Virus record (IMG/VR): IMGVR_UViG_3300035438_000194
Coordinates: 49,847 to 113,846 of that record
DNA from: a virus
Reading direction: 5' to 3' (one strand)
DNA: 64,000 nucleotides
Shown one piece after another: positions 1 through 64,000 of this stretch; positions within the stretch are counted from its first letter, which is position 1, and each line of letters starts with the position of its first letter. Under the pieces are notes generated by a model, which worked only from the letters and a program-made list of their open reading frames with translations, was not told the origin of the DNA and made no database searches. Both the position numbers and the translations under genes were made by a program.

Positions 1-660
1 GCTATTGCAAGTAAAACAAACTTCTTAACTACTCAGACCGGCCTTCTTGGGGAAGGTAAGATATGGAGACATAACCAAAGAACTGATGCATTTGCAAACT
101 ACTATGGTCAAGACTACCCATTTGAAATTGAGTTTATTAGTAATACAGGACAACAGGTAAACACACTTAAGAGTATTGAGTACCAGTTAGAGTGTTACAC
201 ATACCGCACAGATGGGTTAGATACATACCATGTGCTCGATCACAACTTTGATCATGCTGTAATATCCAACACTGAACAAGTTTCTGGTTTACTTAACTTG
301 AATATTATGCCTAAGAACAATGCACCAGCATTGGTAAACTATCCTGTAGTAAACTTAGGTAGCATTGATATTCTTTATAGTAAAGTAGAACAGAAATATA
401 GATTCAATCAATTCTGGGATATTACTAGAGACCGTGGTGAGTATACTTACCCTAACGTTCAACAACCTATTTGGAATACAGAACTAAATGGTTATATTAG
501 AACACTGAATCCTAACAACTTGAACTATCAGAAACCTGCATTCCAGCATAAGAAGTTTAGACACTACACATCTTATGTACTGTTATACAGAAATGTATCA
601 GGACCTGTGAAAATGTTGTTCAGGTTATCTACTAATAAGAATCTTAACTCACCTAGATAA
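1..660 (+). CDS. C-terminal part of a virion structural protein (5' truncated by window edge)
   Basis: An open frame enters from the left edge in frame 1 and stops with TAA at 658-660, giving about 219 residues of C-terminal sequence. No start is needed inside the window; the GTG at 232 is only internal. The visible part is rich in Asn, Tyr and beta-branched residues, suggesting a beta-structured virion component. It ends in a basic segment (KKFRHYTSY) followed by a hydrophobic strand. Its stop overlaps the ATG of the next gene (TAATG), so it belongs to the same late operon. In crAss-like phages this position, just upstream of the cargo genes, is occupied by tail or stabilisation proteins. 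That is inference from position; I do not recognise the fold. Confidence 0.75.
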   Translation, partial: AIASKTNFLTTQTGLLGEGKIWRHNQRTDAFANYYGQDYPFEIEFISNTGQQVNTLKSIEYQLECYTYRTDGLDTYHVLDHNFDHAVISNTEQVSGLLNLNIMPKNNAPALVNYPVVNLGSIDILYSKVEQKYRFNQFWDITRDRGEYTYPNVQQPIWNTELNGYIRTLNPNNLNYQKPAFQHKKFRHYTSYVLLYRNVSGPVKMLFRLSTNKNLNSPR

Positions 661-1853
661 TGAAAGGTAACGTTACCAAAACAGGATACTGGCCAGATAG
701 TCCAGACAGAAATAATGACTTTAATATCATACCCTCCAATGAAATAACAATGGAGGGTATGGACATGCCTTTAATGGGTGTAAGTAATACAGGTGATAAG
801 AAGCTTATGCTTCCCGGTAAAAATTATAAATTCAAAGGTGAATCAGTTATGGAGACTCCTCTAGACAAAGGTATATTCCTAGGTGCTTACAAACAAGTTG
901 GTGGTCAACTAGTACCACATGATATATCAGTACCTAATCTTAGTAGACAGCAAGGTGGTTCTAATTTTAAAACTAAATTGAATCCTCAAGAGGAACAACA
1001 GTTTAAACAGTTTTACCAAACACTTCCTGGTAACCTAAGAGAGGATGATGCTAGCTATGATACACGTGGTTATTGGGATGCATCAGGAAGACCTTCAGAG
1101 TTTGATTACTCACAGCCTACAGATGAAGATGGTTATTACCATGCGTTTAGTAGACATCCTGAAACCGGTAAGATATTAAAGTCACCAGGACATCCTACAT
1201 TCAAGTATGCTGTAGATAAGACACCTATTGATGGTAACACTTATATACCTACCGTAGGAGTTGACGGTAATGTTTATATGAGAGATCTTAATCAAGATGC
1301 TGAAAGTCTACAAAGACAGAAGGGAGGTCCTGCTAAAAGATTTAATACAAATCTTAGGGGTGCTGAACTTGAAGCATTTAATCAACATGCTCAACAATTT
1401 CCATCATTAACAACAGATACTGGAGATTACGATACACAAGGTTTTTATAAAGAAGTTTATAATAAGAACAATGGTGACATGAATGCAATTACTGCAGCAT
1501 TAACCCCGGGTTCTCCAACAGCGCATGTTGGTAATGATAGGTATAAGAAACCTAATCATCCTACTTTCTCTAAAGAATCAAAGTATCATATACCTGTCTT
1601 AAGACCTGCTGGTGAATGGGGACATAATGAAGAGGGTGATTATGATTACTTCAATGCCTCTAGACGTAATATTAAAAACATGACTAAGTCTGATGGGTCT
1701 CCTTTAGATTATTTTAAAAGAGCGGAAGATTATAATCAAGATGGTACACCCGATGTCAAGTTGTTTTATAAAGGACAACCCGTGTTTAAAGAAGGAGGAT
1801 CAGTAAAGAAGGTTAAGATAAAGTCACTACCTAAGAATTGGAAAACCCAGTAA
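660..1853 (+). CDS. Virion-associated protein with two YD(T)RG-type phage repeats
   Basis: A 397-aa soluble protein with two copies of a phage domain. The first (about residues 103-195) has F-x-T-x-L near its start, then YDTRGYW, then GHPTF. The second (about 228-310) has FNTNL, YDTQGFY and KKPNHPTFSKES. This pattern (short helical lead, YD-x-RG, then NHPTFS) occurs in many tailed-phage virion proteins and has no defined function. Four short double-glycine motifs (QVGGQ, QQGGS, QKGGP, KEGGS) are present. The C-terminus, KVKIKSLPKN, resembles the N-terminus of the 892-aa protein two genes on. The gene overlaps its predecessor by one base. Function is unknown; a virion role is inferred from context. 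Confidence 0.8.
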   Translation: MKGNVTKTGYWPDSPDRNNDFNIIPSNEITMEGMDMPLMGVSNTGDKKLMLPGKNYKFKGESVMETPLDKGIFLGAYKQVGGQLVPHDISVPNLSRQQGGSNFKTKLNPQEEQQFKQFYQTLPGNLREDDASYDTRGYWDASGRPSEFDYSQPTDEDGYYHAFSRHPETGKILKSPGHPTFKYAVDKTPIDGNTYIPTVGVDGNVYMRDLNQDAESLQRQKGGPAKRFNTNLRGAELEAFNQHAQQFPSLTTDTGDYDTQGFYKEVYNKNNGDMNAITAALTPGSPTAHVGNDRYKKPNHPTFSKESKYHIPVLRPAGEWGHNEEGDYDYFNASRRNIKNMTKSDGSPLDYFKRAEDYNQDGTPDVKLFYKGQPVFKEGGSVKKVKIKSLPKNWKTQ

Positions 1854-1875
1854 AAATCAGTATCTTATAAATAAT

Positions 1876-1888
1876 TAGTATATTAGCA
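1876..1888 (+). promoter_or_regulatory. Candidate phage promoter or start-site motif TAGTATATTAGCA
   Basis: In the 39-base gap before the 851-aa gene, the 13-mer TAGTATATTAGCA ends four bases before the ATG. A 12/13 match (TAATATATTAGCA) ends two bases before the ATG of the lysis enzyme gene at 36580, and a weaker 10/13 match precedes the 7202 gene. The core TATATTAG is one base from the Bacteroidota -7 element TAnnTTTG, but no TTG lies at the right distance. It may be a promoter for the phage polymerase, or a translation-initiation element. Confidence 0.4.
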
Positions 1889-1892
1889 AATT

Positions 1893-4448
1893 ATGGATAA
1901 TAACTATCTTTTTTTAGCAATGCAAACCGGAGGTCAGTTATCTCCTGAGCAATTGCAACGTGCCCAACAGATGGGTCAATTACCCCAAATGAATATGGGT
2001 GCAGGTCTTAATGATATTCAGAAAAAGAATATGGCAGAGGCTCAACATTACAATATGTTTAGAAAGGGCGGTGTACCTAAGAGGTATGCTGAAGGTGGAG
2101 AACAAGAAGAGATTGATCAGCAATATATGTCTCCATATACACAATATAATCAGCGTGTATCTGATTTCTTACAGAATCTTAGAGCTACATCAATGAATGC
2201 ATTGCAAGATGAGATGGTTGGTGTTAATGATGAGTATGCTGAAGAAGCTGATCAGATTGAGATGGAACAAGCTCAGTATGGTAGACAAGTATCACAATCT
2301 ACAGTAAACCCTCAGGGTATGGCTGCGGTTAATGCTTGGACTCAAGCTGCTCAAAATACAAAAGATTTAACTAAACCTCTTGCTCAAACAGCAGGACTAA
2401 TGTCTGGTCTTAAAGGATACTTTGGAGATAAAGCGTCTTATGAGGCTAACCCTTATAATGCTGCATGGAATCCTACAAGACTTACTATGACTAATGTAGG
2501 CACCGGTGAGAAGACTGTGACCCGTGCTGGACGTGATGGATTCTTTTCACAACCTGCACCAACAGGTACTCAAGCACCTGCAAATACAAATACTGAAGAA
2601 TGTACCCCAGGTATGAATTGTTTTGAATATGGTGGACAATACTTTCAAATAGGTGGTTCAAACTGGGAACAACAATTGTTTCAAGGTACACCTATGGCTC
2701 CACAACAAGCTCAACCACAACGTGGAACAGGTGACATGTTAAGAGTGCAGCCACAAGGATCTCAGTATAGTGCAGAAGCTATAGCAAATGCAAGAGCTAT
2801 GGGATGGGGTGATGATGTAGCTGGTTATGCTAATTCTGGATGGGGAGTGAATCCGGCAAGTCTACCAAAAACTACTAAAAAGAAATCGGGTACTAAAACT
2901 ACTCCTGCGGCTACTACAACTACAACTGCACCAGCTGCAACTACAGACGCTACTAAAAAAGCTGAAGAGGAAAAGAAAAAAGCTGATGAAGCTAAAAAGG
3001 CTGAAGAAGATAAGAAGGCTAAAGAAGAAGGTAAGACTACAACTACTGAAGAAAAGCCTAAGGAGGAACAAAAGAAAACAGGTGAAGTAGATTACTTAGC
3101 AATGTTAGCAGATCCAACTGGTCAGAATGCTGGGGGAGTGTATAGAACTGATAAGAATGGTAATCCTGTTCCTATGGCTTTCTATGATCCAAACATGCGT
3201 TTGACAGGAATGGATGCTACATATAGAAACAATGCTGCGTCATGGTTTAGAAAGAATAAGAAACCTGGGCAGATGAAGTCTGTATCATTTGACTTTGCAT
3301 CAGGAACACCTTATACAGTTCCTGGTACACAAACTCCTGCTGCAAATACAACAGCACCAACTGTTGCAAATAATGCAACAACTCCACAACCTGGAACTAC
3401 AACAACTCCAGCTAGTAATCAATCAGCACCAGCTGCTCAACCAGTACCTAACCAAACTAGTAGATTTTTCCCACAGGCTCCACAGCCTACAACAACATAT
3501 CCAGGAGGACCATTTCCTGCTGGTAATGTAAGTGATGCTAACTTTATAGATGAGCAATGGAAAGAAGCTGCTGCTAACTGGCGTCCTGGTATGCAATGGA
3601 ATGGTCCGCAAAATATGCTACCGTCATCTATTAGACAGACTCCAAAAGTAGCACCAGGATCAGCAACTCAAAGTATGATTGCTCCTAGTATTACACCAGG
3701 TATGCAGAATGTATTTCCTTACGCTCCTGCAACAGGTCCTGTACAACCTCAAGTTCAACCACAAGCTCCTGCTCCTCTTTCAGGAAGAGAACAAAGACAG
3801 CAAATAAGACAAACTGGTAGAGAGAACAGACGCAACTCAATTGAAGAAGCTAATAGAAGAGCAGCTGAAGAAATTCAAAAAGCTATACAAGGTTATGCTT
3901 ATGGAGGTCAGTACTTTCAAATAGGTGGTGAAGAAGAAGGTATTGGAGTTTTAGCAAATCCTGTAGCACCAGAAACTAATACCAATTTCTTTGAGACTGG
4001 TTTATTACCTAAAGCAGAAGAATCAAACTATATGTCTCCAGCTTTACCAGGTGAAACTGTTATAGAACAAGACAAGATGTTTAGAGCCACTTATGATAAG
4101 AATAAGAAGAGTAATCCATTCTTTGCTCCAGCTATGTTAGCTGGTCTTAATCTAGTAGCAGGTGCTGCTGAAAATATGGATGCTAAAAAGAAAGAAAAAG
4201 AAGCAAGAGGTAAGTTTTCATATGATCAAATCTATACTGCTAACCCTGAGACATCAGGTAGCAGAGGTGACTGGACAGTCAATGAAGGTTACAAGAGACC
4301 TAATGATACGGTAGCAACTCAGTTTACTGGAGCTGGTAGACAAATGCAATGGGGTGGAGCTTATGCTGAAGGTGATGAACTATACTTAGATGAAGATGCA
4401 ATCCAAGCATTCTTAGCAGCAGGTGGTCAGTTAGATTATTTAGATTAA
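1893..4448 (+). CDS. Virion-associated protein with low-complexity linkers and GG motifs
   Basis: An 851-aa protein. The N-terminal part carries MQTGGQ, RKGGV and AEGGE motifs. A T/A-rich stretch followed by a Lys/Glu/Ala-rich highly charged helix occupies roughly residues 325-395, and P/T/Q-rich linkers follow to about residue 620. The phrase YGGQYFQIGG occurs twice, near residues 247 and 670. The C-terminus ends with an acidic segment (DELYLDEDAIQAFLAAGG) of a kind seen at the C-termini of virion proteins of large Bacteroidota phages. The architecture suggests globular patches on flexible tethers, as in capsid cargo or tail accessory proteins. No enzymatic motif was found. The gene starts after a 39-base gap holding a promoter-like motif and is followed three bases later by the next gene. 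Confidence 0.8.
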   Translation: MDNNYLFLAMQTGGQLSPEQLQRAQQMGQLPQMNMGAGLNDIQKKNMAEAQHYNMFRKGGVPKRYAEGGEQEEIDQQYMSPYTQYNQRVSDFLQNLRATSMNALQDEMVGVNDEYAEEADQIEMEQAQYGRQVSQSTVNPQGMAAVNAWTQAAQNTKDLTKPLAQTAGLMSGLKGYFGDKASYEANPYNAAWNPTRLTMTNVGTGEKTVTRAGRDGFFSQPAPTGTQAPANTNTEECTPGMNCFEYGGQYFQIGGSNWEQQLFQGTPMAPQQAQPQRGTGDMLRVQPQGSQYSAEAIANARAMGWGDDVAGYANSGWGVNPASLPKTTKKKSGTKTTPAATTTTTAPAATTDATKKAEEEKKKADEAKKAEEDKKAKEEGKTTTTEEKPKEEQKKTGEVDYLAMLADPTGQNAGGVYRTDKNGNPVPMAFYDPNMRLTGMDATYRNNAASWFRKNKKPGQMKSVSFDFASGTPYTVPGTQTPAANTTAPTVANNATTPQPGTTTTPASNQSAPAAQPVPNQTSRFFPQAPQPTTTYPGGPFPAGNVSDANFIDEQWKEAAANWRPGMQWNGPQNMLPSSIRQTPKVAPGSATQSMIAPSITPGMQNVFPYAPATGPVQPQVQPQAPAPLSGREQRQQIRQTGRENRRNSIEEANRRAAEEIQKAIQGYAYGGQYFQIGGEEEGIGVLANPVAPETNTNFFETGLLPKAEESNYMSPALPGETVIEQDKMFRATYDKNKKSNPFFAPAMLAGLNLVAGAAENMDAKKKEKEARGKFSYDQIYTANPETSGSRGDWTVNEGYKRPNDTVATQFTGAGRQMQWGGAYAEGDELYLDEDAIQAFLAAGGQLDYLD

Positions 4449-4451
4449 GCT

Positions 4452-7130
4452 ATGAGAAAAGTAAAAATTACAGGTTTACCAAAAAATGCCAAAGGCGGTA
4501 CAGCTCCAACAAGTTTGTACAAACAGATAGCGCCTAGCTATATGGCTGACTCTTTATCTACTAAAGAGTTAAAAAAGAAAACTACCTTAGGACCTGTACC
4601 TGAGGGTATGGCTAATCTTGAGGCGGAGAAGGGTGAAACAGCACTTGTTCCAGATGTTGATGGTTTACCAGCTCACTACCAGATTGGTGGTAAGCGTCAC
4701 TCACAAGGTGGTACTCCATTAAACTTACCAGAGAACTCATTTATCTTTAGTGATACATCTTCTATGAAGATTAAAGATCCTAAAGTTCTTGAGGAGTTTG
4801 GTATGCCTAAGAAGAAAGGTGGTTATACTCCAGCTGATGTAGCTAAAAGATATGATATCAATAAGTACCGCGAGATACTTTCTGATACAACTACAGACAA
4901 GATGGCTAAGGAGACAGCTGAGAAGATGATCTCTAACTATAACGTTAAGTTAGCTAAGCTTGCTTTATATCAAGAATCTAAGAAAGGTTTTCCTGATGGT
5001 ATTCCTACAGTAGCATTACCATACTTAGCAATGAATGCTGTTCAACCTCAGGATATATTACCTCTAAAAGAGGCTCAGACTCCCGCAATGCAAGGAGCTG
5101 AAGCTGAAGTTGAAGCTGCAAGTAATCCTACTGAGGCACAATTTGAAGCACAGCAAACTGAACCAATGGCTCGCTATGGTGGTGTTGCTAATAAGATTAA
5201 AGGTAACCCTTTGCTTAAGAAAGTATACGCTAAGTTAGGTGGATCTAAAAACAGATTCAAACCTGAGACTGGTATATATATGACTATGGCTGAAGGGGGT
5301 CCTGTATTTACTGATGGTAATGGTGTACAGTATTCTAAGAATACAAGTGACATTGATATTCCAGCTATGTTTGGATATGGTGGTCAAGCAATGTATCAGA
5401 AAGGTGGTGATGTACCAAACACTCCTGTAGATGCTTCTAAACCAGCTGATAATAAAATACCAGAGGGTAAGATTAAAAAGATTGATGATCCTTCACTAGC
5501 TGTAGGTGATTACTATAAAGATGCTGAAGGTAAAGTTAGAAAGGTAACTAAGATTAAGGCTACTGATAAAGTAGTAAACAAGTCTGTATCTGGTAAAGAG
5601 AACTACAAGCCTAAGTATGGTTCTGTAGAAGAAGATGTAAAGAAAGCTGAAGAGATCATGAAAGGTCTTGAAGCTAAAGGTTACGCTAAGAAAGGTGATA
5701 CAGGATGGATTGTATATAGAGGTGCTGCTAAAGCATTGAACCTACAAGATAAAGACTTCTTAACTGGACTATCTTCTTATAACAAAGGAGAAGACGGTAA
5801 GTCACTTGGTGCCCCAGGATTTAAAATTGCTAAGCAATCCTCATATGAGGACAAGACTATGAAGAAAAGAGTTAGTGATGGCTTCTATGGCTATGCTGAC
5901 CCAAGCATGGTTGAGTTACGTTACTGGCAGGCAAGAAATCCAAATGCTCCTATAGAAGAGTTTGATAAACTTGATGATAAAGCTAAGGTTCAGAACCGTA
6001 AGGAAATGCTTAAGTTTTATAACTACTCAGATGATGAGATTAACAAACTAGGTGATGCTATCAATGACCCTGCTAAGTTATATACCAAAGACTTTGTATC
6101 TAATAAAGAAAAAGGTTTAGTAAAGAGAAACCAACAGAAGTTTGAGACTTCAGGTTATCGTTCTCAATTAGGAGATGACTTTATGTTTGGTCTTGAGCAT
6201 ATGGACAAGTACAATATGGAGATGGCTCCAGAAGGTGATCTTGCTGATGCAGAAGTTACTAAAGAAAAGGATAACAAAGAGATACCAAAAAATGAATCAG
6301 AAGATCCAGCAGCTAAGCCTCAGATGGGTCCTGAGTGGTGGTTACAAGATGTAATCAAAACTGCAGGAGCTGCTGGTGATATGGCTCGTGTGCAAAAACG
6401 TTTACCTTGGGCACCTAAGTTAAACCCTGTATTAATGGATCCTACATTCTATGATCCAACTAGAGAGTTAGCTGCTACACAAGAACAGTATAACATAGGT
6501 ATGCAAGGAGCAACTGCTTATGCACCATCTCAAGCTTTGAATTCTCGTCAGTCTCAAATGGCTGGTCAAGGAGCTAAAGCTGCAGCAGATATACTAGGTA
6601 GATACAACAATATGAATGTAGGTCAAGCTAATCAGTTCTCAGCAACTAAAGCACAAGTCCTAAATCAGGCTAATGCAAGCAATGCTGAGATTACTAAAGG
6701 ATTGTTTGATGCTACTACTATTGCTAATCAGCAGTATGACAACGCTAAGAACCAAGCTCGCCAAGAATTACGTCAGTCTTACATTGATGCAATTACTAAT
6801 AAGGAACAAGCATATGCGTTGAACCAACTGTACCCTAACTATCAGATTGATCCTTCTCAAGGAGGTAGACTTATATTTTCAGGCGGTGATGATCTTACTG
6901 GTCAAACTACTGGAGATAACGCTAGTGTTGCAGCATTTAAGAAACTTAAGGATGATCCAGCTATGCAAGGTATAGATGATAACACATTGCTTCAGTTGGT
7001 TACAGGTAAGGGTTATACTCAACAACCTAAGTCTGAAAGTGACTCATGGTTGGCAGCAATGCAGAATATAGCTCCGGGTGGTGCAGGATTAGGACCTTAC
7101 TACCAACAAGGACCAGAGGATCAAGGATAA
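4452..7130 (+). CDS. crAss-like virion protein with GG-rich N-terminal domain and helical C-terminus
   Basis: An 892-aa protein that begins KVKITGLPKNAKGG. Around residues 77-125 it has a signature found in large phage virion proteins: IGGKRHSQGGTPLN, then FIFSD, then TPADVAKRYD. Further GG motifs (YGGVA, AEGGP, YGGQA, QKGGD) follow. Residues from about 680 to 800 are helical and Gln/Ala/Asn-rich (for example RYNNMNVGQANQ), resembling a tail-hub or ejection-protein bundle. The gene lies between other predicted virion genes and is separated from the next by 71 bases that contain a 12-base palindrome and a promoter-like motif. Virion localisation is inferred; the biochemical role is unknown. 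Confidence 0.8.
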   Translation: MRKVKITGLPKNAKGGTAPTSLYKQIAPSYMADSLSTKELKKKTTLGPVPEGMANLEAEKGETALVPDVDGLPAHYQIGGKRHSQGGTPLNLPENSFIFSDTSSMKIKDPKVLEEFGMPKKKGGYTPADVAKRYDINKYREILSDTTTDKMAKETAEKMISNYNVKLAKLALYQESKKGFPDGIPTVALPYLAMNAVQPQDILPLKEAQTPAMQGAEAEVEAASNPTEAQFEAQQTEPMARYGGVANKIKGNPLLKKVYAKLGGSKNRFKPETGIYMTMAEGGPVFTDGNGVQYSKNTSDIDIPAMFGYGGQAMYQKGGDVPNTPVDASKPADNKIPEGKIKKIDDPSLAVGDYYKDAEGKVRKVTKIKATDKVVNKSVSGKENYKPKYGSVEEDVKKAEEIMKGLEAKGYAKKGDTGWIVYRGAAKALNLQDKDFLTGLSSYNKGEDGKSLGAPGFKIAKQSSYEDKTMKKRVSDGFYGYADPSMVELRYWQARNPNAPIEEFDKLDDKAKVQNRKEMLKFYNYSDDEINKLGDAINDPAKLYTKDFVSNKEKGLVKRNQQKFETSGYRSQLGDDFMFGLEHMDKYNMEMAPEGDLADAEVTKEKDNKEIPKNESEDPAAKPQMGPEWWLQDVIKTAGAAGDMARVQKRLPWAPKLNPVLMDPTFYDPTRELAATQEQYNIGMQGATAYAPSQALNSRQSQMAGQGAKAAADILGRYNNMNVGQANQFSATKAQVLNQANASNAEITKGLFDATTIANQQYDNAKNQARQELRQSYIDAITNKEQAYALNQLYPNYQIDPSQGGRLIFSGGDDLTGQTTGDNASVAAFKKLKDDPAMQGIDDNTLLQLVTGKGYTQQPKSESDSWLAAMQNIAPGGAGLGPYYQQGPEDQG

Positions 7131-7179
7131 CTCTTAAAAGTTTAAACTTAAATCATTTAATAAACTTCTAAGATTTTAT

Positions 7180-7192
7180 TTGTATATTTACA
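7180..7192 (+). promoter_or_regulatory. Weaker copy of the TATATT..CA start-site motif
   Basis: TTGTATATTTACA in the 71-base gap before the 943-aa gene matches the motif upstream of 1893 at 10 of 13 positions. It contains TATATTTA, one base from the Bacteroidota -7 consensus. It ends nine bases before the ATG at 7202. No spaced TTG is visible. Function is inferred only from recurrence and position. Confidence 0.3.
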
Positions 7193-7201
7193 ATATAAAC
7201 T

Positions 7202-10033
7202 ATGGCAACGTACTTACAAGGTGTAACCGATTATATCCCACAGATTCAACCCTTCAAACCGGACTTGAATTTCTATCAGGGAGTGCTTGAAACTAAACAG
7301 GCACAATACAAGGCTGGCTATGACCAGCTTAACAACATTTATGGAACTATGCTTAACTCAGAGTTGTCTCGTACAGATAACAATGAGAGAAGAGATGAGT
7401 TCTTTAATAAGATTCAGACAGACATTCAGAAGATATCTGGTTTAGATCTTTCTCGCAATGAGAATGTTGAGGCGGCACAAAAAGTATTCCAACCTATTAT
7501 TGATGATAAGTACATCCTTAAAGACATGTCTTTTACCAAATCTTACAGAAGAGAACAAGGTAAGGCTGATGCTTTTATGAATTGTACAGATGAAAAGAAG
7601 TGTGGTGGTAAGTATTGGGAAGGTGGTGTAAGAGCTTTAGATTATCAGAGACAAGACTTTATGGATGCTGATATTGACCAATCACTTGGTTATCAGAATC
7701 CAACGTATACTCCTTATGTTAACGTGTATAAGAAAGCTATGGACTTTGCTAAGGACATGGGCTTTGATACTAAAACTGTAAGCTGGAGTCCAGACGGTAG
7801 ATATATTATTACTACCAAGAACGGTCCTCAGATGGTTACAGGATTAACTGATGCTTTTGTAAATGCATTTGCTGGTGACCCTACGGTTACAGGTATGTAT
7901 AAAACACAAGCGTACTTAGATAGAAAAGATTATACATCAGCAAACGCTGAAAGATTTGGTGGTGATAAAGTAGCTGCTGAAAAAGAATACCTTGTTGCAG
8001 AATCTAATAAGATTAACGAGTACATGCGTAACCTTCAAGCTCAAGCTGAAAAGGACAAAGAACAAGTTAAAGTAACTAAGGCTGCTGCACAAGAATCTGT
8101 AGAGAAGACTCCAATCAATCCTGATCTTGACCAAGGCTTTGCTGCTATGATCAATGGTTTGGATGCAGATGAGCAAAATGCTAATACAGTAGCTACTGTA
8201 GCAACAGAAAGTTTAGATGCAACAAATGGTATAGACTACAATAAGATGAGTCTAGAAGCATTGCGTTACAGAGTTGATACAGCTAAAGCTAATCAGTTAT
8301 TATACTCTGATATGGCTGGCGCTGCTGAGAACTATGCAATGAATACTATGGAACAAGAAGTAGAGGTAGACAAGTATGCCTTTGCTAACTTTGAACATGG
8401 TCTTAGAATGTCTGAGATTGCTTATAAGGATTCTCTTGAGCAAGCAAAAAAGAAAAAGGAAGATGAAGAGGAAGCTGCACTAGAAGCTGAGTATACCTTA
8501 AATGGTGAAATGGGAACTCCTGTAGATACTGGTGCTGACAGCGGTCTAGTAGACATGCAGAAACTTATTACAGATGCTCAGAATGAATCTGTTAGTGAAG
8601 TTACTGGTGCAACTGATAAGAAGTCATTGTATGTATATGAAAAGTTAAATACAATTGCTAACGGTTCTGGATACACAGATGCACAAAGAGCATCAGCTAA
8701 AGCGTCAATGCAAAATATCTTTGGTGGATTAGGTAGTACAGATGCTGAAATACGCGAGGCATTATCTACTGGTGGTCAAGGTGGTCTAGCTGAAATGTGG
8801 GGAACATTTAAAAAAGCAGTAAGAGGTAAAGACCTTAACGCTAAACTTGACGCATTTACTTCAACAGGAGGTAACGGTTTATTTAGAGAGGATGCTGCAT
8901 TCTCTGCAGATATGGCTAGATTTGATGCTCAGTTGGAACCAGCTAAGATGAAAGCTGAAGCTATTACTCAGGCTACTAAAGAAAACAATAAGGCTGTTAG
9001 ACAGCAAATGATAGCTGAAGGTATGGATCCTACTAAAGCAGATATGTTCATTGATGCTTCAGGAAATCTACGTGGAGTTAGTGAATTCAAGAAACGTTGG
9101 AACGGTAAGTATGGTGATAACTATATGATCAATGACTGGGAGGACGGTTTAGATGATTTACAAGAAAGATATAAGAAAATATATAATGGTGGTAAAGTTC
9201 CTATCAAATCTCACTTACAAGGTATGGATGAAGTAGGAGCAAGTGGTTTGCATGCTATGGCTACTATGTTTAGCATGGACCCTGCACAACTTGGAGGAAT
9301 GCGTACTAAAGCTAAGGAATTATATCAATCTGATATTATGCCAGCTATGATGGATCCTGCTAAAGGTAACGCACGTTTCTTTACTGGAGATATTATTGGC
9401 AAAGATGCAGATGATATTGCTGATCTAGAAGTAGATGGTGAAGACGCTGTATTAGCTAAGAACATGCTTAATGACATTATGCGTTCTGCATTCACTACTA
9501 AGTGGAAAGGTGAGAAAGCTGAAAGACCTACAATGGATATCACAAGACACTCTCTAGTAGGGGGTGATCCTAATAAAGTAGGTGTTACATTTACCATTAA
9601 CCAAAACTATATTGACGGGTTCAAAGGTTCTGCAAAAGAAAAAGGACTGTTAAATAGTATGTTTGGAGCAGCTGGTAACAATAAGATATCAGTTGTAATG
9701 GATAAGAAAGCTGCTAACTCAACGTTCTTTAGAGAGCTTGAGCCAACACCAGTAGAATATGTATTCAACAGTAAGGGTAGCATAGCAGTTAATGCGTTCG
9801 CTAACACAGCAGGGGCTGCTACTATTTCTAAAACACCAAGTGGATTTATTTCTATTACGGGTAATATGAAGGTGTTTGATCCAGACTCAGGAAGACTTGT
9901 AGACATGCCTAATGCGTGGAACGGTTTACTTGAGAATGATGCAAATATTAATGATGCATACGCAATGGTTACCCAAGCTTTACATGAACAAGCTCAAGAC
10001 AACATAGCTCAGTCTAGAGGCTTAATAAAATAA
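7202..10033 (+). CDS. crAss-like virion/cargo protein, 943 aa, function unknown
   Basis: A 943-aa, mostly helical protein. The first ~45 residues (YLQGVTDYIPQIQPF, then FYQGVLETKQ) look like a conserved N-terminus of a crAss-like phage family that sits just ahead of the giant RNA polymerase genes. A charged Lys/Glu coiled segment lies near residues 415-432 (KKKKEDEEEAALEAEY). No catalytic motif was recognised. It is separated from the 2919-aa gene by four bases, so they are almost certainly co-transcribed. By analogy with other crAss-like phages it may be an internal capsid or cargo protein; this rests on gene order and composition. Confidence 0.8.
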   Translation: MATYLQGVTDYIPQIQPFKPDLNFYQGVLETKQAQYKAGYDQLNNIYGTMLNSELSRTDNNERRDEFFNKIQTDIQKISGLDLSRNENVEAAQKVFQPIIDDKYILKDMSFTKSYRREQGKADAFMNCTDEKKCGGKYWEGGVRALDYQRQDFMDADIDQSLGYQNPTYTPYVNVYKKAMDFAKDMGFDTKTVSWSPDGRYIITTKNGPQMVTGLTDAFVNAFAGDPTVTGMYKTQAYLDRKDYTSANAERFGGDKVAAEKEYLVAESNKINEYMRNLQAQAEKDKEQVKVTKAAAQESVEKTPINPDLDQGFAAMINGLDADEQNANTVATVATESLDATNGIDYNKMSLEALRYRVDTAKANQLLYSDMAGAAENYAMNTMEQEVEVDKYAFANFEHGLRMSEIAYKDSLEQAKKKKEDEEEAALEAEYTLNGEMGTPVDTGADSGLVDMQKLITDAQNESVSEVTGATDKKSLYVYEKLNTIANGSGYTDAQRASAKASMQNIFGGLGSTDAEIREALSTGGQGGLAEMWGTFKKAVRGKDLNAKLDAFTSTGGNGLFREDAAFSADMARFDAQLEPAKMKAEAITQATKENNKAVRQQMIAEGMDPTKADMFIDASGNLRGVSEFKKRWNGKYGDNYMINDWEDGLDDLQERYKKIYNGGKVPIKSHLQGMDEVGASGLHAMATMFSMDPAQLGGMRTKAKELYQSDIMPAMMDPAKGNARFFTGDIIGKDADDIADLEVDGEDAVLAKNMLNDIMRSAFTTKWKGEKAERPTMDITRHSLVGGDPNKVGVTFTINQNYIDGFKGSAKEKGLLNSMFGAAGNNKISVVMDKKAANSTFFRELEPTPVEYVFNSKGSIAVNAFANTAGAATISKTPSGFISITGNMKVFDPDSGRLVDMPNAWNGLLENDANINDAYAMVTQALHEQAQDNIAQSRGLIK

Positions 10034-10037
10034 TTTT

Positions 10038-13000
10038 ATGGCGGAACAAAATACTCCTGAGAAAGGTGCGCTTGTCACACCTGCTACTTTAAAATTGCAA
10101 AATGCACAAGGTGCTAAGTCACCTGTTAGTGGTGCTCCAGTAACTGGAGATATAAAAAGGGCAGCTGGTACTTCAGCAGGACCGCCTAATAAGCAGCCTG
10201 CTAACATGTCTAATCAGGAGAGGGCATTAGCACGTATGAACGGAGCTATGCTTAATGCATATACTCCAGATACAAATAAGTATAATAAGATTACTACCTA
10301 TAATGCAACGCATCATGGTAGAAACTTTGAAAGATACTATGCTCACCCTAAGTTTAAAGAGTTAGGCTTTAGTCCGTTTAGAGATAACGAGGCTCACTAT
10401 AATAAGAACTCTTCTCTATGGGATGATGCACAAAGAGGTATTGTAACCGCTGGTAAGCTATTTGGTGGAGCATTTGTTGGGGCAGCTAAGAACTGGTCTA
10501 ACCCGTTTTCAATGGAGCCTGATACAGAAGCTAGTGATGAAATGGAAAGACTTATGTCTATTGGTTCCTCAAATAGAGGAGGCTTTGGCTCAAGTGTAAT
10601 CAACTTTGGAGTTAACTCAGCTTACGGTTTTGGTGTAATGGGTGAGGTACTTGCTGAAGAAGCAGCGCTTGCATTAGGTACAGCTTTTTCTGGTGGTGCG
10701 TTAGGAGGGATGGCAGGTTTAAGAACCGCTTTAAATGCTAAGAAACTAGCAGGAGCATTTAGTTTAGGTAAAGCTGCAAAGTCTTTTACTAGTGCATTTA
10801 AAAATGTGACTAAGATAAATGAAGCACGTCAACTATGGGGTGCTGCAAAAGGAATTGGTAAAGCAGCTGATTATCTTACACCGTTTAGTCAAACAAGATC
10901 TTTACTTACTCAAGCAGGTAGAGCTGAAGCTAAATGGGATAGTCTCGATAACATGGCTAAAGTATCTAAAGGCTTTGGTTCATTCTACAGAGACTTACGT
11001 GAGATTAATGCTGTTACATATGAATCTAAATTAGAAGGTGGTGGAGTTCAGACTGAGGTTATTAACAACTTGATGTCTGACTTTAGAAAGAAGAACGGTA
11101 GAGACCCTAATGACCAAGAGGCACAGCTTATGTACCAACAAGGTCATAAAGCTGGGTACTTAAATGCTCAGATGAATGCTGTTGGTATTTATATATCTAA
11201 CAAGATTGTATTAGACAAAGCATTAAAGGGTATACCGGGAATGGCTCAAGCTGATAATGTAGCTAGAAGAACCATGAAAGGTACATTACTAAAGGTTCAG
11301 GACTGGGCTAAGAAAGGAGTTAATCCTTGGGAAGTTGCGTCTGGTATTAAGAAGTATGGTAAAGCTGCTTTCTACAAACAAACATTCAATCCAAAGAACT
11401 TAGCTAAAGGTGGTTTAGGTTACCTGTCTGCTAACTTAATGGAAGGTACTCAAGAGGTATACCAAGAAGCAATTGCTAATGGTATTACTAGTTATTATAT
11501 GGACTCATTTAATAATCCATCTCGTGTAGGTGGAGCAGAGTTCCAAGCTAAGATGTTAGGTGGTTTAAAGTCACAGATGAGTGGACAAGGTATGGAAACA
11601 TTCTTATCTGGATTCTTGATGGCTGGACCAATGACTGCAGCTCAGTCAGCATTCTTTAAAGGAATGGACATGACTAGAAGAGCTAAGTTAAAGATGCAAG
11701 ATAAAGCTTTTAAAGCTGATCCTGCTAATGCTGGTAAGGCAAGTCCATTTGAAGAACAACTCAATGCAGAGAAAGACTACGACAACAAAGTTGTAGATGC
11801 GTTGAATGATATGACAATGGATCCTAAGAAGTACTTCTCTGCTATTGAGCAGAACGCAAGAACTCAGGCTGACTTAGAAAGATTAGGAGAACAAGCCGCA
11901 GCTGATGGAGACATGCATGCTGCTAAAAATATTAAGGATGAATCATTGACCAACCACATTATTACAATGTTGGAGTCTGGTCACTTTGAAATATTCCAAG
12001 ACCAACTTAAAGGTCTTAAAGAGTTAGATACTCAAGAGTTACAAGAAGCTTTTGATGAGCCTGGTGATGCTAAGAAAACTGTAGCACAAAGAATTGATGC
12101 TGTACTTAAAAGAACAGAACAAATCAAAGCTACTTATCAAAAGTATCAAGAGAAAACAAATCCATTCTCAATGCGTGAAGACCCATTGAGCTATATGGCA
12201 TTTGAACAAGCTAGAAATATTGCTATTAGAAATGATGTGACCTACCAGCGTACTGGTGAGCGTATGACTGATATCTTAAATCAGTTTAATAGTAATATGC
12301 CTTTCACAAATGCTGATGCTACAGACTTTACTAATTTGTTTGTAGTAGGAGGTATGACTGAAGGCGGTAGTCCTAGAATAGGTTTAGGTAGTGAAATCAA
12401 CTTATTGGATCAACAAATCCAAGGTTTAGATCCAGACATCCCAGAACAAAAAGCTGAGATGGACCGCCTTACTGAGAAGAGAGATAATCTTAAAAGTCTT
12501 AGCGGAACCTTACAAGCTTTTGCGTCTGCTTATAAAACAACACAGTCTGCTGCTCAAACTGAAGAGAAACATGCTACTAACATGGATACCTTCATTGAGA
12601 CTGAGAAAGTATTCAAAGAAGCTTATGCTACTTATGTAAGAGGATTGGCTAAAGCTTCTGGTCAAACTGTTCTTGATTCAGCAATAGATGAAGGTTTCCA
12701 ACAACTAGCTGACTTCTGGAAACTTAATGCAGATAGACAAGATGTAGCTAATGCTGTTAACATGATGCAGAATCCTGACATGTACAGAAACGCTACGGAA
12801 AAGATAAGAGATGCAATGGATAAAGCATTTGCAGCTCGTAAAGAAAGTTTAAAGAAAGCACTAGATGGCTATAAGAAAAAGCATTTAGTTAACGCTTTCT
12901 TTAATGACTTATTTGAAAAGTATAATGCGTTTGTAGAACCAGAGGAAGCTAATGGTTATATAGATAAGAATATAGTACCTGAAACATTCTATGATGCTGA

Positions 13001-16000
13001 TACCCTAGAAGAAATTGAACCGGGGTCAGAAAAGTATAAAGGTATCATGGCACTGATTGATCAGTATGATGAAATTTACTTTGAAGAAACTGGTGAGCGT
13101 CTTATAAGAACAGAGTTACCAGAGAACATGCAAAGACTTGCAGGTTACAACACTGAGACTAAAGAAGCTATTTACCAAGAGTTCACACCTAGAGATCCTA
13201 AAGATAAGAGAAGTATTGCAGCTCTTGCAAAGGAGTTTGGGTTTAACAACATAGACACTGAGTCACCTGTTGAGGCCCTGGAGGTACTTAAAGCAATTGC
13301 TAGAAGCAAACATGGTTATGTACCAAGAGCGCAAAAGAAACTGGCTCAAGCCTTACTAGGATTTATTAAACCAGGTACATTAATCAGATTTAAGAATGGT
13401 CACCGTACAAATAGTACGTTTGATCCTGTTAATGGTATTATTGTAGATGCTAACTTCAGTGCAGAAGGTTTTCAAAATGCTAACATTCCTATTGAGTTCT
13501 CTATCTTAAATGCAGTAATGCAACAAGTAGCTTCTGAGTCATTAGCTGACCCGGACTTCAATAACAGAATAACAGCTCTTAGAGAACAGTTCAATGAGTC
13601 ATTAGAAGCAAACGATAGAAACTACTTTAAGTATGCTTTAGCAAATAACCAACAGTTTGTTGCAGAGGCGATGACCAATGCAGACTTACAAGCTGAGATG
13701 GGTAAGAAGCCATTTGAGGGAGAGATGACTGAACAAACCGCAGAGGCTAAGACCATGTGGGAATCATTCATGGACTCCATCTATGAGGCACTTGAGAAGA
13801 TATTTGGTGTTACAAGAGGTAAGAGCCTTTACCAAGAGGCTATGAATGTTATCACAAACAAGCTTGCTCAACCTGGCGTTGCTGGTCCTTCAGCTGTACC
13901 TAGTGTATTAGCTGAAGATGAGGTCATTGAAGATGATATTGATATTGAGGAAGATGAACCAGAGTTGGATCAAATGCTTCGTGCTAAATTCAACGAGATA
14001 GTAAATGCAATGCCTGCTGCAGACAAAGTAGGTATGAACTTTGAAACTTGGAAGCAAAGTGACTCAGTAGCTATCAGCATGCGTAATAAGTATAATGCTG
14101 ATAAGATTAAGAAAAAAACTGGCACCCCTGGTGGAGCTACAGTAATGACTGAGGCTGAGCAAGTTAGACGTTTAACATCTTTAGGTTATCAGATCTCTGA
14201 GATCAATAACATGAAGAAGGACGGTAAACAGGATGATATTGATAACATTATTAAGAATGATATCAAGAAGAAGATTCAGATACGTAGCGTTGACTCTAAG
14301 GGTAATGTAACTTACATCGAAGCAGACTATGATCAACCTATAACTGCACGACCTAATGTTATAGCAGCAATCAACAAAGCTGTTAAGACACTTGAAGACG
14401 CTAATGTTGGTTTGACAGCTGATGAAGAAAACTATATACAACGCGTACAAGTTGGTGTTGATGAAAAAACAGGAGAACCTATCTACAAGCAAAAAGAAGG
14501 TACACCTCTTTATGAGCGTACTTCACATGTTGTAAAAGATAAGTTTGAAGGTACTAATAAAGAAGCAACTGACCGTGGTAACATTATTGACTTACTACTA
14601 AGAGACTTCCTTAAAGGGGACATCTTAGATATCAGACAGTTTAGAAATGCTTACGCTAAATATCAAAAGAAGCATAGCTCTGCAGTATTTAGTGAAGAGA
14701 TGTTGAATGACTTATTTGATAAATTTAGAAGTGTGCAAATACTTTTAAAGTCAAACGGACTTACAGTAATCTCTAACTTACCGGGTCTTTATGGTAAAAT
14801 TGGTAAGAGATACACAGCAGGTGCAGTTGACCTTATTGCATATGATGCTGCTGGTAGAGTTTATATCATTGACCTTAAGACATCAACACAAGACAGAAGA
14901 GCTCAGTATAAACTAGAGACTGATCTTGAGAATGAATTTGGTGCTAGATACTCTGAAATCAAAGAAGCTATCAAAGGTGGACGTGAAAAGAAGAAGTCTT
15001 TAAGCGAGACCCTCAACAGTACTCGTATATCTGAGGAGGATAAGAAGAGAATCATGAAGGTGGCTGAAGCAAACCCTACTGAAGATGCTATCTACTTTTT
15101 CAAGGACCAGGATGCTAAGCAACAAAATGCCTATAAAGAGTTACTAAGACAATCAACAGGTTTGGTTGCTGATATGTTAACTATCTTCCCATTACTTACT
15201 TCTAAGACCGGTAAGATCTTTACTAAGGTAGAGTTCCAGAAAGAAGGAAAGGATCACTCTATGAGAGTAGAGACTTATGACATCCATGATAAACTTGGAT
15301 TGGTAAATGAGGCTACTTACCCAGAGAACCCTATTGACAGAGCTGCTAAAGAAACTCCTATAACCAAAGAACCTGCTGAGGAACCTATTACTGAAGTACC
15401 TAACTTTTTTACTTTAGGAGATGTTAACTACTCTGAGAATGGAATTGACACTAAGTATTATATTGCCGTTCCTCAAAGTTCAACCCTATCTTGGGATGAA
15501 ATAGTAGAAAAAAATAGCATAACCCGAGAAGAATATATTAAGGCTTATGCTGAAAGTTTAAAAGAAAAAGAAGCTATAAGAAAAAGAGAAGAGAAAGAAA
15601 GAGAGGTTGCTGAAGAAAAAAGAAAAAAAGAAGAAGCTTATTGGGGAAATAATACTAACAACCTAGTAGGTAAAACACTTCAATTTGATGTTGGAGAAAA
15701 TGAGAAAGGAGAGCCCTTTAGAAAAAGTGTTAAGATAGAAAAAGTTCACTTACTAGAGAATGGTAATTACAGAATCATTGCATCAAGCAGGGGTGGAAGA
15801 TTATATGATGTAACTACTGATGAAAATGGAAATATACTTTCTTATACGAGAGATGGTAAAACATTTAGTGGTAACATCACAGATGAAATATTTTTTCCAT
15901 CTGACTCTTTTGTAAAACCGCTAGAAAGTACTGTAGAAGAACAACCTACTCAAGAGAATGAGGGGCCTGTGTTTGAAGTTTTTGGTAATGATGTGGTTTA

Positions 16001-18797
16001 TACTGTAGATGGTTCTATAGCACAGGAGTATGATTCACCTGAAGCTGCTAGAGAAGGTCTTAAGGAATGGTTAGCCGTACAACAGAAAAATATTGATAAA
16101 GCTTTAATTGAGGCAGACAGAAGAAAAGCTCTAAGAGAAAACAAAGATGTACTTAACAATCAGTATGTTATTGGAAGCCCTGAAACAGTTGAGGAAAGAA
16201 TCAACAAGATATATGATCAAAAGTTAAGAGATGCTGGTATAACTCCTCCTACTCGAACTAAAGGTAGAGTTAAAGTTAAAGCATTTAGAACCACAGGTAC
16301 CTTCTCATCTAAAGTACAGTATGCTCAACGTGGTGCTGGAGAGTACTATGCATTGGACAAACCTTTCCAAGACTCTGCAGTACCTGGTGAAGTAACTGAA
16401 GTAGAAGTTGAGTATGATACCAACAAAACTTTAGATGCAACAACTGTAGCTGGTCAACAAGAGTTTATGGCTATTAAGATGAGTGCTATCAACGGTAAGA
16501 AGTTTAGCTCTCAAGATGAAATGAATGAGGCTGTGAGAACAGCAATGTTGGAAGCAGGCTATGAGTCACTTATAGGAAGAATCGATGAGGATGTTCCTTC
16601 TGCAGGTAGAGAACTTGTTCTTTACACTAGAATGCCTAATCAAGGTAGTGAGACCAGAGATAAGCAGGAGATGGAGGAAGAGTTTGAAGAACCGATTCCT
16701 GAAGAGAGAGAACCTGTTAGAGAGAAGACTAATCATGAGATAAACTTTGAGACCAGTCCTTTCCAATACAGACCTACTGCAACTACCCTTGGTTACTGGA
16801 ATAACATTGAAGGTAGAATTGTATACTTCAGTAAGAAAACCGGAGAAGAAATTCTTAATCCAAATAGAATTAGGAAAGCTGCGCAAAAAACATTTGATCC
16901 TAACAACAAGAAGACACACGCTAACTTTAAGTTCTGGTGGAATAATCTTCTTAATGATAGACAACGTTATGCTCTCAGAGAAGGTTTGAGGAGTGAGCTT
17001 TGGACAGCTGCAGGTAATGGTGATGACATGTATAGTGATGAGTATCGCATAATGTCAAGACTAAGATACATGAAGTTTAAACCCACTAAATTTAATAAAG
17101 CTGAGTTTACAGATGTTAGTCAAAAAGTATGGTTCTCTGATAAAGGAGCAGCCTTAGATTTGTTTGTGCTGGAAGATCTTATAGGTAATGTTAATAACGG
17201 TTTTCCTGAAGATACTGATCAGCAGTACTTACAAGATATGGTCATTGATCTAATCAAGCAGTATCCTAACGGTATAACTAATTATGACCTAAAGCAAATC
17301 CTAAGAAGAGATAGCTTCCAAGTTCAATTTGAAGAACTTATGGATGGCTTTACAACAAGCTATGGTGTTGACTTAAACAGTCTAGCTGCTTTGATGGATA
17401 TGTATGTAGATACACTAAAACCAGTTAAATCAATACAAGAAATAAATGAACAAGAAGACCGTGAAAGTCAAGGACCATCCACAGATCAAGAGGGCGATGG
17501 CGAGCAGAGAACTCCTACTGAAGTTGCTCCGAGGTTCCAAGGAAAAGTAATTGTTACAAACTTTAGTAGCGATACTCCCCTTGTAAAAGACATTCCGGGT
17601 GTTACTTATGGTACAGATCTTTATGCAGAAGCGTTACCTAAGTTCTTCACTCCAGAAGTACTTGCTATAATGGCTAATGCTAGCATATCAGGTGAGAATC
17701 AATTAGTAAACTCAATATGGGAAGCTGCTAAATTCTTATCAGAAGGTAAAGAACTCACAGCTGAAGATGTTAAAAAAATAAACTCTATACTGGGTCTTTC
17801 TGTATATGTGAAGAATAAGTTTCTTTCAGATCCTAAATTCCCATATAGTGATCGTCCTAAAAACGCACAATTAACACTTGACACCTTAACTAGACTTAAG
17901 GAAGCTGTTGATAATCAAGTAGTTAAAGATGCTAGAGTTATTGCTGAAAATGGTGGTACTGTTGTATTTGATAACAACTCATTGATTACACACCCTGGTG
18001 TAGATGAAGTGTTAATCAGCAAAAGTTCTGATGACTACCAGAAAAAGGCACCAACCTCTGAATCAAGAAGAAACTTTGACGCCCTTATTAGCAATGTTAG
18101 TTACACAGACATCTCAGGTAAAGACCTTGTAGATTATCTTAAGGGTACTGAAACACTGCGGTATACGCTAGATCCTAAACTTAAGAATATAAGAGAGGCT
18201 CTTTCTAAAGCAGAAGACCGTTTGGCAGTAGCAAAAATCATAACGGATACAGGGATTTTAAACGACATAGGTGTGTTGGATCAAATACTTAAAGAACAGA
18301 ACTTAACTAGAGATGAACTTCGTGAACTGAGTTCTAATGCTAAGGCTAGATTCAAGGGTACTCTTGCTTTTGCTGATATTGCGCAACGTATTAAACCAGG
18401 GTTACCAATTGAAGAACGTATTATCCAATACACTGATAAAGATGGTAATGTTAAGACTGGTGTAATTATGGAAGTTATAGGCTTTGTTGATAACGTAGAA
18501 GTTGCTCCATATACTGGTAAAGAAAGTATGTCAGATTTGCAAGATCAGTCAAAGTGGGTTACCTTTACAGTAGGTGAAATACCTTATAAACTATTTGATG
18601 TTAAAACAACACCGCCAGTGACTGCAACTCCAGATATAACTCAACAATCAGATGATTTACTTAAGGCTGAGCAAGCTAATAAAGCTGCTGCAGTAGAAGC
18701 ATTTAAGAATAAAATCAATGATGATGACTTTAAAAATGAATCTGTTGATGATGCTGAGGATGATTTGTTTGACGGACTTCAAGAATGCCCCTTTTAA
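10038..18797 (+). CDS. Giant polyvalent virion protein: inactive zincin-like, PD-(D/E)XK nuclease-like and ART-like domains
   Basis: A 2919-aa protein. Residues ~195-255 and ~510-540 are Gly/Ala-rich amphipathic stretches that could interact with membranes. Around residue 1152 the segment I-E1153-F-S-I aligns with HEFAH of the 1849-aa protein, but both zinc histidines are isoleucine. The downstream FVAEAMTNADLQ (~1206) matches the third-ligand region of phage zincins, so this looks like a dead protease domain. A PD-(D/E)XK nuclease-like domain spans ~1490-1640: RGNIID (1513-1518), AVD1598, and D1612-L-K1614. Around 2075-2200 an ART-like module is visible (AFRTTG, RGAGEYYAL, GYESLIG and a terminal ELVLYT). 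A Lys/Glu/Arg coiled segment falls at ~1840-1880. By analogy with phi14:2-type phages it is probably injected with DNA; the ART assignment is the least certain part. Confidence 0.8.
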   Translation: MAEQNTPEKGALVTPATLKLQNAQGAKSPVSGAPVTGDIKRAAGTSAGPPNKQPANMSNQERALARMNGAMLNAYTPDTNKYNKITTYNATHHGRNFERYYAHPKFKELGFSPFRDNEAHYNKNSSLWDDAQRGIVTAGKLFGGAFVGAAKNWSNPFSMEPDTEASDEMERLMSIGSSNRGGFGSSVINFGVNSAYGFGVMGEVLAEEAALALGTAFSGGALGGMAGLRTALNAKKLAGAFSLGKAAKSFTSAFKNVTKINEARQLWGAAKGIGKAADYLTPFSQTRSLLTQAGRAEAKWDSLDNMAKVSKGFGSFYRDLREINAVTYESKLEGGGVQTEVINNLMSDFRKKNGRDPNDQEAQLMYQQGHKAGYLNAQMNAVGIYISNKIVLDKALKGIPGMAQADNVARRTMKGTLLKVQDWAKKGVNPWEVASGIKKYGKAAFYKQTFNPKNLAKGGLGYLSANLMEGTQEVYQEAIANGITSYYMDSFNNPSRVGGAEFQAKMLGGLKSQMSGQGMETFLSGFLMAGPMTAAQSAFFKGMDMTRRAKLKMQDKAFKADPANAGKASPFEEQLNAEKDYDNKVVDALNDMTMDPKKYFSAIEQNARTQADLERLGEQAAADGDMHAAKNIKDESLTNHIITMLESGHFEIFQDQLKGLKELDTQELQEAFDEPGDAKKTVAQRIDAVLKRTEQIKATYQKYQEKTNPFSMREDPLSYMAFEQARNIAIRNDVTYQRTGERMTDILNQFNSNMPFTNADATDFTNLFVVGGMTEGGSPRIGLGSEINLLDQQIQGLDPDIPEQKAEMDRLTEKRDNLKSLSGTLQAFASAYKTTQSAAQTEEKHATNMDTFIETEKVFKEAYATYVRGLAKASGQTVLDSAIDEGFQQLADFWKLNADRQDVANAVNMMQNPDMYRNATEKIRDAMDKAFAARKESLKKALDGYKKKHLVNAFFNDLFEKYNAFVEPEEANGYIDKNIVPETFYDADTLEEIEPGSEKYKGIMALIDQYDEIYFEETGERLIRTELPENMQRLAGYNTETKEAIYQEFTPRDPKDKRSIAALAKEFGFNNIDTESPVEALEVLKAIARSKHGYVPRAQKKLAQALLGFIKPGTLIRFKNGHRTNSTFDPVNGIIVDANFSAEGFQNANIPIEFSILNAVMQQVASESLADPDFNNRITALREQFNESLEANDRNYFKYALANNQQFVAEAMTNADLQAEMGKKPFEGEMTEQTAEAKTMWESFMDSIYEALEKIFGVTRGKSLYQEAMNVITNKLAQPGVAGPSAVPSVLAEDEVIEDDIDIEEDEPELDQMLRAKFNEIVNAMPAADKVGMNFETWKQSDSVAISMRNKYNADKIKKKTGTPGGATVMTEAEQVRRLTSLGYQISEINNMKKDGKQDDIDNIIKNDIKKKIQIRSVDSKGNVTYIEADYDQPITARPNVIAAINKAVKTLEDANVGLTADEENYIQRVQVGVDEKTGEPIYKQKEGTPLYERTSHVVKDKFEGTNKEATDRGNIIDLLLRDFLKGDILDIRQFRNAYAKYQKKHSSAVFSEEMLNDLFDKFRSVQILLKSNGLTVISNLPGLYGKIGKRYTAGAVDLIAYDAAGRVYIIDLKTSTQDRRAQYKLETDLENEFGARYSEIKEAIKGGREKKKSLSETLNSTRISEEDKKRIMKVAEANPTEDAIYFFKDQDAKQQNAYKELLRQSTGLVADMLTIFPLLTSKTGKIFTKVEFQKEGKDHSMRVETYDIHDKLGLVNEATYPENPIDRAAKETPITKEPAEEPITEVPNFFTLGDVNYSENGIDTKYYIAVPQSSTLSWDEIVEKNSITREEYIKAYAESLKEKEAIRKREEKEREVAEEKRKKEEAYWGNNTNNLVGKTLQFDVGENEKGEPFRKSVKIEKVHLLENGNYRIIASSRGGRLYDVTTDENGNILSYTRDGKTFSGNITDEIFFPSDSFVKPLESTVEEQPTQENEGPVFEVFGNDVVYTVDGSIAQEYDSPEAAREGLKEWLAVQQKNIDKALIEADRRKALRENKDVLNNQYVIGSPETVEERINKIYDQKLRDAGITPPTRTKGRVKVKAFRTTGTFSSKVQYAQRGAGEYYALDKPFQDSAVPGEVTEVEVEYDTNKTLDATTVAGQQEFMAIKMSAINGKKFSSQDEMNEAVRTAMLEAGYESLIGRIDEDVPSAGRELVLYTRMPNQGSETRDKQEMEEEFEEPIPEEREPVREKTNHEINFETSPFQYRPTATTLGYWNNIEGRIVYFSKKTGEEILNPNRIRKAAQKTFDPNNKKTHANFKFWWNNLLNDRQRYALREGLRSELWTAAGNGDDMYSDEYRIMSRLRYMKFKPTKFNKAEFTDVSQKVWFSDKGAALDLFVLEDLIGNVNNGFPEDTDQQYLQDMVIDLIKQYPNGITNYDLKQILRRDSFQVQFEELMDGFTTSYGVDLNSLAALMDMYVDTLKPVKSIQEINEQEDRESQGPSTDQEGDGEQRTPTEVAPRFQGKVIVTNFSSDTPLVKDIPGVTYGTDLYAEALPKFFTPEVLAIMANASISGENQLVNSIWEAAKFLSEGKELTAEDVKKINSILGLSVYVKNKFLSDPKFPYSDRPKNAQLTLDTLTRLKEAVDNQVVKDARVIAENGGTVVFDNNSLITHPGVDEVLISKSSDDYQKKAPTSESRRNFDALISNVSYTDISGKDLVDYLKGTETLRYTLDPKLKNIREALSKAEDRLAVAKIITDTGILNDIGVLDQILKEQNLTRDELRELSSNAKARFKGTLAFADIAQRIKPGLPIEERIIQYTDKDGNVKTGVIMEVIGFVDNVEVAPYTGKESMSDLQDQSKWVTFTVGEIPYKLFDVKTTPPVTATPDITQQSDDLLKAEQANKAAAVEAFKNKINDDDFKNESVDDAEDDLFDGLQECPF

Positions 18798-18817
18798 TAA
18801 TTTTAAAAAATTGAGTA

Positions 18818-21800
18818 ATGATTTGTAAACCTGACGGAACATACGAGATAGAACAATCTGATATTGATAAAGTTAATAAATGGGTATATAAGCTTCTTAG
18901 CACTAGAGCTACTAGCGGTACCCGTACTTTTGACCTTAATGCTTTTGTTAAGTATGTATATACCAGAAGTTTAGAAAAAACAAATGATGCTCAAAAGGCA
19001 TTAACAATTGCTAGACAGGTTCCAATTGCTATTGATCTTGTTATCAGCGCTGATCCTGATCTTAGAAAAGGATTAGCTGCTTTACAAGGTTACTCAAGAG
19101 ATGCAGTTGATGCTATGGGAGATTCTTTCTTAGAGTCTATGACTGCTGTATCTGATTTGGTTAATACAGACCCTACTAAGAAGGATCTTGCTAATACCTT
19201 AGCAGCAACTGCAAATGTAGAATTGTTACAACCTGTAACTCCTACAATACAAGCAGGTGCATTAGAGACTGGTAGAGAACTTGTAAGTGATTTGCCTTAT
19301 ACACCTCTCAGTACAACTGGTAATGAAGATATACCAGGTAGAGAATGGTACTATGGTTTTATAAAGAATATTAGCAATCAAGATCTTGGATTAAGTAATA
19401 CTGGTACTGCATCATACTTTGGTGTTAAAGATGGTATCCGCATTGCTATGGTGCTTGGTAGTCAGATTCCTGTAGATCAGTTATACTTGGATGTACAGAA
19501 TCAAACTGACATTGAAGACATAAAAAAGAATCAGTTGTTTACTGTAGTTACAGATAATGCTGGAAACTTTGTATACTTTAATGAGAACTATGAGGTAACT
19601 GATGCTGAGAATGGTAAACTAGTATACTTCCCTACAAGAACTATCCCTTCTATGAAGGTAGTAGATGGACGCAAGGTGTTTAATCTAGGTGAGCAATCTG
19701 ACCGTACTGTACAAAGTATTAAGGATAAAGTGCGTAAAATAATGGCTGACGCTCCTTTGCTTAAAGAGAAAGATGCAAGAGAGCAAGTAGAAGTAGAGTT
19801 CCAAGGAGCCTACAGTCTACTTAGTGATATAGCAGATCATTTACAAAATAATCCTTCAGATAAGGTATTACTAAACTTGACTGGTATCAATAAGGGTACA
19901 TTGCGCTATGACCAAGATACGGTTACTCCGCTATCCTCTATCAAGAACTTAGGCGCACTGAATCTTAGGATTAGAACAACTGGCGTTAGTTCTGAAGGAA
20001 CCAAACAAGAATTTGAAACAAGAAGATATCTTGCTATTGATGGTGTATCAGACAAGATAGGATTCTCTATGAACAGCTTTAGTACAGCAATGGCCTCTAA
20101 AGTAGCTGACTTATTAGTCAATGATGTTTATACAGAAGATGGCACTCGTTTGTCTACAGATGACAAATACAAGATGATAAGAACCTTTGTACCATTGGGT
20201 ACTACAGGTCTTACTATAGTTACGGCAAATAATGAAATCAAGATTGGTGGTAATACAGTAGACTTATCAGATAAAGCTGCAGCAAAAGCAGCTATAGTAG
20301 AATTCCTTACAAGAACCATTAAAGTAAATGATTCAAAAGGGAACGAGATAGAGATTAAAAACCAACTGCGATTTGACGGAAAGACTTACGAGGCTTCTAA
20401 CGGAGTCATTGATGATTTTACTATTACACCAGCATCAGATGGAACATACACAGTTGCTAGCAATTTAGTTGACTACAAGACTTGGCTTAAGGATAATGCT
20501 TATATCAAAATACAACTTGACTCTAACGGTAACGTTACACAAGTTAATGGTTACTTTGAATTCAATGCAAGTCCTGAGACAAGAAAAACTATAGCAAGTA
20601 GACAAGTTGAGCAGATGGCTGTACCTAAGAAAGGTGGAGATCTTTCTTTGAACGGTTTGACTGCACCAACAGTTGAGGATAAAGAAAACGCATTAGCTAA
20701 AATTAGAGAAAGAGCAAAGGGTAGAAACAACAAACCTTTGTTCTCAATGCGTCATGATTCATTAGCTGCAAACAAGGCTCAGATTAGACGAGGTAAGAAG
20801 TGGTTTGATACTACTGAAATTAAGTTTAAAGATGCAGACGGAAAAGTTGTAACTAAGAAACTATCAGAGATTGTACCTTATGAGGTTATGTTTAACGTGA
20901 TCAACAGCAATGGTGATATACGTGCTACATGGACCCGTAATGGTATTACCCTTTTCAATGGATCAGACTATACAGACCTTTACCATGAAGCATGGCATGG
21001 CTTTACTCAGTTGTTCTTAACTGCTGATCAGAAGACTGCTTTGTATAATGAGGTAAAGAGTCTTAAAGAAGACATTAAGTACTATGATCATAAGGCTGGA
21101 GAATGGAAGACCATGAACTCCAAAGACTTAGATTTTAGCGACAGAAATCATATTATATATGCTGAAGAATATCTAGCAGACAAGTTTAGAAAATATTCAA
21201 TGGACAGATCTGCACCAAGTGCTAAAGTTAAGTCCATCTTCAGAAAGATATGGGATGCTATTAAAGCATTGTTTAGCAGAAGCACTAAAGAATCTGCGGC
21301 TAACCCATATAACAACACATTAATAAATCAAGCATTTGACCAGTTATATACTGGTAACTTAGTTGACTATACATTTGATCAAGCTAACATTCAGTTTGGT
21401 CAGTTAAACTATGGTATAACAGCCATTGATAAAGATTTAAACGGTATAGAAGGTCTTAGTGTTGAAGACTCTCTTGCTATATCAGAAGGTATAAACCACT
21501 ACATAGCTGAGTATATTGATATGGCGGTAGCTGGTCTAGTATACGGTGATGCTAATCCTGCATATAGTTCTTTGATCCTAACGGACGCTGAGTACAAAAA
21601 GGAAGCATTATTTTACGCTAAGGATATGTTACAGGTTCAGCTTGATAAACTTTTAGCTGAGTATGGTACAAAGGTTTCCTACGAGAAGCAAATAGCTGAG
21701 AGACAAATCAAAACATTAACATTTGCTATTGATCAGTTTGGTGATCTAGATGATTTACGTAATAATAAGAAAGGTACATTAGCATTCTTTAATAAGAAGA

Positions 21801-24800
21801 CCGGTTACTTAGATCTTACTACGTATAAGACTGATGATAATACAGATGATGCTACTGAGGAGGATGACGATGATTCTGGAAGACCAACAAAGTCAAAGGA
21901 CAGAACTGGTATGTATGCTGGTAACGGTACGGAACTTTCTGGTCTTGAGAGAATGGACTCAATATTAAAGTTTGCATTCTCAAACATAACAGAGATAGGA
22001 CCTGATGGGATAAAGCGTAATCAGATGGGTCTTCCTGTAATGGCTTCTTCAAAAACAATCTTCAATATGGTTTCTTCCCTTACGGAGAATCTTAATGATA
22101 GAGAGGAAATGTATAGAGCCATTTGGAATAAGTCAGAGGAGAAAGAAAGAAATGGTGAGCCTACACCTATGGCTCAAATGCTCAAGCAGTTCCTAAGCAA
22201 AGTAGGAGAGCCTAAGGATGCTACAAGCGGTATTGCGCAATTGTTTTGGAATAAAGTATTCCATGGTTTACGTACAGACCGTTTAACGAGCATACAAGTA
22301 AACATTAATAAGACAAAATACGGTCACGAAGTTATAGTTGGTGAGACTGACTCTTCTGATAAAGCTATCTTAAGAGGTTGGCAAGATGCCTTTGTGTTTA
22401 ATAATAAGTCTGATTATCTTATTGTAGATCCTAAGACTAATGAGAAGTACTTAGACCTGAAAGCATTGAATGCAAAGTATGGTAATATTGGTCCGGGTCA
22501 GCCTATTGAAAGTATTGACCAAATCAATCCTTATCAATTCTTTAAAGATTTTGGTATTCTCATAACACCAACTAATAAGAATCTTAAGGCTATAAGAGAT
22601 CAAGATATTATAAGAACTCTACTTAGATTTAGGCTTGCCCCTTTAATGAGGATTCCTGATTTAAAAGTAACTAGCTATAATAGTCTTTTTATGGAGAACC
22701 ATCCTTACATTGATGCTAAGGGTGAGAAGTCGGTATTACAAGAACAAGGTGGTGTAATGAATAAATTACTAGCACTTGAGTCAAAAGCCAATCCAAAGTA
22801 TTCTGACTACATGCGTTTGTTTGGTGCTGATGCAAGAAGTGAGAGATCAAATCCAAGCGGTCCAGGTAATACACTCATTGCTTTAAATAAAGCAGGTAAC
22901 TTCAATAATATAATATCAAGACCTGAGCTTAGTCAATATAACCCTAAGAAGAATCCTGCAGTTAAGACATCTGTTATTTTTAATAAGATGTTCCCTAGTT
23001 TAGGGGCAAGAGATCAAAGATACAGTCTTGACTACCAAGCAATGTTAGGTACTCAGTATATTGATAAGAGAGCGGGTATTGATACATTAGTAACTAGTCT
23101 AGCATCAGCAGAATCAGATGAGCAAGTAGCATATCTACGTGACTTCTTCTCTTTCTCATTGCATGGTGCAGCTGAAGCGTTCAAGCATGCTGATAAGAAC
23201 ATGGCTTATATCGTACAGCTACTTGGTCCACAAATGTTCTATATACCCATAGCAGACTTTGCAAAAGGTACTGGAGAAGGTAACACAGGAAAACAAGCTG
23301 CAAACAAAATTATAACTGGTTACATAGCTGCTGAGTTAGAAAGAATCAAGAAGGTACTAGCTAGTAAAGAACTTACATCTGGTGAGAAAGCATCAGACAT
23401 TATATTATATACAGATTCAGAGGCAACTGTAAAAGATGAGGATGGTTTAATCAGAGAAGTAAAGTATAAAACACTAGCTGATGTTGGTGTTGAGTTTACC
23501 GTGTTTGATGACATCCTATCAGATGATTTAAAGGCTAGACTTATAAATGATAAGAGTATTCAGACAGTTGAAGACTTCCTAAAGTTATTATCTGGTGATA
23601 AAGCCTTAGAACAAAGCATTCACAGAGAGTTAAATACTTACTTTGCTAAGCTGGTAAAAGAAGATAGAGACCAACTTGAGTCTTTTGAGTTCTTTAAAGG
23701 CGCTAATAAAGCTAAGTCACTTAGTACTATTAAAAACAGATCGTTTAAAAATAGTAGTCTTAGTACTGATGAAATCTTTGATGCATCAGTGTTACACTAT
23801 GTGTATGCATCATTCATCCACAAGATGGAGATGAGCACCTTGTTCTATGGGGATGCTGTTATGTTCCAGCATGATAAGGATGAGCATATGAAAAGGATTC
23901 CTACATTCTTTGCTACAGGAAAGATTCCAGTGTTTGATGACACTATGGAAAACTGGTTGTTATCATCAGCAGGAGGTTACTATAAATCTGAGTTCTTTAA
24001 AAACTCTGGGTTGACTCAACCTACTAGTAATCAATTAGTTACAAGACAATTGAATACTGCTATCCTTGAGGATGCCATAGAAAGTATATCAAAAGAAGCC
24101 TTTGACCAAATGGTGGAGGCGTACCTAAAAAATAATCCAGGAGCTACAGAAGCTGAAGCTAAAGCTAAGTACAAGTCATATAGGAATATGAAGTCAGCGG
24201 ATGCTCAAGGATGGATTTCCTTTGATGCTTACCGTGCTTTAGAAATACGCTTAGACAACTGGAGCCCTGCTAAAGAAGTAGTATACCAAGAGGTGTTAAA
24301 AGGAGAGATCAGTGACCCTGAAATACTTGAGACATTCTTCCCTGTTAAGAAGATGCAGTATGCTGGACCTATGGGTACTGAGAACTTTGCGGCTAATGCT
24401 GTACACAAGTACTCATTGATGCCTTTGATTCCTACTATTATTAAAGATACAGAGCTCGAGAAACTACACAATAAGATGGTTTCTCAGAACATTGCTTACT
24501 CTGTAATGCACAGTGGTTCTAAGGTTGCTAGTATAGGTAATGGTAATAAGTTAAGTAAGTTCTACACTGAACCGAACGGTAACCGCACATTGGCATTTAC
24601 TGCTCCTGATTACCAGTTCTCTTCTAGTGTTATCTACTTAGATTACTTTAAAGAGCAGCTCGTAACACATGATACTGCAAAGGGTAAAGTAAAGTTCCCA
24701 ACACAGAAACGTGCATTGGTTACATCTGGCCTTGATGAGTTTGGTGTACCTACAGACTTTGAAGTAGGTAGCACTGATGATGAAAGATTAACTGCTTGGA

Positions 24801-27800
24801 ATGCGCTGCCTGATGAGAAAGCTAGACTAAAAGCATCTAAAGCATATACCCTTAAGAGAAACTATCAAAAGGCATTTAAAGAACTATTTGATACAGCTAA
24901 AGACAAGTTGAAGATGGAACTTGGTTACAAGGATCCTAAATCAACTTCAAAAACAGAAGGTCTTAACTTAGAGAAACTTATGGCTTTTGTAGAGGAGCAA
25001 CTCCTTAACAGAGAGACCTTGTCTGAGTATGAGTTAGACTTTTTGCAAATGAGCCCTAGCGGTCAGTTGATTTATCCGCAAGACTTTGGTTCAGATCCAT
25101 CACAGATTGAAAAACTTATATCATCATTGGTCAATAAGAGAATTACTGACCAGATGTCTAGAGGTGAGTCTTTCATCCAAGTGTCTAGTGTTGGTTTTAG
25201 AAAAGCTGATTTGGCAGCAGATTCTAGTTTATTATTCTACCGTATAGGACCTGATGGTAAAACGTTACCAATGCAGGTTAAGATACCATTGATGGGTGAC
25301 TTTAAAAACCTATTGAACCATGTGGACAATGATGGTAAAAAGATTGGTACCCTGGCTCGTTTAAATGAGTTGATCAAGGATGAGAAGTGGATGAATGAGA
25401 ACCGTGAAATGCTTACTATGGGCGGTGACCGTATTCCAATTCAGGGTCACAACTCTATGGAGGTTATGGAAGTAGCTGAGTTCTTTGATCCTGCTGGTGG
25501 TAACATGATGGTATTACCATTAGAGATTGTTGCTAAGACCGGTGGTGACTTTGACATTGATAAGCTTATCTGCTTGATCCCTGTTATCAAAAACAACATG
25601 GGTGTAGTAGAACTATCTAAACCCACTAAGACCCGTAAGGTACTTAAGACTATTGTTAAGGAGAAGAGTGACTTGTATAATGAACTTAAGGCTTTAAGAA
25701 AACAATATATTAAAGAAGAACTTACACCAGAGTTTAGAGAAGAAATTAGTAAACTTGAAGATGAGCAAAGAGCAGCTCAGCAAGAGTTTAATGAAAATTA
25801 TATTAATGATTACTATGTAGGCGGATCATTAGATAAGTATATGAACCGTATCAACAGTGCTCAACAAACTATTGATGCTATATATGATCAACTCTTTGAA
25901 GACAGGAAAGAAGTATTCCAAGGTGAATTTGATCAGTATATTGATGAGGCTCAACCTATACTTAATAAGTTACGTGAGTTAAACAGACAAGAAGATACAT
26001 TCAGTCCCGATGCCTATCAGAATAATCTGATGCAAGCAATGAATGATATATTACTAAGAGGTGAAAACTTTACTAACCTTACACTTCCTAATGATACAGA
26101 GACCTATACAGCTAAGGGTGGTATTGTTGATGAATTTACAAGTGTAAACAGACCTTATCAAAGAAGTAATAATAAGACTAATAACAGAAGAAAGAAAATG
26201 TCTCCTACCCGTATCATGGAGAATCGTTACAACAATGTTAAAGCATTTGCAATGAGTGCGGGTAAGAGCGGTGTAAGTTTGGGTGCTAAGACTAACAAGA
26301 TCTTTATAAAATATAAAGAGGTTGGTTTGTACTTTGAACCTACTTATACAGCTATTAAAGGAAACAAGCAGTACCCTATTAAGCAAAGATTACTAGTAGA
26401 TCATAAGACTGTTTTAGTTAATGGTAAACGAGCAATCTCTATGGGGCATGGTAAGGATGTGAATGGTAAAGATATTTCAGATCAGATCTCTCAGTTGATG
26501 AATGGTTACTTAGACGTAGCTAAAGAAGACTGGGTATTTGATATCAATGCTGTAAAAGAATTAGAACCTGAGTTCTTATTATTGTTACAGGCGGGTGTTG
26601 GTCCTAGAATGGCAACAGCTTTAATATCACAACCTTTAGTTAAGAAGTATGTAGAAGCTATCCGTAAGAGAAGTAATGCATTCTCATTAGCTGTTAGTGA
26701 TAAAGAAACTTCTTTAAGCTTTGCTAAGTATGAAGCCTTGTTAGAAATATTGGACAAAAACATGCCTGATATATTCAACTATGCTGATGCACCTGTAAAT
26801 CAGGAAACTGGAAATATTATAACTCCATCAAATGAAAAGTTATTGTTTGATGCGCAAAGGTTTTTAGGTAATCGCGGAAACTTTAATATTGATGATCTTA
26901 TAGCTAATGCTAAGAAGGGTCCTGATTCTGGAGTCACTGGATATGATATAGAGGCATTTGCTCACTTCATGGAGATCATGGATCTTACTAAAGGAGACAA
27001 AGAACTTAAGCAAAGCATAGATATTGACACTAAGAAGCAATTGACTGCGTTAGATGCGACTAAGAAAATTAATGCGCTTAAAGACCTATCTGGTAGATTC
27101 CCTAAGAGTAAGATTAAAAGTCTTCTGGATGACACATATTTATCTAACTTTAAGACTCAGGGTCTTCTGCTTGAAGCTATTTCAAAAGTGTTACCATTAC
27201 GAGGTTTAAAATCTTTAAATGACTTTGCATACGATCTTAGTAAGAATAAAAAGTTTGATGATCAGAAAGCAAGAGAGAACTATGAAAAGAACTTGATTGC
27301 TGACTTTCCTTCTTACATTGCAGCTAATGCTAGACCACGTGTAACTAGTAATGATGCAAGTTATAGAGGTGTTGAAATTGAACAAACTATACCAATCAAT
27401 AAGCAAACATTACTTAAGTTTGGAGCTATCTATATGGATGGTGCTCTTCAAGTAGACCAGACTCAGATTGACATTGACTTTGATAACAGAGCTTATACTA
27501 AAGATGGTTATGGAGACGGTCTTCTTGCTAAACTACCACCTACCGTATTCTCAGAATATGATAAAGGTAAAAAGACTGCTAGAAACTTATACAGAGCATT
27601 TGTATTTGAAAGAGAGATAGCACGTGCAGCATTCCCTTATACTGAGATAGAAGGCACTGATGATCAGTTTGAGTTATTTAGAGCAGAGTTTCAAATGTAT
27701 CAAGTAATGCGTATGAACACCCCTGGTGGTGCAAAGCTTGACCTAGTGGATCAGTATGAAGAGTTTATCAGAAACAAAGCATTATATAATGCAGGAATTG

Positions 27801-30800
27801 ATGCTGGTAGATTTATGTCTATGCCTAGCATGGGTATCTTTAGTATGTATGATACTTTCTCAGCTATACTTAACCAGGCAAATATTCAAGGTGTAAATCT
27901 AAAAGAACAGTTCCCTGTATTAGAAAGCCTTAGACAAACTGAAGTAGAAGGTAAGAAGTTTAACTTTATTACTTTAGCTAGAAAGGTTAAAGATGTAGAT
28001 GATCGTACATCATTTACAGCACAGTTGCTTAGCTTGATGAATCCTAATGTCCGTAAGGTTGGTAATGAAGGTTTCAATCTTGCTATCAGTTCTTTCTTTG
28101 CTAAGTTCCCAGAGATGGCATTTGCCCAAGCTGGTAACAACAGTGCAAGTGGGTTATACATTGGTTCAATCGTAGACGCTAAGTCTATAGCAGTTGCCCA
28201 AGCGGACAACTTAAATGAGTACATTGAAGCCCTTAAGGATCCTGAAACAGCTAAAAACATCTTAAATGACTACGCTAGAAAGTTTGAGCAAAAAGCTCCT
28301 TACAAAAACAAAGCAGCTTATTTTAACTATAACAGTAACAAGGATATCACTGATTATATTCCTGAGGCGCTACCAGAAGATGCATTATCAATTGCAGAAT
28401 CAGAAGTAAAGAAAGAGCCACACTGGAGAAAGGATGAGGCTATGGCCAATGCTTCAACAAAGGCAATTGCTAAAGCTACACAGCCAAAAGATGTTACTTA
28501 TAGAAGTTCAACCAAAGCTTATCTAGAAGCCCTTGGCGGAGCATCTACAGACTTTACAAGTTCTGATGCTGTATGGATATTTGGAGCAGGTGCTTGGAGT
28601 GCTACAGCAAAGAATATCAAAGAAGACTTTGATAATTACTATGTACCTATGATCAATAGAGCCTTAGAATCAGGTGTCACTACCTTCAATATAGGTACAG
28701 CATCTGGTATTGATACTATGGCAACAGACTACTTAAAGAGTAAAGGCTTTACTGTAGAGTCACAGGGTGAGTGGAATAAACTTACTGGTGGACCGGTAAC
28801 AGCTGTTGAAACAGCTAGAACCATCTATGATAAAATTAATAAAGATCAAACAACGCAGTCAGAAAATGTAGTATTACCTAAAGATTTAGAAGACAATAAA
28901 ATATATTCAGGTAAGGAATTCTGGAATAAAATTGTACCAGAAGCGAGGGATATGTTTGATGATAAGGTAAATCCAAAAACAGGTCAGACAAGACCAATGA
29001 TTGTTGCGTATAGAGGTAGTCATAAAAAAACGTTTTTGCAGAACTACAAAGATGGCCTTACTGTAGGTAATCCTTTTGATTGGCAAGTTGAAACAGGCAC
29101 TGGGGATGAGAAAGGTATAAAGTCTACTAAACGATTTATACATTGGATGATTACCGGAGATAACATGGGGACAGCTGCAGCTACTCCAGAGTACAGACAA
29201 GCTATCATAGATGATATTAAGTCAGGTAAGATAAAAGGCAGTCCTATTCTTTACTATGCAGAGAAGAACTATGCTACTCACGCAACAGCTTTAGACTATC
29301 TGATCAATAAGCATGACTGGGATGCTCAAGCTCCCGGTGCTCGTAAAACTTATACTGGGAAAATAACTAGTTTGCAACCTAATCAAATATTTGTATTTGG
29401 TTCCAATGAAGGAAGTTCTAAAGGAGGTAAACCTACACATGGATCAGGTTCTGCTAAAGATGCTAAAGACAAATTTGGAGCTATTCAAGGTCAAAGCAGA
29501 GGAGCTCAAGGACAGTCTTATGCAATTGTAACTAAGAAGTTCTACGATGTAAAAAAGTCTAGCACTCCTCAAGAAATCATAGAAGAGATCAAAGGTTTAT
29601 ATGCATATGCTGAACAAAACTCTGATAAAGATTTCTTAGTATCTGACTACTCTGAGAGTAACCTTAATGGTTATACCGGGCAAGAGATGGCAGATATGTT
29701 TAATGCTGCTGGATCTATACCTTCTAACATTGTGTTTAATCAAAACTTTGATAAGCTATTACCTAGTACTCAAGCTCCTAGAGCTACTGTAAAAGGACCC
29801 GGTCCAGAGACTAAGATGAATATTTATGCCGGTACAGGAGAGAATGCTGAATTAAGTAACTTTGCTAATAGACCTTTTTTCCCTACAACTAATGGATTGG
29901 CACAAGCTAGATTTAATAATGTAGAAAGTGCATATCAAGCAGCTAAGATTCTATTCTATACAGATAAAAGTGATAAGGCTACACTTGAATATAATGCATC
30001 TCTATATAACCAACTTAAAAATACCAATGGTTCTCAAGCTAAATCTATAGGTAAAAATATTAGATCTTTAAACATTCAAGATTGGGATGCTAATTCTTCT
30101 AGAATAATGAAGGAACTGTTAAAACAGTCCTTTGAACAAAATCCAGATGCTCTTGCTAAACTTCTTGCTACAGGTAATGCTACTCTTACACATACACAAG
30201 ATAGAGGTAAGTGGGCTACAGAGTTTCCAAGATTGCTTATGGAGGTAAGAGAAGAGCTAAGTCCTTCTCAACCACAAGCAGCAGCTGGACCAACTGTACA
30301 AGCTGCCCAAGCTGCACCAGGTCTTATCATTGACATAAGAGGTCCTAAGGAACTAGTTGATTATGAGACTGGTGATTTGATACCTGTAGCTAAAGTATAC
30401 AAGCAGACTCAGTTCATTACAAAAAATGGAGACGGAGTGGAGATTGCTTATACTCTTCCTGAACAACTTGCTAAACAAATAATGGATGAGAATCCAAACA
30501 ATGTATTTGTATTTGATTGGTTCCGTCCTCACAGTACTGGTAAAGAAAACACTGCTGCAAGAAACAATACTAGACAAGCTTGGAGATCAGGTTTAGCAAC
30601 TGGACAAAGTTTTGGTATCACTACTAGAACCTTTGAAGGAAAAACACCAAGTGATGTACAGTTTGAAGGTGTTAAAAAAGTTATTGATGAGCAGATTGAA
30701 CAACTTGTACAACTCCGTGACTCAGGTAAGATCATTACCTTCCCTTCAGATGGTATAGGTCAGAACTTTAAAGGCTCAGGTGCTGATCGAATCTTTGTAT

Positions 30801-31009
30801 ATTTGTCTAAGAAGCTTCTTGAGAATTTTGGTTACAGAAATCCAGCGTTTGATAACATAAGCTTAGTACTTGGACCTTTAGAAGTAACAGGTACAGACTA
30901 TACGCAAGACTTCTATAAGAAGATGGCGGATGCTGAGTCTGGAGAAAAGGCTCAGACAGTTACAGACAATGAAGTTAGAGAACATATTAAAACGTGTAAA
31001 ATAAAGTAA
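18818..31009 (+). CDS. Giant virion RNA polymerase fused to a zincin and a C-terminal ADP-ribose/nucleotide domain array
   Basis: A 4063-aa protein. An intact zincin motif H723-E-A-W-H727 is followed by AEEYLADKF (782-790) as third-ligand region. The RNA polymerase core is marked by TGGD2244-F-D-I-D2248, the metal-binding loop known from the crAss-like phage phi14:2 gp66 and related to YonO. A coiled coil (~2270-2330) follows. The tail contains, in order: a SLOG-like domain (~3238-3325, IFGAGAW and TASGIDTMA with S3296-G-I-D3299); a DUF4326-like domain (~3378-3505, VGNPF and a late THATALDYL); a macro/A1S_2505-like domain (~3515-3630, IFVFGSN and GQSYAIVTK); a NADAR domain (~3667-3812, ELSNFA, E3703 in VESAYQA, LLMEVREEL); and a second diverged copy of the macro-like domain (~3885-4030, VFVFDWF and GQSFGITT). 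phi14:2 gp66 is about half this length, so the tail is an addition. Polymerase call firm; domain array good, exact functions inferred. Confidence 0.9.
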   Translation: MICKPDGTYEIEQSDIDKVNKWVYKLLSTRATSGTRTFDLNAFVKYVYTRSLEKTNDAQKALTIARQVPIAIDLVISADPDLRKGLAALQGYSRDAVDAMGDSFLESMTAVSDLVNTDPTKKDLANTLAATANVELLQPVTPTIQAGALETGRELVSDLPYTPLSTTGNEDIPGREWYYGFIKNISNQDLGLSNTGTASYFGVKDGIRIAMVLGSQIPVDQLYLDVQNQTDIEDIKKNQLFTVVTDNAGNFVYFNENYEVTDAENGKLVYFPTRTIPSMKVVDGRKVFNLGEQSDRTVQSIKDKVRKIMADAPLLKEKDAREQVEVEFQGAYSLLSDIADHLQNNPSDKVLLNLTGINKGTLRYDQDTVTPLSSIKNLGALNLRIRTTGVSSEGTKQEFETRRYLAIDGVSDKIGFSMNSFSTAMASKVADLLVNDVYTEDGTRLSTDDKYKMIRTFVPLGTTGLTIVTANNEIKIGGNTVDLSDKAAAKAAIVEFLTRTIKVNDSKGNEIEIKNQLRFDGKTYEASNGVIDDFTITPASDGTYTVASNLVDYKTWLKDNAYIKIQLDSNGNVTQVNGYFEFNASPETRKTIASRQVEQMAVPKKGGDLSLNGLTAPTVEDKENALAKIRERAKGRNNKPLFSMRHDSLAANKAQIRRGKKWFDTTEIKFKDADGKVVTKKLSEIVPYEVMFNVINSNGDIRATWTRNGITLFNGSDYTDLYHEAWHGFTQLFLTADQKTALYNEVKSLKEDIKYYDHKAGEWKTMNSKDLDFSDRNHIIYAEEYLADKFRKYSMDRSAPSAKVKSIFRKIWDAIKALFSRSTKESAANPYNNTLINQAFDQLYTGNLVDYTFDQANIQFGQLNYGITAIDKDLNGIEGLSVEDSLAISEGINHYIAEYIDMAVAGLVYGDANPAYSSLILTDAEYKKEALFYAKDMLQVQLDKLLAEYGTKVSYEKQIAERQIKTLTFAIDQFGDLDDLRNNKKGTLAFFNKKTGYLDLTTYKTDDNTDDATEEDDDDSGRPTKSKDRTGMYAGNGTELSGLERMDSILKFAFSNITEIGPDGIKRNQMGLPVMASSKTIFNMVSSLTENLNDREEMYRAIWNKSEEKERNGEPTPMAQMLKQFLSKVGEPKDATSGIAQLFWNKVFHGLRTDRLTSIQVNINKTKYGHEVIVGETDSSDKAILRGWQDAFVFNNKSDYLIVDPKTNEKYLDLKALNAKYGNIGPGQPIESIDQINPYQFFKDFGILITPTNKNLKAIRDQDIIRTLLRFRLAPLMRIPDLKVTSYNSLFMENHPYIDAKGEKSVLQEQGGVMNKLLALESKANPKYSDYMRLFGADARSERSNPSGPGNTLIALNKAGNFNNIISRPELSQYNPKKNPAVKTSVIFNKMFPSLGARDQRYSLDYQAMLGTQYIDKRAGIDTLVTSLASAESDEQVAYLRDFFSFSLHGAAEAFKHADKNMAYIVQLLGPQMFYIPIADFAKGTGEGNTGKQAANKIITGYIAAELERIKKVLASKELTSGEKASDIILYTDSEATVKDEDGLIREVKYKTLADVGVEFTVFDDILSDDLKARLINDKSIQTVEDFLKLLSGDKALEQSIHRELNTYFAKLVKEDRDQLESFEFFKGANKAKSLSTIKNRSFKNSSLSTDEIFDASVLHYVYASFIHKMEMSTLFYGDAVMFQHDKDEHMKRIPTFFATGKIPVFDDTMENWLLSSAGGYYKSEFFKNSGLTQPTSNQLVTRQLNTAILEDAIESISKEAFDQMVEAYLKNNPGATEAEAKAKYKSYRNMKSADAQGWISFDAYRALEIRLDNWSPAKEVVYQEVLKGEISDPEILETFFPVKKMQYAGPMGTENFAANAVHKYSLMPLIPTIIKDTELEKLHNKMVSQNIAYSVMHSGSKVASIGNGNKLSKFYTEPNGNRTLAFTAPDYQFSSSVIYLDYFKEQLVTHDTAKGKVKFPTQKRALVTSGLDEFGVPTDFEVGSTDDERLTAWNALPDEKARLKASKAYTLKRNYQKAFKELFDTAKDKLKMELGYKDPKSTSKTEGLNLEKLMAFVEEQLLNRETLSEYELDFLQMSPSGQLIYPQDFGSDPSQIEKLISSLVNKRITDQMSRGESFIQVSSVGFRKADLAADSSLLFYRIGPDGKTLPMQVKIPLMGDFKNLLNHVDNDGKKIGTLARLNELIKDEKWMNENREMLTMGGDRIPIQGHNSMEVMEVAEFFDPAGGNMMVLPLEIVAKTGGDFDIDKLICLIPVIKNNMGVVELSKPTKTRKVLKTIVKEKSDLYNELKALRKQYIKEELTPEFREEISKLEDEQRAAQQEFNENYINDYYVGGSLDKYMNRINSAQQTIDAIYDQLFEDRKEVFQGEFDQYIDEAQPILNKLRELNRQEDTFSPDAYQNNLMQAMNDILLRGENFTNLTLPNDTETYTAKGGIVDEFTSVNRPYQRSNNKTNNRRKKMSPTRIMENRYNNVKAFAMSAGKSGVSLGAKTNKIFIKYKEVGLYFEPTYTAIKGNKQYPIKQRLLVDHKTVLVNGKRAISMGHGKDVNGKDISDQISQLMNGYLDVAKEDWVFDINAVKELEPEFLLLLQAGVGPRMATALISQPLVKKYVEAIRKRSNAFSLAVSDKETSLSFAKYEALLEILDKNMPDIFNYADAPVNQETGNIITPSNEKLLFDAQRFLGNRGNFNIDDLIANAKKGPDSGVTGYDIEAFAHFMEIMDLTKGDKELKQSIDIDTKKQLTALDATKKINALKDLSGRFPKSKIKSLLDDTYLSNFKTQGLLLEAISKVLPLRGLKSLNDFAYDLSKNKKFDDQKARENYEKNLIADFPSYIAANARPRVTSNDASYRGVEIEQTIPINKQTLLKFGAIYMDGALQVDQTQIDIDFDNRAYTKDGYGDGLLAKLPPTVFSEYDKGKKTARNLYRAFVFEREIARAAFPYTEIEGTDDQFELFRAEFQMYQVMRMNTPGGAKLDLVDQYEEFIRNKALYNAGIDAGRFMSMPSMGIFSMYDTFSAILNQANIQGVNLKEQFPVLESLRQTEVEGKKFNFITLARKVKDVDDRTSFTAQLLSLMNPNVRKVGNEGFNLAISSFFAKFPEMAFAQAGNNSASGLYIGSIVDAKSIAVAQADNLNEYIEALKDPETAKNILNDYARKFEQKAPYKNKAAYFNYNSNKDITDYIPEALPEDALSIAESEVKKEPHWRKDEAMANASTKAIAKATQPKDVTYRSSTKAYLEALGGASTDFTSSDAVWIFGAGAWSATAKNIKEDFDNYYVPMINRALESGVTTFNIGTASGIDTMATDYLKSKGFTVESQGEWNKLTGGPVTAVETARTIYDKINKDQTTQSENVVLPKDLEDNKIYSGKEFWNKIVPEARDMFDDKVNPKTGQTRPMIVAYRGSHKKTFLQNYKDGLTVGNPFDWQVETGTGDEKGIKSTKRFIHWMITGDNMGTAAATPEYRQAIIDDIKSGKIKGSPILYYAEKNYATHATALDYLINKHDWDAQAPGARKTYTGKITSLQPNQIFVFGSNEGSSKGGKPTHGSGSAKDAKDKFGAIQGQSRGAQGQSYAIVTKKFYDVKKSSTPQEIIEEIKGLYAYAEQNSDKDFLVSDYSESNLNGYTGQEMADMFNAAGSIPSNIVFNQNFDKLLPSTQAPRATVKGPGPETKMNIYAGTGENAELSNFANRPFFPTTNGLAQARFNNVESAYQAAKILFYTDKSDKATLEYNASLYNQLKNTNGSQAKSIGKNIRSLNIQDWDANSSRIMKELLKQSFEQNPDALAKLLATGNATLTHTQDRGKWATEFPRLLMEVREELSPSQPQAAAGPTVQAAQAAPGLIIDIRGPKELVDYETGDLIPVAKVYKQTQFITKNGDGVEIAYTLPEQLAKQIMDENPNNVFVFDWFRPHSTGKENTAARNNTRQAWRSGLATGQSFGITTRTFEGKTPSDVQFEGVKKVIDEQIEQLVQLRDSGKIITFPSDGIGQNFKGSGADRIFVYLSKKLLENFGYRNPAFDNISLVLGPLEVTGTDYTQDFYKKMADAESGEKAQTVTDNEVREHIKTCKIK

Positions 31010-31010
31010 A

Positions 31011-34000
31011 ATGGCAAATAGTTGTGCATTTGGTAAGGATTGGGATGAGCTCGTAGAAGCGGTAGGTTTATTCCAAGCAAGTAAGGATTATATTGAGAAC
31101 AATGGAGAGGTTCGTACCCCTGATGAAGTAATAGCTAAGCTAGAAGCTAGAGGGGAATGGGCTGAAGAATCTACTCAGGACTTTACCAGACCAATGCTAA
31201 GAGGAACTGAGATGGACATGTTAGCTGAAATGGCTAACACTATCCCTGGTTTCTCTACTATATTTAATCCAATACACCTATCAAAGGCTGCTACAGACAT
31301 GCGTAAAGGAAACTCTACGCTAGACTTTACTATAGGCAACCTAAGTTCACGTCTTGGTATACCATACCAGATGGTTGATGAGGTAGAAGCACAAACTATA
31401 TTGGATAACTCAGGTACTCCTTATACAGGAGAAGCTGGTTTCTATGTAGGTGGTGTTGTATACTTTATCAAAGACAAGGTAAATACAGAGGTGGCATTCC
31501 ACGAGTTTGCTCACCCATTTGTAAGAGCTATTGCAAAAGAGAACAACGTGTTGTTTGAAAAGCTGCATGCAGACTTACTTCTAACACCTGAAGGCAGACT
31601 CTTAGAGAAACTAATGAGCAACCTTCACCCAGAATTAGAAGCGGGTGCAGAACTATACAAAGAGGAAATGTTGGTACGAGCTTTAACAAAAGCATCTGTT
31701 GACAAGAAGAATAATAAGAAACCATCTTCTGGCTTTGTTAAGTTCCTTAAAGACCTATTGTATGCAATCAAACAGGTTTTTAGAAAGTATGTAGGTAAAT
31801 CAGTTGCAATCTCTGAGCTTACACAAGACACAACTCTAGATGAGTTAGCTGATATTTATACAGAAGCTAATATAAACTTTGATATAGAGTTAGTTAACCA
31901 GAAGGATGTTGTTGCATTTATTAGAGAGACCCGTACTCAAGTTGATGATATAGTTAATATACTTAATACAGATGAGGGTGCTCAAGTTATCAAGAAGGGT
32001 CTAGATAACATCAATCAAGTAGTTAATGAGCATACTGACCGTCTTATAAAGAATAAGAACTTAGATGAAATGTTAGCTATTCTAGAGACAGGATTTGACC
32101 AAGCTGACTTACAAATTATACGTTCTAATATAACTCAGTACAGTAATCTTATAAATGCAAAGTTTACTACTCTTGCAGAAGAGAACAATCGTGTTCAACA
32201 GCAATCAGCAGCTTTTGTAAATACTGTTTTCCAGATCAAAGCAATGGCTGATAAGATGATTCTGCATATGCAGGAGTTATCTAAAAGAGAAACTGATCCT
32301 AGTAAGGTAAAGAAGTTCTACTACTATGAGCAATTGACTAATGACTGGAAGAGAACAATGGCTCAGATCCGTATTGACATGAGTAATGCTGGTATCCTAG
32401 AAGGGCCAATGCTTGATGTTATAGGATCTATTGAGACTAAGTTACAAACAGCTGATACAATTGCAGGACGTGTGCATCTTGAGGGCTCATCTGAATTACT
32501 TGAGAGTGTACTAGAACCACTATCTAAAGAAGTAGATAGATACTATAAAGAAATTATTGAAGAGTTAGAAAAGAAAGGTGCTCCTGATAGAATCTTGAAC
32601 CGTTACAAAGCGGAGTATGATAGCGCTAAACTTGACAAAGCTACACTTAAGAGCTGGTTATCAGGTGAGCAGGGAGACACAAACGTAATCAGTGCATGGA
32701 TGGAGTCATTCATGAACATACAAGACCCGGTTATATTTGGTCTTGCATCTTACGTAAACAACAATATGATGGATGTTATGACTACTGTACAACAGAAGTA
32801 TAACAGACAGTCACAAGATATTAAAGAACTTCTTGATTCAGTTGGTTACAATCCTAATAACCCAAAAGGGATATTAGATCTTGTAGGTTATACTGAGAAA
32901 GAAGGTACATATGGTAAGGACGGTAAGTTTGTAGAGAAAGAAAGAAAAGCTTTCATTCACCACGTTAAAGGGTATGACATAGAGATCACTCGTAAGAATG
33001 ATCAGATTAAACAAGCTGAGCTAGAGTTCAAGAAGACTGGAGACAGTACTGACCTAGACAGATTATATATTGAACGTGAAAACTTACTTAAAGATTTTCA
33101 CAGGGAATATTCAGAGGAAGTTTATGCTAAGGATGATCTTCTTAGCAAAGATGAGATAGGTAAAAAGGCCTATCTTGAACGCTTTAAGATTCTTAGTAAG
33201 ATACAGAACTTAAATGCTACACTTGAAAGTGCGGCAGACAGACATGATCCAGACTACCAGATGTCATTAGCTACATACTGGCAAGAGTATAAGCAATTAT
33301 ATTCTTTATCATATGCTGATGGTACTCAAAAGAAAGGTGATGATCTTGATGTTTCTGTAAGACTTAGAGAACATAGAGAAGCAACTAGAAAGTTCTATGA
33401 GTGGGTACCAAGAAAAGGTATGTTCCAAGGGGCTCTGAAGGCTTATGAGCAACAGATCCTTGATACTAATCCTAGTATTAAATACGGTGGCCCTGAGTTT
33501 AACAGACTACGTGAAGAGTGGCTTAACAATAATACAGTTGTTGCAATTAAACCAGAGTTCTTTAGAGACCGTCAAGTTATCTTAGATAGAATTAATGAAC
33601 TGAAGGCTAAGTTACCACAGTCTGTACAAGACCAGCTAAAGTTAGATGAGATCCTTAAGGAGATGAATGACCAAATCTCTGCTTACAGAGATGACAGCGG
33701 TCAGCCTGAAGGTACTGCAATGAGTGATACAAAACTTGCTCGATTGAAGGAACTACAAGAGCAGTTTGAATTGTATAAAGATGACCTTCTAACAGTACAA
33801 GGTGTAACTAAAGCTGATATTGCGTTTAAGAAACAGATTGATGCAGCTATAGTTGAGTATACACTTAGAGGTAAAGGAGAACATCCGTTAAGTGATCCTG
33901 ATGTAGCACTACGCTATGCTGATATTATCAATGATATGAATGACTTTGGTTTATCTGAAGAAGATGCAGCAGAGTTAACAGAGCTATATCAGAAGTTGTT

Positions 34001-36560
34001 TAGCATCTCAGATAAAGAAGCTACAGATGACTATATAAATGTTGTCAATGCTTTAATGCAACCAGGTAATGACCCAGATGATTCAATTGACGGTTCTTAT
34101 TTGTATGATACATTTAACTTAACATCATTTGATAAGAATACTATTGATGAAGTATTGACTGAAGAAGTAGCTAATACTTTAATGGGTCAGAGTTCTGCAT
34201 TTAAGAAGTGGTTCTTAGCTAATCATATCAAGACCGTGTTTGTAACAAACAGAGGTGACGAGATTGTAAAGTATAAAAGAACAGCAGCTTGGAGCGTAAC
34301 CAGACCGGTTGATGTAAAGTACTATGAGACTACAGATATCCTAGATGAAGTTGGTAATGTAGTTGAAACTATACAGCGTAAACCAAAGATTGATTACTTC
34401 AGAAGAAGGGTTAAAGAGGAGTATAGAACCAAGCGTGTTACAATGCTTGAAGCTTTGGAACAAGGAGACTTAAGCTTAGCTAATGTTGATCACAATGGTA
34501 ACTGGTTACCTAAAGCAGATAGTAAGTACCGTAATGAAGAGTACTACAATCTTAGAAACAGAGGTGGTAATGAGTTTAAGCTATTGACTACACTGCTTAC
34601 GTATCACTTGGAAAATCAACAAGGTCTTAATAGAAACTCTAGACTGGGTGTATTCATTCCAAGATACCGTAAAGAAAATAGAGAACTTTTAGTAGAAAGA
34701 GGAGGAGCTCAGAGTAAGTTATCAAGCTGGGCTAGCAATGTTAAAGCTAGCTTTAGTAGAGCTAAAGATGACATGGAAGATGGTTACAATCCAGAGATTG
34801 ACACAACCTTCATTAACTTAGACTTGTTTGATAACGAGATTACAGGTATTCCTATTTCTGGTAAGTATGACTTAGAACTAGATGAGACTTCAAATGATGT
34901 TCTTATGGGTATAATGCGTTATATGCAGAGTGCTGAAAGACACAAGAAGTTAATTGAAATCAGTCCTGAAGTGCGTGCAATTCAGAAAGTTGTTAATGGT
35001 TCTGAAGGAGCTATTAAAGATATGACTAAGGCTAGTAAGTCTGACTTTATTGAACGTAACTTAATGCGTTATGCAACTAGAAAAGGAACATCAGTAAGAG
35101 CCCAGACTGTTAATGCTTTTATAGAAAGAGAGTTTGAGGGTAAGACACAAGCTGGTGCATTAGCAGATCTAACAGGTCTTAATAAGACAGTAAACAATTT
35201 ACTAGGTCTTTCTTCTATGGCCTTCTTTGCATTGGATATACCATCAGCATTGAAGAACTCATTAGGAGCAAGATTCCAGTCCATCATACACGCAGCTGGT
35301 GGTAAAGACATCAGTGCTATGAGTTTAGGTAAAGGTACCCTATGGGGTAATATTACTTCAGCAGAGGTAAGCTTCCAGATTTACAGATATGGACCTAAGA
35401 GTCTTAATGTACAGTTGTATGAAGTGTTTGACCCGGACCAAAAGTTTGCGGACAAAGAAGGTAAGTTTGCAGAAGGTATGTCTAGAACATTCTCTAAGGA
35501 CGTTATGTCTGGTAGCTGGTTAACCAATACCAGAGAATGGACTCAGATGAATGCATCCCTAGGTTTATTTGGTGGGCTTATGTATCACCAAATGGTAGAT
35601 CAAACTATTGATGGCGTAACTAAACAGATTCCATACATAGAAGCATGGGAAGTTAAAGACGGTCAACTTACAGTTAAGGAAGGTATTGATAAGGATTGGG
35701 ATCTTGGGGGTAAGAACTTTAAGATGATGCGCGCTAAGGTACAAGGTGTAAACCGTAAACTTAACGGAGCATACTCCAAGTTTGATAAGACACAAGGTGA
35801 AAGATACTTACTAGTAAGATTAATATCATTCTTAAAGCGTCACTTTACAAGAATGTTCTTGAACAGATGGGGCTACAGAGGAAACTTCCTTGAGCCAAAG
35901 GCTAGATGGGATGTAGGTTCAAATGAAATGGAGATAGGTTACTATACACAATCAATAGCCTCTATTGTAAATGGTTTTAAGTCTGGAGGTAGAGACTTCA
36001 AGTATATGACCCAGAGAGAGAAGGTAGCATTCAAGAAGTTTGCTACTGAATTAGTTCTTGTATTAGCTGCAGGTATGCTTGTTAAACTTATCTTTAGCTA
36101 TGATGAGGATGACGAGGATCGTTTTGAGAAGTTGAGACAGAAGTCAGGACCGTTACCAATGCCTTGGGCAACTGAATCACCATACAAGTTTAACTTTAGT
36201 GGGTATATGTCTAACCAAGCGCTGTTCTTATCTAAGGCTACACTTAATGAGAACTCAGCATTCTTACCGTTTCCTAGTATGGGACTAGATGACTATAGAG
36301 CAATCTTAGACTTTAACTCTATTGCGTTTGGTAATACTCTATCTAACTACGTTAAGATAGTAGATAACTTAGCAGGTATGATAACAGGTGATGAAGGTGC
36401 CTACTATAAGAAAGATGTAGGTCCTTATAGCTGGCAGGATGAAGGTTCTGCTAAAGTATGGAACTATCTAGGTAAGAGTATTGGTTTATCCGGTTCTCAA
36501 GTTGACCCAGCATTACGTCTTAAGAATTTAGAATCAATACAAAACAGATTAAAAGGTTAA
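31011..36560 (+). CDS. Giant virion protein with active-type zincin metalloprotease motif
   Basis: An 1849-aa protein starting one base after the polymerase stop. Near the N-terminus it has H164-E-F-A-H168 in a hydrophobic setting (EVAFHEFAHPFV), with KEEML (~220) as the likely third zinc ligand. This arrangement matches zincin-like domains of large polyvalent phage proteins. Most of the rest is helical and highly charged (residues ~290-1100), probably long coiled coils. A hydrophobic stretch, LVLVLAAGMLVKLIF, near residue 1680 is followed by a DEDDED acidic patch and could be a membrane segment. The protease may mature virion proteins or act on the host after ejection; which of these applies cannot be told from sequence. 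Confidence 0.8.
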   Translation: MANSCAFGKDWDELVEAVGLFQASKDYIENNGEVRTPDEVIAKLEARGEWAEESTQDFTRPMLRGTEMDMLAEMANTIPGFSTIFNPIHLSKAATDMRKGNSTLDFTIGNLSSRLGIPYQMVDEVEAQTILDNSGTPYTGEAGFYVGGVVYFIKDKVNTEVAFHEFAHPFVRAIAKENNVLFEKLHADLLLTPEGRLLEKLMSNLHPELEAGAELYKEEMLVRALTKASVDKKNNKKPSSGFVKFLKDLLYAIKQVFRKYVGKSVAISELTQDTTLDELADIYTEANINFDIELVNQKDVVAFIRETRTQVDDIVNILNTDEGAQVIKKGLDNINQVVNEHTDRLIKNKNLDEMLAILETGFDQADLQIIRSNITQYSNLINAKFTTLAEENNRVQQQSAAFVNTVFQIKAMADKMILHMQELSKRETDPSKVKKFYYYEQLTNDWKRTMAQIRIDMSNAGILEGPMLDVIGSIETKLQTADTIAGRVHLEGSSELLESVLEPLSKEVDRYYKEIIEELEKKGAPDRILNRYKAEYDSAKLDKATLKSWLSGEQGDTNVISAWMESFMNIQDPVIFGLASYVNNNMMDVMTTVQQKYNRQSQDIKELLDSVGYNPNNPKGILDLVGYTEKEGTYGKDGKFVEKERKAFIHHVKGYDIEITRKNDQIKQAELEFKKTGDSTDLDRLYIERENLLKDFHREYSEEVYAKDDLLSKDEIGKKAYLERFKILSKIQNLNATLESAADRHDPDYQMSLATYWQEYKQLYSLSYADGTQKKGDDLDVSVRLREHREATRKFYEWVPRKGMFQGALKAYEQQILDTNPSIKYGGPEFNRLREEWLNNNTVVAIKPEFFRDRQVILDRINELKAKLPQSVQDQLKLDEILKEMNDQISAYRDDSGQPEGTAMSDTKLARLKELQEQFELYKDDLLTVQGVTKADIAFKKQIDAAIVEYTLRGKGEHPLSDPDVALRYADIINDMNDFGLSEEDAAELTELYQKLFSISDKEATDDYINVVNALMQPGNDPDDSIDGSYLYDTFNLTSFDKNTIDEVLTEEVANTLMGQSSAFKKWFLANHIKTVFVTNRGDEIVKYKRTAAWSVTRPVDVKYYETTDILDEVGNVVETIQRKPKIDYFRRRVKEEYRTKRVTMLEALEQGDLSLANVDHNGNWLPKADSKYRNEEYYNLRNRGGNEFKLLTTLLTYHLENQQGLNRNSRLGVFIPRYRKENRELLVERGGAQSKLSSWASNVKASFSRAKDDMEDGYNPEIDTTFINLDLFDNEITGIPISGKYDLELDETSNDVLMGIMRYMQSAERHKKLIEISPEVRAIQKVVNGSEGAIKDMTKASKSDFIERNLMRYATRKGTSVRAQTVNAFIEREFEGKTQAGALADLTGLNKTVNNLLGLSSMAFFALDIPSALKNSLGARFQSIIHAAGGKDISAMSLGKGTLWGNITSAEVSFQIYRYGPKSLNVQLYEVFDPDQKFADKEGKFAEGMSRTFSKDVMSGSWLTNTREWTQMNASLGLFGGLMYHQMVDQTIDGVTKQIPYIEAWEVKDGQLTVKEGIDKDWDLGGKNFKMMRAKVQGVNRKLNGAYSKFDKTQGERYLLVRLISFLKRHFTRMFLNRWGYRGNFLEPKARWDVGSNEMEIGYYTQSIASIVNGFKSGGRDFKYMTQREKVAFKKFATELVLVLAAGMLVKLIFSYDEDDEDRFEKLRQKSGPLPMPWATESPYKFNFSGYMSNQALFLSKATLNENSAFLPFPSMGLDDYRAILDFNSIAFGNTLSNYVKIVDNLAGMITGDEGAYYKKDVGPYSWQDEGSAKVWNYLGKSIGLSGSQVDPALRLKNLESIQNRLKG

Positions 36561-36564
36561 AAAT

Positions 36565-36577
36565 TAATATATTAGCA
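36565..36577 (+). promoter_or_regulatory. Candidate promoter or start-site motif TAATATATTAGCA before lysis cassette
   Basis: In the 19-base gap between the 1849-aa gene and the lysis enzyme gene, TAATATATTAGCA matches the motif before the 1893 gene at 12 of 13 positions and ends two bases before the ATG. Its nearness to the start codon would give a very short or absent leader if transcription begins just downstream. Confidence 0.4.
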
Positions 36578-36579
36578 GC

Positions 36580-37125
36580 ATGAAAAAGTATAGTTACACA
36601 GAACTAGAAGCAAAGTTTGCTGAACTAGGTTACCAGTGGCCAACTCTTCACATTGTAGGAGTAAGGTCTGCAGCTAATGAGAAGAACAAGTTTGATGATC
36701 ACATCTACTTGATCAATGGTCCAATGATGCATGTATTTACAGGAACAACTAACCCTGGTACACACTGGCTAAAGAACCTGTTGAACCCAAAAGGTACAGC
36801 GGTATTGAAACCCGGACAATATGTAGACAGTTGGAAGTTAGGTTTACACCAAGGTAAGTACAAAGCTTTAGTACAAGCTAAGCCTATTACTGTGTATCGT
36901 GATGGTGATAAGGATGATGTTGCTGAAGAAACAAAAGTAGAGCAAACCGGTTTATTTGGTATTAACATACACCGTGCTAATGCATCAGCTATAAGTTCTA
37001 TTATAGATAAGTGGTCAGCAGGATGTCAAGTGTTAAACAATCCCGAACAGTTCAATACATTGCTTGCAGCTTGTGAAAGATCTGGTAAAAAGACATTTAC
37101 TTACACCTTGTTAAGAGAGTTCTAA
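36580..37125 (+). CDS. Putative peptidoglycan-active lysis enzyme (endolysin, L,D-transpeptidase-like)
   Basis: A 181-aa protein with no signal peptide. It has a conserved core of phage cell-wall enzymes: THWLKNL, KGTAVLKPGQY, a VYRDGD segment, then GINIHRAN and WSAGCQV (residues ~127-150). The His followed by S-A-G-C resembles the catalytic His/Cys layout of YkuD-type L,D-transpeptidases, although the family in phages is usually annotated only as a putative peptidoglycan hydrolase. Its stop overlaps the ATG of the holin-like gene, and spanin-like genes follow, which supports a lysis role. The reaction is inferred from motif and context. Confidence 0.65.
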   Translation: MKKYSYTELEAKFAELGYQWPTLHIVGVRSAANEKNKFDDHIYLINGPMMHVFTGTTNPGTHWLKNLLNPKGTAVLKPGQYVDSWKLGLHQGKYKALVQAKPITVYRDGDKDDVAEETKVEQTGLFGINIHRANASAISSIIDKWSAGCQVLNNPEQFNTLLAACERSGKKTFTYTLLREF

Positions 37126-37403
37126 TGAAGAAGTGGATACTATCTATACTAAGTAAAGACGGAGACCAGAGTTCTAAAAGACTTGTGGGTCTTTACTGTA
37201 TCCTAACAGGATCAGCCTTAGCGTGGATTGCCACATTTTCAGATTATAAAACCCCTGAGTATATGTATAACACCATCATGTTTATAGGTGGTGGTGTATT
37301 TGTGGGAACTATGATAGAGGGGGTGTTTACTCAGAAGATGAATGTACCATTTAAACCTAAAGAAGATGCCAATGACACCCCGCCAACTGAAGAAACTGTA
37401 TAG
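37125..37403 (+). CDS. Putative holin
   Basis: A 92-aa protein with two predicted membrane segments: roughly residues 20-40 (VGLYCILTGSALAWIATF) and 48-66 (NTIMFIGGGVFVGTMIEGVF). The N-terminus is short and charged and the C-terminal tail is polar and acidic. It starts on the stop codon of the lysis enzyme gene and ends with TAG, showing that TAG is a stop in this genome. Size, topology and position fit a class II-type phage holin; no unique sequence motif exists to prove it. Confidence 0.7.
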   Translation: MKKWILSILSKDGDQSSKRLVGLYCILTGSALAWIATFSDYKTPEYMYNTIMFIGGGVFVGTMIEGVFTQKMNVPFKPKEDANDTPPTEETV

Positions 37404-37737
37404 TGACATAGCTGTAGCAGTAGTATTAGTAGCAATTGTAGCCTTTATCGCAATATTGCAATATAAGAATAAGGTAAAAGATCTTAAGATAGAAGACCTT
37501 AAGCGTCAGGCTTATGCTGGTGATATCAGAGATAGTATTGTTATTGACTCTTTAAAGTTTAAGATACTGCAGGACAGTTTACATATTGTTGATATTCAAA
37601 GAGTTAACCATATAAACACTATAAACAAACAAGATGACAAAGATAAAGGTAACAGGGATATTGTTATTGCTATTATCCCTAACGCAACTGATGAACAGCG
37701 GGACCGTATATGGGCAACTTACACCCCAAAGAATTAA
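37366..37737 (+). CDS. i-spanin-like membrane/coiled-coil protein
   Basis: About 123 aa from the ATG at 37366; the ATG at 37372 and an upstream ATG at 37342 are also possible, and all overlap the holin gene. One membrane segment (DIAVAVVLVAIVAFIAILQY) near the N-terminus is followed by a heptad-like charged helix (KVKDLKIEDLKRQ and onward). This is the layout of an Rz-type inner-membrane spanin. The next gene begins 104 bases before this one ends, in another frame, as in Rz/Rz1 pairs. Spanin function is inferred from topology and context. Confidence 0.6.
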   Translation: MPMTPRQLKKLYSDIAVAVVLVAIVAFIAILQYKNKVKDLKIEDLKRQAYAGDIRDSIVIDSLKFKILQDSLHIVDIQRVNHINTINKQDDKDKGNRDIVIAIIPNATDEQRDRIWATYTPKN

Positions 37738-38098
37738 CTGGAATGGTAACAAAGGTATCTTCTTCACAGATAAACAAGAGGAGGTCTTGCTTAAATCTAT
37801 TGTGGACTATGACTACCTGCAGAAAAGCATTGCAGGTAAAAACGAGATTATTCAGACCCAAGAACTCCGCATTCTTGATAAGGAGTATGAGATCAAAAAG
37901 ATGGCTGGATACCTGGATGCAGCAAACCAGAGAACAACAGAGTGCCTTGATAGAAACTTTGTTTTACAATCAGACCTGGTGGGAGCAAGAGACTCACTAC
38001 AAACATCACAAGAAAACCTAGGAGTATCTAGAAGAAACAATTGGATCTTTGGAGGAATTTCCGTATTTTTATTAAGTATACTTATAATAACAAATTAA
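37634..38098 (+). CDS. Secreted coiled-coil protein with C-terminal membrane anchor, possible spanin partner
   Basis: A 154-aa protein. Its N-terminus is a signal-peptide-like sequence (KVTGILLLLLSLTQLMN) with a possible cleavage after VYG; there is no lipobox cysteine, unlike classical Rz1. A long coiled coil follows (residues ~45-130), and the protein ends in a hydrophobic segment (WIFGGISVFLLSILIITN). This gives a type I topology, with the periplasmic coiled coil tethered to the inner membrane. The start lies inside the preceding spanin-like gene in another frame. It could be a unimolecular-type spanin or another envelope protein. Confidence 0.6.
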   Translation: MTKIKVTGILLLLLSLTQLMNSGTVYGQLTPQRINWNGNKGIFFTDKQEEVLLKSIVDYDYLQKSIAGKNEIIQTQELRILDKEYEIKKMAGYLDAANQRTTECLDRNFVLQSDLVGARDSLQTSQENLGVSRRNNWIFGGISVFLLSILIITN

Positions 38099-38099
38099 T

Positions 38100-38243
38100 A
38101 TGAAAGCTAACGCAAAGCTTGGTAACAAGTTAGAAGCAAGAACTGGTCAGAAACCAGTGGACATGCTGACCGGTAAATCAGTAGTGAACAAACCAGGAAC
38201 GGTTGTACCTACTAGTTTAAAGTATGGAGGTAAATCTTGTTAA
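38100..38243 (+). CDS. Small basic protein ending in a YGG motif
   Basis: A 47-aa basic protein whose ATG overlaps the stop region of the preceding gene. It ends LKYGGKSC, which carries the same aromatic-Gly-Gly motif as the large virion proteins upstream. Function is unknown. The motif suggests that it is packaged in or processed with the virion. Support for a real gene: tight spacing (stop and next ATG one base apart) and no competing frame. Confidence 0.6.
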   Translation: MKANAKLGNKLEARTGQKPVDMLTGKSVVNKPGTVVPTSLKYGGKSC

Positions 38244-38244
38244 T

Positions 38245-38406
38245 ATGAGTGACAACCAGTACAACTTTCTAAAGGCACAGGTGAAAGCATTCCATCCTAA
38301 CTGGTCAGAGGAACAGGTAGATGCAGAATGCAAGAAGATAATAGAGAAAGGTGATAGTAACTCATCCCCTGAAGAAGACACAGACTGCTTATACTGCGGA
38401 TCATGA
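38245..38406 (+). CDS. Small acidic protein, unknown
   Basis: A 53-aa protein starting MSDNQYN at 38245. An in-frame ATG at 38224 lies inside the preceding gene and is less likely. It contains WSEEQVDAECKKII, typical of a short helical hairpin, and ends in DCLYCGS. The CxxC could bind metal but is single. The next gene's ATG overlaps its stop. Confidence 0.6.
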   Translation: MSDNQYNFLKAQVKAFHPNWSEEQVDAECKKIIEKGDSNSSPEEDTDCLYCGS

Positions 38407-38510
38407 TGAAGAACCCTAATAAGAAAGCTGGTAACTGGGGTGCGTTAAAGAACAAACCTCAAAACCTAGTACCGTTTAAAAAAGGTGGAACAATTAAAAA
38501 GAAAAAATAA
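38403..38510 (+). CDS. Very small basic protein ending in KKGG motif
   Basis: A 35-aa lysine-rich protein starting at the ATG at 38403, overlapping the stop of the previous gene, with its own stop at 38508-38510 overlapping the next ATG. It ends FKKGGTIKKKK, again with the double-glycine motif of the virion genes. The perfect fit between two translationally coupled neighbours argues that it is translated. Confidence 0.55.
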   Translation: MMKNPNKKAGNWGALKNKPQNLVPFKKGGTIKKKK

Positions 38511-38800
38511 TGAAAGACGATATCAGATTACTAATGATAAACATGCCTACTGTAATGGCATTGATGACGGAACTTAATACTCTAGTGAACAACTTACCTA
38601 AGGAAGCTCCTACTGATCTTACTATTACGGCAGGTAAGTCTACATTTAAACTTAATAAAGAAAGAGACAAAGACCTTTATGTAAAGTTCTTAGAGACTAT
38701 TAATAACACATCTACTGAGAAGATTTATAACCTTAGAGATAAGATTGATTCTTTATTATACAATTCAGAAGAAGCATTAACTAAAGCACTACCAGCATAA
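38510..38800 (+). CDS. Hypothetical helical protein, 96 aa
   Basis: A 96-aa protein, largely helical and amphipathic (MPTVMALMTELNTLVNNL), with a charged C-terminal half and no membrane segment. It starts on the stop codon of the preceding small gene (TAATG) and its own stop overlaps the next ATG. Not recognised. Position at the end of the virion/lysis operon suggests a small virion or assembly factor, but nothing in the sequence shows this. Confidence 0.65.
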   Translation: MKDDIRLLMINMPTVMALMTELNTLVNNLPKEAPTDLTITAGKSTFKLNKERDKDLYVKFLETINNTSTEKIYNLRDKIDSLLYNSEEALTKALPA

Positions 38801-38943
38801 TGGCAAAAGTAAACGTAGCAAAAAGTAGCTATGCTCCAAAGGCAACTAAGGTTAGCCGCCCTGGAGTAATAGCAAAATCTAAGACTAGTAAATTAAAGTC
38901 TAGCAAGAACTATAAGAAAGCCTATCGCGGACAAGGACGTTAA
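38800..38943 (+). CDS. Small, highly basic protein at the convergent junction
   Basis: A 47-aa, Lys/Arg/Ser-rich protein (KSKTSKLKSSKNYKK, ending YRGQGR). Such composition fits a DNA-condensing or DNA-binding small virion protein, but no domain is recognised. Its ATG overlaps the preceding stop. Its TAA shares bases with the TAA of the opposing gene (TTAA at 38940-38943), leaving no intergenic space. Confidence 0.6.
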   Translation: MAKVNVAKSSYAPKATKVSRPGVIAKSKTSKLKSSKNYKKAYRGQGR

Positions 38944-39323
38944 ACTCCTAGTATCTTACTGATATTAGGTTTAAAGTAATTCTTACCCTTAAGGATCTTC
39001 CCATCTTCTCTGAGGATGGGTTTTCCATTTTCATCTAGTTTGCTCATGTTAGATCTGTGGATCTCTGTGAAGACTTCCTCAATCCTGTCTTGTAAGCCAT
39101 GCTTAAGTATAGTCCCGTAAATGATATAAAGCTGGTCACCAAGAGCATCAGCAATACCCACCAAGTCATCATGACCGCAAGCTTCAAGGTACTCGTTGTT
39201 CTCTTCTTCCAAGAGCCTGTGACGTAACTCATATTGTTCTGGGGTTAACTGTTTGTAATCTTGTGGGTCAGGCATATTAAACGCGGTATGGAACTCCGCT
39301 ACCATATTGATATACTTCTTCAT
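38940..39323 (-). CDS. MazG-like all-alpha NTP pyrophosphohydrolase
   Basis: A 127-aa protein with the signature of phosphoribosyl-ATP pyrophosphatase/MazG-like enzymes: EEENNEYLEA (~residues 39-48), then DDLVGIADALGDQLYIIYG (~52-70). The acidic pairs E-E-x-x-E and D-x-x-G-D would hold Mg2+ for cleaving nucleoside triphosphates to monophosphates. In phages these enzymes alter dNTP pools or lower host alarmones. It is the last gene of the leftward operon and ends on the convergent TTAA. Its coding region contains a hairpin that would act as a terminator for the opposite strand. Confidence 0.8.
   Translation of the reverse strand: MKKYINMVAEFHTAFNMPDPQDYKQLTPEQYELRHRLLEEENNEYLEACGHDDLVGIADALGDQLYIIYGTILKHGLQDRIEEVFTEIHRSNMSKLDENGKPILREDGKILKGKNYFKPNISKILGV
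39000..39024 (+). terminator. Intrinsic terminator-like hairpin for the + operon, inside the opposing gene
   Basis: CCCATCTTC (39000-39008), loop TCT, GAGGATGGG (39012-39020) form a nine-pair stem with one T-G wobble, followed by TTTT. The T run is only on the + strand, so the signal would stop rightward transcription 57 bases past the last + gene. It also encodes part of the MazG-like protein on the - strand, so chance cannot be excluded. Confidence 0.5.
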
Positions 39324-39826
39324 TAATATCCTTTATCTCCGTTAGTATTATAATTGATCTTGTCTATATCATGATCACTACCATTCTTAGCCATACTGAC
39401 CAAGCCTAGCATGTCCGTGTTCTTAGTGTAGTCACTAGTCCACATGGATAATCTGTCTACAGACTTATTATATTGTTTAGCTTTAGCATATGCTTCTTTA
39501 AGCTTACAATGTCTTTCAGCTTTTTGATTCAGCATTGCCTCTAGTAAGATAAGATAGTTAATCACATCTCCAATCTTCTCAGATACTACAGCTGTATCAG
39601 CTGATTTATTCTCAGCTACAATATCTTTAATAGAAACAAGATGCTTAGTCATGTAGCTCCAGAGAACTTCAGCTGATGTGCTGTGGAGGGAAAATCCCCC
39701 CGCAGCTTCATCAAAGTTTCTGAATACATTATCATCTTTAGCGTACTCTTTATGCTTAGTAAGTAAAGTTTGACGTACTAAATCAATACGTTTCTCTACT
39801 CTTTTACTAAATTCTTCTCTTGTCAT
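39323..39826 (-). CDS. Phage MazG-related / nucleotide-modification-associated protein
   Basis: A 167-aa helical protein. Residues ~20-50 (LLTKHKEYAKDDNVFRNFDEAA) and ~60-100 (KHLVSIKDIV, EKIGDVINYLILLEAML) match a family of phage proteins related to MazG and DUF1599-type proteins. The acidic residues E-K-I-G-D and the K-E-Y-A-x-D-D stretch sit where the metal site would be. Its stop overlaps the downstream MazG-like gene start, so two related nucleotide-pool genes are coupled. The substrate is unknown. Confidence 0.65.
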   Translation of the reverse strand: MTREEFSKRVEKRIDLVRQTLLTKHKEYAKDDNVFRNFDEAAGGFSLHSTSAEVLWSYMTKHLVSIKDIVAENKSADTAVVSEKIGDVINYLILLEAMLNQKAERHCKLKEAYAKAKQYNKSVDRLSMWTSDYTKNTDMLGLVSMAKNGSDHDIDKINYNTNGDKGY

Positions 39827-40848
39827 AAGTCTGGTAATTCAAATGTGGGTAAGTCTGAGTCACCAAAGTTAAAGAATTCTTCATCAGGATCAGCAATACC
39901 TTCAGCAGTTTTTTGCTCTAAGCTATTATCAATAGCCATTTGCTCTTGAACTTCTACAGGTACTTCCATTAAAAGACTTAAGTCATCTTCTATAACATCA
40001 GTAGGACCAGTGAGTACTGGTCTAGTTGCTTCAGCTATTGCCTCAAACAAATCCAGTTGGTTAGCGGGTTGTACGTCCTCCTGTACAGAATTCTGTACAA
40101 GTTCAATAGGAAGATCTATTTGCGTAAGTGCGGCTAACGCAAAGTAACTGTTAATAAACTTATGGGTATTTGCTTGATCCTCAAACCAACATTTAGGATG
40201 AGACATACGTAAAGCTGTAGCCACAGAGTTGTAAAAGTTCCAGGCATTGTCCCACGTTACGTTATCTAATAAGATAACTTTGTTCATTATATTATCAGCT
40301 ATAGAAGTCATTTGGTAAGTACTGATAATCTTCTCATCAATATACATACGGCCAACCAACTCTGAATAAGTTTTAGCAGTAGCTGTTTGATTAATAAGAA
40401 TATCTCTTGATGCAAGTAAGTCAGCATAGTGTACGTTAGCCATGTTAAGCTGAGTCTGAATCATTTGGATAGCTTCTTCATCAGCCTTACCTGTATGCTT
40501 TCTACCATAGCTAGATAGGTTACCAGCAAAGATATAGTTACCAGTTTTTGGTATATATACACCAACACCACACTTAAACCTCATAGACTTATCATATGAG
40601 TTACCCCATACAAACATCATCTTCATATCAGGATCTGTACCCTGATCTAAAACATACATTCCGTTTGCAATATCACCGCCTCTAGTAGCACGGTATAATT
40701 CTGTTTCTACATTAAAGCCACGCTTAGCAAGTTCTTCATGAACTTTATCTATAATTGATTTGTGGCTTATAGGTGTATAACGCCCCCCGTGATTGGGGAG
40801 CGCTATACTTTCTAAATAACTTCTAGTACTACTTGTAATCTTACTCAT
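39823..40848 (-). CDS. DUF932-like phage protein
   Basis: A 341-aa protein. The central part (residues ~75-230) has features of the DUF932 (plasmid/phage-like) family: a WGNSYDKSMRFKCGVGVYI strand segment, a GNLSSYGRKHTG loop, and a late WNFYNSVATAL. DUF932 proteins are common in phage replication blocks, including those of crAss-like phages, and their activity is not established. The last ~90 residues are acidic and probably disordered. Overlaps by four bases with its downstream neighbour and by one with the polymerase gene. Confidence 0.7.
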   Translation of the reverse strand: MSKITSSTRSYLESIALPNHGGRYTPISHKSIIDKVHEELAKRGFNVETELYRATRGGDIANGMYVLDQGTDPDMKMMFVWGNSYDKSMRFKCGVGVYIPKTGNYIFAGNLSSYGRKHTGKADEEAIQMIQTQLNMANVHYADLLASRDILINQTATAKTYSELVGRMYIDEKIISTYQMTSIADNIMNKVILLDNVTWDNAWNFYNSVATALRMSHPKCWFEDQANTHKFINSYFALAALTQIDLPIELVQNSVQEDVQPANQLDLFEAIAEATRPVLTGPTDVIEDDLSLLMEVPVEVQEQMAIDNSLEQKTAEGIADPDEEFFNFGDSDLPTFELPDL

Positions 40849-42851
40849 TAGAATAAACTTAGTTGTGATTTCTCTTTCTTCTTACTGATCTTCTCAATTT
40901 CCTTATATACCTGATCCAGGTAGTAGTCATCGTTCACATCATATAAGTTCCAGGTTTTATTTTCATACAGATTAAACTCGGTCTGCATCCACTTACCTGC
41001 CTCTACTTGTACCTCTCTTCCGTCTGCAGAATTCACCTTGATGATCTTACAGCCTTTGTTAGAAATATAGTAACGCACAATACCTTGGAGCTCCTTGTTG
41101 AATCGTTGACCTTTAGCAAAACAGGTCTCTAGGAAAAACCAATCACCTTTTCTTTTAACACCTTTACAATAGTCAAAGATGCTGCGGTTCTCTTGAATGA
41201 ACTTCTCAGGAACCACATCTTTTACAAAATAATTATAAATAGCTTTGGGTACTATAAGGGCGGACTTATTCTTGTGTAAAGCTAAATCGCTGAACTCAAA
41301 TCTGCCTTTACACTTGGTAGCATTGTAATAATACTTACCATCCTTCATTGTGTAAACATAGTGAGGAGTCTTCTTCTTCATAGCCTCATAGTCCTCATAG
41401 CTTACCTCTTTAGATTTAAGTACAGCGATATAGTTATTCACATCACCAATGATCATCTTCTCATACTCATCATGCTCTAACTGTAACATGGTCATATCTT
41501 CCCACTTCTTGCACGTATCAAGATATACATCTCTCATGTGTGCAGGAATCATCATCTCAAGACCATCAGTATTTTGCATGAGTGGTATGCTACCAGGGAT
41601 AGCATCTGACAACATCTCATAGAGCATTGCCAAACTCAGCTGACCATTAATAGTAATACGCATAGTAAACTCTGGATCATACAGAAAACTATTCTCATCA
41701 TTACTTAAACCATAAGTACTGTTAAGAATAATCTTGTATACGTAGTTCTTTGGATCCTTCTTAGGTATCTTCTTTCTCTCATCAAAGAACCACTCGTACT
41801 GCTCACAGAATTCTTTCTGCGGGATATGTTCAGGTGACCACTTGTTTCTGATAGCAAGGTTAGGATAGAAACTAGTAACGTCAGACGTCATTATTATCAT
41901 ACCATCCTTAGCCTCATACACACCAGCTTTAGTAGCCCCATGCACACCACCCAGACCAAAATCGGTTTTTACACCTTTATGAGTAATTGAATACTTAAAT
42001 CCACCCTTTGTCTCACCAGTATTTATAATCAGAGATTTAAACTTCTCATGAATATTTATAAACTCTTTACGTTTAAACGTGATATATGGTAGTATGATAT
42101 CAGCTACCACAATCTGTTCCCTAGGAGTTCTCATCTGCTTAAGATCAAACTTACTTATACAAGTCTTCTTACTCAAGAAATAAAGGAATAACTCCTTAGA
42201 TATCTTAGGCTCGGAAGCACTCATTAAGTTAATCTTGTACTCAGCTGTTAACGTTTTCCTCAACATGATCTGCTCCTGACTAAGCTCCATAATACGCTTA
42301 GTAGCAGCAACGTCATTCACACAATAGTTAACAATAGTATCAATCTCTTGCATGGTTTGGACATACGTGCTATGATGTATAGGCATATCACGTACATTGT
42401 CCCAATCCATAGAGAACTCAATCCACTTAAGACTAGACCGTTTAGCGGGATTATCCCAGTGATTCAACCTGAAGACATCAAGCTGTGGAATCTGTAGAGC
42501 CCTTTCAGGAAACTCTGGAAACTCCCCAGCATTAGATAGTTCTATAACATGTTGAGCCTGTAGATAAATAGTGTGAGCAATCCTCTCAGGTTCCATCTCA
42601 CTTAGCTCATCACCTTCCCGCAAAAGAAACTCAGTTATCTGAGCATCAAAGTTTAAACCGTTGTATGATATATGATACTCACCCACATAGTCATCATGAG
42701 ACTTATGCTCATGTATAAATCTAAGGAATGCATCATAATCATTACGGAGACTATGAACTACAAATACTTTGGTTTCTCCAGTCTTATACTCAGTAAATAC
42801 GGCAGTAAAGCAATTGATTAAGGTTTCATAATCCATTACCCAATGGGCCAT
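40848..42851 (-). CDS. Family B DNA polymerase with 3'-5' exonuclease
   Basis: A 667-aa replicative polymerase. Exonuclease motifs: D7-Y-E9-T, then YNGLNFD (~62-70), then YCVNDVAA (~184-191). Polymerase motif A DVTSFYPN (~323), motif B KIILNSTYG (~370) and motif C NTDGLE (~425) are present. Motif C departs from the usual D-T-D: the first Asp is Asn, giving N-T-D-G. The protein is short for family B, consistent with phage members. The last residues (SQLSLF) resemble a clamp-binding tail. It sits in the leftward replication operon with one- to two-base junctions. Confidence 0.9.
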   Translation of the reverse strand: MAHWVMDYETLINCFTAVFTEYKTGETKVFVVHSLRNDYDAFLRFIHEHKSHDDYVGEYHISYNGLNFDAQITEFLLREGDELSEMEPERIAHTIYLQAQHVIELSNAGEFPEFPERALQIPQLDVFRLNHWDNPAKRSSLKWIEFSMDWDNVRDMPIHHSTYVQTMQEIDTIVNYCVNDVAATKRIMELSQEQIMLRKTLTAEYKINLMSASEPKISKELFLYFLSKKTCISKFDLKQMRTPREQIVVADIILPYITFKRKEFINIHEKFKSLIINTGETKGGFKYSITHKGVKTDFGLGGVHGATKAGVYEAKDGMIIMTSDVTSFYPNLAIRNKWSPEHIPQKEFCEQYEWFFDERKKIPKKDPKNYVYKIILNSTYGLSNDENSFLYDPEFTMRITINGQLSLAMLYEMLSDAIPGSIPLMQNTDGLEMMIPAHMRDVYLDTCKKWEDMTMLQLEHDEYEKMIIGDVNNYIAVLKSKEVSYEDYEAMKKKTPHYVYTMKDGKYYYNATKCKGRFEFSDLALHKNKSALIVPKAIYNYFVKDVVPEKFIQENRSIFDYCKGVKRKGDWFFLETCFAKGQRFNKELQGIVRYYISNKGCKIIKVNSADGREVQVEAGKWMQTEFNLYENKTWNLYDVNDDYYLDQVYKEIEKISKKKEKSQLSLF

Positions 42852-42852
42852 A

Positions 42853-43266
42853 TTACTTTACGATATTAAGTTCACTAGGAAATTCTGATGTTGGTTCTTC
42901 TGCAGGTACCATATCCAAGTAAGTCTTGAAGTCATAAGTATCAGCATTACCAGCAAAGTGTTTGATGAAAGCTTCAATATCAGAACGCTCTTCCAAATAG
43001 TATTCTTGGAATGTTTCAATAGTTCTACGCTCTTGTTTAATTGGAGAACCATCACGTCCTGGAGTCTTACGCATTTCTGCGTCACCGTTAGGATCTAGCT
43101 TAGGCATCATATGGAAAATGTCCTTCTTTACTGCACCGATAGCAGCTAATACTTTCATATCAGTATCATAGATAGCCTCAACATATGGGCAGTCTGCAGT
43201 TGTTGGGATCAATTTAAAAGTCTTACCATTCTTCCAGGTAGACGTAATTAACATCATGTTATTCAT
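42853..43266 (-). CDS. Hypothetical protein upstream of the DNA polymerase
   Basis: A 137-aa protein, not recognised. The N-terminal half appears beta-stranded (MMLITSTWKNGKTFKLIP, CPYVEAIYD) and the C-terminal half helical and acidic (EEYYLEERSDIEAFIKHFAG written as separate helices in the prediction by eye). It is followed one base later by the polymerase start, so it is translated from the same message. A replication accessory role is plausible from position only. Confidence 0.7.
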   Translation of the reverse strand: MNNMMLITSTWKNGKTFKLIPTTADCPYVEAIYDTDMKVLAAIGAVKKDIFHMMPKLDPNGDAEMRKTPGRDGSPIKQERRTIETFQEYYLEERSDIEAFIKHFAGNADTYDFKTYLDMVPAEEPTSEFPSELNIVK

Positions 43267-43285
43267 ATTGGTTTTTTTAATGTGG

Positions 43286-43846
43286 TCAAATATAGTCTAA
43301 AAACTGAATCTGCTTTACCTCACTTAACAGATTTTCTTTATTGAAATCTGGAGGAGAACATAACTGTCCTACTTCTTTAAGTACCTCTACAGGTACAGCA
43401 AGATGGTTGGCATATGTTTCATAATACTTCTCAGGATATAGGTAGCTTGTGATAAGGTTATGATTACTTATGTTACCTTCAAAGAATTTGAGAATTGTCT
43501 TCTTCTTATCATCAGGAAACTTAGCATACTTACCTTTTGCAAACAAATCCCATACAGCTCCTTCATTAGTATAATCAAACAAGTAAGCGCCCTTGTTATC
43601 AGGAAGCTCATAGAAGCTAGAGAACTTAGGATTACCCAGCAGTTTGGTTCTTTCAAACAACTTAAAGTCATCCTCTTCACTTAGCTCATATACGCAGATT
43701 AACTTCTTATCCTGTACTTCAGATATACCTGTCCAAGATACATAGCTCTCTATTGGCGTGATGCTAACACCGCGCCTGATACCTAGGAATGGATAGAGAA
43801 ACATTCTAGATTTTTGTGTGTACTTAGTATACAAGGATTTTATCAT
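43286..43846 (-). CDS. Conserved-looking crAss-like phage protein, unknown function
   Basis: A 186-aa protein, not assignable to an enzyme family. The C-terminal half (FFEGNISNHNLITSYL, then EKYYETYA, then VGQLCSPPDF) looks like a constrained helical fold of the kind kept in phage replication blocks. No membrane segment or signal peptide. Nineteen bases separate it from the next gene, among the larger gaps in this operon. They contain an A-rich leader in the direction of transcription, as is common before Bacteroidota starts. Confidence 0.7.
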   Translation of the reverse strand: MIKSLYTKYTQKSRMFLYPFLGIRRGVSITPIESYVSWTGISEVQDKKLICVYELSEEDDFKLFERTKLLGNPKFSSFYELPDNKGAYLFDYTNEGAVWDLFAKGKYAKFPDDKKKTILKFFEGNISNHNLITSYLYPEKYYETYANHLAVPVEVLKEVGQLCSPPDFNKENLLSEVKQIQFLDYI

Positions 43847-43853
43847 AAGATTT

Positions 43854-44822
43854 TTACAGTATTACATTACCTACCTCATACTCATAAGGTAAGTTATATT
43901 TTCTATTTGTGTAATGATAGTCTGCAATTTTCATTACCTCATCAAGCTTATCCATCCAGCTATTAAGAGTTACAGTACTAACTTCAAATGCATAACACTG
44001 GGTGAGTTTGTCAACCACTATGAAATGAAACTTAATCTTGTAATTACTTAAGCTATAGTTAGCTCTTACTAATCTACAGTACACTGCAGCTTGCAACCAA
44101 TACTTGTAATACTCTATAGTCTCTGGGAAATCTTGTAGCAGTTTTCCGCTGGTCTTGAGATCATTAATATAAATCACTTTGGCGTCATGATCAATGTTAA
44201 TGTTATCTACAAAACCTCTAAGACCAAAGCCATACTGTGTATCCATTACAAGTGGCACCTCACTCTGACTATAGGGACCCCCTATATTGAGTAAGCTTGT
44301 AATCTTCTCATTAGATCTAACGATCTCAGCATAACCTTTTACTTTATTCAGGGTGTCTTCATCTATAACAGCTTTGTCACCCTTTGTAGTCAAGAAGTTA
44401 TAGTAACTTATACTTGCGTCAGTAACTACCTTCTCAACTCTTTGTGCATCAGTCTTGAGACTCTGATACAGATTGATCTCCTTTAATATATCAAGGATCT
44501 CAAACTCATTCTGCTCCAAAGATAAATCAAGATTGTTATTTACCAAAGCCCTTACAAAGACTTTATCAACAACATTCTTAATGCTGTCACCCGGTAAGTT
44601 AACCGGGGACACCACATACTTATCATGAAACTTATCTTCCTCTAGGAGAAGACAGTGAAGCAGGCTACCTTCAATCAGGTGCTGCTCCATCTTGTCCTCT
44701 CTTTGGTTTAAGATGTAATGCTTATAGAAAGCACTTGGGGCAAACAATAACTTGTTAAACCCGGAATAACTAAAGTGAAACTTCTTCTTGTAGAAGTTCT
44801 CCTCCGCTTGGAAATCTATCAT
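43854..44822 (-). CDS. PD-(D/E)XK family nuclease (RecB/Cas4-like)
   Basis: A 322-aa protein with the motifs of the PD-(D/E)XK exonuclease group: LIEGSLLHCLLLE (~49-61) around motif I, GLRGFVDNINID (~201-212) carrying the metal-binding Asp, and INDLKTSGK (~221-229) supplying D-x-K. A helical QAAVYCRLV follows, as in RecB/Cas4-type nucleases. It would cut or resect DNA during recombination and genome processing. The start at 44822 lies 53 bases inside the end of the upstream gene; the conserved FSYSGFNKLL begins at residue 17, so no later start is suitable. Confidence 0.8.
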   Translation of the reverse strand: MIDFQAEENFYKKKFHFSYSGFNKLLFAPSAFYKHYILNQREDKMEQHLIEGSLLHCLLLEEDKFHDKYVVSPVNLPGDSIKNVVDKVFVRALVNNNLDLSLEQNEFEILDILKEINLYQSLKTDAQRVEKVVTDASISYYNFLTTKGDKAVIDEDTLNKVKGYAEIVRSNEKITSLLNIGGPYSQSEVPLVMDTQYGFGLRGFVDNINIDHDAKVIYINDLKTSGKLLQDFPETIEYYKYWLQAAVYCRLVRANYSLSNYKIKFHFIVVDKLTQCYAFEVSTVTLNSWMDKLDEVMKIADYHYTNRKYNLPYEYEVGNVIL

Positions 44823-45903
44823 CTTGCTTGTTTAAAAGTTTATCTACCTTGACTTGAACCTCAGCGGTTAATCTAACATCTACAACCTCATAGTTACTAC
44901 TAAAAGTTCTAGACTCTTCTAATATACTAGCCTTAATAGTATCCAATAGTTCTTGGGTCAGTAACCCCTTCTCTATAGATACATCTAAGATAGCATCCTT
45001 ATCCCAGCGGTACTTGCTATAACCAAGCCAGTTGAGTAAAGACTTAAAGGCTACACTTGTTCTATACTTCTGATTATAAATAGTGTTGCTACCAAATTCC
45101 TCAAGTAGTAATGCCAAGTATACAAAGCTTTTCTCATAGTTACATCCGGCCATAATGGTCATAGCAACTAAGTGATTATCCTTGTCCATACTTTTAAGCA
45201 TGGTTCGGATAGAATCAAATGCATCCCTATCAATAACGGTATCACCAATTAAGTTATTAAACTCTTCTTGTGAATAAACATTACTGAAGTTCTTAGCGTC
45301 TAAGAAGTAATCATCTGTTACTGTTGATATCCAACTACCAGACATATTGCCACTATAAAATGACATACTACTTAGAATAGATCTGTTATTATAACCACTA
45401 GTCTTAGCAGGATTGTTATGGTTATTTATATAAAAAGATTCTACAAGAGCCTTATTTATAATAACATAGTTACCTTTATAGTTATTAATAATATCAGTAA
45501 GATGTTGCTTATCAGCACCTCTTAGAAACCCATTAATAAAAGGTATCATATCACTTGTTTCTACATAATACATATGATCTTTGCGTATACCTGACTCTAC
45601 AGAATCAGTACATGCAATAATAACATCTGCAGTAGCTCTATCCCTAACAGTTTTAATCTTTCTCTCCTCCAAGAAAGGCTTGGCCTTATCTCTAGGAATA
45701 CTGCACTTAGGTGCAAAGTATATTGTTTTTACATTAGTAAGATCTAATTTCTTACCCTCAACACTTTGTTTAAAAGGTTTAAGATAATTAGTATCATTCC
45801 AGCGGTGATAAGTAAATGTACCATCAGGGTCTATTAATACATTGCTGGTTACAAGTTCTAACTGATTATTAATAACCGTTAGCGTTAGTTGTTCTTTTAT
45901 CAT
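44770..45903 (-). CDS. Hypothetical replication-block protein, paralogue A
   Basis: A 377-aa protein. The N-terminal third (~50-105) ends in an A-D-V-I-I-A strand after a basic helix, faintly like a BRCT fold. The middle region (~222-270; IDRDAFDSIRTML, DKDNHLVAM, CNYEKSFVYLALLLEE) matches the same place in the next gene (45906-47015) and the start of the 135-aa gene at 50203. Downstream, EKGLLTQELLD matches HGYLTEDNYD of the paralogue. It is therefore part of a small in-genome family. No catalytic motif is visible; role unknown. Confidence 0.75.
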   Translation of the reverse strand: MIKEQLTLTVINNQLELVTSNVLIDPDGTFTYHRWNDTNYLKPFKQSVEGKKLDLTNVKTIYFAPKCSIPRDKAKPFLEERKIKTVRDRATADVIIACTDSVESGIRKDHMYYVETSDMIPFINGFLRGADKQHLTDIINNYKGNYVIINKALVESFYINNHNNPAKTSGYNNRSILSSMSFYSGNMSGSWISTVTDDYFLDAKNFSNVYSQEEFNNLIGDTVIDRDAFDSIRTMLKSMDKDNHLVAMTIMAGCNYEKSFVYLALLLEEFGSNTIYNQKYRTSVAFKSLLNWLGYSKYRWDKDAILDVSIEKGLLTQELLDTIKASILEESRTFSSNYEVVDVRLTAEVQVKVDKLLNKQDDRFPSGGELLQEEVSL

Positions 45904-45905
45904 AA

Positions 45906-47015
45906 TTAAAAAGGTAATGGAGCTTCAGGTTTAGGCTCTTCTTTAGGAGCCCTCTCCTGTAAATACTCAGTGTATGTCTTAATACAAAATGCTTCTATCC
46001 TAAAGAACTTTTGATCATCTCTAGCAAGACCTGCATTTAGATCATGAAGTTTATCATTCACCATGCGGTCATAGTTATCCTCGGTAAGATAACCGTGATC
46101 ATAGAAATGCTTAATGTCTTTAGGAAACTCTAGTTGTTTAATTCTATATGAATCAATCTTAGCGTCAAATACTTTCCAGTTAGTATTACTCATATGATGC
46201 TGGAGATCATAGTAGTGATCCTCAAACAAGCGGTAGATATAATACATTGAATCCTTATAGTTACAATTGTATACCATCTCTGCAGCAACGCGCTTATCAT
46301 CACTGCTGCTACTGAGCATAGAGTGTAGAGCATTATACATATCCTCATCTATAACCAAGCGCTCAATAGAATCAAAGATAAGATCTTCATCTACTACTGG
46401 TACTTTCTTAGCGAGTATCTGATATATTATCTCTACAGTTCTTGCAGGTAATAAGTTATATTGTACATCGTTACCATGCAATGCTGACCAAGAATCATAA
46501 TAGTGGTAGTATCTTTTTGAGAATAATACTGCTTTCTCGTCATCCCCTACAAACTCAAATCTTGATATATATGCTGTAAGTTTTGCCTTAGCAAATGCAT
46601 CAGGTAAAACATAGGTATAACAACTAACACCTGAACATATAAGATTATCAGGAACCTGTTGATTCTGATTACCAGTACTCTTTACATTCTTATGGCTAAT
46701 AAAGAAATCTGCTTTAGCAGGATCAGTAGTAATAGTAAACCCAGAGATCTTAGCAATATCCTTTAATTGACCAACAGTATATTTACAACCGGGTATAACA
46801 TACCCTTTAGACTTAGGAGCTAGAGAAGGTAGCGCACCCCCTTTCAGGAGTGCACTAATCTTTTCTACTGAGTCTTCTTCTACACTATACATCCACGTAT
46901 CTTCTCTAGGTTTGTCGCCTTTACCTAAAGACACATAGCGGTACTTACCTTGAATAAACGGTAACTGTTTCAGCATTACATCTGTAACATTACCTAGACT
47001 CAAATCCATCTTCAT
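45906..47015 (-). CDS. Hypothetical replication-block protein, paralogue B
   Basis: A 369-aa protein related to the gene immediately downstream: a possible BRCT-like N-terminal region ending A-D-F-F-I-S (~110-130), then the shared module at ~218-265 (IDEDMYNALHSML, DDKRVAAEMV, CNYKDSMYYIYRLFED), then LTEDNYD. Identity by eye is low but the spacing is the same in both, which supports an old tandem duplication. The C-terminus is Pro/Glu-rich. Its start overlaps the MoxR-like ATPase stop, so this pair may work with that ATPase. Confidence 0.75.
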   Translation of the reverse strand: MKMDLSLGNVTDVMLKQLPFIQGKYRYVSLGKGDKPREDTWMYSVEEDSVEKISALLKGGALPSLAPKSKGYVIPGCKYTVGQLKDIAKISGFTITTDPAKADFFISHKNVKSTGNQNQQVPDNLICSGVSCYTYVLPDAFAKAKLTAYISRFEFVGDDEKAVLFSKRYYHYYDSWSALHGNDVQYNLLPARTVEIIYQILAKKVPVVDEDLIFDSIERLVIDEDMYNALHSMLSSSSDDKRVAAEMVYNCNYKDSMYYIYRLFEDHYYDLQHHMSNTNWKVFDAKIDSYRIKQLEFPKDIKHFYDHGYLTEDNYDRMVNDKLHDLNAGLARDDQKFFRIEAFCIKTYTEYLQERAPKEEPKPEAPLPF

Positions 47016-48208
47016 TATTTAACAGCGATAGCTGCGATTTGTGGGTTTAACATAAGCTTTGTGAACTTAATCTTGTTGCCGTTTAAGATACCCTTGATAA
47101 GAGCATACTTAAGGTCATTGGTGAATATCTCTTTATCAGTGATAAAGTTAGTGATACGGTCAATGATCTTCTGATCTACTGTGTTATCAGTAGAGAAGTG
47201 AACAGCATAGTTAGTGAAACGCAATGCCATAATACTAGCAATGTCTGCACGGTATGCATCATCTTTACCAATAGTACCCATCAATTGACCCTTGATATAT
47301 TCCCAGCTGTTGTTAGTCAACATATCTTTAGGGGTAACCAATTTGTCAAGCTTGTTATTGATGAATGTAGTAAACAAAGTAGCAAACTCGCTACCAACAC
47401 TACCCTCACCAATCATTTGGATCAACGGCAAGCTCTCCTCAAAGTTCTCAATGCTAGAGATACTGTTGAAGAAAGTAGTAATACTACGAGCATTAGTTGT
47501 CTGTGTAACCAACTCAGGATGCATCAACAAAAAGTTAATACAACGAGAGTCAATCTCATTTTGCTCAGCCCAACGAGCCCAGCAATCTGAATCAAACTTT
47601 AAGTAAGCTGTGATAAAGCGAGTCTTCTGAGCAGCATCCATAGATGTTACTTGATAGTCACCATTATCAGGATTACTAGTCAATACAATATGCCAGTTCT
47701 TAGGAAGCTCCCATGAGATATACTTCTGACGGTCAATCAATTCCATTGCAGCCTGAGTAAATCTTTGGTCAGCACGGCTGTAGTCATCTAAGATTAAGAT
47801 ACCACCTTGCTCCTTACCTTGAATCCACTCTGGAGTTGCATAACCCATACGCTTCTCACCACTAGGAACATACTTGTTCTGAATATACATAGGCATGATG
47901 TTCTCAGGTACCCACTTGGCTACCTTCTTGCCATCATCTGTAGTTTTAATTACTTCAAATTCCTTAATTGGAAAACCGGTAAGGTCACCAAGCTCCTCGA
48001 TCTGAGCAAGGTTTAACTTAACTACATCTAGTCCTAGCTCTTTACCAATCTGCAATATAGTAGTGGTCTTACCAATACCTGCCTCACCCTCAATGTTTAC
48101 AGCTACTGGAATCTTTCCGTTAGCTTGGATATGCTGATTGTTCTTTACAATGTGTCCGATGAATTCTTTTAGTTCATCTGTGTTTAAGTTAACTTGATTT
48201 GCGCTCAT
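47015..48208 (-). CDS. MoxR-type AAA+ ATPase
   Basis: A 397-aa protein with Walker A GEAGIGKTT (41-49), Walker B GGILILDDYSRA (~133-144) and a sensor 1 strand TSNPDNGD (~176). The D-D in place of D-E in Walker B is common in MoxR-like proteins. These ATPases act as chaperones or remodelling factors, usually with a VWA-domain partner. The partner is the gene at 49007, now separated by a GIY-YIG endonuclease gene. The pair is recurrent in crAss-like phages; the target complex is not known. Confidence 0.85.
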   Translation of the reverse strand: MSANQVNLNTDELKEFIGHIVKNNQHIQANGKIPVAVNIEGEAGIGKTTTILQIGKELGLDVVKLNLAQIEELGDLTGFPIKEFEVIKTTDDGKKVAKWVPENIMPMYIQNKYVPSGEKRMGYATPEWIQGKEQGGILILDDYSRADQRFTQAAMELIDRQKYISWELPKNWHIVLTSNPDNGDYQVTSMDAAQKTRFITAYLKFDSDCWARWAEQNEIDSRCINFLLMHPELVTQTTNARSITTFFNSISSIENFEESLPLIQMIGEGSVGSEFATLFTTFINNKLDKLVTPKDMLTNNSWEYIKGQLMGTIGKDDAYRADIASIMALRFTNYAVHFSTDNTVDQKIIDRITNFITDKEIFTNDLKYALIKGILNGNKIKFTKLMLNPQIAAIAVK

Positions 48209-48212
48209 ACTC

Positions 48213-48944
48213 TTAGTTTAATTTAATTAAATAACCTTTGCAGGTTTTGTTTTTCTTAGCAGCCTGGTGTATAGATTGTACACTAACTTTTAATAAGAAT
48301 GCTGCTTCATTTATACTTTTTACAGTTAATGTTTCTGTATCAGAAACTAAAATGATTTTTTTATACTTTACATTACTAGGTTTCTTAGGAGCTTTAGCTT
48401 TAAGTTTCTTAACTTTTTTAAAGCTCCACATATAACCGCCCAATGTTTTAGTATTTCCAATAGATGTTTTATGCATTGTCTTACCGTTTAAACCAACAGC
48501 TAATGCTGCAGCTTTTAATGTTGGGTAAGATGCTACATATACACCCTCTTTTGTATACTGATGAATAGTTCTAGATGCATGGTTATCCTCACCAAGCCTT
48601 TTACCGGTATTAGCAATAGAAAGTTTTAACTTAGTTGCTTCACTTTTTATTCGTGATATAGGGTCTTGCTCAACATTTATGTTAGGTTTTAAGCAAGCTA
48701 TATAATGGGCTTCCCTTTCAACATAGTTATCACAAAACTCTAATACACAACAGTTTAAACTTTCTTCTCCATACTTAGAATAGACTCTTTGTAGATGCTG
48801 ATTGTAATGCTTACACCGCTTTAAAGAGTTCTTATGTTCCTTAAGACGTATGTAAATATTCTTACTGCTTCCTACATAGTAATGACCATTACCATACATC
48901 ATATAAACACCTGCTTTATTCTTTAAATCATAACTTATCTTCAT
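48213..48944 (-). CDS. GIY-YIG homing endonuclease with NUMOD/HTH-type repeats
   Basis: A 243-aa protein. The GIY-YIG nuclease domain is at the N-terminus: GVY (12-14), YYVGSS (22-27), a basic RLKEH helix and an EREAHYI helix carrying the catalytic Glu. Repeated DNA-binding units follow: YTKEGVYVASYPTLKAAA with GGYMW, then SINEAAFLLKVSVQSI with CKGYLIKL. These are typical NUMOD-like helices of free-standing homing enzymes. It sits between a MoxR-like ATPase and its VWA partner with a 62-base non-coding flank upstream, which looks like an insertion. It probably cleaves the same locus in related phages. Confidence 0.9.
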   Translation of the reverse strand: MKISYDLKNKAGVYMMYGNGHYYVGSSKNIYIRLKEHKNSLKRCKHYNQHLQRVYSKYGEESLNCCVLEFCDNYVEREAHYIACLKPNINVEQDPISRIKSEATKLKLSIANTGKRLGEDNHASRTIHQYTKEGVYVASYPTLKAAALAVGLNGKTMHKTSIGNTKTLGGYMWSFKKVKKLKAKAPKKPSNVKYKKIILVSDTETLTVKSINEAAFLLKVSVQSIHQAAKKNKTCKGYLIKLN

Positions 48945-49006
48945 AATCTTTTTTTATAAAGATAAGTAACAATAAGTTATAATCCTAGTAGGACCTCAAA
49001 TTTAAA

Positions 49007-50206
49007 TCAATTAAGCTTTATCTGGGGTCCGGGCAAGTCTTTGTTTATACTCCCACGGGTAGATATTACCCATAGCATTTTGCCTCTTGGCTTTACAGAA
49101 CAATCACATTCACCATCAGTTAAGTATATCAAACAAGTATACTTATCTTGGCTATCATTATACAGTTCCAATACTGGATCAAAGTAAGTACCACCGCGTC
49201 CATGTATCTCAATCTTATCTCCTGCCTTGTATGGCCCGATATGACGGATATGTGTATCACATTGTACTACAGTAATCTCTGCACCAGTCTTATTAATATG
49301 ACCAATCTCATGGAAGAACTCTTGTACTTCCTTATCACTAACGGAACCGCTAGTATCTACAGCAACTAAGATATGCTTACGGTGTTTAATCTTAAGACCG
49401 GGGTTATCCTCAAATCTTTTATTAAACTTACGTCTAAGCTTCTTAGTAAATACTTTCTGACTACCTCCAGTAAAGCGTCTAAGATATGCTTTCCAGTCAA
49501 ACTTAGGTGGCTCTTTACTATTGAGTTTATCTAGTAGTCCTTTAAGTTCTCCAGGTACATGACCACGAGACTTCTCTACTTGTTCTGCAATCTCCTTAAG
49601 TTGATGCTCTACTTGTTTCTGTACAAGTTTCTTTTCTGCTTCACTCAGGTCATTAAATTCATCCCAGGTACTATGATCAGGAACAGGATTACCGTCACCA
49701 TAAGTTGGTTGACCTTGACCCATTGCCTTCATCATCTTCTCAAAATCACTAGTACCATTTCCTTGATCTAGCTGCTGTTGTAGTAGGTCATAATAAACTC
49801 TACAACCTGCTTTAGGAGGAAGATTCATTGGAGCAAACATCTCGTTATCAATAGTACATCCACCGTCTGGTAGATACATCTTATCAATATACTGGTTGAT
49901 CTCCAAGTCCATAGCCACATTGGCTAACTTCTTATCTGCAAAATCATCATGCATAGTAAGATGGAAGAATGCAATATGCAAGAGCTCATGTTTCAAGAGA
50001 CCAATGTGGTGCTCAGGACTCAAGCTCTCCCAGAATTCTTCATTGATTGCTAACTGGAAGTTGATGTTATGCTTAGACACACCAGCAGTTGGCACTCTCT
50101 TACTCCATAATTTATTTAAGCCAATGAGAAAGAGCCCATAAAAGGGCTCCTTTAACATCAGTTCTTTACTAGCCTTAGCTAGACTTTCTTGTTTTGTATG
50201 CTTCAT
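49007..50206 (-). CDS. VWA-like protein with N-terminal metallopeptidase-like domain
   Basis: A 399-aa protein. The N-terminal domain has H73-E-L-L-H77 followed by a NVAMDLEINQYI helix, a metallopeptidase-like layout (DUF2201 N-terminal type). A charged linker (~150-245) follows. The C-terminal VWA-like domain has the MIDAS motif DTSGS (~283-287), then GRGGTYF (~335) and LTDGECD (~362). Such proteins partner MoxR-type ATPases, and that ATPase is encoded just downstream at 47015, beyond the inserted endonuclease. The pair may load or remodel a protein complex during replication or late infection; no target is evident. Confidence 0.85.
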   Translation of the reverse strand: MKHTKQESLAKASKELMLKEPFYGLFLIGLNKLWSKRVPTAGVSKHNINFQLAINEEFWESLSPEHHIGLLKHELLHIAFFHLTMHDDFADKKLANVAMDLEINQYIDKMYLPDGGCTIDNEMFAPMNLPPKAGCRVYYDLLQQQLDQGNGTSDFEKMMKAMGQGQPTYGDGNPVPDHSTWDEFNDLSEAEKKLVQKQVEHQLKEIAEQVEKSRGHVPGELKGLLDKLNSKEPPKFDWKAYLRRFTGGSQKVFTKKLRRKFNKRFEDNPGLKIKHRKHILVAVDTSGSVSDKEVQEFFHEIGHINKTGAEITVVQCDTHIRHIGPYKAGDKIEIHGRGGTYFDPVLELYNDSQDKYTCLIYLTDGECDCSVKPRGKMLWVISTRGSINKDLPGPQIKLN

Positions 50207-50610
50207 TTACCCTTAGGTATTAATGTTAGTTGATACTTCTCCATGAATGTAAACCCAGCAACTTCTAATTGCTTCCCTAACTCATCTGAAAATCTGTTAA
50301 TAAAGAACGCCATAGCAATAGGATCTACATTCTTATTATCGTGCAAGACGTGATACATTTGATTCCAAGTTAATGCATTACCATAAGCAATACCGGTAAG
50401 TCCTTTTATCTTTTCTACAGTAGTCTCATCAAGAGCTAGATTTCTATACCCAGCTTCTTTGTACAACATAAGGATGTACGGTAAGTTTGCCTCAACGTCT
50501 GCAGAATCAATAAGATTCTTAACTACAACCATGTTCTCTTTATCTAGAGATGTTGCCATAGACAACAAGTTCTTATATGTTACTTCATCAAGTTTAAATA
50601 CTTCTCCCAT
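50203..50610 (-). CDS. Small protein carrying the paralogous module of genes 44770 and 45906
   Basis: A 135-aa protein. Residues ~6-55 (LDEVTYKNLLSM, DKENMVVV, NLPYILMLYKEAGY) line up with the module in the two large paralogues (IDRDAFDSIRTML and IDEDMYNALHSML), so it looks like a free-standing copy. The rest is helical. It overlaps the start of the VWA-like gene by four bases. All three family members flank the MoxR/VWA pair, suggesting a shared complex. Function unknown. Confidence 0.7.
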   Translation of the reverse strand: MGEVFKLDEVTYKNLLSMATSLDKENMVVVKNLIDSADVEANLPYILMLYKEAGYRNLALDETTVEKIKGLTGIAYGNALTWNQMYHVLHDNKNVDPIAMAFFINRFSDELGKQLEVAGFTFMEKYQLTLIPKGK

Positions 50611-50615
50611 TAGTC

Positions 50616-50738
50616 TTATTTTTTAAGTAATTCTTCAAGCTTATTTTCAAATTCATTTCTCATTTCATCTTCATCAAAGACTTTATTACCTGCATCATCT
50701 ATATAATAATAGATACCTACTGTTATTTGATCTTCCAT
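50616..50738 (-). CDS. Small acidic protein, 40 aa
   Basis: A 40-aa reading frame starting at the ATG at 50738, which overlaps the stop of the upstream gene by one base, and ending with TAA at 50616-50618. It begins MEDQITVGIYYYID and continues as an acidic, probably helical segment (DEDEMRNEFENKLEELL). It fills the only otherwise empty space between two genes of this operon, and its start is coupled to the previous stop. Too short for automated calling; function unknown. Confidence 0.6.
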   Translation of the reverse strand: MEDQITVGIYYYIDDAGNKVFDEDEMRNEFENKLEELLKK

Positions 50739-51079
50739 TAGTCTTCTATCTTTAAAGTTTTTAACATCCATATCGGAGGGTTATTCATATTAGTGATCCA
50801 CTCCTTTGCACTTGGTAGATAACCATTGCAATCTTCTTTTACATGCTGCTCGCCTACATAGCGAGTCATAACTTTCTTACCCTTAGAGTTAATGAAAAAG
50901 GGTCCGAAGACCCTCTCGCATTCAAAGATACCTTCACTGTGGTGCCTAAACAATCTATGCATACTGTGACCATACCACCCTTTAGTTTCATCGAACCAAT
51001 TATGAATATGGAGATATTCTTCAGGTTCACCGCCCCACTTCTTAGCAGAGCTTCTACAATGATCATATGGATGCGCCAT
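50738..51079 (-). CDS. DUF6915-like phage protein
   Basis: A 113-aa His-rich protein starting MAHPYDHC at 51079, where the ATG overlaps the upstream stop; an in-frame ATG at 51091 lies within that gene. Motifs KKWGGEPEEYLHIHNWFDE, RHHSEGIFECE and YVGEQHVKEDC are characteristic of a small phage/bacterial family annotated as DUF6915 (name from memory). Several conserved His and Glu could bind metal, but no activity is known. Placed next to a DUF6878-like gene. Confidence 0.7.
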   Translation of the reverse strand: MAHPYDHCRSSAKKWGGEPEEYLHIHNWFDETKGWYGHSMHRLFRHHSEGIFECERVFGPFFINSKGKKVMTRYVGEQHVKEDCNGYLPSAKEWITNMNNPPIWMLKTLKIED

Positions 51080-51438
51080 TATTCTCCCCAATCTATGTTT
51101 ACAAGATTAACAGAGCTATATGCATCAGCAAGTTCTCTTACATAACCATCAACATTTATTGTTGGCTCATCATCCTCAAAACTAATATGTACAGCACCGT
51201 AACCACCATCATTATTATACCAGTCGTATTCATAATGATCATGAAGTATGCGATAAGCTAGGTCTTGAAGATCGCCCTCAAACCTCTCATTAAGGTCACC
51301 TCCATCTAAATTATCTCCAAAAAATTCTACATCTTCTACCTGGCCAGAGTCTCCTCCGCCATCATATCTAATCTCTACATTTGTTACACCTGCATCTTTT
51401 AATGCTGTAAATAACGTTGCTAATTTTAAACTTGCCAT
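51079..51438 (-). CDS. DUF6878-like acidic protein
   Basis: A 119-aa very acidic protein. Features: IRYDGGGDSGQVEDVEF near residues 23-39, LAYRILHDHYEYDWYNNDGG (~79-98) and a final strand-rich region. This pattern matches a small family annotated as DUF6878 (name from memory), of unknown function, found in phages and mobile DNA. Its stop overlaps the next gene's start. The strong negative charge could suggest DNA mimicry, but Gly-Asp-Ser-Gly loops point rather to a folded beta protein. Confidence 0.65.
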   Translation of the reverse strand: MASLKLATLFTALKDAGVTNVEIRYDGGGDSGQVEDVEFFGDNLDGGDLNERFEGDLQDLAYRILHDHYEYDWYNNDGGYGAVHISFEDDEPTINVDGYVRELADAYSSVNLVNIDWGE

Positions 51439-51439
51439 A

Positions 51440-51859
51440 TTACTTTTGTTTATAGAACCTTCCCAGTATGTTTGCGTTTAACCAGAAGTCTTTCTCTAGT
51501 ACTTCACACATGAACTGGTACTTTACCTCTTGATAAGAAAGCTCAGTCTTAGAGTAGCATATCTTTAGGATAGTCCTTTTGATTTGTACCCCAGCCTTAT
51601 GAGCTGCCTTAAGTTTTTCATTACTACTATAGTAGTTCTGATATACAATTTTTCTTACGCGCTTGTAAGTCTTCTTACGTTTATCTGTAGACAATGCCTT
51701 CTTAGAAAGCTTTGTCTTAACATCCGCAAAGAAGTTCTTCTTGCCTATGTAGGACTTGCGTTCACCATCTAGGATAACATCCATCTGATATACAAATCCT
51801 ACAGCACCATCAGGAATCATATCCTCGGTGAATTCTTTTAATTGGTAGATCCAACTCAT
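51440..51859 (-). CDS. Putative phage nuclease of the YIGKK (GIY-YIG-like) family
   Basis: A 139-aa basic protein. VGFVYQMDVI followed by SYIGKKNF (~20-43) resembles the paired strands of GIY-YIG nucleases, and VYQNYYSSNEKL, then SYQEVKYQFMCEVL (with a Glu in the expected helix) and ANILGRFYK follow, as in a family of phage nuclease-like proteins. The catalytic assignment is uncertain because the G-I-Y element is altered to F-V-Y. It overlaps the primase stop by four bases. Confidence 0.6.
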   Translation of the reverse strand: MSWIYQLKEFTEDMIPDGAVGFVYQMDVILDGERKSYIGKKNFFADVKTKLSKKALSTDKRKKTYKRVRKIVYQNYYSSNEKLKAAHKAGVQIKRTILKICYSKTELSYQEVKYQFMCEVLEKDFWLNANILGRFYKQK

Positions 51860-52827
51860 TTCTTTAGTGCTTCTTTTAATAAAGGGTGTAATACTTTTCT
51901 TGTCTCAGGTATACCATAGTCTCTAACAGAATCAGATAGATCCTTAGACATTGGTAATATAACACCCGGTAAATCATACTCATCTTGATACTTCTGTGCG
52001 GCCTTAATACCAGCCTCATCATTATCAAACAGAGTACAGATTGCTTTATACTTCAACTTATACATTGACATAGCGCCATTAGGTATCAGAGTATTCTCAC
52101 TATCTGGAGCAACAACTTCAGTGTTGTAACCAAACTTAGTAAGACACATGGCATCCTTAAGAGAACTACATATAACAAGGTTAGGTACATTAAACTTCAA
52201 TTGATCAGTACCCTGAATATAATTCTTAACCTTGAAGAACTTATGCTCAGTAACCTTAGGTTGATACACCTTGTAGATAGTGCCATCAATCCTAGTATAA
52301 CCATAAAGATTAGGCCCAGATATAACAACTCTATCAGAGTTATCTTCCTTTACCATAGCATATGAATCAAGCGGTATAACATTAAAGTTTGACAGCGTAT
52401 CAGAATCAATACGGAACTGTGTCCAGAAATCTGCATCCTGTTTAGTCCAACCTCTTTTATTATACTCCCTTACTTGATACTTAGCTTGCTTCTTAAAATC
52501 TCTAAGGTCATCACTAAGTCTACCAGTAAGTATGAATTCATTATAATCACATAGTATCTTCTGAGCAGCTTGCCCAAAGTTCATATCATACATCATCATA
52601 ACAAGATCAACACCATTACCACCAGCACCAGTACTGAAGTCTTTGAATCTATACTTGTCATCTCTAACATAGATGCAGAAACTAGGAGTTCTTTCATCAG
52701 GTTTGAACAGAGATTTAATCTTCATGTCTTGACCAGTAAGTCTCTCAGATAACCTGCAGTAGAATTCAAATATCCAATAGCTTGGCACCTGTACAACATC
52801 ATCTAATAGTTGTTTAGTACTTATCAT
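51856..52827 (-). CDS. DnaG-like primase (TOPRIM), divergent
   Basis: About 323 aa from the ATG at 52827 (MISTKQLLDD). An upstream in-frame ATG at 52881 is rejected because the extra codons lie across a strong terminator hairpin. The N-terminal half has SLFKPDERTPSFCIYV and FKDFSTGAGGNGVDLVMMM, the catalytic N-subdomain pattern of DnaG-type primases. The TOPRIM half has VICSSLKDAM where the usual acidic E-G-E-K-D-A would be, then an intact DNDEAG (~267-272). No zinc-finger cysteines precede the core. It would make primers for the phage polymerase, possibly with the DnaB-like helicase. Confidence 0.8.
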   Translation of the reverse strand: MISTKQLLDDVVQVPSYWIFEFYCRLSERLTGQDMKIKSLFKPDERTPSFCIYVRDDKYRFKDFSTGAGGNGVDLVMMMYDMNFGQAAQKILCDYNEFILTGRLSDDLRDFKKQAKYQVREYNKRGWTKQDADFWTQFRIDSDTLSNFNVIPLDSYAMVKEDNSDRVVISGPNLYGYTRIDGTIYKVYQPKVTEHKFFKVKNYIQGTDQLKFNVPNLVICSSLKDAMCLTKFGYNTEVVAPDSENTLIPNGAMSMYKLKYKAICTLFDNDEAGIKAAQKYQDEYDLPGVILPMSKDLSDSVRDYGIPETRKVLHPLLKEALKK

Positions 52828-52846
52828 AATCAAAAGTTTAGGGATG

Positions 52847-52871
52847 AAAAAGGGGAGTAAATGTACTCCCC
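52847..52871 (-). terminator. Strong intrinsic terminator between the SSB-like and primase genes
   Basis: On the - strand GGGGAGTA, loop CATT and TACTCCCC form a perfect eight-base-pair stem followed by TTTTT. It lies 22 bases after the SSB-like gene (ends 52894) and ahead of the primase start at 52827. It would reduce read-through from the abundant ssDNA-binding protein message to the primase. Confidence 0.85.
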
Positions 52872-52893
52872 TCTCCATCAATAATCAAACTTA

Positions 52894-53577
52894 TTATAAC
52901 TCAAAATCAGAACCCACTGAAGATGAAGTAGTTACGTTTGAATCACCAAATGATTGAACCGGTTCTACTTTCTTTCTTCTAATGTGTTGCTCCTCATCAA
53001 AGGTTACAACTTGACTTGGTTTAACTCCAGCTGCCTCATATGCATAAGACCCTCTAGAAGTTCTTGGGAAATACAAATCAAAGTTTGTATAACCTTGCTT
53101 GTTGGTATACTCACTACCTGCAATACAGCAGTATAGTTGTTTACCAGCAAACGGTTTGTCACTAGCAAACTGTGCAAACAAACTCTCCATAGTATCATGG
53201 TTGTTGTTCTGTGCTAGCAACCAGTCATTGCAACCAAATGCTTTACACAATGTTTGCAATGCTCTTAGCAACTCAACGTCACGCTTTACAGCAACACCAG
53301 ACTTAGTAGTGCCATCAGAGAATGCATACTGTGATAACTTAACAGAAGCTACCTGACCTTTATGGCGTCCCAAAGACTCATCATCTTTGTTAACCCAGAA
53401 ACCTTCAAAGGTCTCACCCATATCAGGACCCTCTACACCAAGAACTACATTGATAGCATCCTTGTTGTAAGGTGGAACTTCTAGTTTAACTGTATTAACG
53501 GTTACAGTATGATTACCTGGTTGTAGAACTTTGGGTACTCCTGACCCTTCGCCTGGGATGTTAATTGTGCTTATCAT
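52894..53577 (-). CDS. Putative single-stranded DNA-binding protein
   Basis: A 227-aa protein. The N-terminal 160 residues look like OB-type beta structure (HTVTVNTVKLEV, INVVLGVEGPD, KQLYCCIAGSEY, FDLYFPR). The C-terminal ~45 residues are Ser/Thr-rich and end in an acidic, aromatic tip (GSDFEL) like the protein-interaction tails of SSBs. It lies between the Sak4-like ATPase and the primase, and is followed by a strong terminator, consistent with high expression. SSB identity is inferred from architecture and place. Confidence 0.65.
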   Translation of the reverse strand: MISTINIPGEGSGVPKVLQPGNHTVTVNTVKLEVPPYNKDAINVVLGVEGPDMGETFEGFWVNKDDESLGRHKGQVASVKLSQYAFSDGTTKSGVAVKRDVELLRALQTLCKAFGCNDWLLAQNNNHDTMESLFAQFASDKPFAGKQLYCCIAGSEYTNKQGYTNFDLYFPRTSRGSYAYEAAGVKPSQVVTFDEEQHIRRKKVEPVQSFGDSNVTTSSSVGSDFEL

Positions 53578-53590
53578 TTTTTCTTAAAGG

Positions 53591-54334
53591 TTAGTCAATA
53601 TAAATTTTATTCCAGTGAGTTTGTACCTCACCCTTCTCGTCCATTTCAGAGAGAACAATCTCTTGGTTACTCAAGTGCTTAGGTCTTGCACCGCATGCGA
53701 TGTCATCACTAGTCTTGAAGCTCAAGATATTCTTCTTTCCTTTTCTGTATAAGTATCCAATAGAGTCAGAGTTTGACGCAGTAATTCTTTTCAGCTTACC
53801 CGTCAAGTCTAAGTCTAGTGAATTAAAATCAGATCCATTCTTCTCAAGAACGGTATCTTTCACGTGTCCTACCAGTATTATTCTAGGTGCCCACGTTTGA
53901 ATGTAAGCTACAACTTTAGTAAATGCTTCTCTAAGATACTGATAACCAGCACCGTTAGGTAGCCCTATGATTGTACCGTACTTAAGCTTACCATCAGTTG
54001 GCCAGTTCTTACCCATAGGGGTCTTCATGTACAACTCTTCAGCATAAGGGATACACATCTCTTCTAATGCAGTGATGGTATCTACAGCTACATAATCATA
54101 AGGATTGCCAGCATCTTTAATAGCTTTACCTACAGCCTTGATATCAGCAATTGAGTTTGCTTCAACCTTCATTGCCTCTAGATACTTAGAACCTTGCTCA
54201 AGGTCTAGTATCAAACAGTTATCAAGCTGTGATAATAGTGTAGTCTTGCCAGTCTTTGGCTTTGAAAAGATAATCAGGTTCCGAGGACTCAGTGCCTCAG
54301 CTGGAACCTTACCAGTAGGAAGTTTAATCTCCAT
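53591..54334 (-). CDS. Sak4-like RecA-fold ATPase
   Basis: A 247-aa protein with Walker A SKPKTGKTT (24-32), Walker B YVAVDT (~81-86) and a C-terminal RecA-like core, the size and layout of phage Sak4-type single-strand annealing ATPases (AAA_24 group). The segment LILDLEQGSKYLEAM after Walker A is typical. Sak4 proteins promote annealing and recombination together with an SSB, and the SSB-like gene is 13 bases downstream. Confident on the ATPase; the recombination role is from family knowledge. Confidence 0.85.
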   Translation of the reverse strand: MEIKLPTGKVPAEALSPRNLIIFSKPKTGKTTLLSQLDNCLILDLEQGSKYLEAMKVEANSIADIKAVGKAIKDAGNPYDYVAVDTITALEEMCIPYAEELYMKTPMGKNWPTDGKLKYGTIIGLPNGAGYQYLREAFTKVVAYIQTWAPRIILVGHVKDTVLEKNGSDFNSLDLDLTGKLKRITASNSDSIGYLYRKGKKNILSFKTSDDIACGARPKHLSNQEIVLSEMDEKGEVQTHWNKIYID

Positions 54335-54336
54335 TT

Positions 54337-54870
54337 TTATTTAAGTAAATTATTTAACCATTCTTTCTTACTAACCGGAGACTTTGATAGGATTGCTAAC
54401 AAGTCTCTGATAGTCATGTCACTAATAGGTGCGTCATCATCACCAGTTAAGAATCCTTCTTCAAAGATATCTTTCTGTTGAACAACTTCACTCTTCTTAG
54501 GAGCATTAACTTTAATAAGTTCCTTCACAGGGATTAAGTATCTAGGTTGTACATCGTTAGTACATTCATACTCATCCTCCCAGTGTGGGTTAAATCTCCA
54601 TTTCCATAGAGTTCTTTCTGGATCTTCTGCTTCATACTCTCTACTTACAAATTCTGTGTAGATATCATACCCTCGTTTCAATTCACTAGGAAAGAAACTT
54701 ACATACAATTCATCTTTACCTTTAGGTCTGTAAGACATCTTAGGAAAGAACAATGCGCTGCTTACACCGAGTGCATCAAACAATGGTTGTTGATGATCTC
54801 TTAGATCTCCAATGCGTTGCTTTCTTTCTTCAGTTGTCATAGCCCCAGGCGGGTTTGTGCTTATTGCCAT
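54337..54870 (-). CDS. Hypothetical replication-block protein, 177 aa
   Basis: Not recognised. The N-terminal half contains a helical segment (TEERKQRIGDLRDHQQ) and beta-like strands (DELYVSFFP). The middle is Trp-rich (WKWRFNPHWEDEY). The C-terminal half is acidic and ends in a helix pair (MTIRDLLAILSK, KKEWLNNLL). Two bases separate it from the Sak4-like gene and three from the helicase gene, so it is tightly coupled to both and could be a helicase or recombination accessory factor. No signal peptide or membrane segment. Confidence 0.7.
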   Translation of the reverse strand: MAISTNPPGAMTTEERKQRIGDLRDHQQPLFDALGVSSALFFPKMSYRPKGKDELYVSFFPSELKRGYDIYTEFVSREYEAEDPERTLWKWRFNPHWEDEYECTNDVQPRYLIPVKELIKVNAPKKSEVVQQKDIFEEGFLTGDDDAPISDMTIRDLLAILSKSPVSKKEWLNNLLK

Positions 54871-54873
54871 AAC

Positions 54874-55863
54874 TTATACTTTAGATCTTTTTTCTTGTTG
54901 CGGTGGAGTGGGCATCTCCGCTATGCGCATCCGAGCAAACTCTGCTCTGAAGAAACTCATGCGGTTATCACCATTCCTACACTTTAAAAAGTGTAATACT
55001 AAAACTTTATCATCCTCTATTAAGTATCTATCAGGACCATACAGTTTAATCTTCTGTTTACCTGGTCTGTTAATACCAATGAGGGTGTCTGCGTGTTGAA
55101 GCAAGGCATCTGACCCAAAGATATCAGACTCCAGTATGTAGTTACCATACTTACCGTCTTCATTTCTTTCAGGATTATCAATACCTCTGTTCAATTGTGT
55201 CAGGATGATGAAGGCTATAGGATACTTACGCTTAAGTTCCGTGATAGCTTCTCCTAAATTGTACAGAGTATCAAACTTGTCCTTTTCAAATGGGGCTTTC
55301 TTCAACAACAAAGAGTGATCTAAGGTTACAATTGTTTTGGTGTACTCATAATCTCCTGACTCGTTAGTGATCATGTTATGCTGCATATAATCAACAATAA
55401 CTTCTCTTAACTCGTTTACGGTGATAGGTTCTTCAACAATATCAATTGCTAACTTAACTCTCTCTTTAGCGTGATCATAACAAATCTGAAGGTCTTCGGT
55501 TGTTAACTTACCATCTGCACTACAGAGATACTTATAGGACTTGCCAAGTACACTACTATATTCTCTTATTGCAGAGGTACGTGCTAGCATTTCAAACTGA
55601 AACTCTAACACACGAAAACTCTCAGTGGGGTTAAGCTTGAATGCTTCTCTTACTATCTGATCTTTAATAAGAGTTTTCCCGCTACCAGGTCTTCCACCTA
55701 TAACAGTCATGGAGTGCCATTCCAGACCGTCAGTTGTAGCATCATTAAACTTATCCCAAGGTGTCTTAATACTTTTAATACTCCCCTCCATCCTACCTTT
55801 TAGGTAATGTAAGGAGTCAGCAAAGCCTTCCTTCTGATTTTTCCAGAGGTGTTGTTTAGACAT
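54874..55863 (-). CDS. DnaB-like replicative helicase
   Basis: A 329-aa SF4 helicase core without the DnaB N-terminal domain. Walker A IGGRPGSGKT (55-64), a Walker B-type strand TKTIVTLDHS (~171-180), then FIILTQLNRGID (~218-229) with the conserved Gln/Asn helicase motif, and a late LHFLKCRNGD like the H4 region. It would unwind DNA at the phage fork. It belongs to the same transcript as Sak4, SSB and primase genes. Confidence 0.9.
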   Translation of the reverse strand: MSKQHLWKNQKEGFADSLHYLKGRMEGSIKSIKTPWDKFNDATTDGLEWHSMTVIGGRPGSGKTLIKDQIVREAFKLNPTESFRVLEFQFEMLARTSAIREYSSVLGKSYKYLCSADGKLTTEDLQICYDHAKERVKLAIDIVEEPITVNELREVIVDYMQHNMITNESGDYEYTKTIVTLDHSLLLKKAPFEKDKFDTLYNLGEAITELKRKYPIAFIILTQLNRGIDNPERNEDGKYGNYILESDIFGSDALLQHADTLIGINRPGKQKIKLYGPDRYLIEDDKVLVLHFLKCRNGDNRMSFFRAEFARMRIAEMPTPPQQEKRSKV

Positions 55864-55875
55864 AAAATGTGGGGA

Positions 55876-56073
55876 TTATTCTTCTACAGATTGGATCTGC
55901 TTGACTACAAATGTATAAGATTTGTATGCAAAAACCAAGAGAAATTCAATAAAAATATATTCAATTAAACTAACTGGTACAATTAAATTATCAATCAAAG
56001 TCCAGCATACTATACTCATAATTACTGATGCTAAGACCATTAGCATTATCTTCTCAAACTTTCTTTGCGTCAT
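55876..56073 (-). CDS. Small membrane protein with two predicted segments
   Basis: A 65-aa protein with hydrophobic stretches at ~9-30 (IMLMVLASVIMSIVCWTLI) and ~35-53 (SLIEYIFIEFLLVFAY), with a basic N-terminus. It overlaps the upstream gene by four bases (ATGA). Phages often place such proteins beside replication genes; here it could anchor replication complexes or alter the envelope, but nothing proves either. Confidence 0.65.
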   Translation of the reverse strand: MTQRKFEKIMLMVLASVIMSIVCWTLIDNLIVPVSLIEYIFIEFLLVFAYKSYTFVVKQIQSVEE

Positions 56074-56639
56074 ACTACTTTATCAGAAAAATGTGGAGCA
56101 TCCTCTAGATCCTCACCGTTAATAATTATCTCACAGTAATTAGCAAGCTCTGAGTCCCAGGACTTATCAGTGTTCTGCTTGCGTATAAAGTACTGCGAGT
56201 TCTTCATATACATATAGTTAGCCTTCTCATAGGTGTCCACATAGTATAGAGTTGCACGTAGTATGGTATCCCAATCATACGTATAATTCTTATGGAACCA
56301 CTTGAAGGACTCTTCTATGTTCTTTCTATTCACTCTAGCAGGTTTACCACTAGGCAACTTACCCTTTGGAAAGATCATAAGGAACTTCATTATGTTATCT
56401 TCCGCAGTGTCTACAGTTGCAGCCATACCTCCGCCAGGTAAATTGCTAATAACTTCAGTACCATTTGTAGTCAACTCATACTTAGCAGTTAACAGATCAG
56501 CATTGATCAGTAACCGTAGCTCAGTATGCACATTGATACCTACATGCTGAGTCTTACGCTTGTTAGCGATGGACCACAGTATATACAAGCTGTTAGGAGT
56601 AAGTTCCTTTGCTTCTAGGTATTCAAATAGCTTTATCAT
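56070..56639 (-). CDS. Putative replication protein with helical DNA-binding features
   Basis: A 189-aa protein. The N-terminal 65 residues (TPNSLYILWSIANK, LRLLINADLLTAKYELTTNG) look like a winged-helix domain. The C-terminal half (RKNIEESFKWFHKNYTYDW, then ILRATLYYVD, YMKNSQYFI) resembles small replication-initiation or helicase-loader type proteins. I do not recognise the exact family. It overlaps both neighbours by four bases and stands between the DnaB-like helicase and a DnaA domain IV-like gene, which fits a loader or initiator, as inference. Confidence 0.65.
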   Translation of the reverse strand: MIKLFEYLEAKELTPNSLYILWSIANKRKTQHVGINVHTELRLLINADLLTAKYELTTNGTEVISNLPGGGMAATVDTAEDNIMKFLMIFPKGKLPSGKPARVNRKNIEESFKWFHKNYTYDWDTILRATLYYVDTYEKANYMYMKNSQYFIRKQNTDKSWDSELANYCEIIINGEDLEDAPHFSDKVV

Positions 56640-57157
56640 AGTGCGTCAATTGGATCTAAAGATACAAATGATTTAGAGAAGTTTCTCTTCTGCATCTCCG
56701 CCATAAGGTTACTCCATATAGGTAATACAGCTTTGTCTTTGATCTCCAATGCGGTACGAGCTTTCTTTACACCATGTAACATGGTAGCATGATGAGTAAC
56801 TTTTCCTCCATGTATATCATTAAGAACTCTCACCATATGTGAATAACTTAAACCAAGCTCATGACCTATCAGATAGCAACAGTGTCTTATTATAATCACT
56901 TGTGCACCACGATAACTCATATTCTTTGTGAAAGGTTTATCATCAGGATAAAGTTCCTCAGCTAGATCAATCACAACTTGAAAGTTATCTATACCAGGTA
57001 TAATAGAATGAGAATTACCTATGTACTTATCATATTTGTTTAGATCTTTCTGAATACTGTTAAAGAACTTAGAAATAACTAGGTTCAAATCATAGTTGAG
57101 CTGGGCCAAATCTTGCTTGATATTCCCTCTCAGCTTCATAACGTCTTTCTCTGCCAT
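56636..57157 (-). CDS. Protein with DnaA domain IV-like DNA-binding region
   Basis: A 173-aa protein. Residues ~83-135 resemble the C-terminal DNA-binding domain of DnaA: an AQVIIIRHCCYLIGHELG helix pair, then YSHMVRVLNDIHGG, then THHATMLHGVKKAR, equivalent to the DHSTV-x-x-A signature helix. There is no ATPase domain; the N-terminal ~70 residues are helical and unrelated. Such a protein could recognise an origin or host DnaA boxes. The start at 57157 overlaps the next upstream gene by 68 bases; an in-frame ATG at 57139 is an alternative. Confidence 0.65.
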   Translation of the reverse strand: MAEKDVMKLRGNIKQDLAQLNYDLNLVISKFFNSIQKDLNKYDKYIGNSHSIIPGIDNFQVVIDLAEELYPDDKPFTKNMSYRGAQVIIIRHCCYLIGHELGLSYSHMVRVLNDIHGGKVTHHATMLHGVKKARTALEIKDKAVLPIWSNLMAEMQKRNFSKSFVSLDPIDAL

Positions 57158-57389
57158 ACTTTGTGTAATCTATTGGTTCTAAATGATAAAACTTACCAGT
57201 GTTGGTACACTTGGATACATCTGCCACAATATGCTTAGCTCTCTCAAGCTCAATACCGTGTTCAGATAGAGCATCATATAGACATTTGTTTTTAATATTT
57301 GTTCCTTCTATTTGAAACTCTACCTCACCAAACTTTGGATCCAGTACGAGTTTAACTTTAATTCTACCAGGATATTCTTTGTTTACCAT
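57090..57389 (-). CDS. Hypothetical protein, 99 aa
   Basis: A 99-aa protein with beta-like N-terminal half (RIKVKLVLDPKFGEVEFQIEG in alternating pattern) and a helical, Arg/Tyr/Glu-rich C-terminal half (GRERRYEAEREYQARF). Unknown function. Its start lies 26 bases inside the UDG gene and its end overlaps the next gene, so all three are compacted. The charged C-terminus overlaps in sequence with the N-terminus of the DnaA domain IV-like gene. Confidence 0.65.
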   Translation of the reverse strand: MVNKEYPGRIKVKLVLDPKFGEVEFQIEGTNIKNKCLYDALSEHGIELERAKHIVADVSKCTNTGKFYHLEPIDYTKYGRERRYEAEREYQARFGPAQL

Positions 57390-58068
57390 CTTGCTCTAGG
57401 TATTTATTAATCTTGTTCCATACATCTTCACAGTCCCACTCATCAAGGTTACCATAAGCTGCACTAGCAGGGTGTGATACCATGATCTTATAGTTGTTAT
57501 CAGGTACTAGATCAGCAAAGTCCTGAGCCTTCTTGCCCATAAACACGTAGATCAATCCCGGTTTCTCCCATATAAGACTATCAATTACTTGTGCAGTAAA
57601 TGATCTCCATAGCATCTGATGGCTACTCGGTTTATTAATAGTAGTAGTTAAGGCTGTGTTCAATAGAAGTATACCTTGATCTGCCCAACAGGTTAGATCT
57701 TTCTCTCCTATATAACCAGGTACCGCAGTCTTCTTAATAGAATCCTGTATGTACGCTAGAGACTTCTGAATAGTACCTTTACTACAACTAAATGCTAAGC
57801 CATCAGCTTGTCCGATAACAGGGTAAGGATCTTGCCCTAGTAGTACTACACGAGTGTTATCATATGGACACGCAATGAATGCATTGAACACATCTTTAAT
57901 CTGTGGAGTAAACCGTTTGTTATCTTGAGCCTCCTTGAGTAGGGTGTTTAAGATTTTGGTCATGTCATTACTTACCAAGAAAGTCTTAAGCTTATCAGCC
58001 CATCCGCTTTCTTTTAACTTATCATACAATTTGTCTTGGACTTCTTGTATATTTACTTTATCTAACAT
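57364..58068 (-). CDS. ung: Uracil-DNA glycosylase (family 1-like)
   Basis: A 234-aa protein with the Ung water-activating motif GQDPYP (G78-P83), ADGLAFSCSKG (~88-98) for uracil recognition, ILLLNTALT before the middle, and HPASAAYG (~200) for the DNA-intercalation loop where Ung usually has HPSPLS. It removes uracil from DNA. Presence in the phage suggests that its own DNA lacks uracil and that repair or destruction of uracil-containing DNA is useful. UDG is a common member of crAss-like replication blocks. A host-type promoter for the opposite strand overlaps its first codons. Confidence 0.9.
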   Translation of the reverse strand: MLDKVNIQEVQDKLYDKLKESGWADKLKTFLVSNDMTKILNTLLKEAQDNKRFTPQIKDVFNAFIACPYDNTRVVLLGQDPYPVIGQADGLAFSCSKGTIQKSLAYIQDSIKKTAVPGYIGEKDLTCWADQGILLLNTALTTTINKPSSHQMLWRSFTAQVIDSLIWEKPGLIYVFMGKKAQDFADLVPDNNYKIMVSHPASAAYGNLDEWDCEDVWNKINKYLEQDGKQRISW

Positions 58069-58075
58069 AGCTTTG
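58045..58075 (+). promoter_or_regulatory. Bacteroidota-type promoter (TTG - 20 bp - TAGCTTTG)
   Basis: TTG at 58045-58047 and TAGCTTTG at 58068-58075 match the -33 and -7 elements of the Bacteroidota primary sigma factor, with the standard 20-base spacer. The predicted start is about 58081, nine bases before the ATG of the single + gene in this block. The only clean match to both elements that I found in a non-overlapping leader. Confidence 0.75.
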
Positions 58076-58089
58076 TTAAAATTATTATT

Positions 58090-58410
58090 ATGTCTGAAGA
58101 ATCAGCACCAGTTATCAGAGAAGTAGAGATACTAAAGAAGGACACCGTGATAGATGTCAAACTTCCAGTAGACTTTTACTTTAGATTTAACCAGTTTATG
58201 ACTGAGTTCTTCCCTGTAAAGGATGCTAAGCATCTAGAAGAGATACTTAAACTTATCCAGGAAGGCAAAGATAATGATGATGTGCATGCATACCACTTCA
58301 GGACCTTACTTTCTTTCCTACTTCTTGTAGAAGATGAGGCTAGAAAACAAGGTCATACTGAAATGATAAAGCTTAACACCACAACAGGTGAGAAGATTAG
58401 TAAAGACTAA
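58090..58410 (+). CDS. Lone rightward gene in the leftward block; unknown acidic protein
   Basis: A 106-aa protein rich in Asp and Glu. Segments: VKLPVDFYFRFNQFM, KHLEEILKLIQEGKDND and YHFRTLLSFLLLVEDE. The helices are amphipathic and no membrane segment is convincing. It is the only + gene between 38940 and 64000, and a host-type promoter sits directly upstream. This points to independent, probably immediate-early expression by host RNA polymerase. Its 3' end overlaps the convergent gene at 58397 by 14 bases. The protein may therefore act on the host, but no function can be assigned. Confidence 0.75.
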   Translation: MSEESAPVIREVEILKKDTVIDVKLPVDFYFRFNQFMTEFFPVKDAKHLEEILKLIQEGKDNDDVHAYHFRTLLSFLLLVEDEARKQGHTEMIKLNTTTGEKISKD

Positions 58411-58771
58411 ACCCTACTAGCTCACCTATCTCTATGCTGGCCTGAATAGCCATTGACATCTCATCCTTTGAGCAGTCACTAAAAGATTTACAACTCTCAT
58501 TATCACAAAGACCAGCGCGTAACTTAACCTGCAGTTTCATATCCTCAAAGGTATCACCTGTATAGTTAGCTAGTTCTCTAATGTGTTTGTGAAGCTTGCT
58601 CAACTGAGCATAGCTATGATCATTACTCTGTACCTCATAGGTGATAACAACTGTCTCACCTTCTTGCAATCCTTTAATAAACAATCCTAACTTAGCAGAT
58701 CCCAAAGGATCAATCTCCAAGTTCTTATTTACTACTTTTGCGCGTATACTTACGGGTAGTTGGTCTGCCAT
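58397..58771 (-). CDS. Hypothetical recombination-block protein, 124 aa
   Basis: A 124-aa protein. The first 50 residues are strand-rich. The rest is helical: LSKLHKHIRELANYTG, then FEDMKLQVKLRAGLC, then EMSMAIQASIEIGELVG. The helical portion resembles NinB/Orf-like phage recombination proteins in length and general pattern, but this is a weak match by eye. Two cysteines (CDNESC) lie in the middle. The start overlaps the end of the AT-hook gene in another frame. Confidence 0.65.
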   Translation of the reverse strand: MADQLPVSIRAKVVNKNLEIDPLGSAKLGLFIKGLQEGETVVITYEVQSNDHSYAQLSKLHKHIRELANYTGDTFEDMKLQVKLRAGLCDNESCKSFSDCSKDEMSMAIQASIEIGELVGFSLY

Positions 58772-59021
58772 TTTCTTTAGGTTTATTTGTACTTCCTTTA
58801 GGTCTTCCTACTCTCTTCTTACTTGCATCAGCTCTAGCTTTCTGAATACTTTGAGCGTAGAACTTTTCCATATATAAATCTAGTAAACGAGTATATGACC
58901 CGTCAGCAGCATCAATCTGATGCTTAAGATTATTTATTTGCTTGCCTCTAATAGCAAGACCTGCTGATAAACCGGTAACTAAACCAGTAAATACTAATAC
59001 ACATACATCAAATGTTTCCAT
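58725..59021 (-). CDS. Membrane-anchored AT-hook protein
   Basis: A 98-aa protein. Residues ~5-25 (FDVCVLVFTGLVTGLSAGLA) form a membrane segment, ~28-62 a likely coiled coil (QINNLKHQIDAADGSYTRLL), and the C-terminal third is very basic with an AT-hook core VGRPKGS (71-77) and a second GRP (85-87). The AT-hook tail would face the cytoplasm and bind the minor groove of AT-rich DNA, so the protein could tether DNA to the membrane. The basic tail overlaps the next gene's start in another frame. Confidence 0.65.
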   Translation of the reverse strand: METFDVCVLVFTGLVTGLSAGLAIRGKQINNLKHQIDAADGSYTRLLDLYMEKFYAQSIQKARADASKKRVGRPKGSTNKPKENGRPTTRKYTRKSSK

Positions 59022-59349
59022 TTCTTTTTTCTTTTAAATAGTTTTTAATTAGTTTAATACTCTCCTCCATTTCCAGATAGTCCATATCAGTTATGAGCTC
59101 TGCAAATTGAGACAATCTACTAGACATTTCTCCCATATCTATCTGCTCAGGCATATCCCAGAATGCTTTCAGTAGGGCACCGTGTTCCTTAACAACGGTA
59201 TCACTAAAGTTATTTAAAACATACTTGGTTCTGTGCCTATTGAACCATGAGATACTCATAGTCTCATCCGCTGCAAACACTGCCATCTGCAACCACACTA
59301 CAAGGTTAGCAACCTTGACTCTATCTAACTCTTCTTGCGTTAATGACAT
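59008..59349 (-). CDS. Hypothetical helical protein, 113 aa
   Basis: A 113-aa, almost entirely helical protein (LTQEELDRVKVANLVVWL, LLKAFWDMPEQID, MEESIKLIKNYLKEKR). No catalytic motif and no true membrane segment. Overlaps the AT-hook gene start by 14 bases and the next upstream gene by 10. Function unknown. Confidence 0.65.
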   Translation of the reverse strand: MSLTQEELDRVKVANLVVWLQMAVFAADETMSISWFNRHRTKYVLNNFSDTVVKEHGALLKAFWDMPEQIDMGEMSSRLSQFAELITDMDYLEMEESIKLIKNYLKEKRNGNI

Positions 59350-59648
59350 AAATGTAATTTAGCTATTCCTTCTTCTACTGTAATATACTCTATCTTAAGA
59401 CCTTGCCAGTCATATAGGAATTCTCCCATATCTGTACCACTTATCTCCTCACCGTGCCAATCTGCTTGAGCAGTAATGTATGGTCCACCACTAGGGTCAA
59501 TCATAGAGAACTTATAGTTAGGCATGCCTACTTCACCAGGCCATCCACCTACACGGTAGTGCTCAGTAAATCCAGTCATCTCTATGATGTTATCTTTCTT
59601 CTCAAAGGTGATCACATCACCATAGCGATTTCTATACTGTGTCTTCAT
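59340..59648 (-). CDS. Hypothetical beta-rich protein, 102 aa
   Basis: A 102-aa protein with alternating strand-like segments (DVITFEKKDNIIEMTGF, HYRVGGWPGEVG, YKFSMIDPSGGPYI). It looks like a small all-beta domain; the family is not recognised. Its start overlaps the stop of the 46-aa gene upstream (ATGA), so it is translationally coupled. Confidence 0.65.
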   Translation of the reverse strand: MKTQYRNRYGDVITFEKKDNIIEMTGFTEHYRVGGWPGEVGMPNYKFSMIDPSGGPYITAQADWHGEEISGTDMGEFLYDWQGLKIEYITVEEGIAKLHLCH

Positions 59649-59785
59649 TGCTTAAGAGTCTTTATCTTTTTATACACTAGTTCAATACAATCTTCAATAC
59701 CCTTGTATGGGTTAAGATATGGTACCGTCTTGTTGTTACGCAAGCTATCCATCTCTTTGATTAGTTCTTCTAATACTTCTTTCAT
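59645..59785 (-). CDS. Small helical protein, 46 aa
   Basis: A 46-aa frame starting at the ATG at 59785 and ending TGA at 59645-59647. Both ends use ATGA overlaps with neighbours, a strong sign of real translation. Sequence starts MKEVLEELIKEMDSL and ends in a Lys-rich helix (YKKIKTLKQ). Too short for a function call; a small helical adaptor would fit. Confidence 0.65.
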   Translation of the reverse strand: MKEVLEELIKEMDSLRNNKTVPYLNPYKGIEDCIELVYKKIKTLKQ

Positions 59786-59982
59786 AGGTTATCAGGATCA
59801 GTTGTTGTGCCTACAGTTAACGGGTCTACATATACAGTATCCTCCGGTATCTTTACAGCTTTAAACATTTGGTAGTCCTCTATCTCAAGAGGTTCATCCT
59901 TTACAGATAGGTATAAACCTATTGTAGCAGCACAATCTAGTAGTAAGATAAATGCTAATGCCCATAATAAATACTTAGTCAT
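59782..59982 (-). CDS. Small single-pass membrane protein
   Basis: A 66-aa protein from the ATG at 59982; an upstream in-frame ATG (60027) is less likely because AGGAGGG, a strong ribosome-binding site, lies just before 59982. Residues ~3-24 (YLLWALAFILLLDCAATIGLYL) form one membrane segment or uncleaved signal; the remaining ~40 residues are acidic and would be periplasmic. Function unknown. Confidence 0.65.
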   Translation of the reverse strand: MTKYLLWALAFILLLDCAATIGLYLSVKDEPLEIEDYQMFKAVKIPEDTVYVDPLTVGTTTDPDNL

Positions 59983-60196
59983 TGTTCCCTCCTGTTTGAT
60001 ATTGATTACCTTTTTGCTCAATAGCATCTAATACTCTAAACAAAGGAACTAATACTGTCCCGTTAGTGTATACCTCTTTGCTATCTTTAAAGCTGTAGTC
60101 CATGATGAAATCTATTACCTTAAGCTGTTCCTCATCGGTAATGTATTGCAGTCTGCTCTTTATGGCTACGTCTTGTTTAACCTCTTCCTTACTCAT
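59975..60196 (-). CDS. Hypothetical protein, 73 aa
   Basis: A 73-aa soluble protein, acidic N-terminus then helical segments (EEQLKVIDFIMDYSF, LVPLFRVLDAIEQ). No family recognised. Overlaps both neighbours by eight bases, consistent with a real gene in this compact operon. Confidence 0.6.
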   Translation of the reverse strand: MSKEEVKQDVAIKSRLQYITDEEQLKVIDFIMDYSFKDSKEVYTNGTVLVPLFRVLDAIEQKGNQYQTGGNND

Positions 60197-60482
60197 TCTC
60201 TTGTTCTAGTTCAGGACGGTTGACCTTAAGGCCCCACATCAGGTTATACATAGAAGCAGATGTATTAGCATACCTAACAGTAAGCTTTCTATGCTTACGG
60301 AGGTACCCTACCATCCACTCCATCCACTTTTCTTCTTGCTCAGGAGTCATGGTCCATTCTTCATACCATTTATCCTTACGGTCTTTGATGTCCTCATAGG
60401 TTACATCATGACCAGCTATTATAAACATGGTGTTGATTATATCTTTTACCATGTCATCATCCGATAGTCTTTTACTTTTCAT
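60189..60482 (-). CDS. Hypothetical Trp-rich protein, 97 aa
   Basis: A 97-aa protein with a striking Trp/Glu segment (KWYEEWTMTPEQEEKWMEWM) followed by a basic YLRKHRKL helix and MWGLKV. This EWTMTPEQ pattern occurs in small proteins of Bacteroidota phages, as far as I recall. No activity is known. Overlaps the ClpS-like gene by four bases. Confidence 0.65.
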   Translation of the reverse strand: MKSKRLSDDDMVKDIINTMFIIAGHDVTYEDIKDRKDKWYEEWTMTPEQEEKWMEWMVGYLRKHRKLTVRYANTSASMYNLMWGLKVNRPELEQENE

Positions 60483-60802
60483 GGGTCTTCTATTTCACAG
60501 GTTAAATCTAATTCACCAAACACCTTGGCAATTGGTTCAAGCTTATCACGAGAAGCGTACTTTGCTACAGCCTTACCATCATTGTGTACCTTCATAGCAA
60601 TCTCTGCAGCCTTAGCACCAGATATCTCACAGTATATCATAAGAGCCATAATGACTTTATCAAAGCTGTTGTGATCATCATTATACAAGACGAGCTTGCT
60701 GTCCTCCATAAAGGACAGATCAAGCGTTACGTCTTCATCAGTTACAGTCTTAGTCTCTCCAGTTGCACCAGTCATCTGCTTGTTCTTCTTTAAAACAATC
60801 AC
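60479..60802 (-). CDS. clpS: ClpS-like adaptor (N-degron recognition protein)
   Basis: A 107-aa protein whose residues ~36-105 match the ClpS adaptor fold: LVLYN41-D42-D43-H, SFDKVIMALMIYCEISG, then KVH73NDGKA, and a terminal strand CEIE. In E. coli ClpS the pocket residues that hold the N-terminal amino group are N34, D35 and H66; here N41, D42 and H73 have the same 32-residue spacing. ClpS hands N-degron substrates to ClpA/ClpP, so the phage could redirect host proteolysis. The start is uncertain (60802, or 60775 at MTGATGE). Overlaps neighbours on both sides. Confidence 0.85.
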   Translation of the reverse strand: MIVLKKNKQMTGATGETKTVTDEDVTLDLSFMEDSKLVLYNDDHNSFDKVIMALMIYCEISGAKAAEIAMKVHNDGKAVAKYASRDKLEPIAKVFGELDLTCEIEDP

Positions 60803-60986
60803 GGCATAAGTCTGCTTCTTCTAGCATTGCCTCAAAGTGTTCTTGTACATCTGCATCATCAGGCGTAGCTTCTTGAGCCATACTTCTAATGGTATCTCTA
60901 TCACAGTATCTACATAAATCATTTACTTGATTCCAGGGTGCAGTAACATCATGCTCTGCTCCAGCTGGCAAATTGGAGTTGTCCAT
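60750..60986 (-). CDS. Small Cys-rich phage protein, 78 aa
   Basis: About 78 aa from the second in-frame ATG (MDNSNLP, 60986). Starts with NLPAGAEHDVTAPWN, a phrase found at the N-terminus of many small phage proteins, then DLCRYCDRD (CxxC) and ADLCRDCFKEE (CxxC), spaced ~36 residues apart, which could bind a zinc ion. The rest is acidic. Overlaps the ClpS-like gene and the SF2 helicase gene. Function unknown. Confidence 0.65.
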   Translation of the reverse strand: MDNSNLPAGAEHDVTAPWNQVNDLCRYCDRDTIRSMAQEATPDDADVQEHFEAMLEEADLCRDCFKEEQADDWCNWRD

Positions 60987-62067
60987 TTTCAATCCAGGTT
61001 ATTTTAGAATTATCATATTGTTCAAGAGCTTGGATAACCCAAGTCTCATCCACAGTACCCTCATAACATAGGATATGTATAACAGCTTTCTCATCAGGAT
61101 TAAGACGGAGTAATCTACCCAATCTTTGTGCTGACTTACGCTCATTACCATATGCATGCATAATGATACCCTGTTTTAGGTTAGGGATATTCACACCTTC
61201 ATTTAGTTGTAACACACACGAAAGTTTATTTATATCCCCAGATTTAAACTTATCAAGGTTAACTTCTGACTCCTTGTTAGCACTATGATAACTGTAGTCA
61301 CAAAGTTTATCAGCCTGATCTTGAGTATTAGCAAACAGGATTACCTTATCATTGATTGTATCAAACAATCTCTTAGCATACCTTTCTTTACTAGGGAAAC
61401 TCATCAGTGCTTTCATCCTCATAACACGAGTAATCTGTACATCTTTACCAGAGTTTGCATTAAGTAAACGCTCAGTCCAGTAGTTGTAACTTGCTAACTC
61501 TGAAGTAGGAAACTCACCTCTCTTAGTCTTCTGCATAAAATTCTTACGGTCATCTAACTTCATCTTGTGTACAACAATCTGGTAGTCATTTAGAATACCA
61601 TCTTGCACAGCGTCATCAGTTACATACTCATAAGTCATAGGACAATACTTGTTCACCATCATACCCTTCTCTGAAGAAGCTATCTTAGGTGGTGTACCAG
61701 TCAACCCAACAATTCTACCCTTATAGTTTGACAACCATGCATCATGCGTAAAGAGTAAGTTGTGACACTCATCTAGGTATATGATATCATAGTCAGCAGT
61801 TTGCTTAGTAAGCGACAGGTATGTTGAGAAGGTTATGTGAGCAAGGAGGTGGTCAAGATTGAACTTTTTTGCTTCATCAAGCCACGACTTAAGAATAGAA
61901 CGTTTAGGTGCTACAACTAATACCTTTAGAGTATCATCATAGTTCTGAAAGATATGCTGTAGACCAATTAATGTTTTACCAACACCCATAGATACAGCAA
62001 TACCACAACGGTCACATCCTTCAATAGCTTTCAGGGCATCATTCTGTATTTCTTCTCTACTTACCAT
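60949..62067 (-). CDS. SF2 helicase (DEAD/DECH-type, phage UvsW/SNF2-like)
   Basis: A 372-aa protein with motif I SMGVGKT (26-32), Ia VVAPKRSI, motif II YLDECHN (~96-102), motif III GLTGTPP (~120-126) and motif VI QRLGRLLRL (~316-324). It is the small SF2 type used by phages for branch migration, replication restart or origin melting. A member of this group is regular in crAss-like replication blocks. The C-terminal ~12 residues overlap the next gene. Confidence 0.9.
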   Translation of the reverse strand: MVSREEIQNDALKAIEGCDRCGIAVSMGVGKTLIGLQHIFQNYDDTLKVLVVAPKRSILKSWLDEAKKFNLDHLLAHITFSTYLSLTKQTADYDIIYLDECHNLLFTHDAWLSNYKGRIVGLTGTPPKIASSEKGMMVNKYCPMTYEYVTDDAVQDGILNDYQIVVHKMKLDDRKNFMQKTKRGEFPTSELASYNYWTERLLNANSGKDVQITRVMRMKALMSFPSKERYAKRLFDTINDKVILFANTQDQADKLCDYSYHSANKESEVNLDKFKSGDINKLSCVLQLNEGVNIPNLKQGIIMHAYGNERKSAQRLGRLLRLNPDEKAVIHILCYEGTVDETWVIQALEQYDNSKITWIENGQLQFASWSRA

Positions 62068-62303
62068 TGGCTTTGATTAGTTACACAGAAGTTACTACCC
62101 ACATAGGCATTCATCCACACGCTCTGATCAAAACAGAATGTCTTTCTATTACCTGAACAGTCATTCTCAATCTCTAGCCAGTAACAGCTACCATTGATAC
62201 CATCATTTAGAATAGTACCACAGTTACACTGCTTGTTATCTTCTTCTTTACTACAGCTAACTAATCCAATAGCTAGCATTAAAATCATTATTAACTTCTT
62301 CAT
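62061..62303 (-). CDS. Small cysteine-rich lipoprotein
   Basis: An 80-aa protein with a signal peptide (KKLIMILMLAIGLVSC) and lipobox L14-V-S-C17, followed by SKEED, a typical Bacteroidota outer-surface export tail (SK/DE-rich). Six further cysteines (CNC, SCYW, DCSG, TFCF, NFCV) could form disulphides in the periplasm or at the surface. Phage lipoproteins often block superinfection by binding receptors; that role here is inference. Overlaps both neighbours by four to seven bases. Confidence 0.75.
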   Translation of the reverse strand: MKKLIMILMLAIGLVSCSKEEDNKQCNCGTILNDGINGSCYWLEIENDCSGNRKTFCFDQSVWMNAYVGSNFCVTNQSQW

Positions 62304-62635
62304 ACTTTTTTTATATAAAAATTATTTGGGTAATCAGGTCCTACATACAAGAGCATTAGCTCACATATATAGTGGAGCCCTAGTGTACTATGAGAATAAG
62401 TCATACCGTGTAAATGCTTGCAACAGTCACGCTCAATAGTAAACCTCTCACTATCTGGTAACGGTGTAGCAGATATCTCAAAGGTCATTAATTGATCATC
62501 TGTATCACCGTATAGTTTGCGGATAATCTTACTTAACTCAACATCTATTACAAGATCACCACTATCTCCTCTCCACGTAGGTTCTACTAGTCTTAGGTTA
62601 TCAAACCCTTCTAGTGTTTCAAATTTTATAATCAT
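62300..62635 (-). CDS. Hypothetical protein, 111 aa
   Basis: A 111-aa protein with a strand-rich N-terminal half (MIIKFETLEGF, DLVIDVELSKII) and a central RDCCKHLHGMTYSH patch with two Cys and three His that could bind metal. No family recognised. ATGA-type overlaps at both ends. Confidence 0.65.
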   Translation of the reverse strand: MIIKFETLEGFDNLRLVEPTWRGDSGDLVIDVELSKIIRKLYGDTDDQLMTFEISATPLPDSERFTIERDCCKHLHGMTYSHSTLGLHYICELMLLYVGPDYPNNFYIKKV

Positions 62636-63048
62636 GATTCTCTTGATTTACTAAAGTCTAATAACTTTGCTTCTTTAGGATGTGTTTCAATCCAGGTGTG
62701 ACAAGTTCTACATACAGCCAAGAACTCGGTATCATCTAGGAATAGAATACCAGTTCTACCTTTCTTATGGTGTACATCACAAGCATTGACTGAACAATCA
62801 GGTAGATGCGCTTCACAAAAAGGTTTTCTCTTCAGGAACTGTTCCCGTAGTACGGAGTATGCAGCATTCAGTTTAATAATCTTGGAAGATTGAAGGCGCA
62901 TTGGCTTCTTAGCGGTTGGTTTTTTAGTGCTTGATAAACCCTTAAATTGTTTACTCCAGCATTGCTTGCAAAACTTCTGCTTACCTTCTCTCTTCCAGAT
63001 TATTGTTACTTCATTGCAGCCGTCACATAACTTCTGCTTAGCTTGCAT
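62632..63048 (-). CDS. HNH-like endonuclease domain protein
   Basis: A 138-aa protein. An N-terminal zinc-ribbon-like part (LCDGCNEV, KFCKQCW; residues ~7-32) is followed by a basic linker and an HNH-like core: FCEAHLPDCSVNACDVHHKK (~83-101), FLDDTEFLAVCRTCHTWIE (~107-125). The paired cysteines and D-V-H-H match HNH endonucleases of phage type. It might act in recombination or packaging. Confidence 0.75.
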   Translation of the reverse strand: MQAKQKLCDGCNEVTIIWKREGKQKFCKQCWSKQFKGLSSTKKPTAKKPMRLQSSKIIKLNAAYSVLREQFLKRKPFCEAHLPDCSVNACDVHHKKGRTGILFLDDTEFLAVCRTCHTWIETHPKEAKLLDFSKSRES

Positions 63049-63049
63049 A

Positions 63050-63328
63050 TTACCAAGTAAAACCGGTTAATGCTGATAGGCAGGCAACACCTGCACCTAT
63101 CATAGTCCATACAACATCTTTCCAATCTGGCTTACCATCTAATGCATCATACATCTCTTTACCAATGGCAAAGAATAATGCTAACAGTAAACCATTTTGA
63201 GAACTTAATGTATAGTTACCAATCAAAAAGATAACAGCACCATATACAAAATGGTTAGCCTTATCACCTGGTATTACAAGAAATTCTACTACTCTTTGGA
63301 ATAGGTTTTTACCTTCAAATATTGCCAT
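63050..63328 (-). CDS. Small integral membrane protein (DKANHF family-like)
   Basis: A 92-aa protein with three hydrophobic stretches: ~26-40 (FVYGAVIFLIGNY), ~44-60 (NGLLLALFFAIGKEMYD) and ~72-88 (VVWTMIGAGVACLSALTG). The motif PGDKANHFVYG matches a small phage/bacterial membrane protein family of unknown function. It could serve as an extra holin or envelope factor, but it is far from the lysis cassette. Confidence 0.65.
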   Translation of the reverse strand: MAIFEGKNLFQRVVEFLVIPGDKANHFVYGAVIFLIGNYTLSSQNGLLLALFFAIGKEMYDALDGKPDWKDVVWTMIGAGVACLSALTGFTW

Positions 63329-63530
63329 CGTTTTCAGATATTGGAGCAGCGGTAGACTGCATTATGATTATTGAATCACCACCATAAGTAAGGGCAATAT
63401 GACTGCCCTCACCTACGTGTGTAATGATATTCTCTTGCTTGGTTAGTTGCTTTAACATAACCTCTTCAGCCTCTGTTTCAGGCGTCAGTACCAATCTTGT
63501 GGTACCATTCATTATAAACGTTGTCTTCAT
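63315..63530 (-). CDS. Hypothetical protein, 71 aa
   Basis: A 71-aa, strand-rich soluble protein (TTFIMNGTTRLVLTPETEAE, IALTYGGDSIIIMQ). Overlaps the downstream membrane gene by 14 bases and the upstream gene by one. No family recognised. Confidence 0.6.
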   Translation of the reverse strand: MKTTFIMNGTTRLVLTPETEAEEVMLKQLTKQENIITHVGEGSHIALTYGGDSIIIMQSTAAPISENDGNI

Positions 63531-63841
63531 TAGATCATCATTTTATTGAAGCAGCCTTTTACGTTATCATAAAGATCCAGGTCAACATCTTCTATAAGTT
63601 CTACAATAGGATGTAACTTTTCATGTATAGCGATTGCTAACTTATAGTGCTCAGTATCTTGTATAGTATCTATATCCTCATCAGATAGGTTTTGTGTAAC
63701 CCGTATCTGACCAAAGTCTAGGATACTCATAACATCTTCAATGCTTTTATGCTCAAAGATATCTTCATAGGTATCAATCCACTTACGATTGCTGAAATAG
63801 ATAAACAAGATTTGGCGGTTGTCTAGATCATTAAGATTCAT
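63530..63841 (-). CDS. Hypothetical acidic protein, 103 aa
   Basis: A 103-aa, Asp/Glu-rich helical protein (LDNRQILFIYFSNRKWID, EDIFEHKSIEDVMSIL, HEKLHPIVELIED). No family recognised. Its ATG overlaps the stop of the upstream gene in the ATGA pattern, and its own stop overlaps the next ATG. Confidence 0.65.
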   Translation of the reverse strand: MNLNDLDNRQILFIYFSNRKWIDTYEDIFEHKSIEDVMSILDFGQIRVTQNLSDEDIDTIQDTEHYKLAIAIHEKLHPIVELIEDVDLDLYDNVKGCFNKMMI

Positions 63842-64000
63842 ACTGCTTCTTTTAGTTGGTAAAAATTACTTGGTAATATCTTCTCTTCAATCAACTTATT
63901 GACAATCTGTAACTTGGAAACACCAAGGTCCTTGAATTCAACAGTGCTAATATAAGTAGGATCAATATCACACGCAAACTTTTCTTTGTAGTCCTTGGCC
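63838..64000 (-). CDS. 3' end of a gene entering from the right edge
   Basis: An open frame on the - strand from the edge to TGA at 63838-63840, with 53 visible residues ending in FYQLKEAV. The visible part (DIDPTYISTVEF, then GVSKLQIVNKLIEEKI) is soluble and helical. It overlaps the next gene's ATG as elsewhere in this operon. Identity cannot be judged from this fragment. Confidence 0.65.
   Translation of the reverse strand, partial: AKDYKEKFACDIDPTYISTVEFKDLGVSKLQIVNKLIEEKILPSNFYQLKEAV

Follow-up and report, generated by a model that had tools for sequence, protein, structure and literature searches.

In the human gut, few phages are more abundant than the crAss-like group, whose giant polymerases lack annotation for the most part. 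Giant injected chains in which a polymerase is one module beside several unrelated enzymatic domains have been described as polyvalent proteins; these include N4-like virion RNA polymerases (vRNAPs), for which zincin or ADP-ribosyltransferase (ART) fusions have been published, a HEXXH signature of zincin-like peptidases being reported in polyvalent proteins, N4 vRNAP among them, and an ART-PolyVal domain in some members (PMC5512222). The N4 enzyme is T7-like, whereas the crAss type is an unrelated double-psi beta-barrel enzyme with a DxDxD motif. Fusions of SLOG, DUF4326, macro and NADAR domains with a predicted role in counter-defence have also been published for phages and giant viruses (PMC9503650, PMC7824862), and outside RNA-virus polyproteins the viral versions of these domains are typically standalone (PMC9503650), as is the 152 aa NADAR protein gp30.3 of phage T4. 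Among the crAss-like phages, phi14:2 gp66 is annotated in its record as a virion protein, identified by mass spectrometry, and gp47, gp49 and gp50 of PhicrAss001 have been detected in virions by mass spectrometry (PMC10172136). Here we describe a crAss-like vRNAP in which the same predicted set of SLOG, DUF4326, macro and NADAR domains forms part of the polymerase chain itself.

The window analysed is a stretch of 64,000 nucleotides, part of a 113,846-base IMG/VR virus record. On its plus strand, positions 18818..31009 encode a chain of 4063 aa in one frame without internal stop, which on sequence criteria is a crAss-like vRNAP. It has the catalytic motif DFDID at residues 2244-2248 (25547..25561, plus strand), of the DxDxD type described for crAss-like RNA polymerases (PMC7886860), and is homologous to phi14:2 g066, annotated as 'Catalytic RNA polymerase subunit' (tblastn, E 9e-16); tblastn with the window chain also matches many Crassvirales records. 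Polymerase similarity retrieved 80 homologous IMG/VR chains, and domain counts below refer to 60 non-redundant relatives (L-numbers denote related vRNAP chains or contigs, WIN the window chain). The transcription block continues with another giant gene (1849 aa; 31011..36560, plus strand), which starts 1 nt past the vRNAP stop codon, and the same gene order is found in L010-L093 and in PhicrAss001 (gp50/gp49). In L011, small separate ORFs (GNAT-like, GIY-YIG homing endonuclease and ART-PolyVal) lie between the vRNAP and the next subunit (11535-14585), and in L093 the helicase and C-terminal domain run on in a second, overlapping ORF (14187-15482), the tail being split by a frame change. An ART-PolyVal match within the next giant subunit downstream in L082 (G002:76308-76532) suggests that other transcription-block proteins may carry cargo too. 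ART was looked for elsewhere in the genome of the window and none was found; we observed two GIY-YIG homing endonuclease genes amid its replication genes (48213-48944 and 51440-51859, minus strand) and, also in the replication region, a DUF2201 metallopeptidase-VWA protein (49007-50206, minus strand, E 1e-16).

Some 1,500 residues N-terminal to the catalytic motif, HEXXH is present in all 52 vRNAP chains examined, with a downstream motif of the E-E-x-L-A type (HEXXH...EE-LAEDF signature) in 51 of the 52. In the window chain this zincin-like metallopeptidase signature, assigned at motif level, consists of HEAWH (residues 723-727) and EEYLADKF (783-790), together spanning 20984..21187 on the plus strand. 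The zincin-like region has no Pfam match, and the main text of PMC7886860 makes no mention of a zincin signature in crAss-like vRNAP; self-processing of the chain by the putative zincin domain is possible. Combining disparate predicted effector domains with a zincin-like motif in one giant chain, the window protein has the make-up of the polyvalent proteins. It differs from those described in that crAss-like loads include NADAR, A1S-macro, SLOG-like, DUF4326-like, AlkB-like and SF1 helicase domains, and in that exchange of single domains between crAss-like chains is evident at the DNA level.

The first-pass annotation had described five domains downstream of the polymerase core as one array ending in a second macro-like domain. 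A multi-domain tail is indeed present at about the coordinates given, but only four of its domains belong to what sequence comparison identifies as a cassette, inserted in front of a conserved C-terminal domain at residues about 3172-3820. In L015, the core aligns to the window chain up to residue 3171 and then continues straight into window residues 3821-4061, indicating that the four domains between are an insertion relative to the L015 arrangement. The C-terminal domain (residues 3859-4061; 30392..31000, plus strand), which is DUF7831-related and of uncertain fold, occurs in 35 of the 60 non-redundant chains, each time at the chain end. We therefore rejected the single five-domain array, residues 3859-4061 being the conserved chain end of the vRNAP lineage rather than a second macro-like member of the load. 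These residues have weak matches to DUF7831 (E 7e-4) and A1S_2505/NF049995 (E 0.007). Structure prediction, proposed at first pass as a check of the tail and carried out separately for the cassette and the C-terminal domain, bore out two cassette modules, NADAR and A1S_2505, but not the C-terminal domain (AF2 pLDDT 76), for which Foldseek against the PDB returned nothing significant.

The identity of the fourth cassette module as a NADAR domain (residues 3667-3815; 29816..30262, plus strand) is certain from Pfam, profile and fold matches, as first annotated. PF08719 matches residues 3675-3796 (E 7e-13), a profile built from vRNAP-linked NADARs matches E. coli YbiA (E 5e-13) and a P. nicotianae NADAR (E 9e-10), and the AlphaFold model, a confident domain, matches 8bau and 2b3w in Foldseek with probability 1.00. 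Residues E3703, K3710 and H3792 align with the catalytic glutamate, the lysine and the last-strand residue of NADARs. Across the resolvable columns of polymerase-linked NADARs the glutamate is kept in 41/41, the lysine in 41/41 and the histidine in 42/42, the conservation of glutamate and lysine, but not that of histidine, being partly circular for loci fetched with a pattern containing E/K. A last-strand histidine is of the phage (gp30.3) type (PMC11125620), and T4 gp30.3, which has the NADAR fold and in which histidine replaces the YbiA glutamate as in the window NADAR, has LKHS at the H3792-equivalent site. All NADARs tested, including one phage protein of the gp30.3 type, the class with the same histidine, stripped ADP-ribose off guanine in DNA in vitro, but despite this activity the phage NADAR did not rescue DarT1-exposed cells (PMC11125620). 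The window NADAR (29807-30277) also matches PDC-M42C, a candidate anti-phage defence model of PADLOC (E 1.3e-5), suggesting that NADARs occur on both sides of the conflict.

The third module (residues 3509-3648; 29342..29761, plus strand), first annotated as macro/A1S_2505-like, is by sequence certainly a member of the A1S_2505 family, NF049995 matching residues 3524-3644 with 87.6 bits against a cut-off of 45 (E 6.3e-25). Foldseek with its AlphaFold model retrieved TARG1, DarG and alphavirus macrodomains (probability mostly 0.9-1.0, TM (target) 0.5-0.66, E 0.007-0.3), and the model points to a macrodomain fold closest to TARG1, alphavirus macro and DarG. A search of macrodomains in the PDB with A1S sequence profiles gave no match. 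Read by eye, the YAIVTKK segment of this module resembles the TARG1/DarG strand with the catalytic lysine; the TARG1/DarG-like lysine is absent in copies L012 and L013.

The first two modules had been called SLOG-like and DUF4326-like. Both prove to be conserved modules but have no library match in the window, and these identities are plausible but weak. Module 1 (residues 3191-3312; 28388..28753, plus strand), for which AF2 predicts alternating beta/alpha structure (pLDDT about 75-80), has homologues in L013, L025, L066, L074 and L130; it has no Pfam, PADLOC or PDB profile match, and a viral scan with its alignment returned one contig only, already in the set. Module 2 (residues 3328-3502; 28799..29323, plus strand) is 64-71% identical in other vRNAP tails (71% in both L010 and L082), but the window copy does not reach the gathering score of PF14216 (DUF4326). 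The sole library match for this module comes from its homologue L128, where PF14216 scores below threshold but in the expected position (E 0.017). This weak match was also the only return when both modules were searched against Pfam (E values as high as 10), PADLOC, PDB profiles and, by tblastn, 50,697 phage records.

Comparison with relatives identifies the position between the core and the C-terminal domain as a variable cargo slot in the encoded chains. Among the 60 non-redundant relatives, anything from about 880 to about 2380 aa follows the catalytic motif, and in some of them the slot is empty. The commonest identified content is an SF1 helicase (10/60 chains), followed by NADAR, SLOG-like, DUF4326-like and AlkB-like domains (5 each, the last of the 2OG-Fe(II) oxygenase type), A1S (4), cpYpsA(-SLOG) and ART(-PolyVal) (3 each) and kinase-like AAA_33 domains (2), such that the original description of an array concerned with ADP-ribose and NAD signals was too narrow. 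Extra DUF7831 copies are present in L078 and L035, and L101 has an ASCH match (E 9e-4) before its NADAR. A nameless module of ~130 aa (L012 3491-3622, L083 3403-3534 and L017 3587-3716) is 81-85% identical at the nucleotide level between divergent polymerases; it looks ASCH-like by eye, the L012 copy having no Pfam match. SLOG-like and NADAR modules were also observed N-terminal to the catalytic motif (L025 867-988, L074 30-157, L120, L121, L141 and L143), suggesting at least one more slot.

The DNA alignments indicate that single domains are exchanged between very divergent crAss-like polymerases. Pairs of polymerase genes with core proteins no more than 60% identical yielded 24 blocks in which nucleotide identity was 80% or higher, mostly one domain long and none in the polymerase core (0/24), the set being enriched for NADAR as many loci had been fetched with NADAR. 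When only chains retrieved by polymerase similarity are considered, five blocks reach 78% nucleotide identity or more and every one falls in the tail, which makes up 16% of chain length, and the best core block (77.7%) is at the catalytic motif. The NADARs of L100 and L101 are 97.5% identical over 471 nt, exactly the domain, with nothing else alignable and cores that are 33% identical at the protein level, and those of L121 and L124 (92.6% nucleotide identity) lie N-terminal and C-terminal to the catalytic motif, respectively. Similarly, the A1S domains of the window chain and L017 share 86.6% nucleotide identity in a block matching the domain, as against about 67-72% in larger flanking blocks. 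Similarity exceeded that of the core by a mean of 24 points for NADAR, 23 for A1S and 18 for DUF4326-like modules, whereas the C-terminal domain, serving as a control, was below the core (mean -23 points); SLOG-like modules were mixed (mean -11 points, yet 77% against 47% in WIN/L025). Ratios of dN/dS between exchanged copies are 0.12-0.29, showing that these copies are under purifying selection. Within Kolpuevirus, the chains of 'frurule' (L003) and cr126_1 (L005) carry an A1S near the C-terminus and a NADAR near the N-terminus, respectively, each without the insert of the other, and are otherwise about 85% identical in DNA.

We searched 22 crAss-like records whole, reading TAG as glutamine in the three TAG-recoded genomes that need it. 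A1S gave 10 matches in 9 of the records and NADAR 10, all of them within the vRNAP gene block and all but one inside the vRNAP ORF, the exception being the NADAR of cr131_1 in the neighbouring giant ORF. No standalone A1S or NADAR copy was found in the 22 records by this search, which very divergent standalone NADARs may escape. Placement in the vRNAP is unusual because such phage domains are typically standalone (PMC9503650), and their confinement to the vRNAP block fits selection for delivery with the virion. In this regard phi14:2 gp66 and PhicrAss001 gp50 have a homologous polymerase core with DFDxD and their chains are found in virions, but neither has a NADAR, A1S, SLOG-like, DUF4326-like or terminal-domain match. 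We infer from these tail-less homologues that the tail-bearing chain would be packaged and ejected, and the same reasoning, along with the conserved NADAR catalytic residues and the confinement to the vRNAP block, supports delivery of the cargo at time zero, before any phage gene would be expressed.

Our favoured reading, which we consider reasonably probable, is that the tail is an exchangeable effector cassette carried as injected counter-defence cargo by a polyvalent, virion-delivered polymerase, and we infer an enzymatic activity, a substrate, a cleavage and a counter-defence role for it as follows. The core polymerase, zincin-like domain and C-terminal domain would form a constant vehicle, and the slot between core and C-terminal domain, or less often a site near the N-terminus, takes single domains of about 120-180 aa that are swapped between crAss-like phages. 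The whole chain would be packaged and then leave the virion together with the DNA or before it, perhaps to be cleaved by its own zincin domain. The likeliest job of the window load, SLOG-DUF4326-macro(A1S)-NADAR, would be to strip ADP-ribose that DarT-like toxins of the host have attached to DNA or RNA as it enters, with the NADAR acting on guanine and the macro domain perhaps on a different adduct, to break down alarm molecules derived from ADP-ribose, or both, with the outcome that early transcription could start. Removal of DarT-type ADP-ribosylation would be the simplest specific proposal for the window phage, and the mix of NADAR, macro, AlkB, helicase and kinase-like domains in the slot fits a role in protecting or repairing incoming nucleic acid. 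The occurrence of ART-PolyVal in the slot of other phages suggests that the delivered enzyme may be a writer in some phages and an eraser in others.

The main rival, possible but in our view rather doubtful, is that the cassette acts not on nucleic acid but on soluble NAD-derived alarm molecules (cADPr isomers, ADPr-1''-phosphate) of TIR/Thoeris-type defences, which it would clear. Such a role has been favoured for the phage versions in general (PMC9503650), and SLOG-like and DUF4326-like modules stand beside NADAR in the window, L133, L128 and L130 chains; the AlkB-like, SF1 helicase and kinase-like domains in the slot of relatives, however, are of kinds that act on nucleic acids, and it is on ADP-ribosylated DNA that characterised NADARs have been assayed (PMC11543638, PMC11125620). 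Housekeeping repair or remodelling of the template for transcription by helicase, AlkB, kinase and de-ADP-ribosylation functions, with no host defence targeted, would agree with the predominance of helicase and the presence of AlkB-like and kinase-like domains among the identified loads, but is unlikely given the patchy presence of the domains, their frequent swaps between distant phages and the ART-PolyVal writers in the slot, all of which suggest arms-race cargo rather than a constant need. We consider it very improbable that the domains are structural and non-catalytic, serving as ballast, as tethers that bind ADP-ribose or as packaging signals: a C-terminal region of N4 vRNAP is needed for encapsidation (PMC5512222) and the TK lysine is missing in some A1S copies, but many chains are without any of these domains, indicating that they are not needed for packaging, and the NADAR catalytic residues are kept. 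An assembly or prediction artefact (a chimeric contig, or domains of a separate gene) has a negligible chance even though the window comes from a metagenomic virus record, as no stop interrupts the single frame of the chain, contigs L133 and L134 have DUF4326-A1S-NADAR in the same order within their vRNAP ORFs, and vRNAP fusions of the same kind in complete named genomes (cr50_1, cr112_1, cr116_1 and cr126_1) and in the cultured Kolpuevirus 'frurule' (A1S at residues 1895-2031) led us to reject contig artefact as a general explanation.

The first-pass annotation held such a fusion to be undescribed, which is too broad in view of the published phage domain fusions and N4-type ART and zincin fusions introduced above, but in a literature search covering few subscription journals we found no paper on a crAss-like polymerase carrying this set of domains in a swapping slot. 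Returning to the exchangeable counter-defence cassette, a wider generalisation, to which we give slightly less than an even chance, is that the injected RNA polymerase of the Crassvirales serves generally as a delivery platform whose cargo slot is polymorphic, counter-defence or repair domains passing singly between the polymerase genes of very distant phages much as C-terminal tips pass between polymorphic toxins. In the window phage, a macro domain and a NADAR would jointly cover two types of DNA ADP-ribosylation, the products of DarT2 and DarT1, upon entry. The Kolpuevirus pair, together with the cultured phage whose chain bears an A1S, offers a direct way to test the idea. If true, the cargo slot would explain the variation of more than 1,000 residues among the chains, and if the polymerase carries exchangeable anti-defence enzymes, the content of the slot would predict the host defences met by each phage lineage.

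What the first reader, a model, noticed from the sequence alone, without database searches (positions are those of the whole stretch)
60479..60802. Phage-encoded ClpS with intact N-degron pocket
N41, D42 and H73 match E. coli ClpS N34, D35 and H66 in identity and spacing (32 residues). A phage ClpS could recruit host ClpAP to destroy defence or regulatory proteins with new N-termini, for example products of the zincin proteases in the virion. It could instead hinder normal ClpS substrates.
Basis: partly seen in the sequence, partly recalled or inferred. Interest (0 to 1): 0.72.

Follow-up and report, generated by a model that had tools for sequence, protein, structure and literature searches.

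The report
Helicase-linked phage ClpS protease adaptor
A virus of bacteria carries its own copy of ClpS, a small adaptor that tells the bacterial cell's protein shredder what to destroy, and this gene sits next to a DNA helicase gene in many related viruses, so it is probably a standard tool of these viruses and not a stray host gene.

Summary
Window 60479-60802 (minus strand) encodes a real ClpS: Pfam PF02617 at 55.7 bits against a cut-off of 23, and a confident model that matches ClpS crystal structures (Z 14.8, rmsd 1.0 over 75 residues). The Asn-Asp-His set is intact. The start is probably the ATG at 60775, giving 98 residues (N32, D33, H64), not the GTG at 60802.

That phage ClpS recruits host ClpAP is already in print for jumbo phages (PMC7824862, passage read). 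What looks new is the setting. ClpS lies within 512 nt downstream of an SF2 helicase gene in 68 of the 80 best helicase relatives; starting from ClpS, the helicase lies directly upstream in 79 of 79 testable loci.

The window's clade keeps the His in 19 of 19 distinct proteins, an N-terminal extension of about 25 residues, and strong purifying selection. Most sister ClpS lose most of that extension, and 17 of 42 distinct ones carry Asp for His, as human UBR1 does.

Best reading: an N-degron adaptor for the host's Clp unfoldase. Substrates and host are unknown.

The parts
60479..60775 (-). ClpS-like adaptor gene, most likely extent (ATG start, 98 residues)
   Evidence: Pfam PF02617 4.3e-15; start supported by relatives; AlphaFold core confident; ClpS structures Z 12.4-14.8
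   Evidence: start codon not conserved and in-frame stop in L015
60701..60775 (-). N-terminal extension, residues 1-25, mostly low-confidence (disordered) in the model
   Evidence: pLDDT under 50 for residues 1-13; lengths across relatives
60677..60682 (-). Asn32-Asp33, equivalents of E. coli N34-D35
   Evidence: sequence; invariant in all distinct ClpS proteins aligned
60584..60586 (-). His64, equivalent of E. coli H66
   Evidence: sequence; His in 19 of 19 distinct window-clade proteins
60750..60992 (-). small protein with two Cys-x-x-Cys pairs, between helicase and ClpS, overlapping both
   Evidence: ORF list; no Pfam or PHROG match
60949..62067 (-). SF2 helicase (ResIII/Helicase_C), the conserved neighbour of ClpS
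   Evidence: PF04851 2.9e-10, PF00271 5.9e-9; linkage

Best explanation
The gene encodes a working N-degron adaptor. The folded core should bind proteins whose first residue is bulky and hydrophobic, using Asn32, Asp33 and His64 to hold the free amino end, and dock on the N-domain of a host ClpA/ClpC-type unfoldase. Its flexible N-terminal extension should enter the unfoldase channel, so that the bound protein is handed over and degraded. Because the phage makes it from its replication gene block, next to a helicase, out of the host's control, it probably shifts the host Clp protease during infection towards processed proteins of the phage's choice and away from its usual substrates. Shown here: family, fold, intact pocket residues, retained extension, purifying selection, lineage-wide linkage to the helicase, absence of a phage Clp_N unfoldase or ClpP. 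Inferred: peptide binding, docking, delivery, timing and substrates.
For: Family and fold. Pocket: the N34, D35 and H66 equivalents are N, D, H in 19 of 19 distinct window-clade proteins (from 23 loci) and in 49 of 49 distinct Bacteroidota-type proteins; these residues hold the N-degron end in E. coli ClpS (PMC8346999, passage read). Extension: 31 residues before Asn32 in the window protein, in the range of Bacteroidota ClpS; in E. coli the extension enters the ClpA channel, and blocking that entry inhibits delivery (PMC9663308, passages read). Selection: median dN/dS 0.13 over the core, 226 pairs. Partner available: 8 of 8 bacterial genomes searched have Clp_N proteins while 0 of 6 related virus records do; no Clp_N or ClpP in this record.
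Against: No binding, docking or degradation was tested. Almost every Bacteroidota genome already has a ClpS (284 of 296), so a second one may work as a competitor. Sister phage ClpS in the same slot have lost most of the extension (12 residues before the Asn in 33 of 42 distinct proteins), which speaks against delivery as the shared function of the slot. The window clade has lost the Bacteroidota QAEQC signature (KAAEI here) and sits on a long branch. The host is not known; the major capsid protein is closest to that of a cyanobacterial phage.
Confidence: 0.55

Rival explanations
1. Competitor or blocker. The phage ClpS occupies the unfoldase N-domain (and its channel) and keeps the host protease from its other substrates, for example phage proteins, ssrA-tagged proteins or clients of the host ClpS. 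Degradation of N-degron proteins is not the point.
For: E. coli ClpS inhibits degradation of ssrA-tagged substrates by ClpAP (PMC9663308, passage read). Bacteroidota already encode ClpS (284 of 296). Sister proteins in the same slot keep the fold but lack most of the extension.
Against: The window clade keeps pocket residues and extension under selection, which a pure blocker would not need.
Confidence: 0.25
2. Helicase partner. ClpS and the adjacent SF2 helicase act together in phage genome replication or recombination, for example by turning over the helicase or a replication protein at a set time, or by binding it without degradation.
For: Linkage in both directions: 68 of 80 helicase loci and 79 of 79 testable short-type ClpS loci, 22 of 22 window-clade loci. 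Different ClpS lineages occupy the same slot. Helicase and ClpS distances correlate, r = 0.81, 0 of 2000 permutations as high.
Against: Neighbouring genes in phage operons are often co-inherited without acting together. 11 of 80 helicase loci have no ClpS nearby (10 of these 11 have none in the record held), and named Crassvirales with a related helicase have none beside it.
Confidence: 0.15
3. A recently captured host gene with little or no role for the phage.
For: ClpS is common in Bacteroidota.
Against: Long phage-only branch, dN/dS 0.13, hundreds of related viral copies with fixed position.
Confidence: 0.03

Closest known systems
ClpS of Bacteroidota (PF02617)
   Same: Closest cellular type in the trees made here; NDD-x-N-[ST]-F motif, His, Phe at the gatekeeper position, similar extension length
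   Different: About 24-37% identical to the window protein; window clade lacks the QAEQC helix signature; lies beside a phage helicase
E. coli ClpS (PDB 1mbu, 3o2b, 2wa8) and Mycolicibacterium ClpS (9ayo)
   Same: Fold (Z 13.1-14.8), N34/D35/H66 equivalents
   Different: 21-24% identical over the aligned part; Met40 is Phe; the Pro-Pro junction described for E. coli is absent; shorter C-terminal part
Jumbo-phage ClpS: Agrobacterium phage Atu_ph07 gp708, Salicola phage SCTP-2 gp192, Sinorhizobium phage Phosso, and the examples in Iyer et al. 2021
   Same: Phage-encoded ClpS; the same role was proposed in PMC7824862
   Different: Genomes of several hundred kb, some with their own Clp proteins; no related helicase within 1.5 kb in the 5 jumbo/huge loci examined; SCTP-2 and Phosso belong to another ClpS branch
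Human UBR1 N-domain
   Same: ClpS homologue; has Asp (D263) where ClpS has H66 (PMC8346999, passage read), as do 17 of 42 distinct helicase-linked phage ClpS outside the window clade
   Different: The window protein itself has His; UBR1 is a large ubiquitin ligase

Membership tests
ClpS (PF02617) | Profile match over the curated cut-off | tested here: met
   55.7 bits vs 23
ClpS (PF02617) | ClpS fold | tested here: met
   AlphaFold model, core order E-H-H-E-H-E; ClpS chains fill ranks 1-25, Z 12.4-14.8, next family at Z 10.0
ClpS (PF02617) | Asn, Asp and His that hold the N-degron amino end | tested here: met
   N32, D33, H64; 19 of 19 distinct window-clade proteins
ClpS (PF02617) | N-terminal extension able to enter the unfoldase channel | tested here: inconclusive
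   Length is in the Bacteroidota range, but no junction prolines and no experiment
ClpS (PF02617) | Binds N-degron peptides | not testable with these tools
   needs a binding assay
ClpS (PF02617) | Docks on a ClpA/ClpC N-domain | not testable with these tools
   no complex prediction was possible; no Clp_N protein in the phage record
Order Crassvirales (the phage) | Related major capsid protein | tested here: inconclusive
   phrog_11589 major head protein 2.1e-29; best hit Leptolyngbya phage Lbo-JY46 (99% covered), crAss phage cr116_1 only 33% covered, E 7e-6
Order Crassvirales (the phage) | Replication block order helicase - DnaB - Sak4 - primase | tested here: met
   window order as in DAC15 and cr85_1; also seen in Fipvunavirus FpV4, so not specific

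The most novel reading that the evidence does not exclude
A helicase-ClpS pair is a standard module of a large environmental phage group. Different ClpS lineages have come to lie in the same slot, because the slot's job is to reprogram the host Clp protease from inside the replication block. In part of the group the adaptor has been rebuilt: most of the channel-entering extension is gone, a short conserved C-terminal tail (often E-S/G-x-M/L-H/Y) is present, and the pocket His has become Asp several times, matching the pocket of the eukaryotic N-recognin UBR1. If functional, these would be phage N-recognins with a changed delivery mode.
Probability: 0.25. Interest if true: 0.8.

Novelty: new variant of a known kind. 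Interest (0 to 1): 0.55.

Why it matters
Phage-encoded ClpS has been noted in jumbo phages as a patchy accessory, with a role proposed but, in the passages I read, not tested. Here it is a frequent and position-fixed neighbour of a replication-block helicase in a large group of phages of ordinary size, with a natural series of variants: His and Asp pockets, long and short extensions, same slot. That series lets one ask what a virus wants from the N-degron pathway, delivery or blocking, and whether an Asp pocket of the UBR1 kind works in a bacterial-type adaptor. Small, well-folded proteins of 84-98 residues make the tests easy.

Tried and rejected
Phage relative by named record: tblastn in 50,697 phage records gave 12 matches, most of them weak. 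Two of them (Acinetobacter phage MD-2021a) are bacterial DNA: argC, clpA and ynfA lie beside clpS (one of the two looked at). Four Vibrio records match in the terminase region at E 0.9 and were dropped as chance. MT835505 (L098) was kept in the first tree but left out later as distant and of unknown nature.

Phage-encoded Clp machine: Clp_N and ClpP searched in the whole virus record, none. Virion zincin: no Pfam hit, two HExxH motifs only.

Ancestral placement: the trees have 79 columns for 82-89 rows and leave many forks open. They place the window clade among Bacteroidota-type ClpS on a long branch, but cyanobacterial ClpS could not be included, so a cyanobacterial source is not excluded. 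In one search the window clade is one group at low support (26). L090 was dropped (odd 249-aa frame), as were duplicate loci L028-L031; one search used 22 chosen bacterial rows and 10 of the window-clade rows.

dN/dS for the short type (0.43) was computed but is not used: synonymous changes are near saturation. L021 was left out of the dN/dS because its start is unclear.

Papers: 'crAss-like' with 'ClpS' 0 papers; 'phage ClpS', 'phage-encoded ClpS' and 'viral ClpS' 0 occurrences in the 20 of 36 papers listed; ClpS with jumbo phage 3 papers; the listings showed none on this group. Subscription papers are mostly not in that library.

Bias: the first ClpS scan and the genome scan used patterns containing NDD, so Asn-Asp invariance there is partly built in; the Pfam-based set (loci) and the helicase-based set are free of that. 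The His was not part of the pattern in the genome scan or the helicase scan; one of six patterns contained it. The 80 helicase loci are the best 80 of at least 594, so prevalence beyond them is unknown.

Full report
What is there. The minus-strand ORF at 60479-60802 is a ClpS: PF02617, E 4.3e-15, 55.7 bits against a curated cut-off of 23; PHROG 27368 'ATP-dependent protease' at 7.2e-8. The window is positions 49,847-113,846 of a 113,846-base virus record. Relatives show that translation probably begins at the ATG at 60775: the place of the GTG at 60802 holds no start codon in several relatives, and L015 has a stop just before the Met. In the corrected numbering the residues are N32, D33 and H64.

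Fold. AlphaFold with 47 aligned rows gives mean pLDDT 83, blocks from residue 41 on at 93-96, and the first 13 residues under 50. Against solved structures the ClpS chains take ranks 1-25 with Z 12.4-14.8; the best is Mycolicibacterium ClpS with a bound Phe-Ala (rmsd 1.0 over 75 residues). The next family, the L7/L12 C-terminal domain, reaches Z 10.0 (Foldseek).

The pocket. A review (PMC8346999, passage read) names N34, H66 and backbone atoms of D35, T38 and M40 as holding the amino end, and V43 and V65 among the pocket walls. In the window these are N32, H64, D33, N36, F38, V41 and V63. Among 19 distinct window-clade proteins (23 loci) N32, D33, N36, F38, V41 and H64 never vary; V63 is V or I. 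Phe at the gatekeeper position is general in the Bacteroidota-type proteins examined (49 of 49 distinct). Core dN/dS in the window clade has a median of 0.13 over 226 pairs, and the extension 0.25 over 223 pairs (L021 left out).

Relatives. A scan of IMG/VR with the window protein found 27 loci: 22 at 68-87% identity and 5 at 33-46%. Bacteroidota genomes nearly always have ClpS (284 of 296 in the phylum of a Flavilitoribacter genome). Trees put the phage proteins with the Bacteroidota type, the window clade on a long branch of its own (support 90/97; 26 in the quick tree). The few columns leave the exact origin open, and cyanobacteria were not sampled.

The gene pair. The gene upstream of ClpS, with a small Cys-pair protein between, is an SF2 helicase (60949-62067). 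I took the best 80 of at least 594 IMG/VR stretches that encode this helicase and searched them for ClpS by profile. ClpS was found in 69 of 80. In 51 the gap is -17 to 40 nt, in 16 it is 167-281 nt (room for the small Cys-pair gene seen in the window), in one 512 nt, and in one (L128) 4.7 kb. Of the 11 without, a search of the whole records found ClpS elsewhere in 1 (L119's record) and none in 10, several of which are short fragments. In the other direction, a profile of mainly the short type matched at least 528 stretches; of the best 80, 79 had 150 nt or more upstream, and all 79 had the helicase there on the same strand. In the window clade it is 22 of 22; of the five distant loci, L023, L026 and L027 have the helicase close upstream, L024 does not (only 574 nt of upstream sequence in the locus), and L025 has only a weak match far downstream. 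Many of these loci are near-identical, so they are not independent. Helicase and ClpS distances across 52 rows correlate at r = 0.81 (0 of 2000 permutations as high), and 0.71 among the 40 outside the window clade. Yet from the window clade to its nearest sister the helicase falls only from about 70% to 68% identity to the window while ClpS falls from about 80% to 37%. This suggests that a different ClpS came to occupy the same slot, or very fast change.

Variants. Outside the window clade, 57 helicase loci hold 42 distinct ClpS. Asn and Asp are invariant. The His is His in 25 and Asp in 17. The tree needs 4 changes between His and Asp (quick tree, weak forks). Of these 42 proteins, 33 have 12 residues before the Asn, against 31 in the window protein. 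Asp at this place need not kill the pocket: the human UBR1 N-domain has Asp there and the review says that the domain reads bulky hydrophobic N-termini. The Asp-type model (L150) is still ClpS (pLDDT 90.5). Many short proteins end in E-[SG]-x-[ML]-[HY].

The phage. Its major capsid protein matches PHROG 11589 at 2.1e-29; among named phages it is nearest to Leptolyngbya phage Lbo-JY46 (28.5%, 99% covered), then weakly to crAss phage cr116_1. The helicase is nearest to Flavobacterium phage FpV4 and then to Crassvirales, some of which share the order helicase - DnaB - Sak4 - primase. I therefore call it crAss-related with host unproved. The named relatives tested have no ClpS: Lbo-JY46, phi14:2 and FpV4 as whole records (0 of 3), and DAC15, cr85_1 and cr116_1 around the helicase (0 of 3).

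How it most likely works. The phage record holds no Clp_N unfoldase and no ClpP, so it must use the host's. In E. coli, ClpS docks on the ClpA N-domain, its extension enters the channel, N-degron substrates are handed over, and ssrA-tagged substrates are held off (PMC9663308, passages read). The window protein has what such a handover needs, as far as sequence can tell, so I favour an adaptor (0.55) over a blocker (0.25) or a helicase partner (0.15). A mixed role is possible. The short sister proteins, without most of the extension, lean towards the blocker.

Known or new. Phage ClpS with this proposed role is in print for jumbo phages (PMC7824862; PMC6102473, Atu_ph07 gp708; passages only). 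I found no paper on ClpS in crAss-type or helicase-linked form in the searches listed under Tried and rejected. The window gene taken alone is a fairly ordinary, divergent ClpS; the linked module and its variant series are the new part.

Noticed in passing
window 18818-31009, residues 3675-3796: A NADAR domain (PF08719, 7e-13) lies near the C-terminus of a 4063-residue protein in the giant virion-side gene block.
   Followed up: no
window 18818-31009 (residue 723) and 31011-36560 (residue 164): HExxH motifs in two giant proteins (HEAWH, HEFAH); no Pfam zincin match. About 0.3 such motifs would be expected by chance in roughly 10,000 residues (my estimate, no call).
   Followed up: partly
L134, L150, L169 and other short-type ClpS: Conserved C-terminal tail, often E-S/G-x-M/L-H/Y, in proteins that lack most of the N-terminal extension.
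   Followed up: partly
L065-L069: Five genomes of the Bacteroidota set carry a proteobacterial-like ClpS type that scores 100 bits or more with PF02617.
   Followed up: no
CAKLQF020000008.1, L100: A record named Acinetobacter phage MD-2021a holds bacterial chromosome genes (argC, clpA, ynfA) around clpS, so its phage label is misleading there.
   Followed up: yes
LR756504, LR756502, LR745206 (L095-L097): Unannotated huge phage genomes of about 635-642 kb also encode Bacteroidota-type ClpS.
   Followed up: partly
window 48213-48944, 49007-50206, 51440-51859: Homing-type (GIY-YIG/HNH) endonuclease genes in the replication block.
   Followed up: no
BFVD hits: Gut crAss phages (cr1_1, cr50_1, cr126_1) encode proteins with a weak ClpS- or L7/L12-like fold match.
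   Followed up: no
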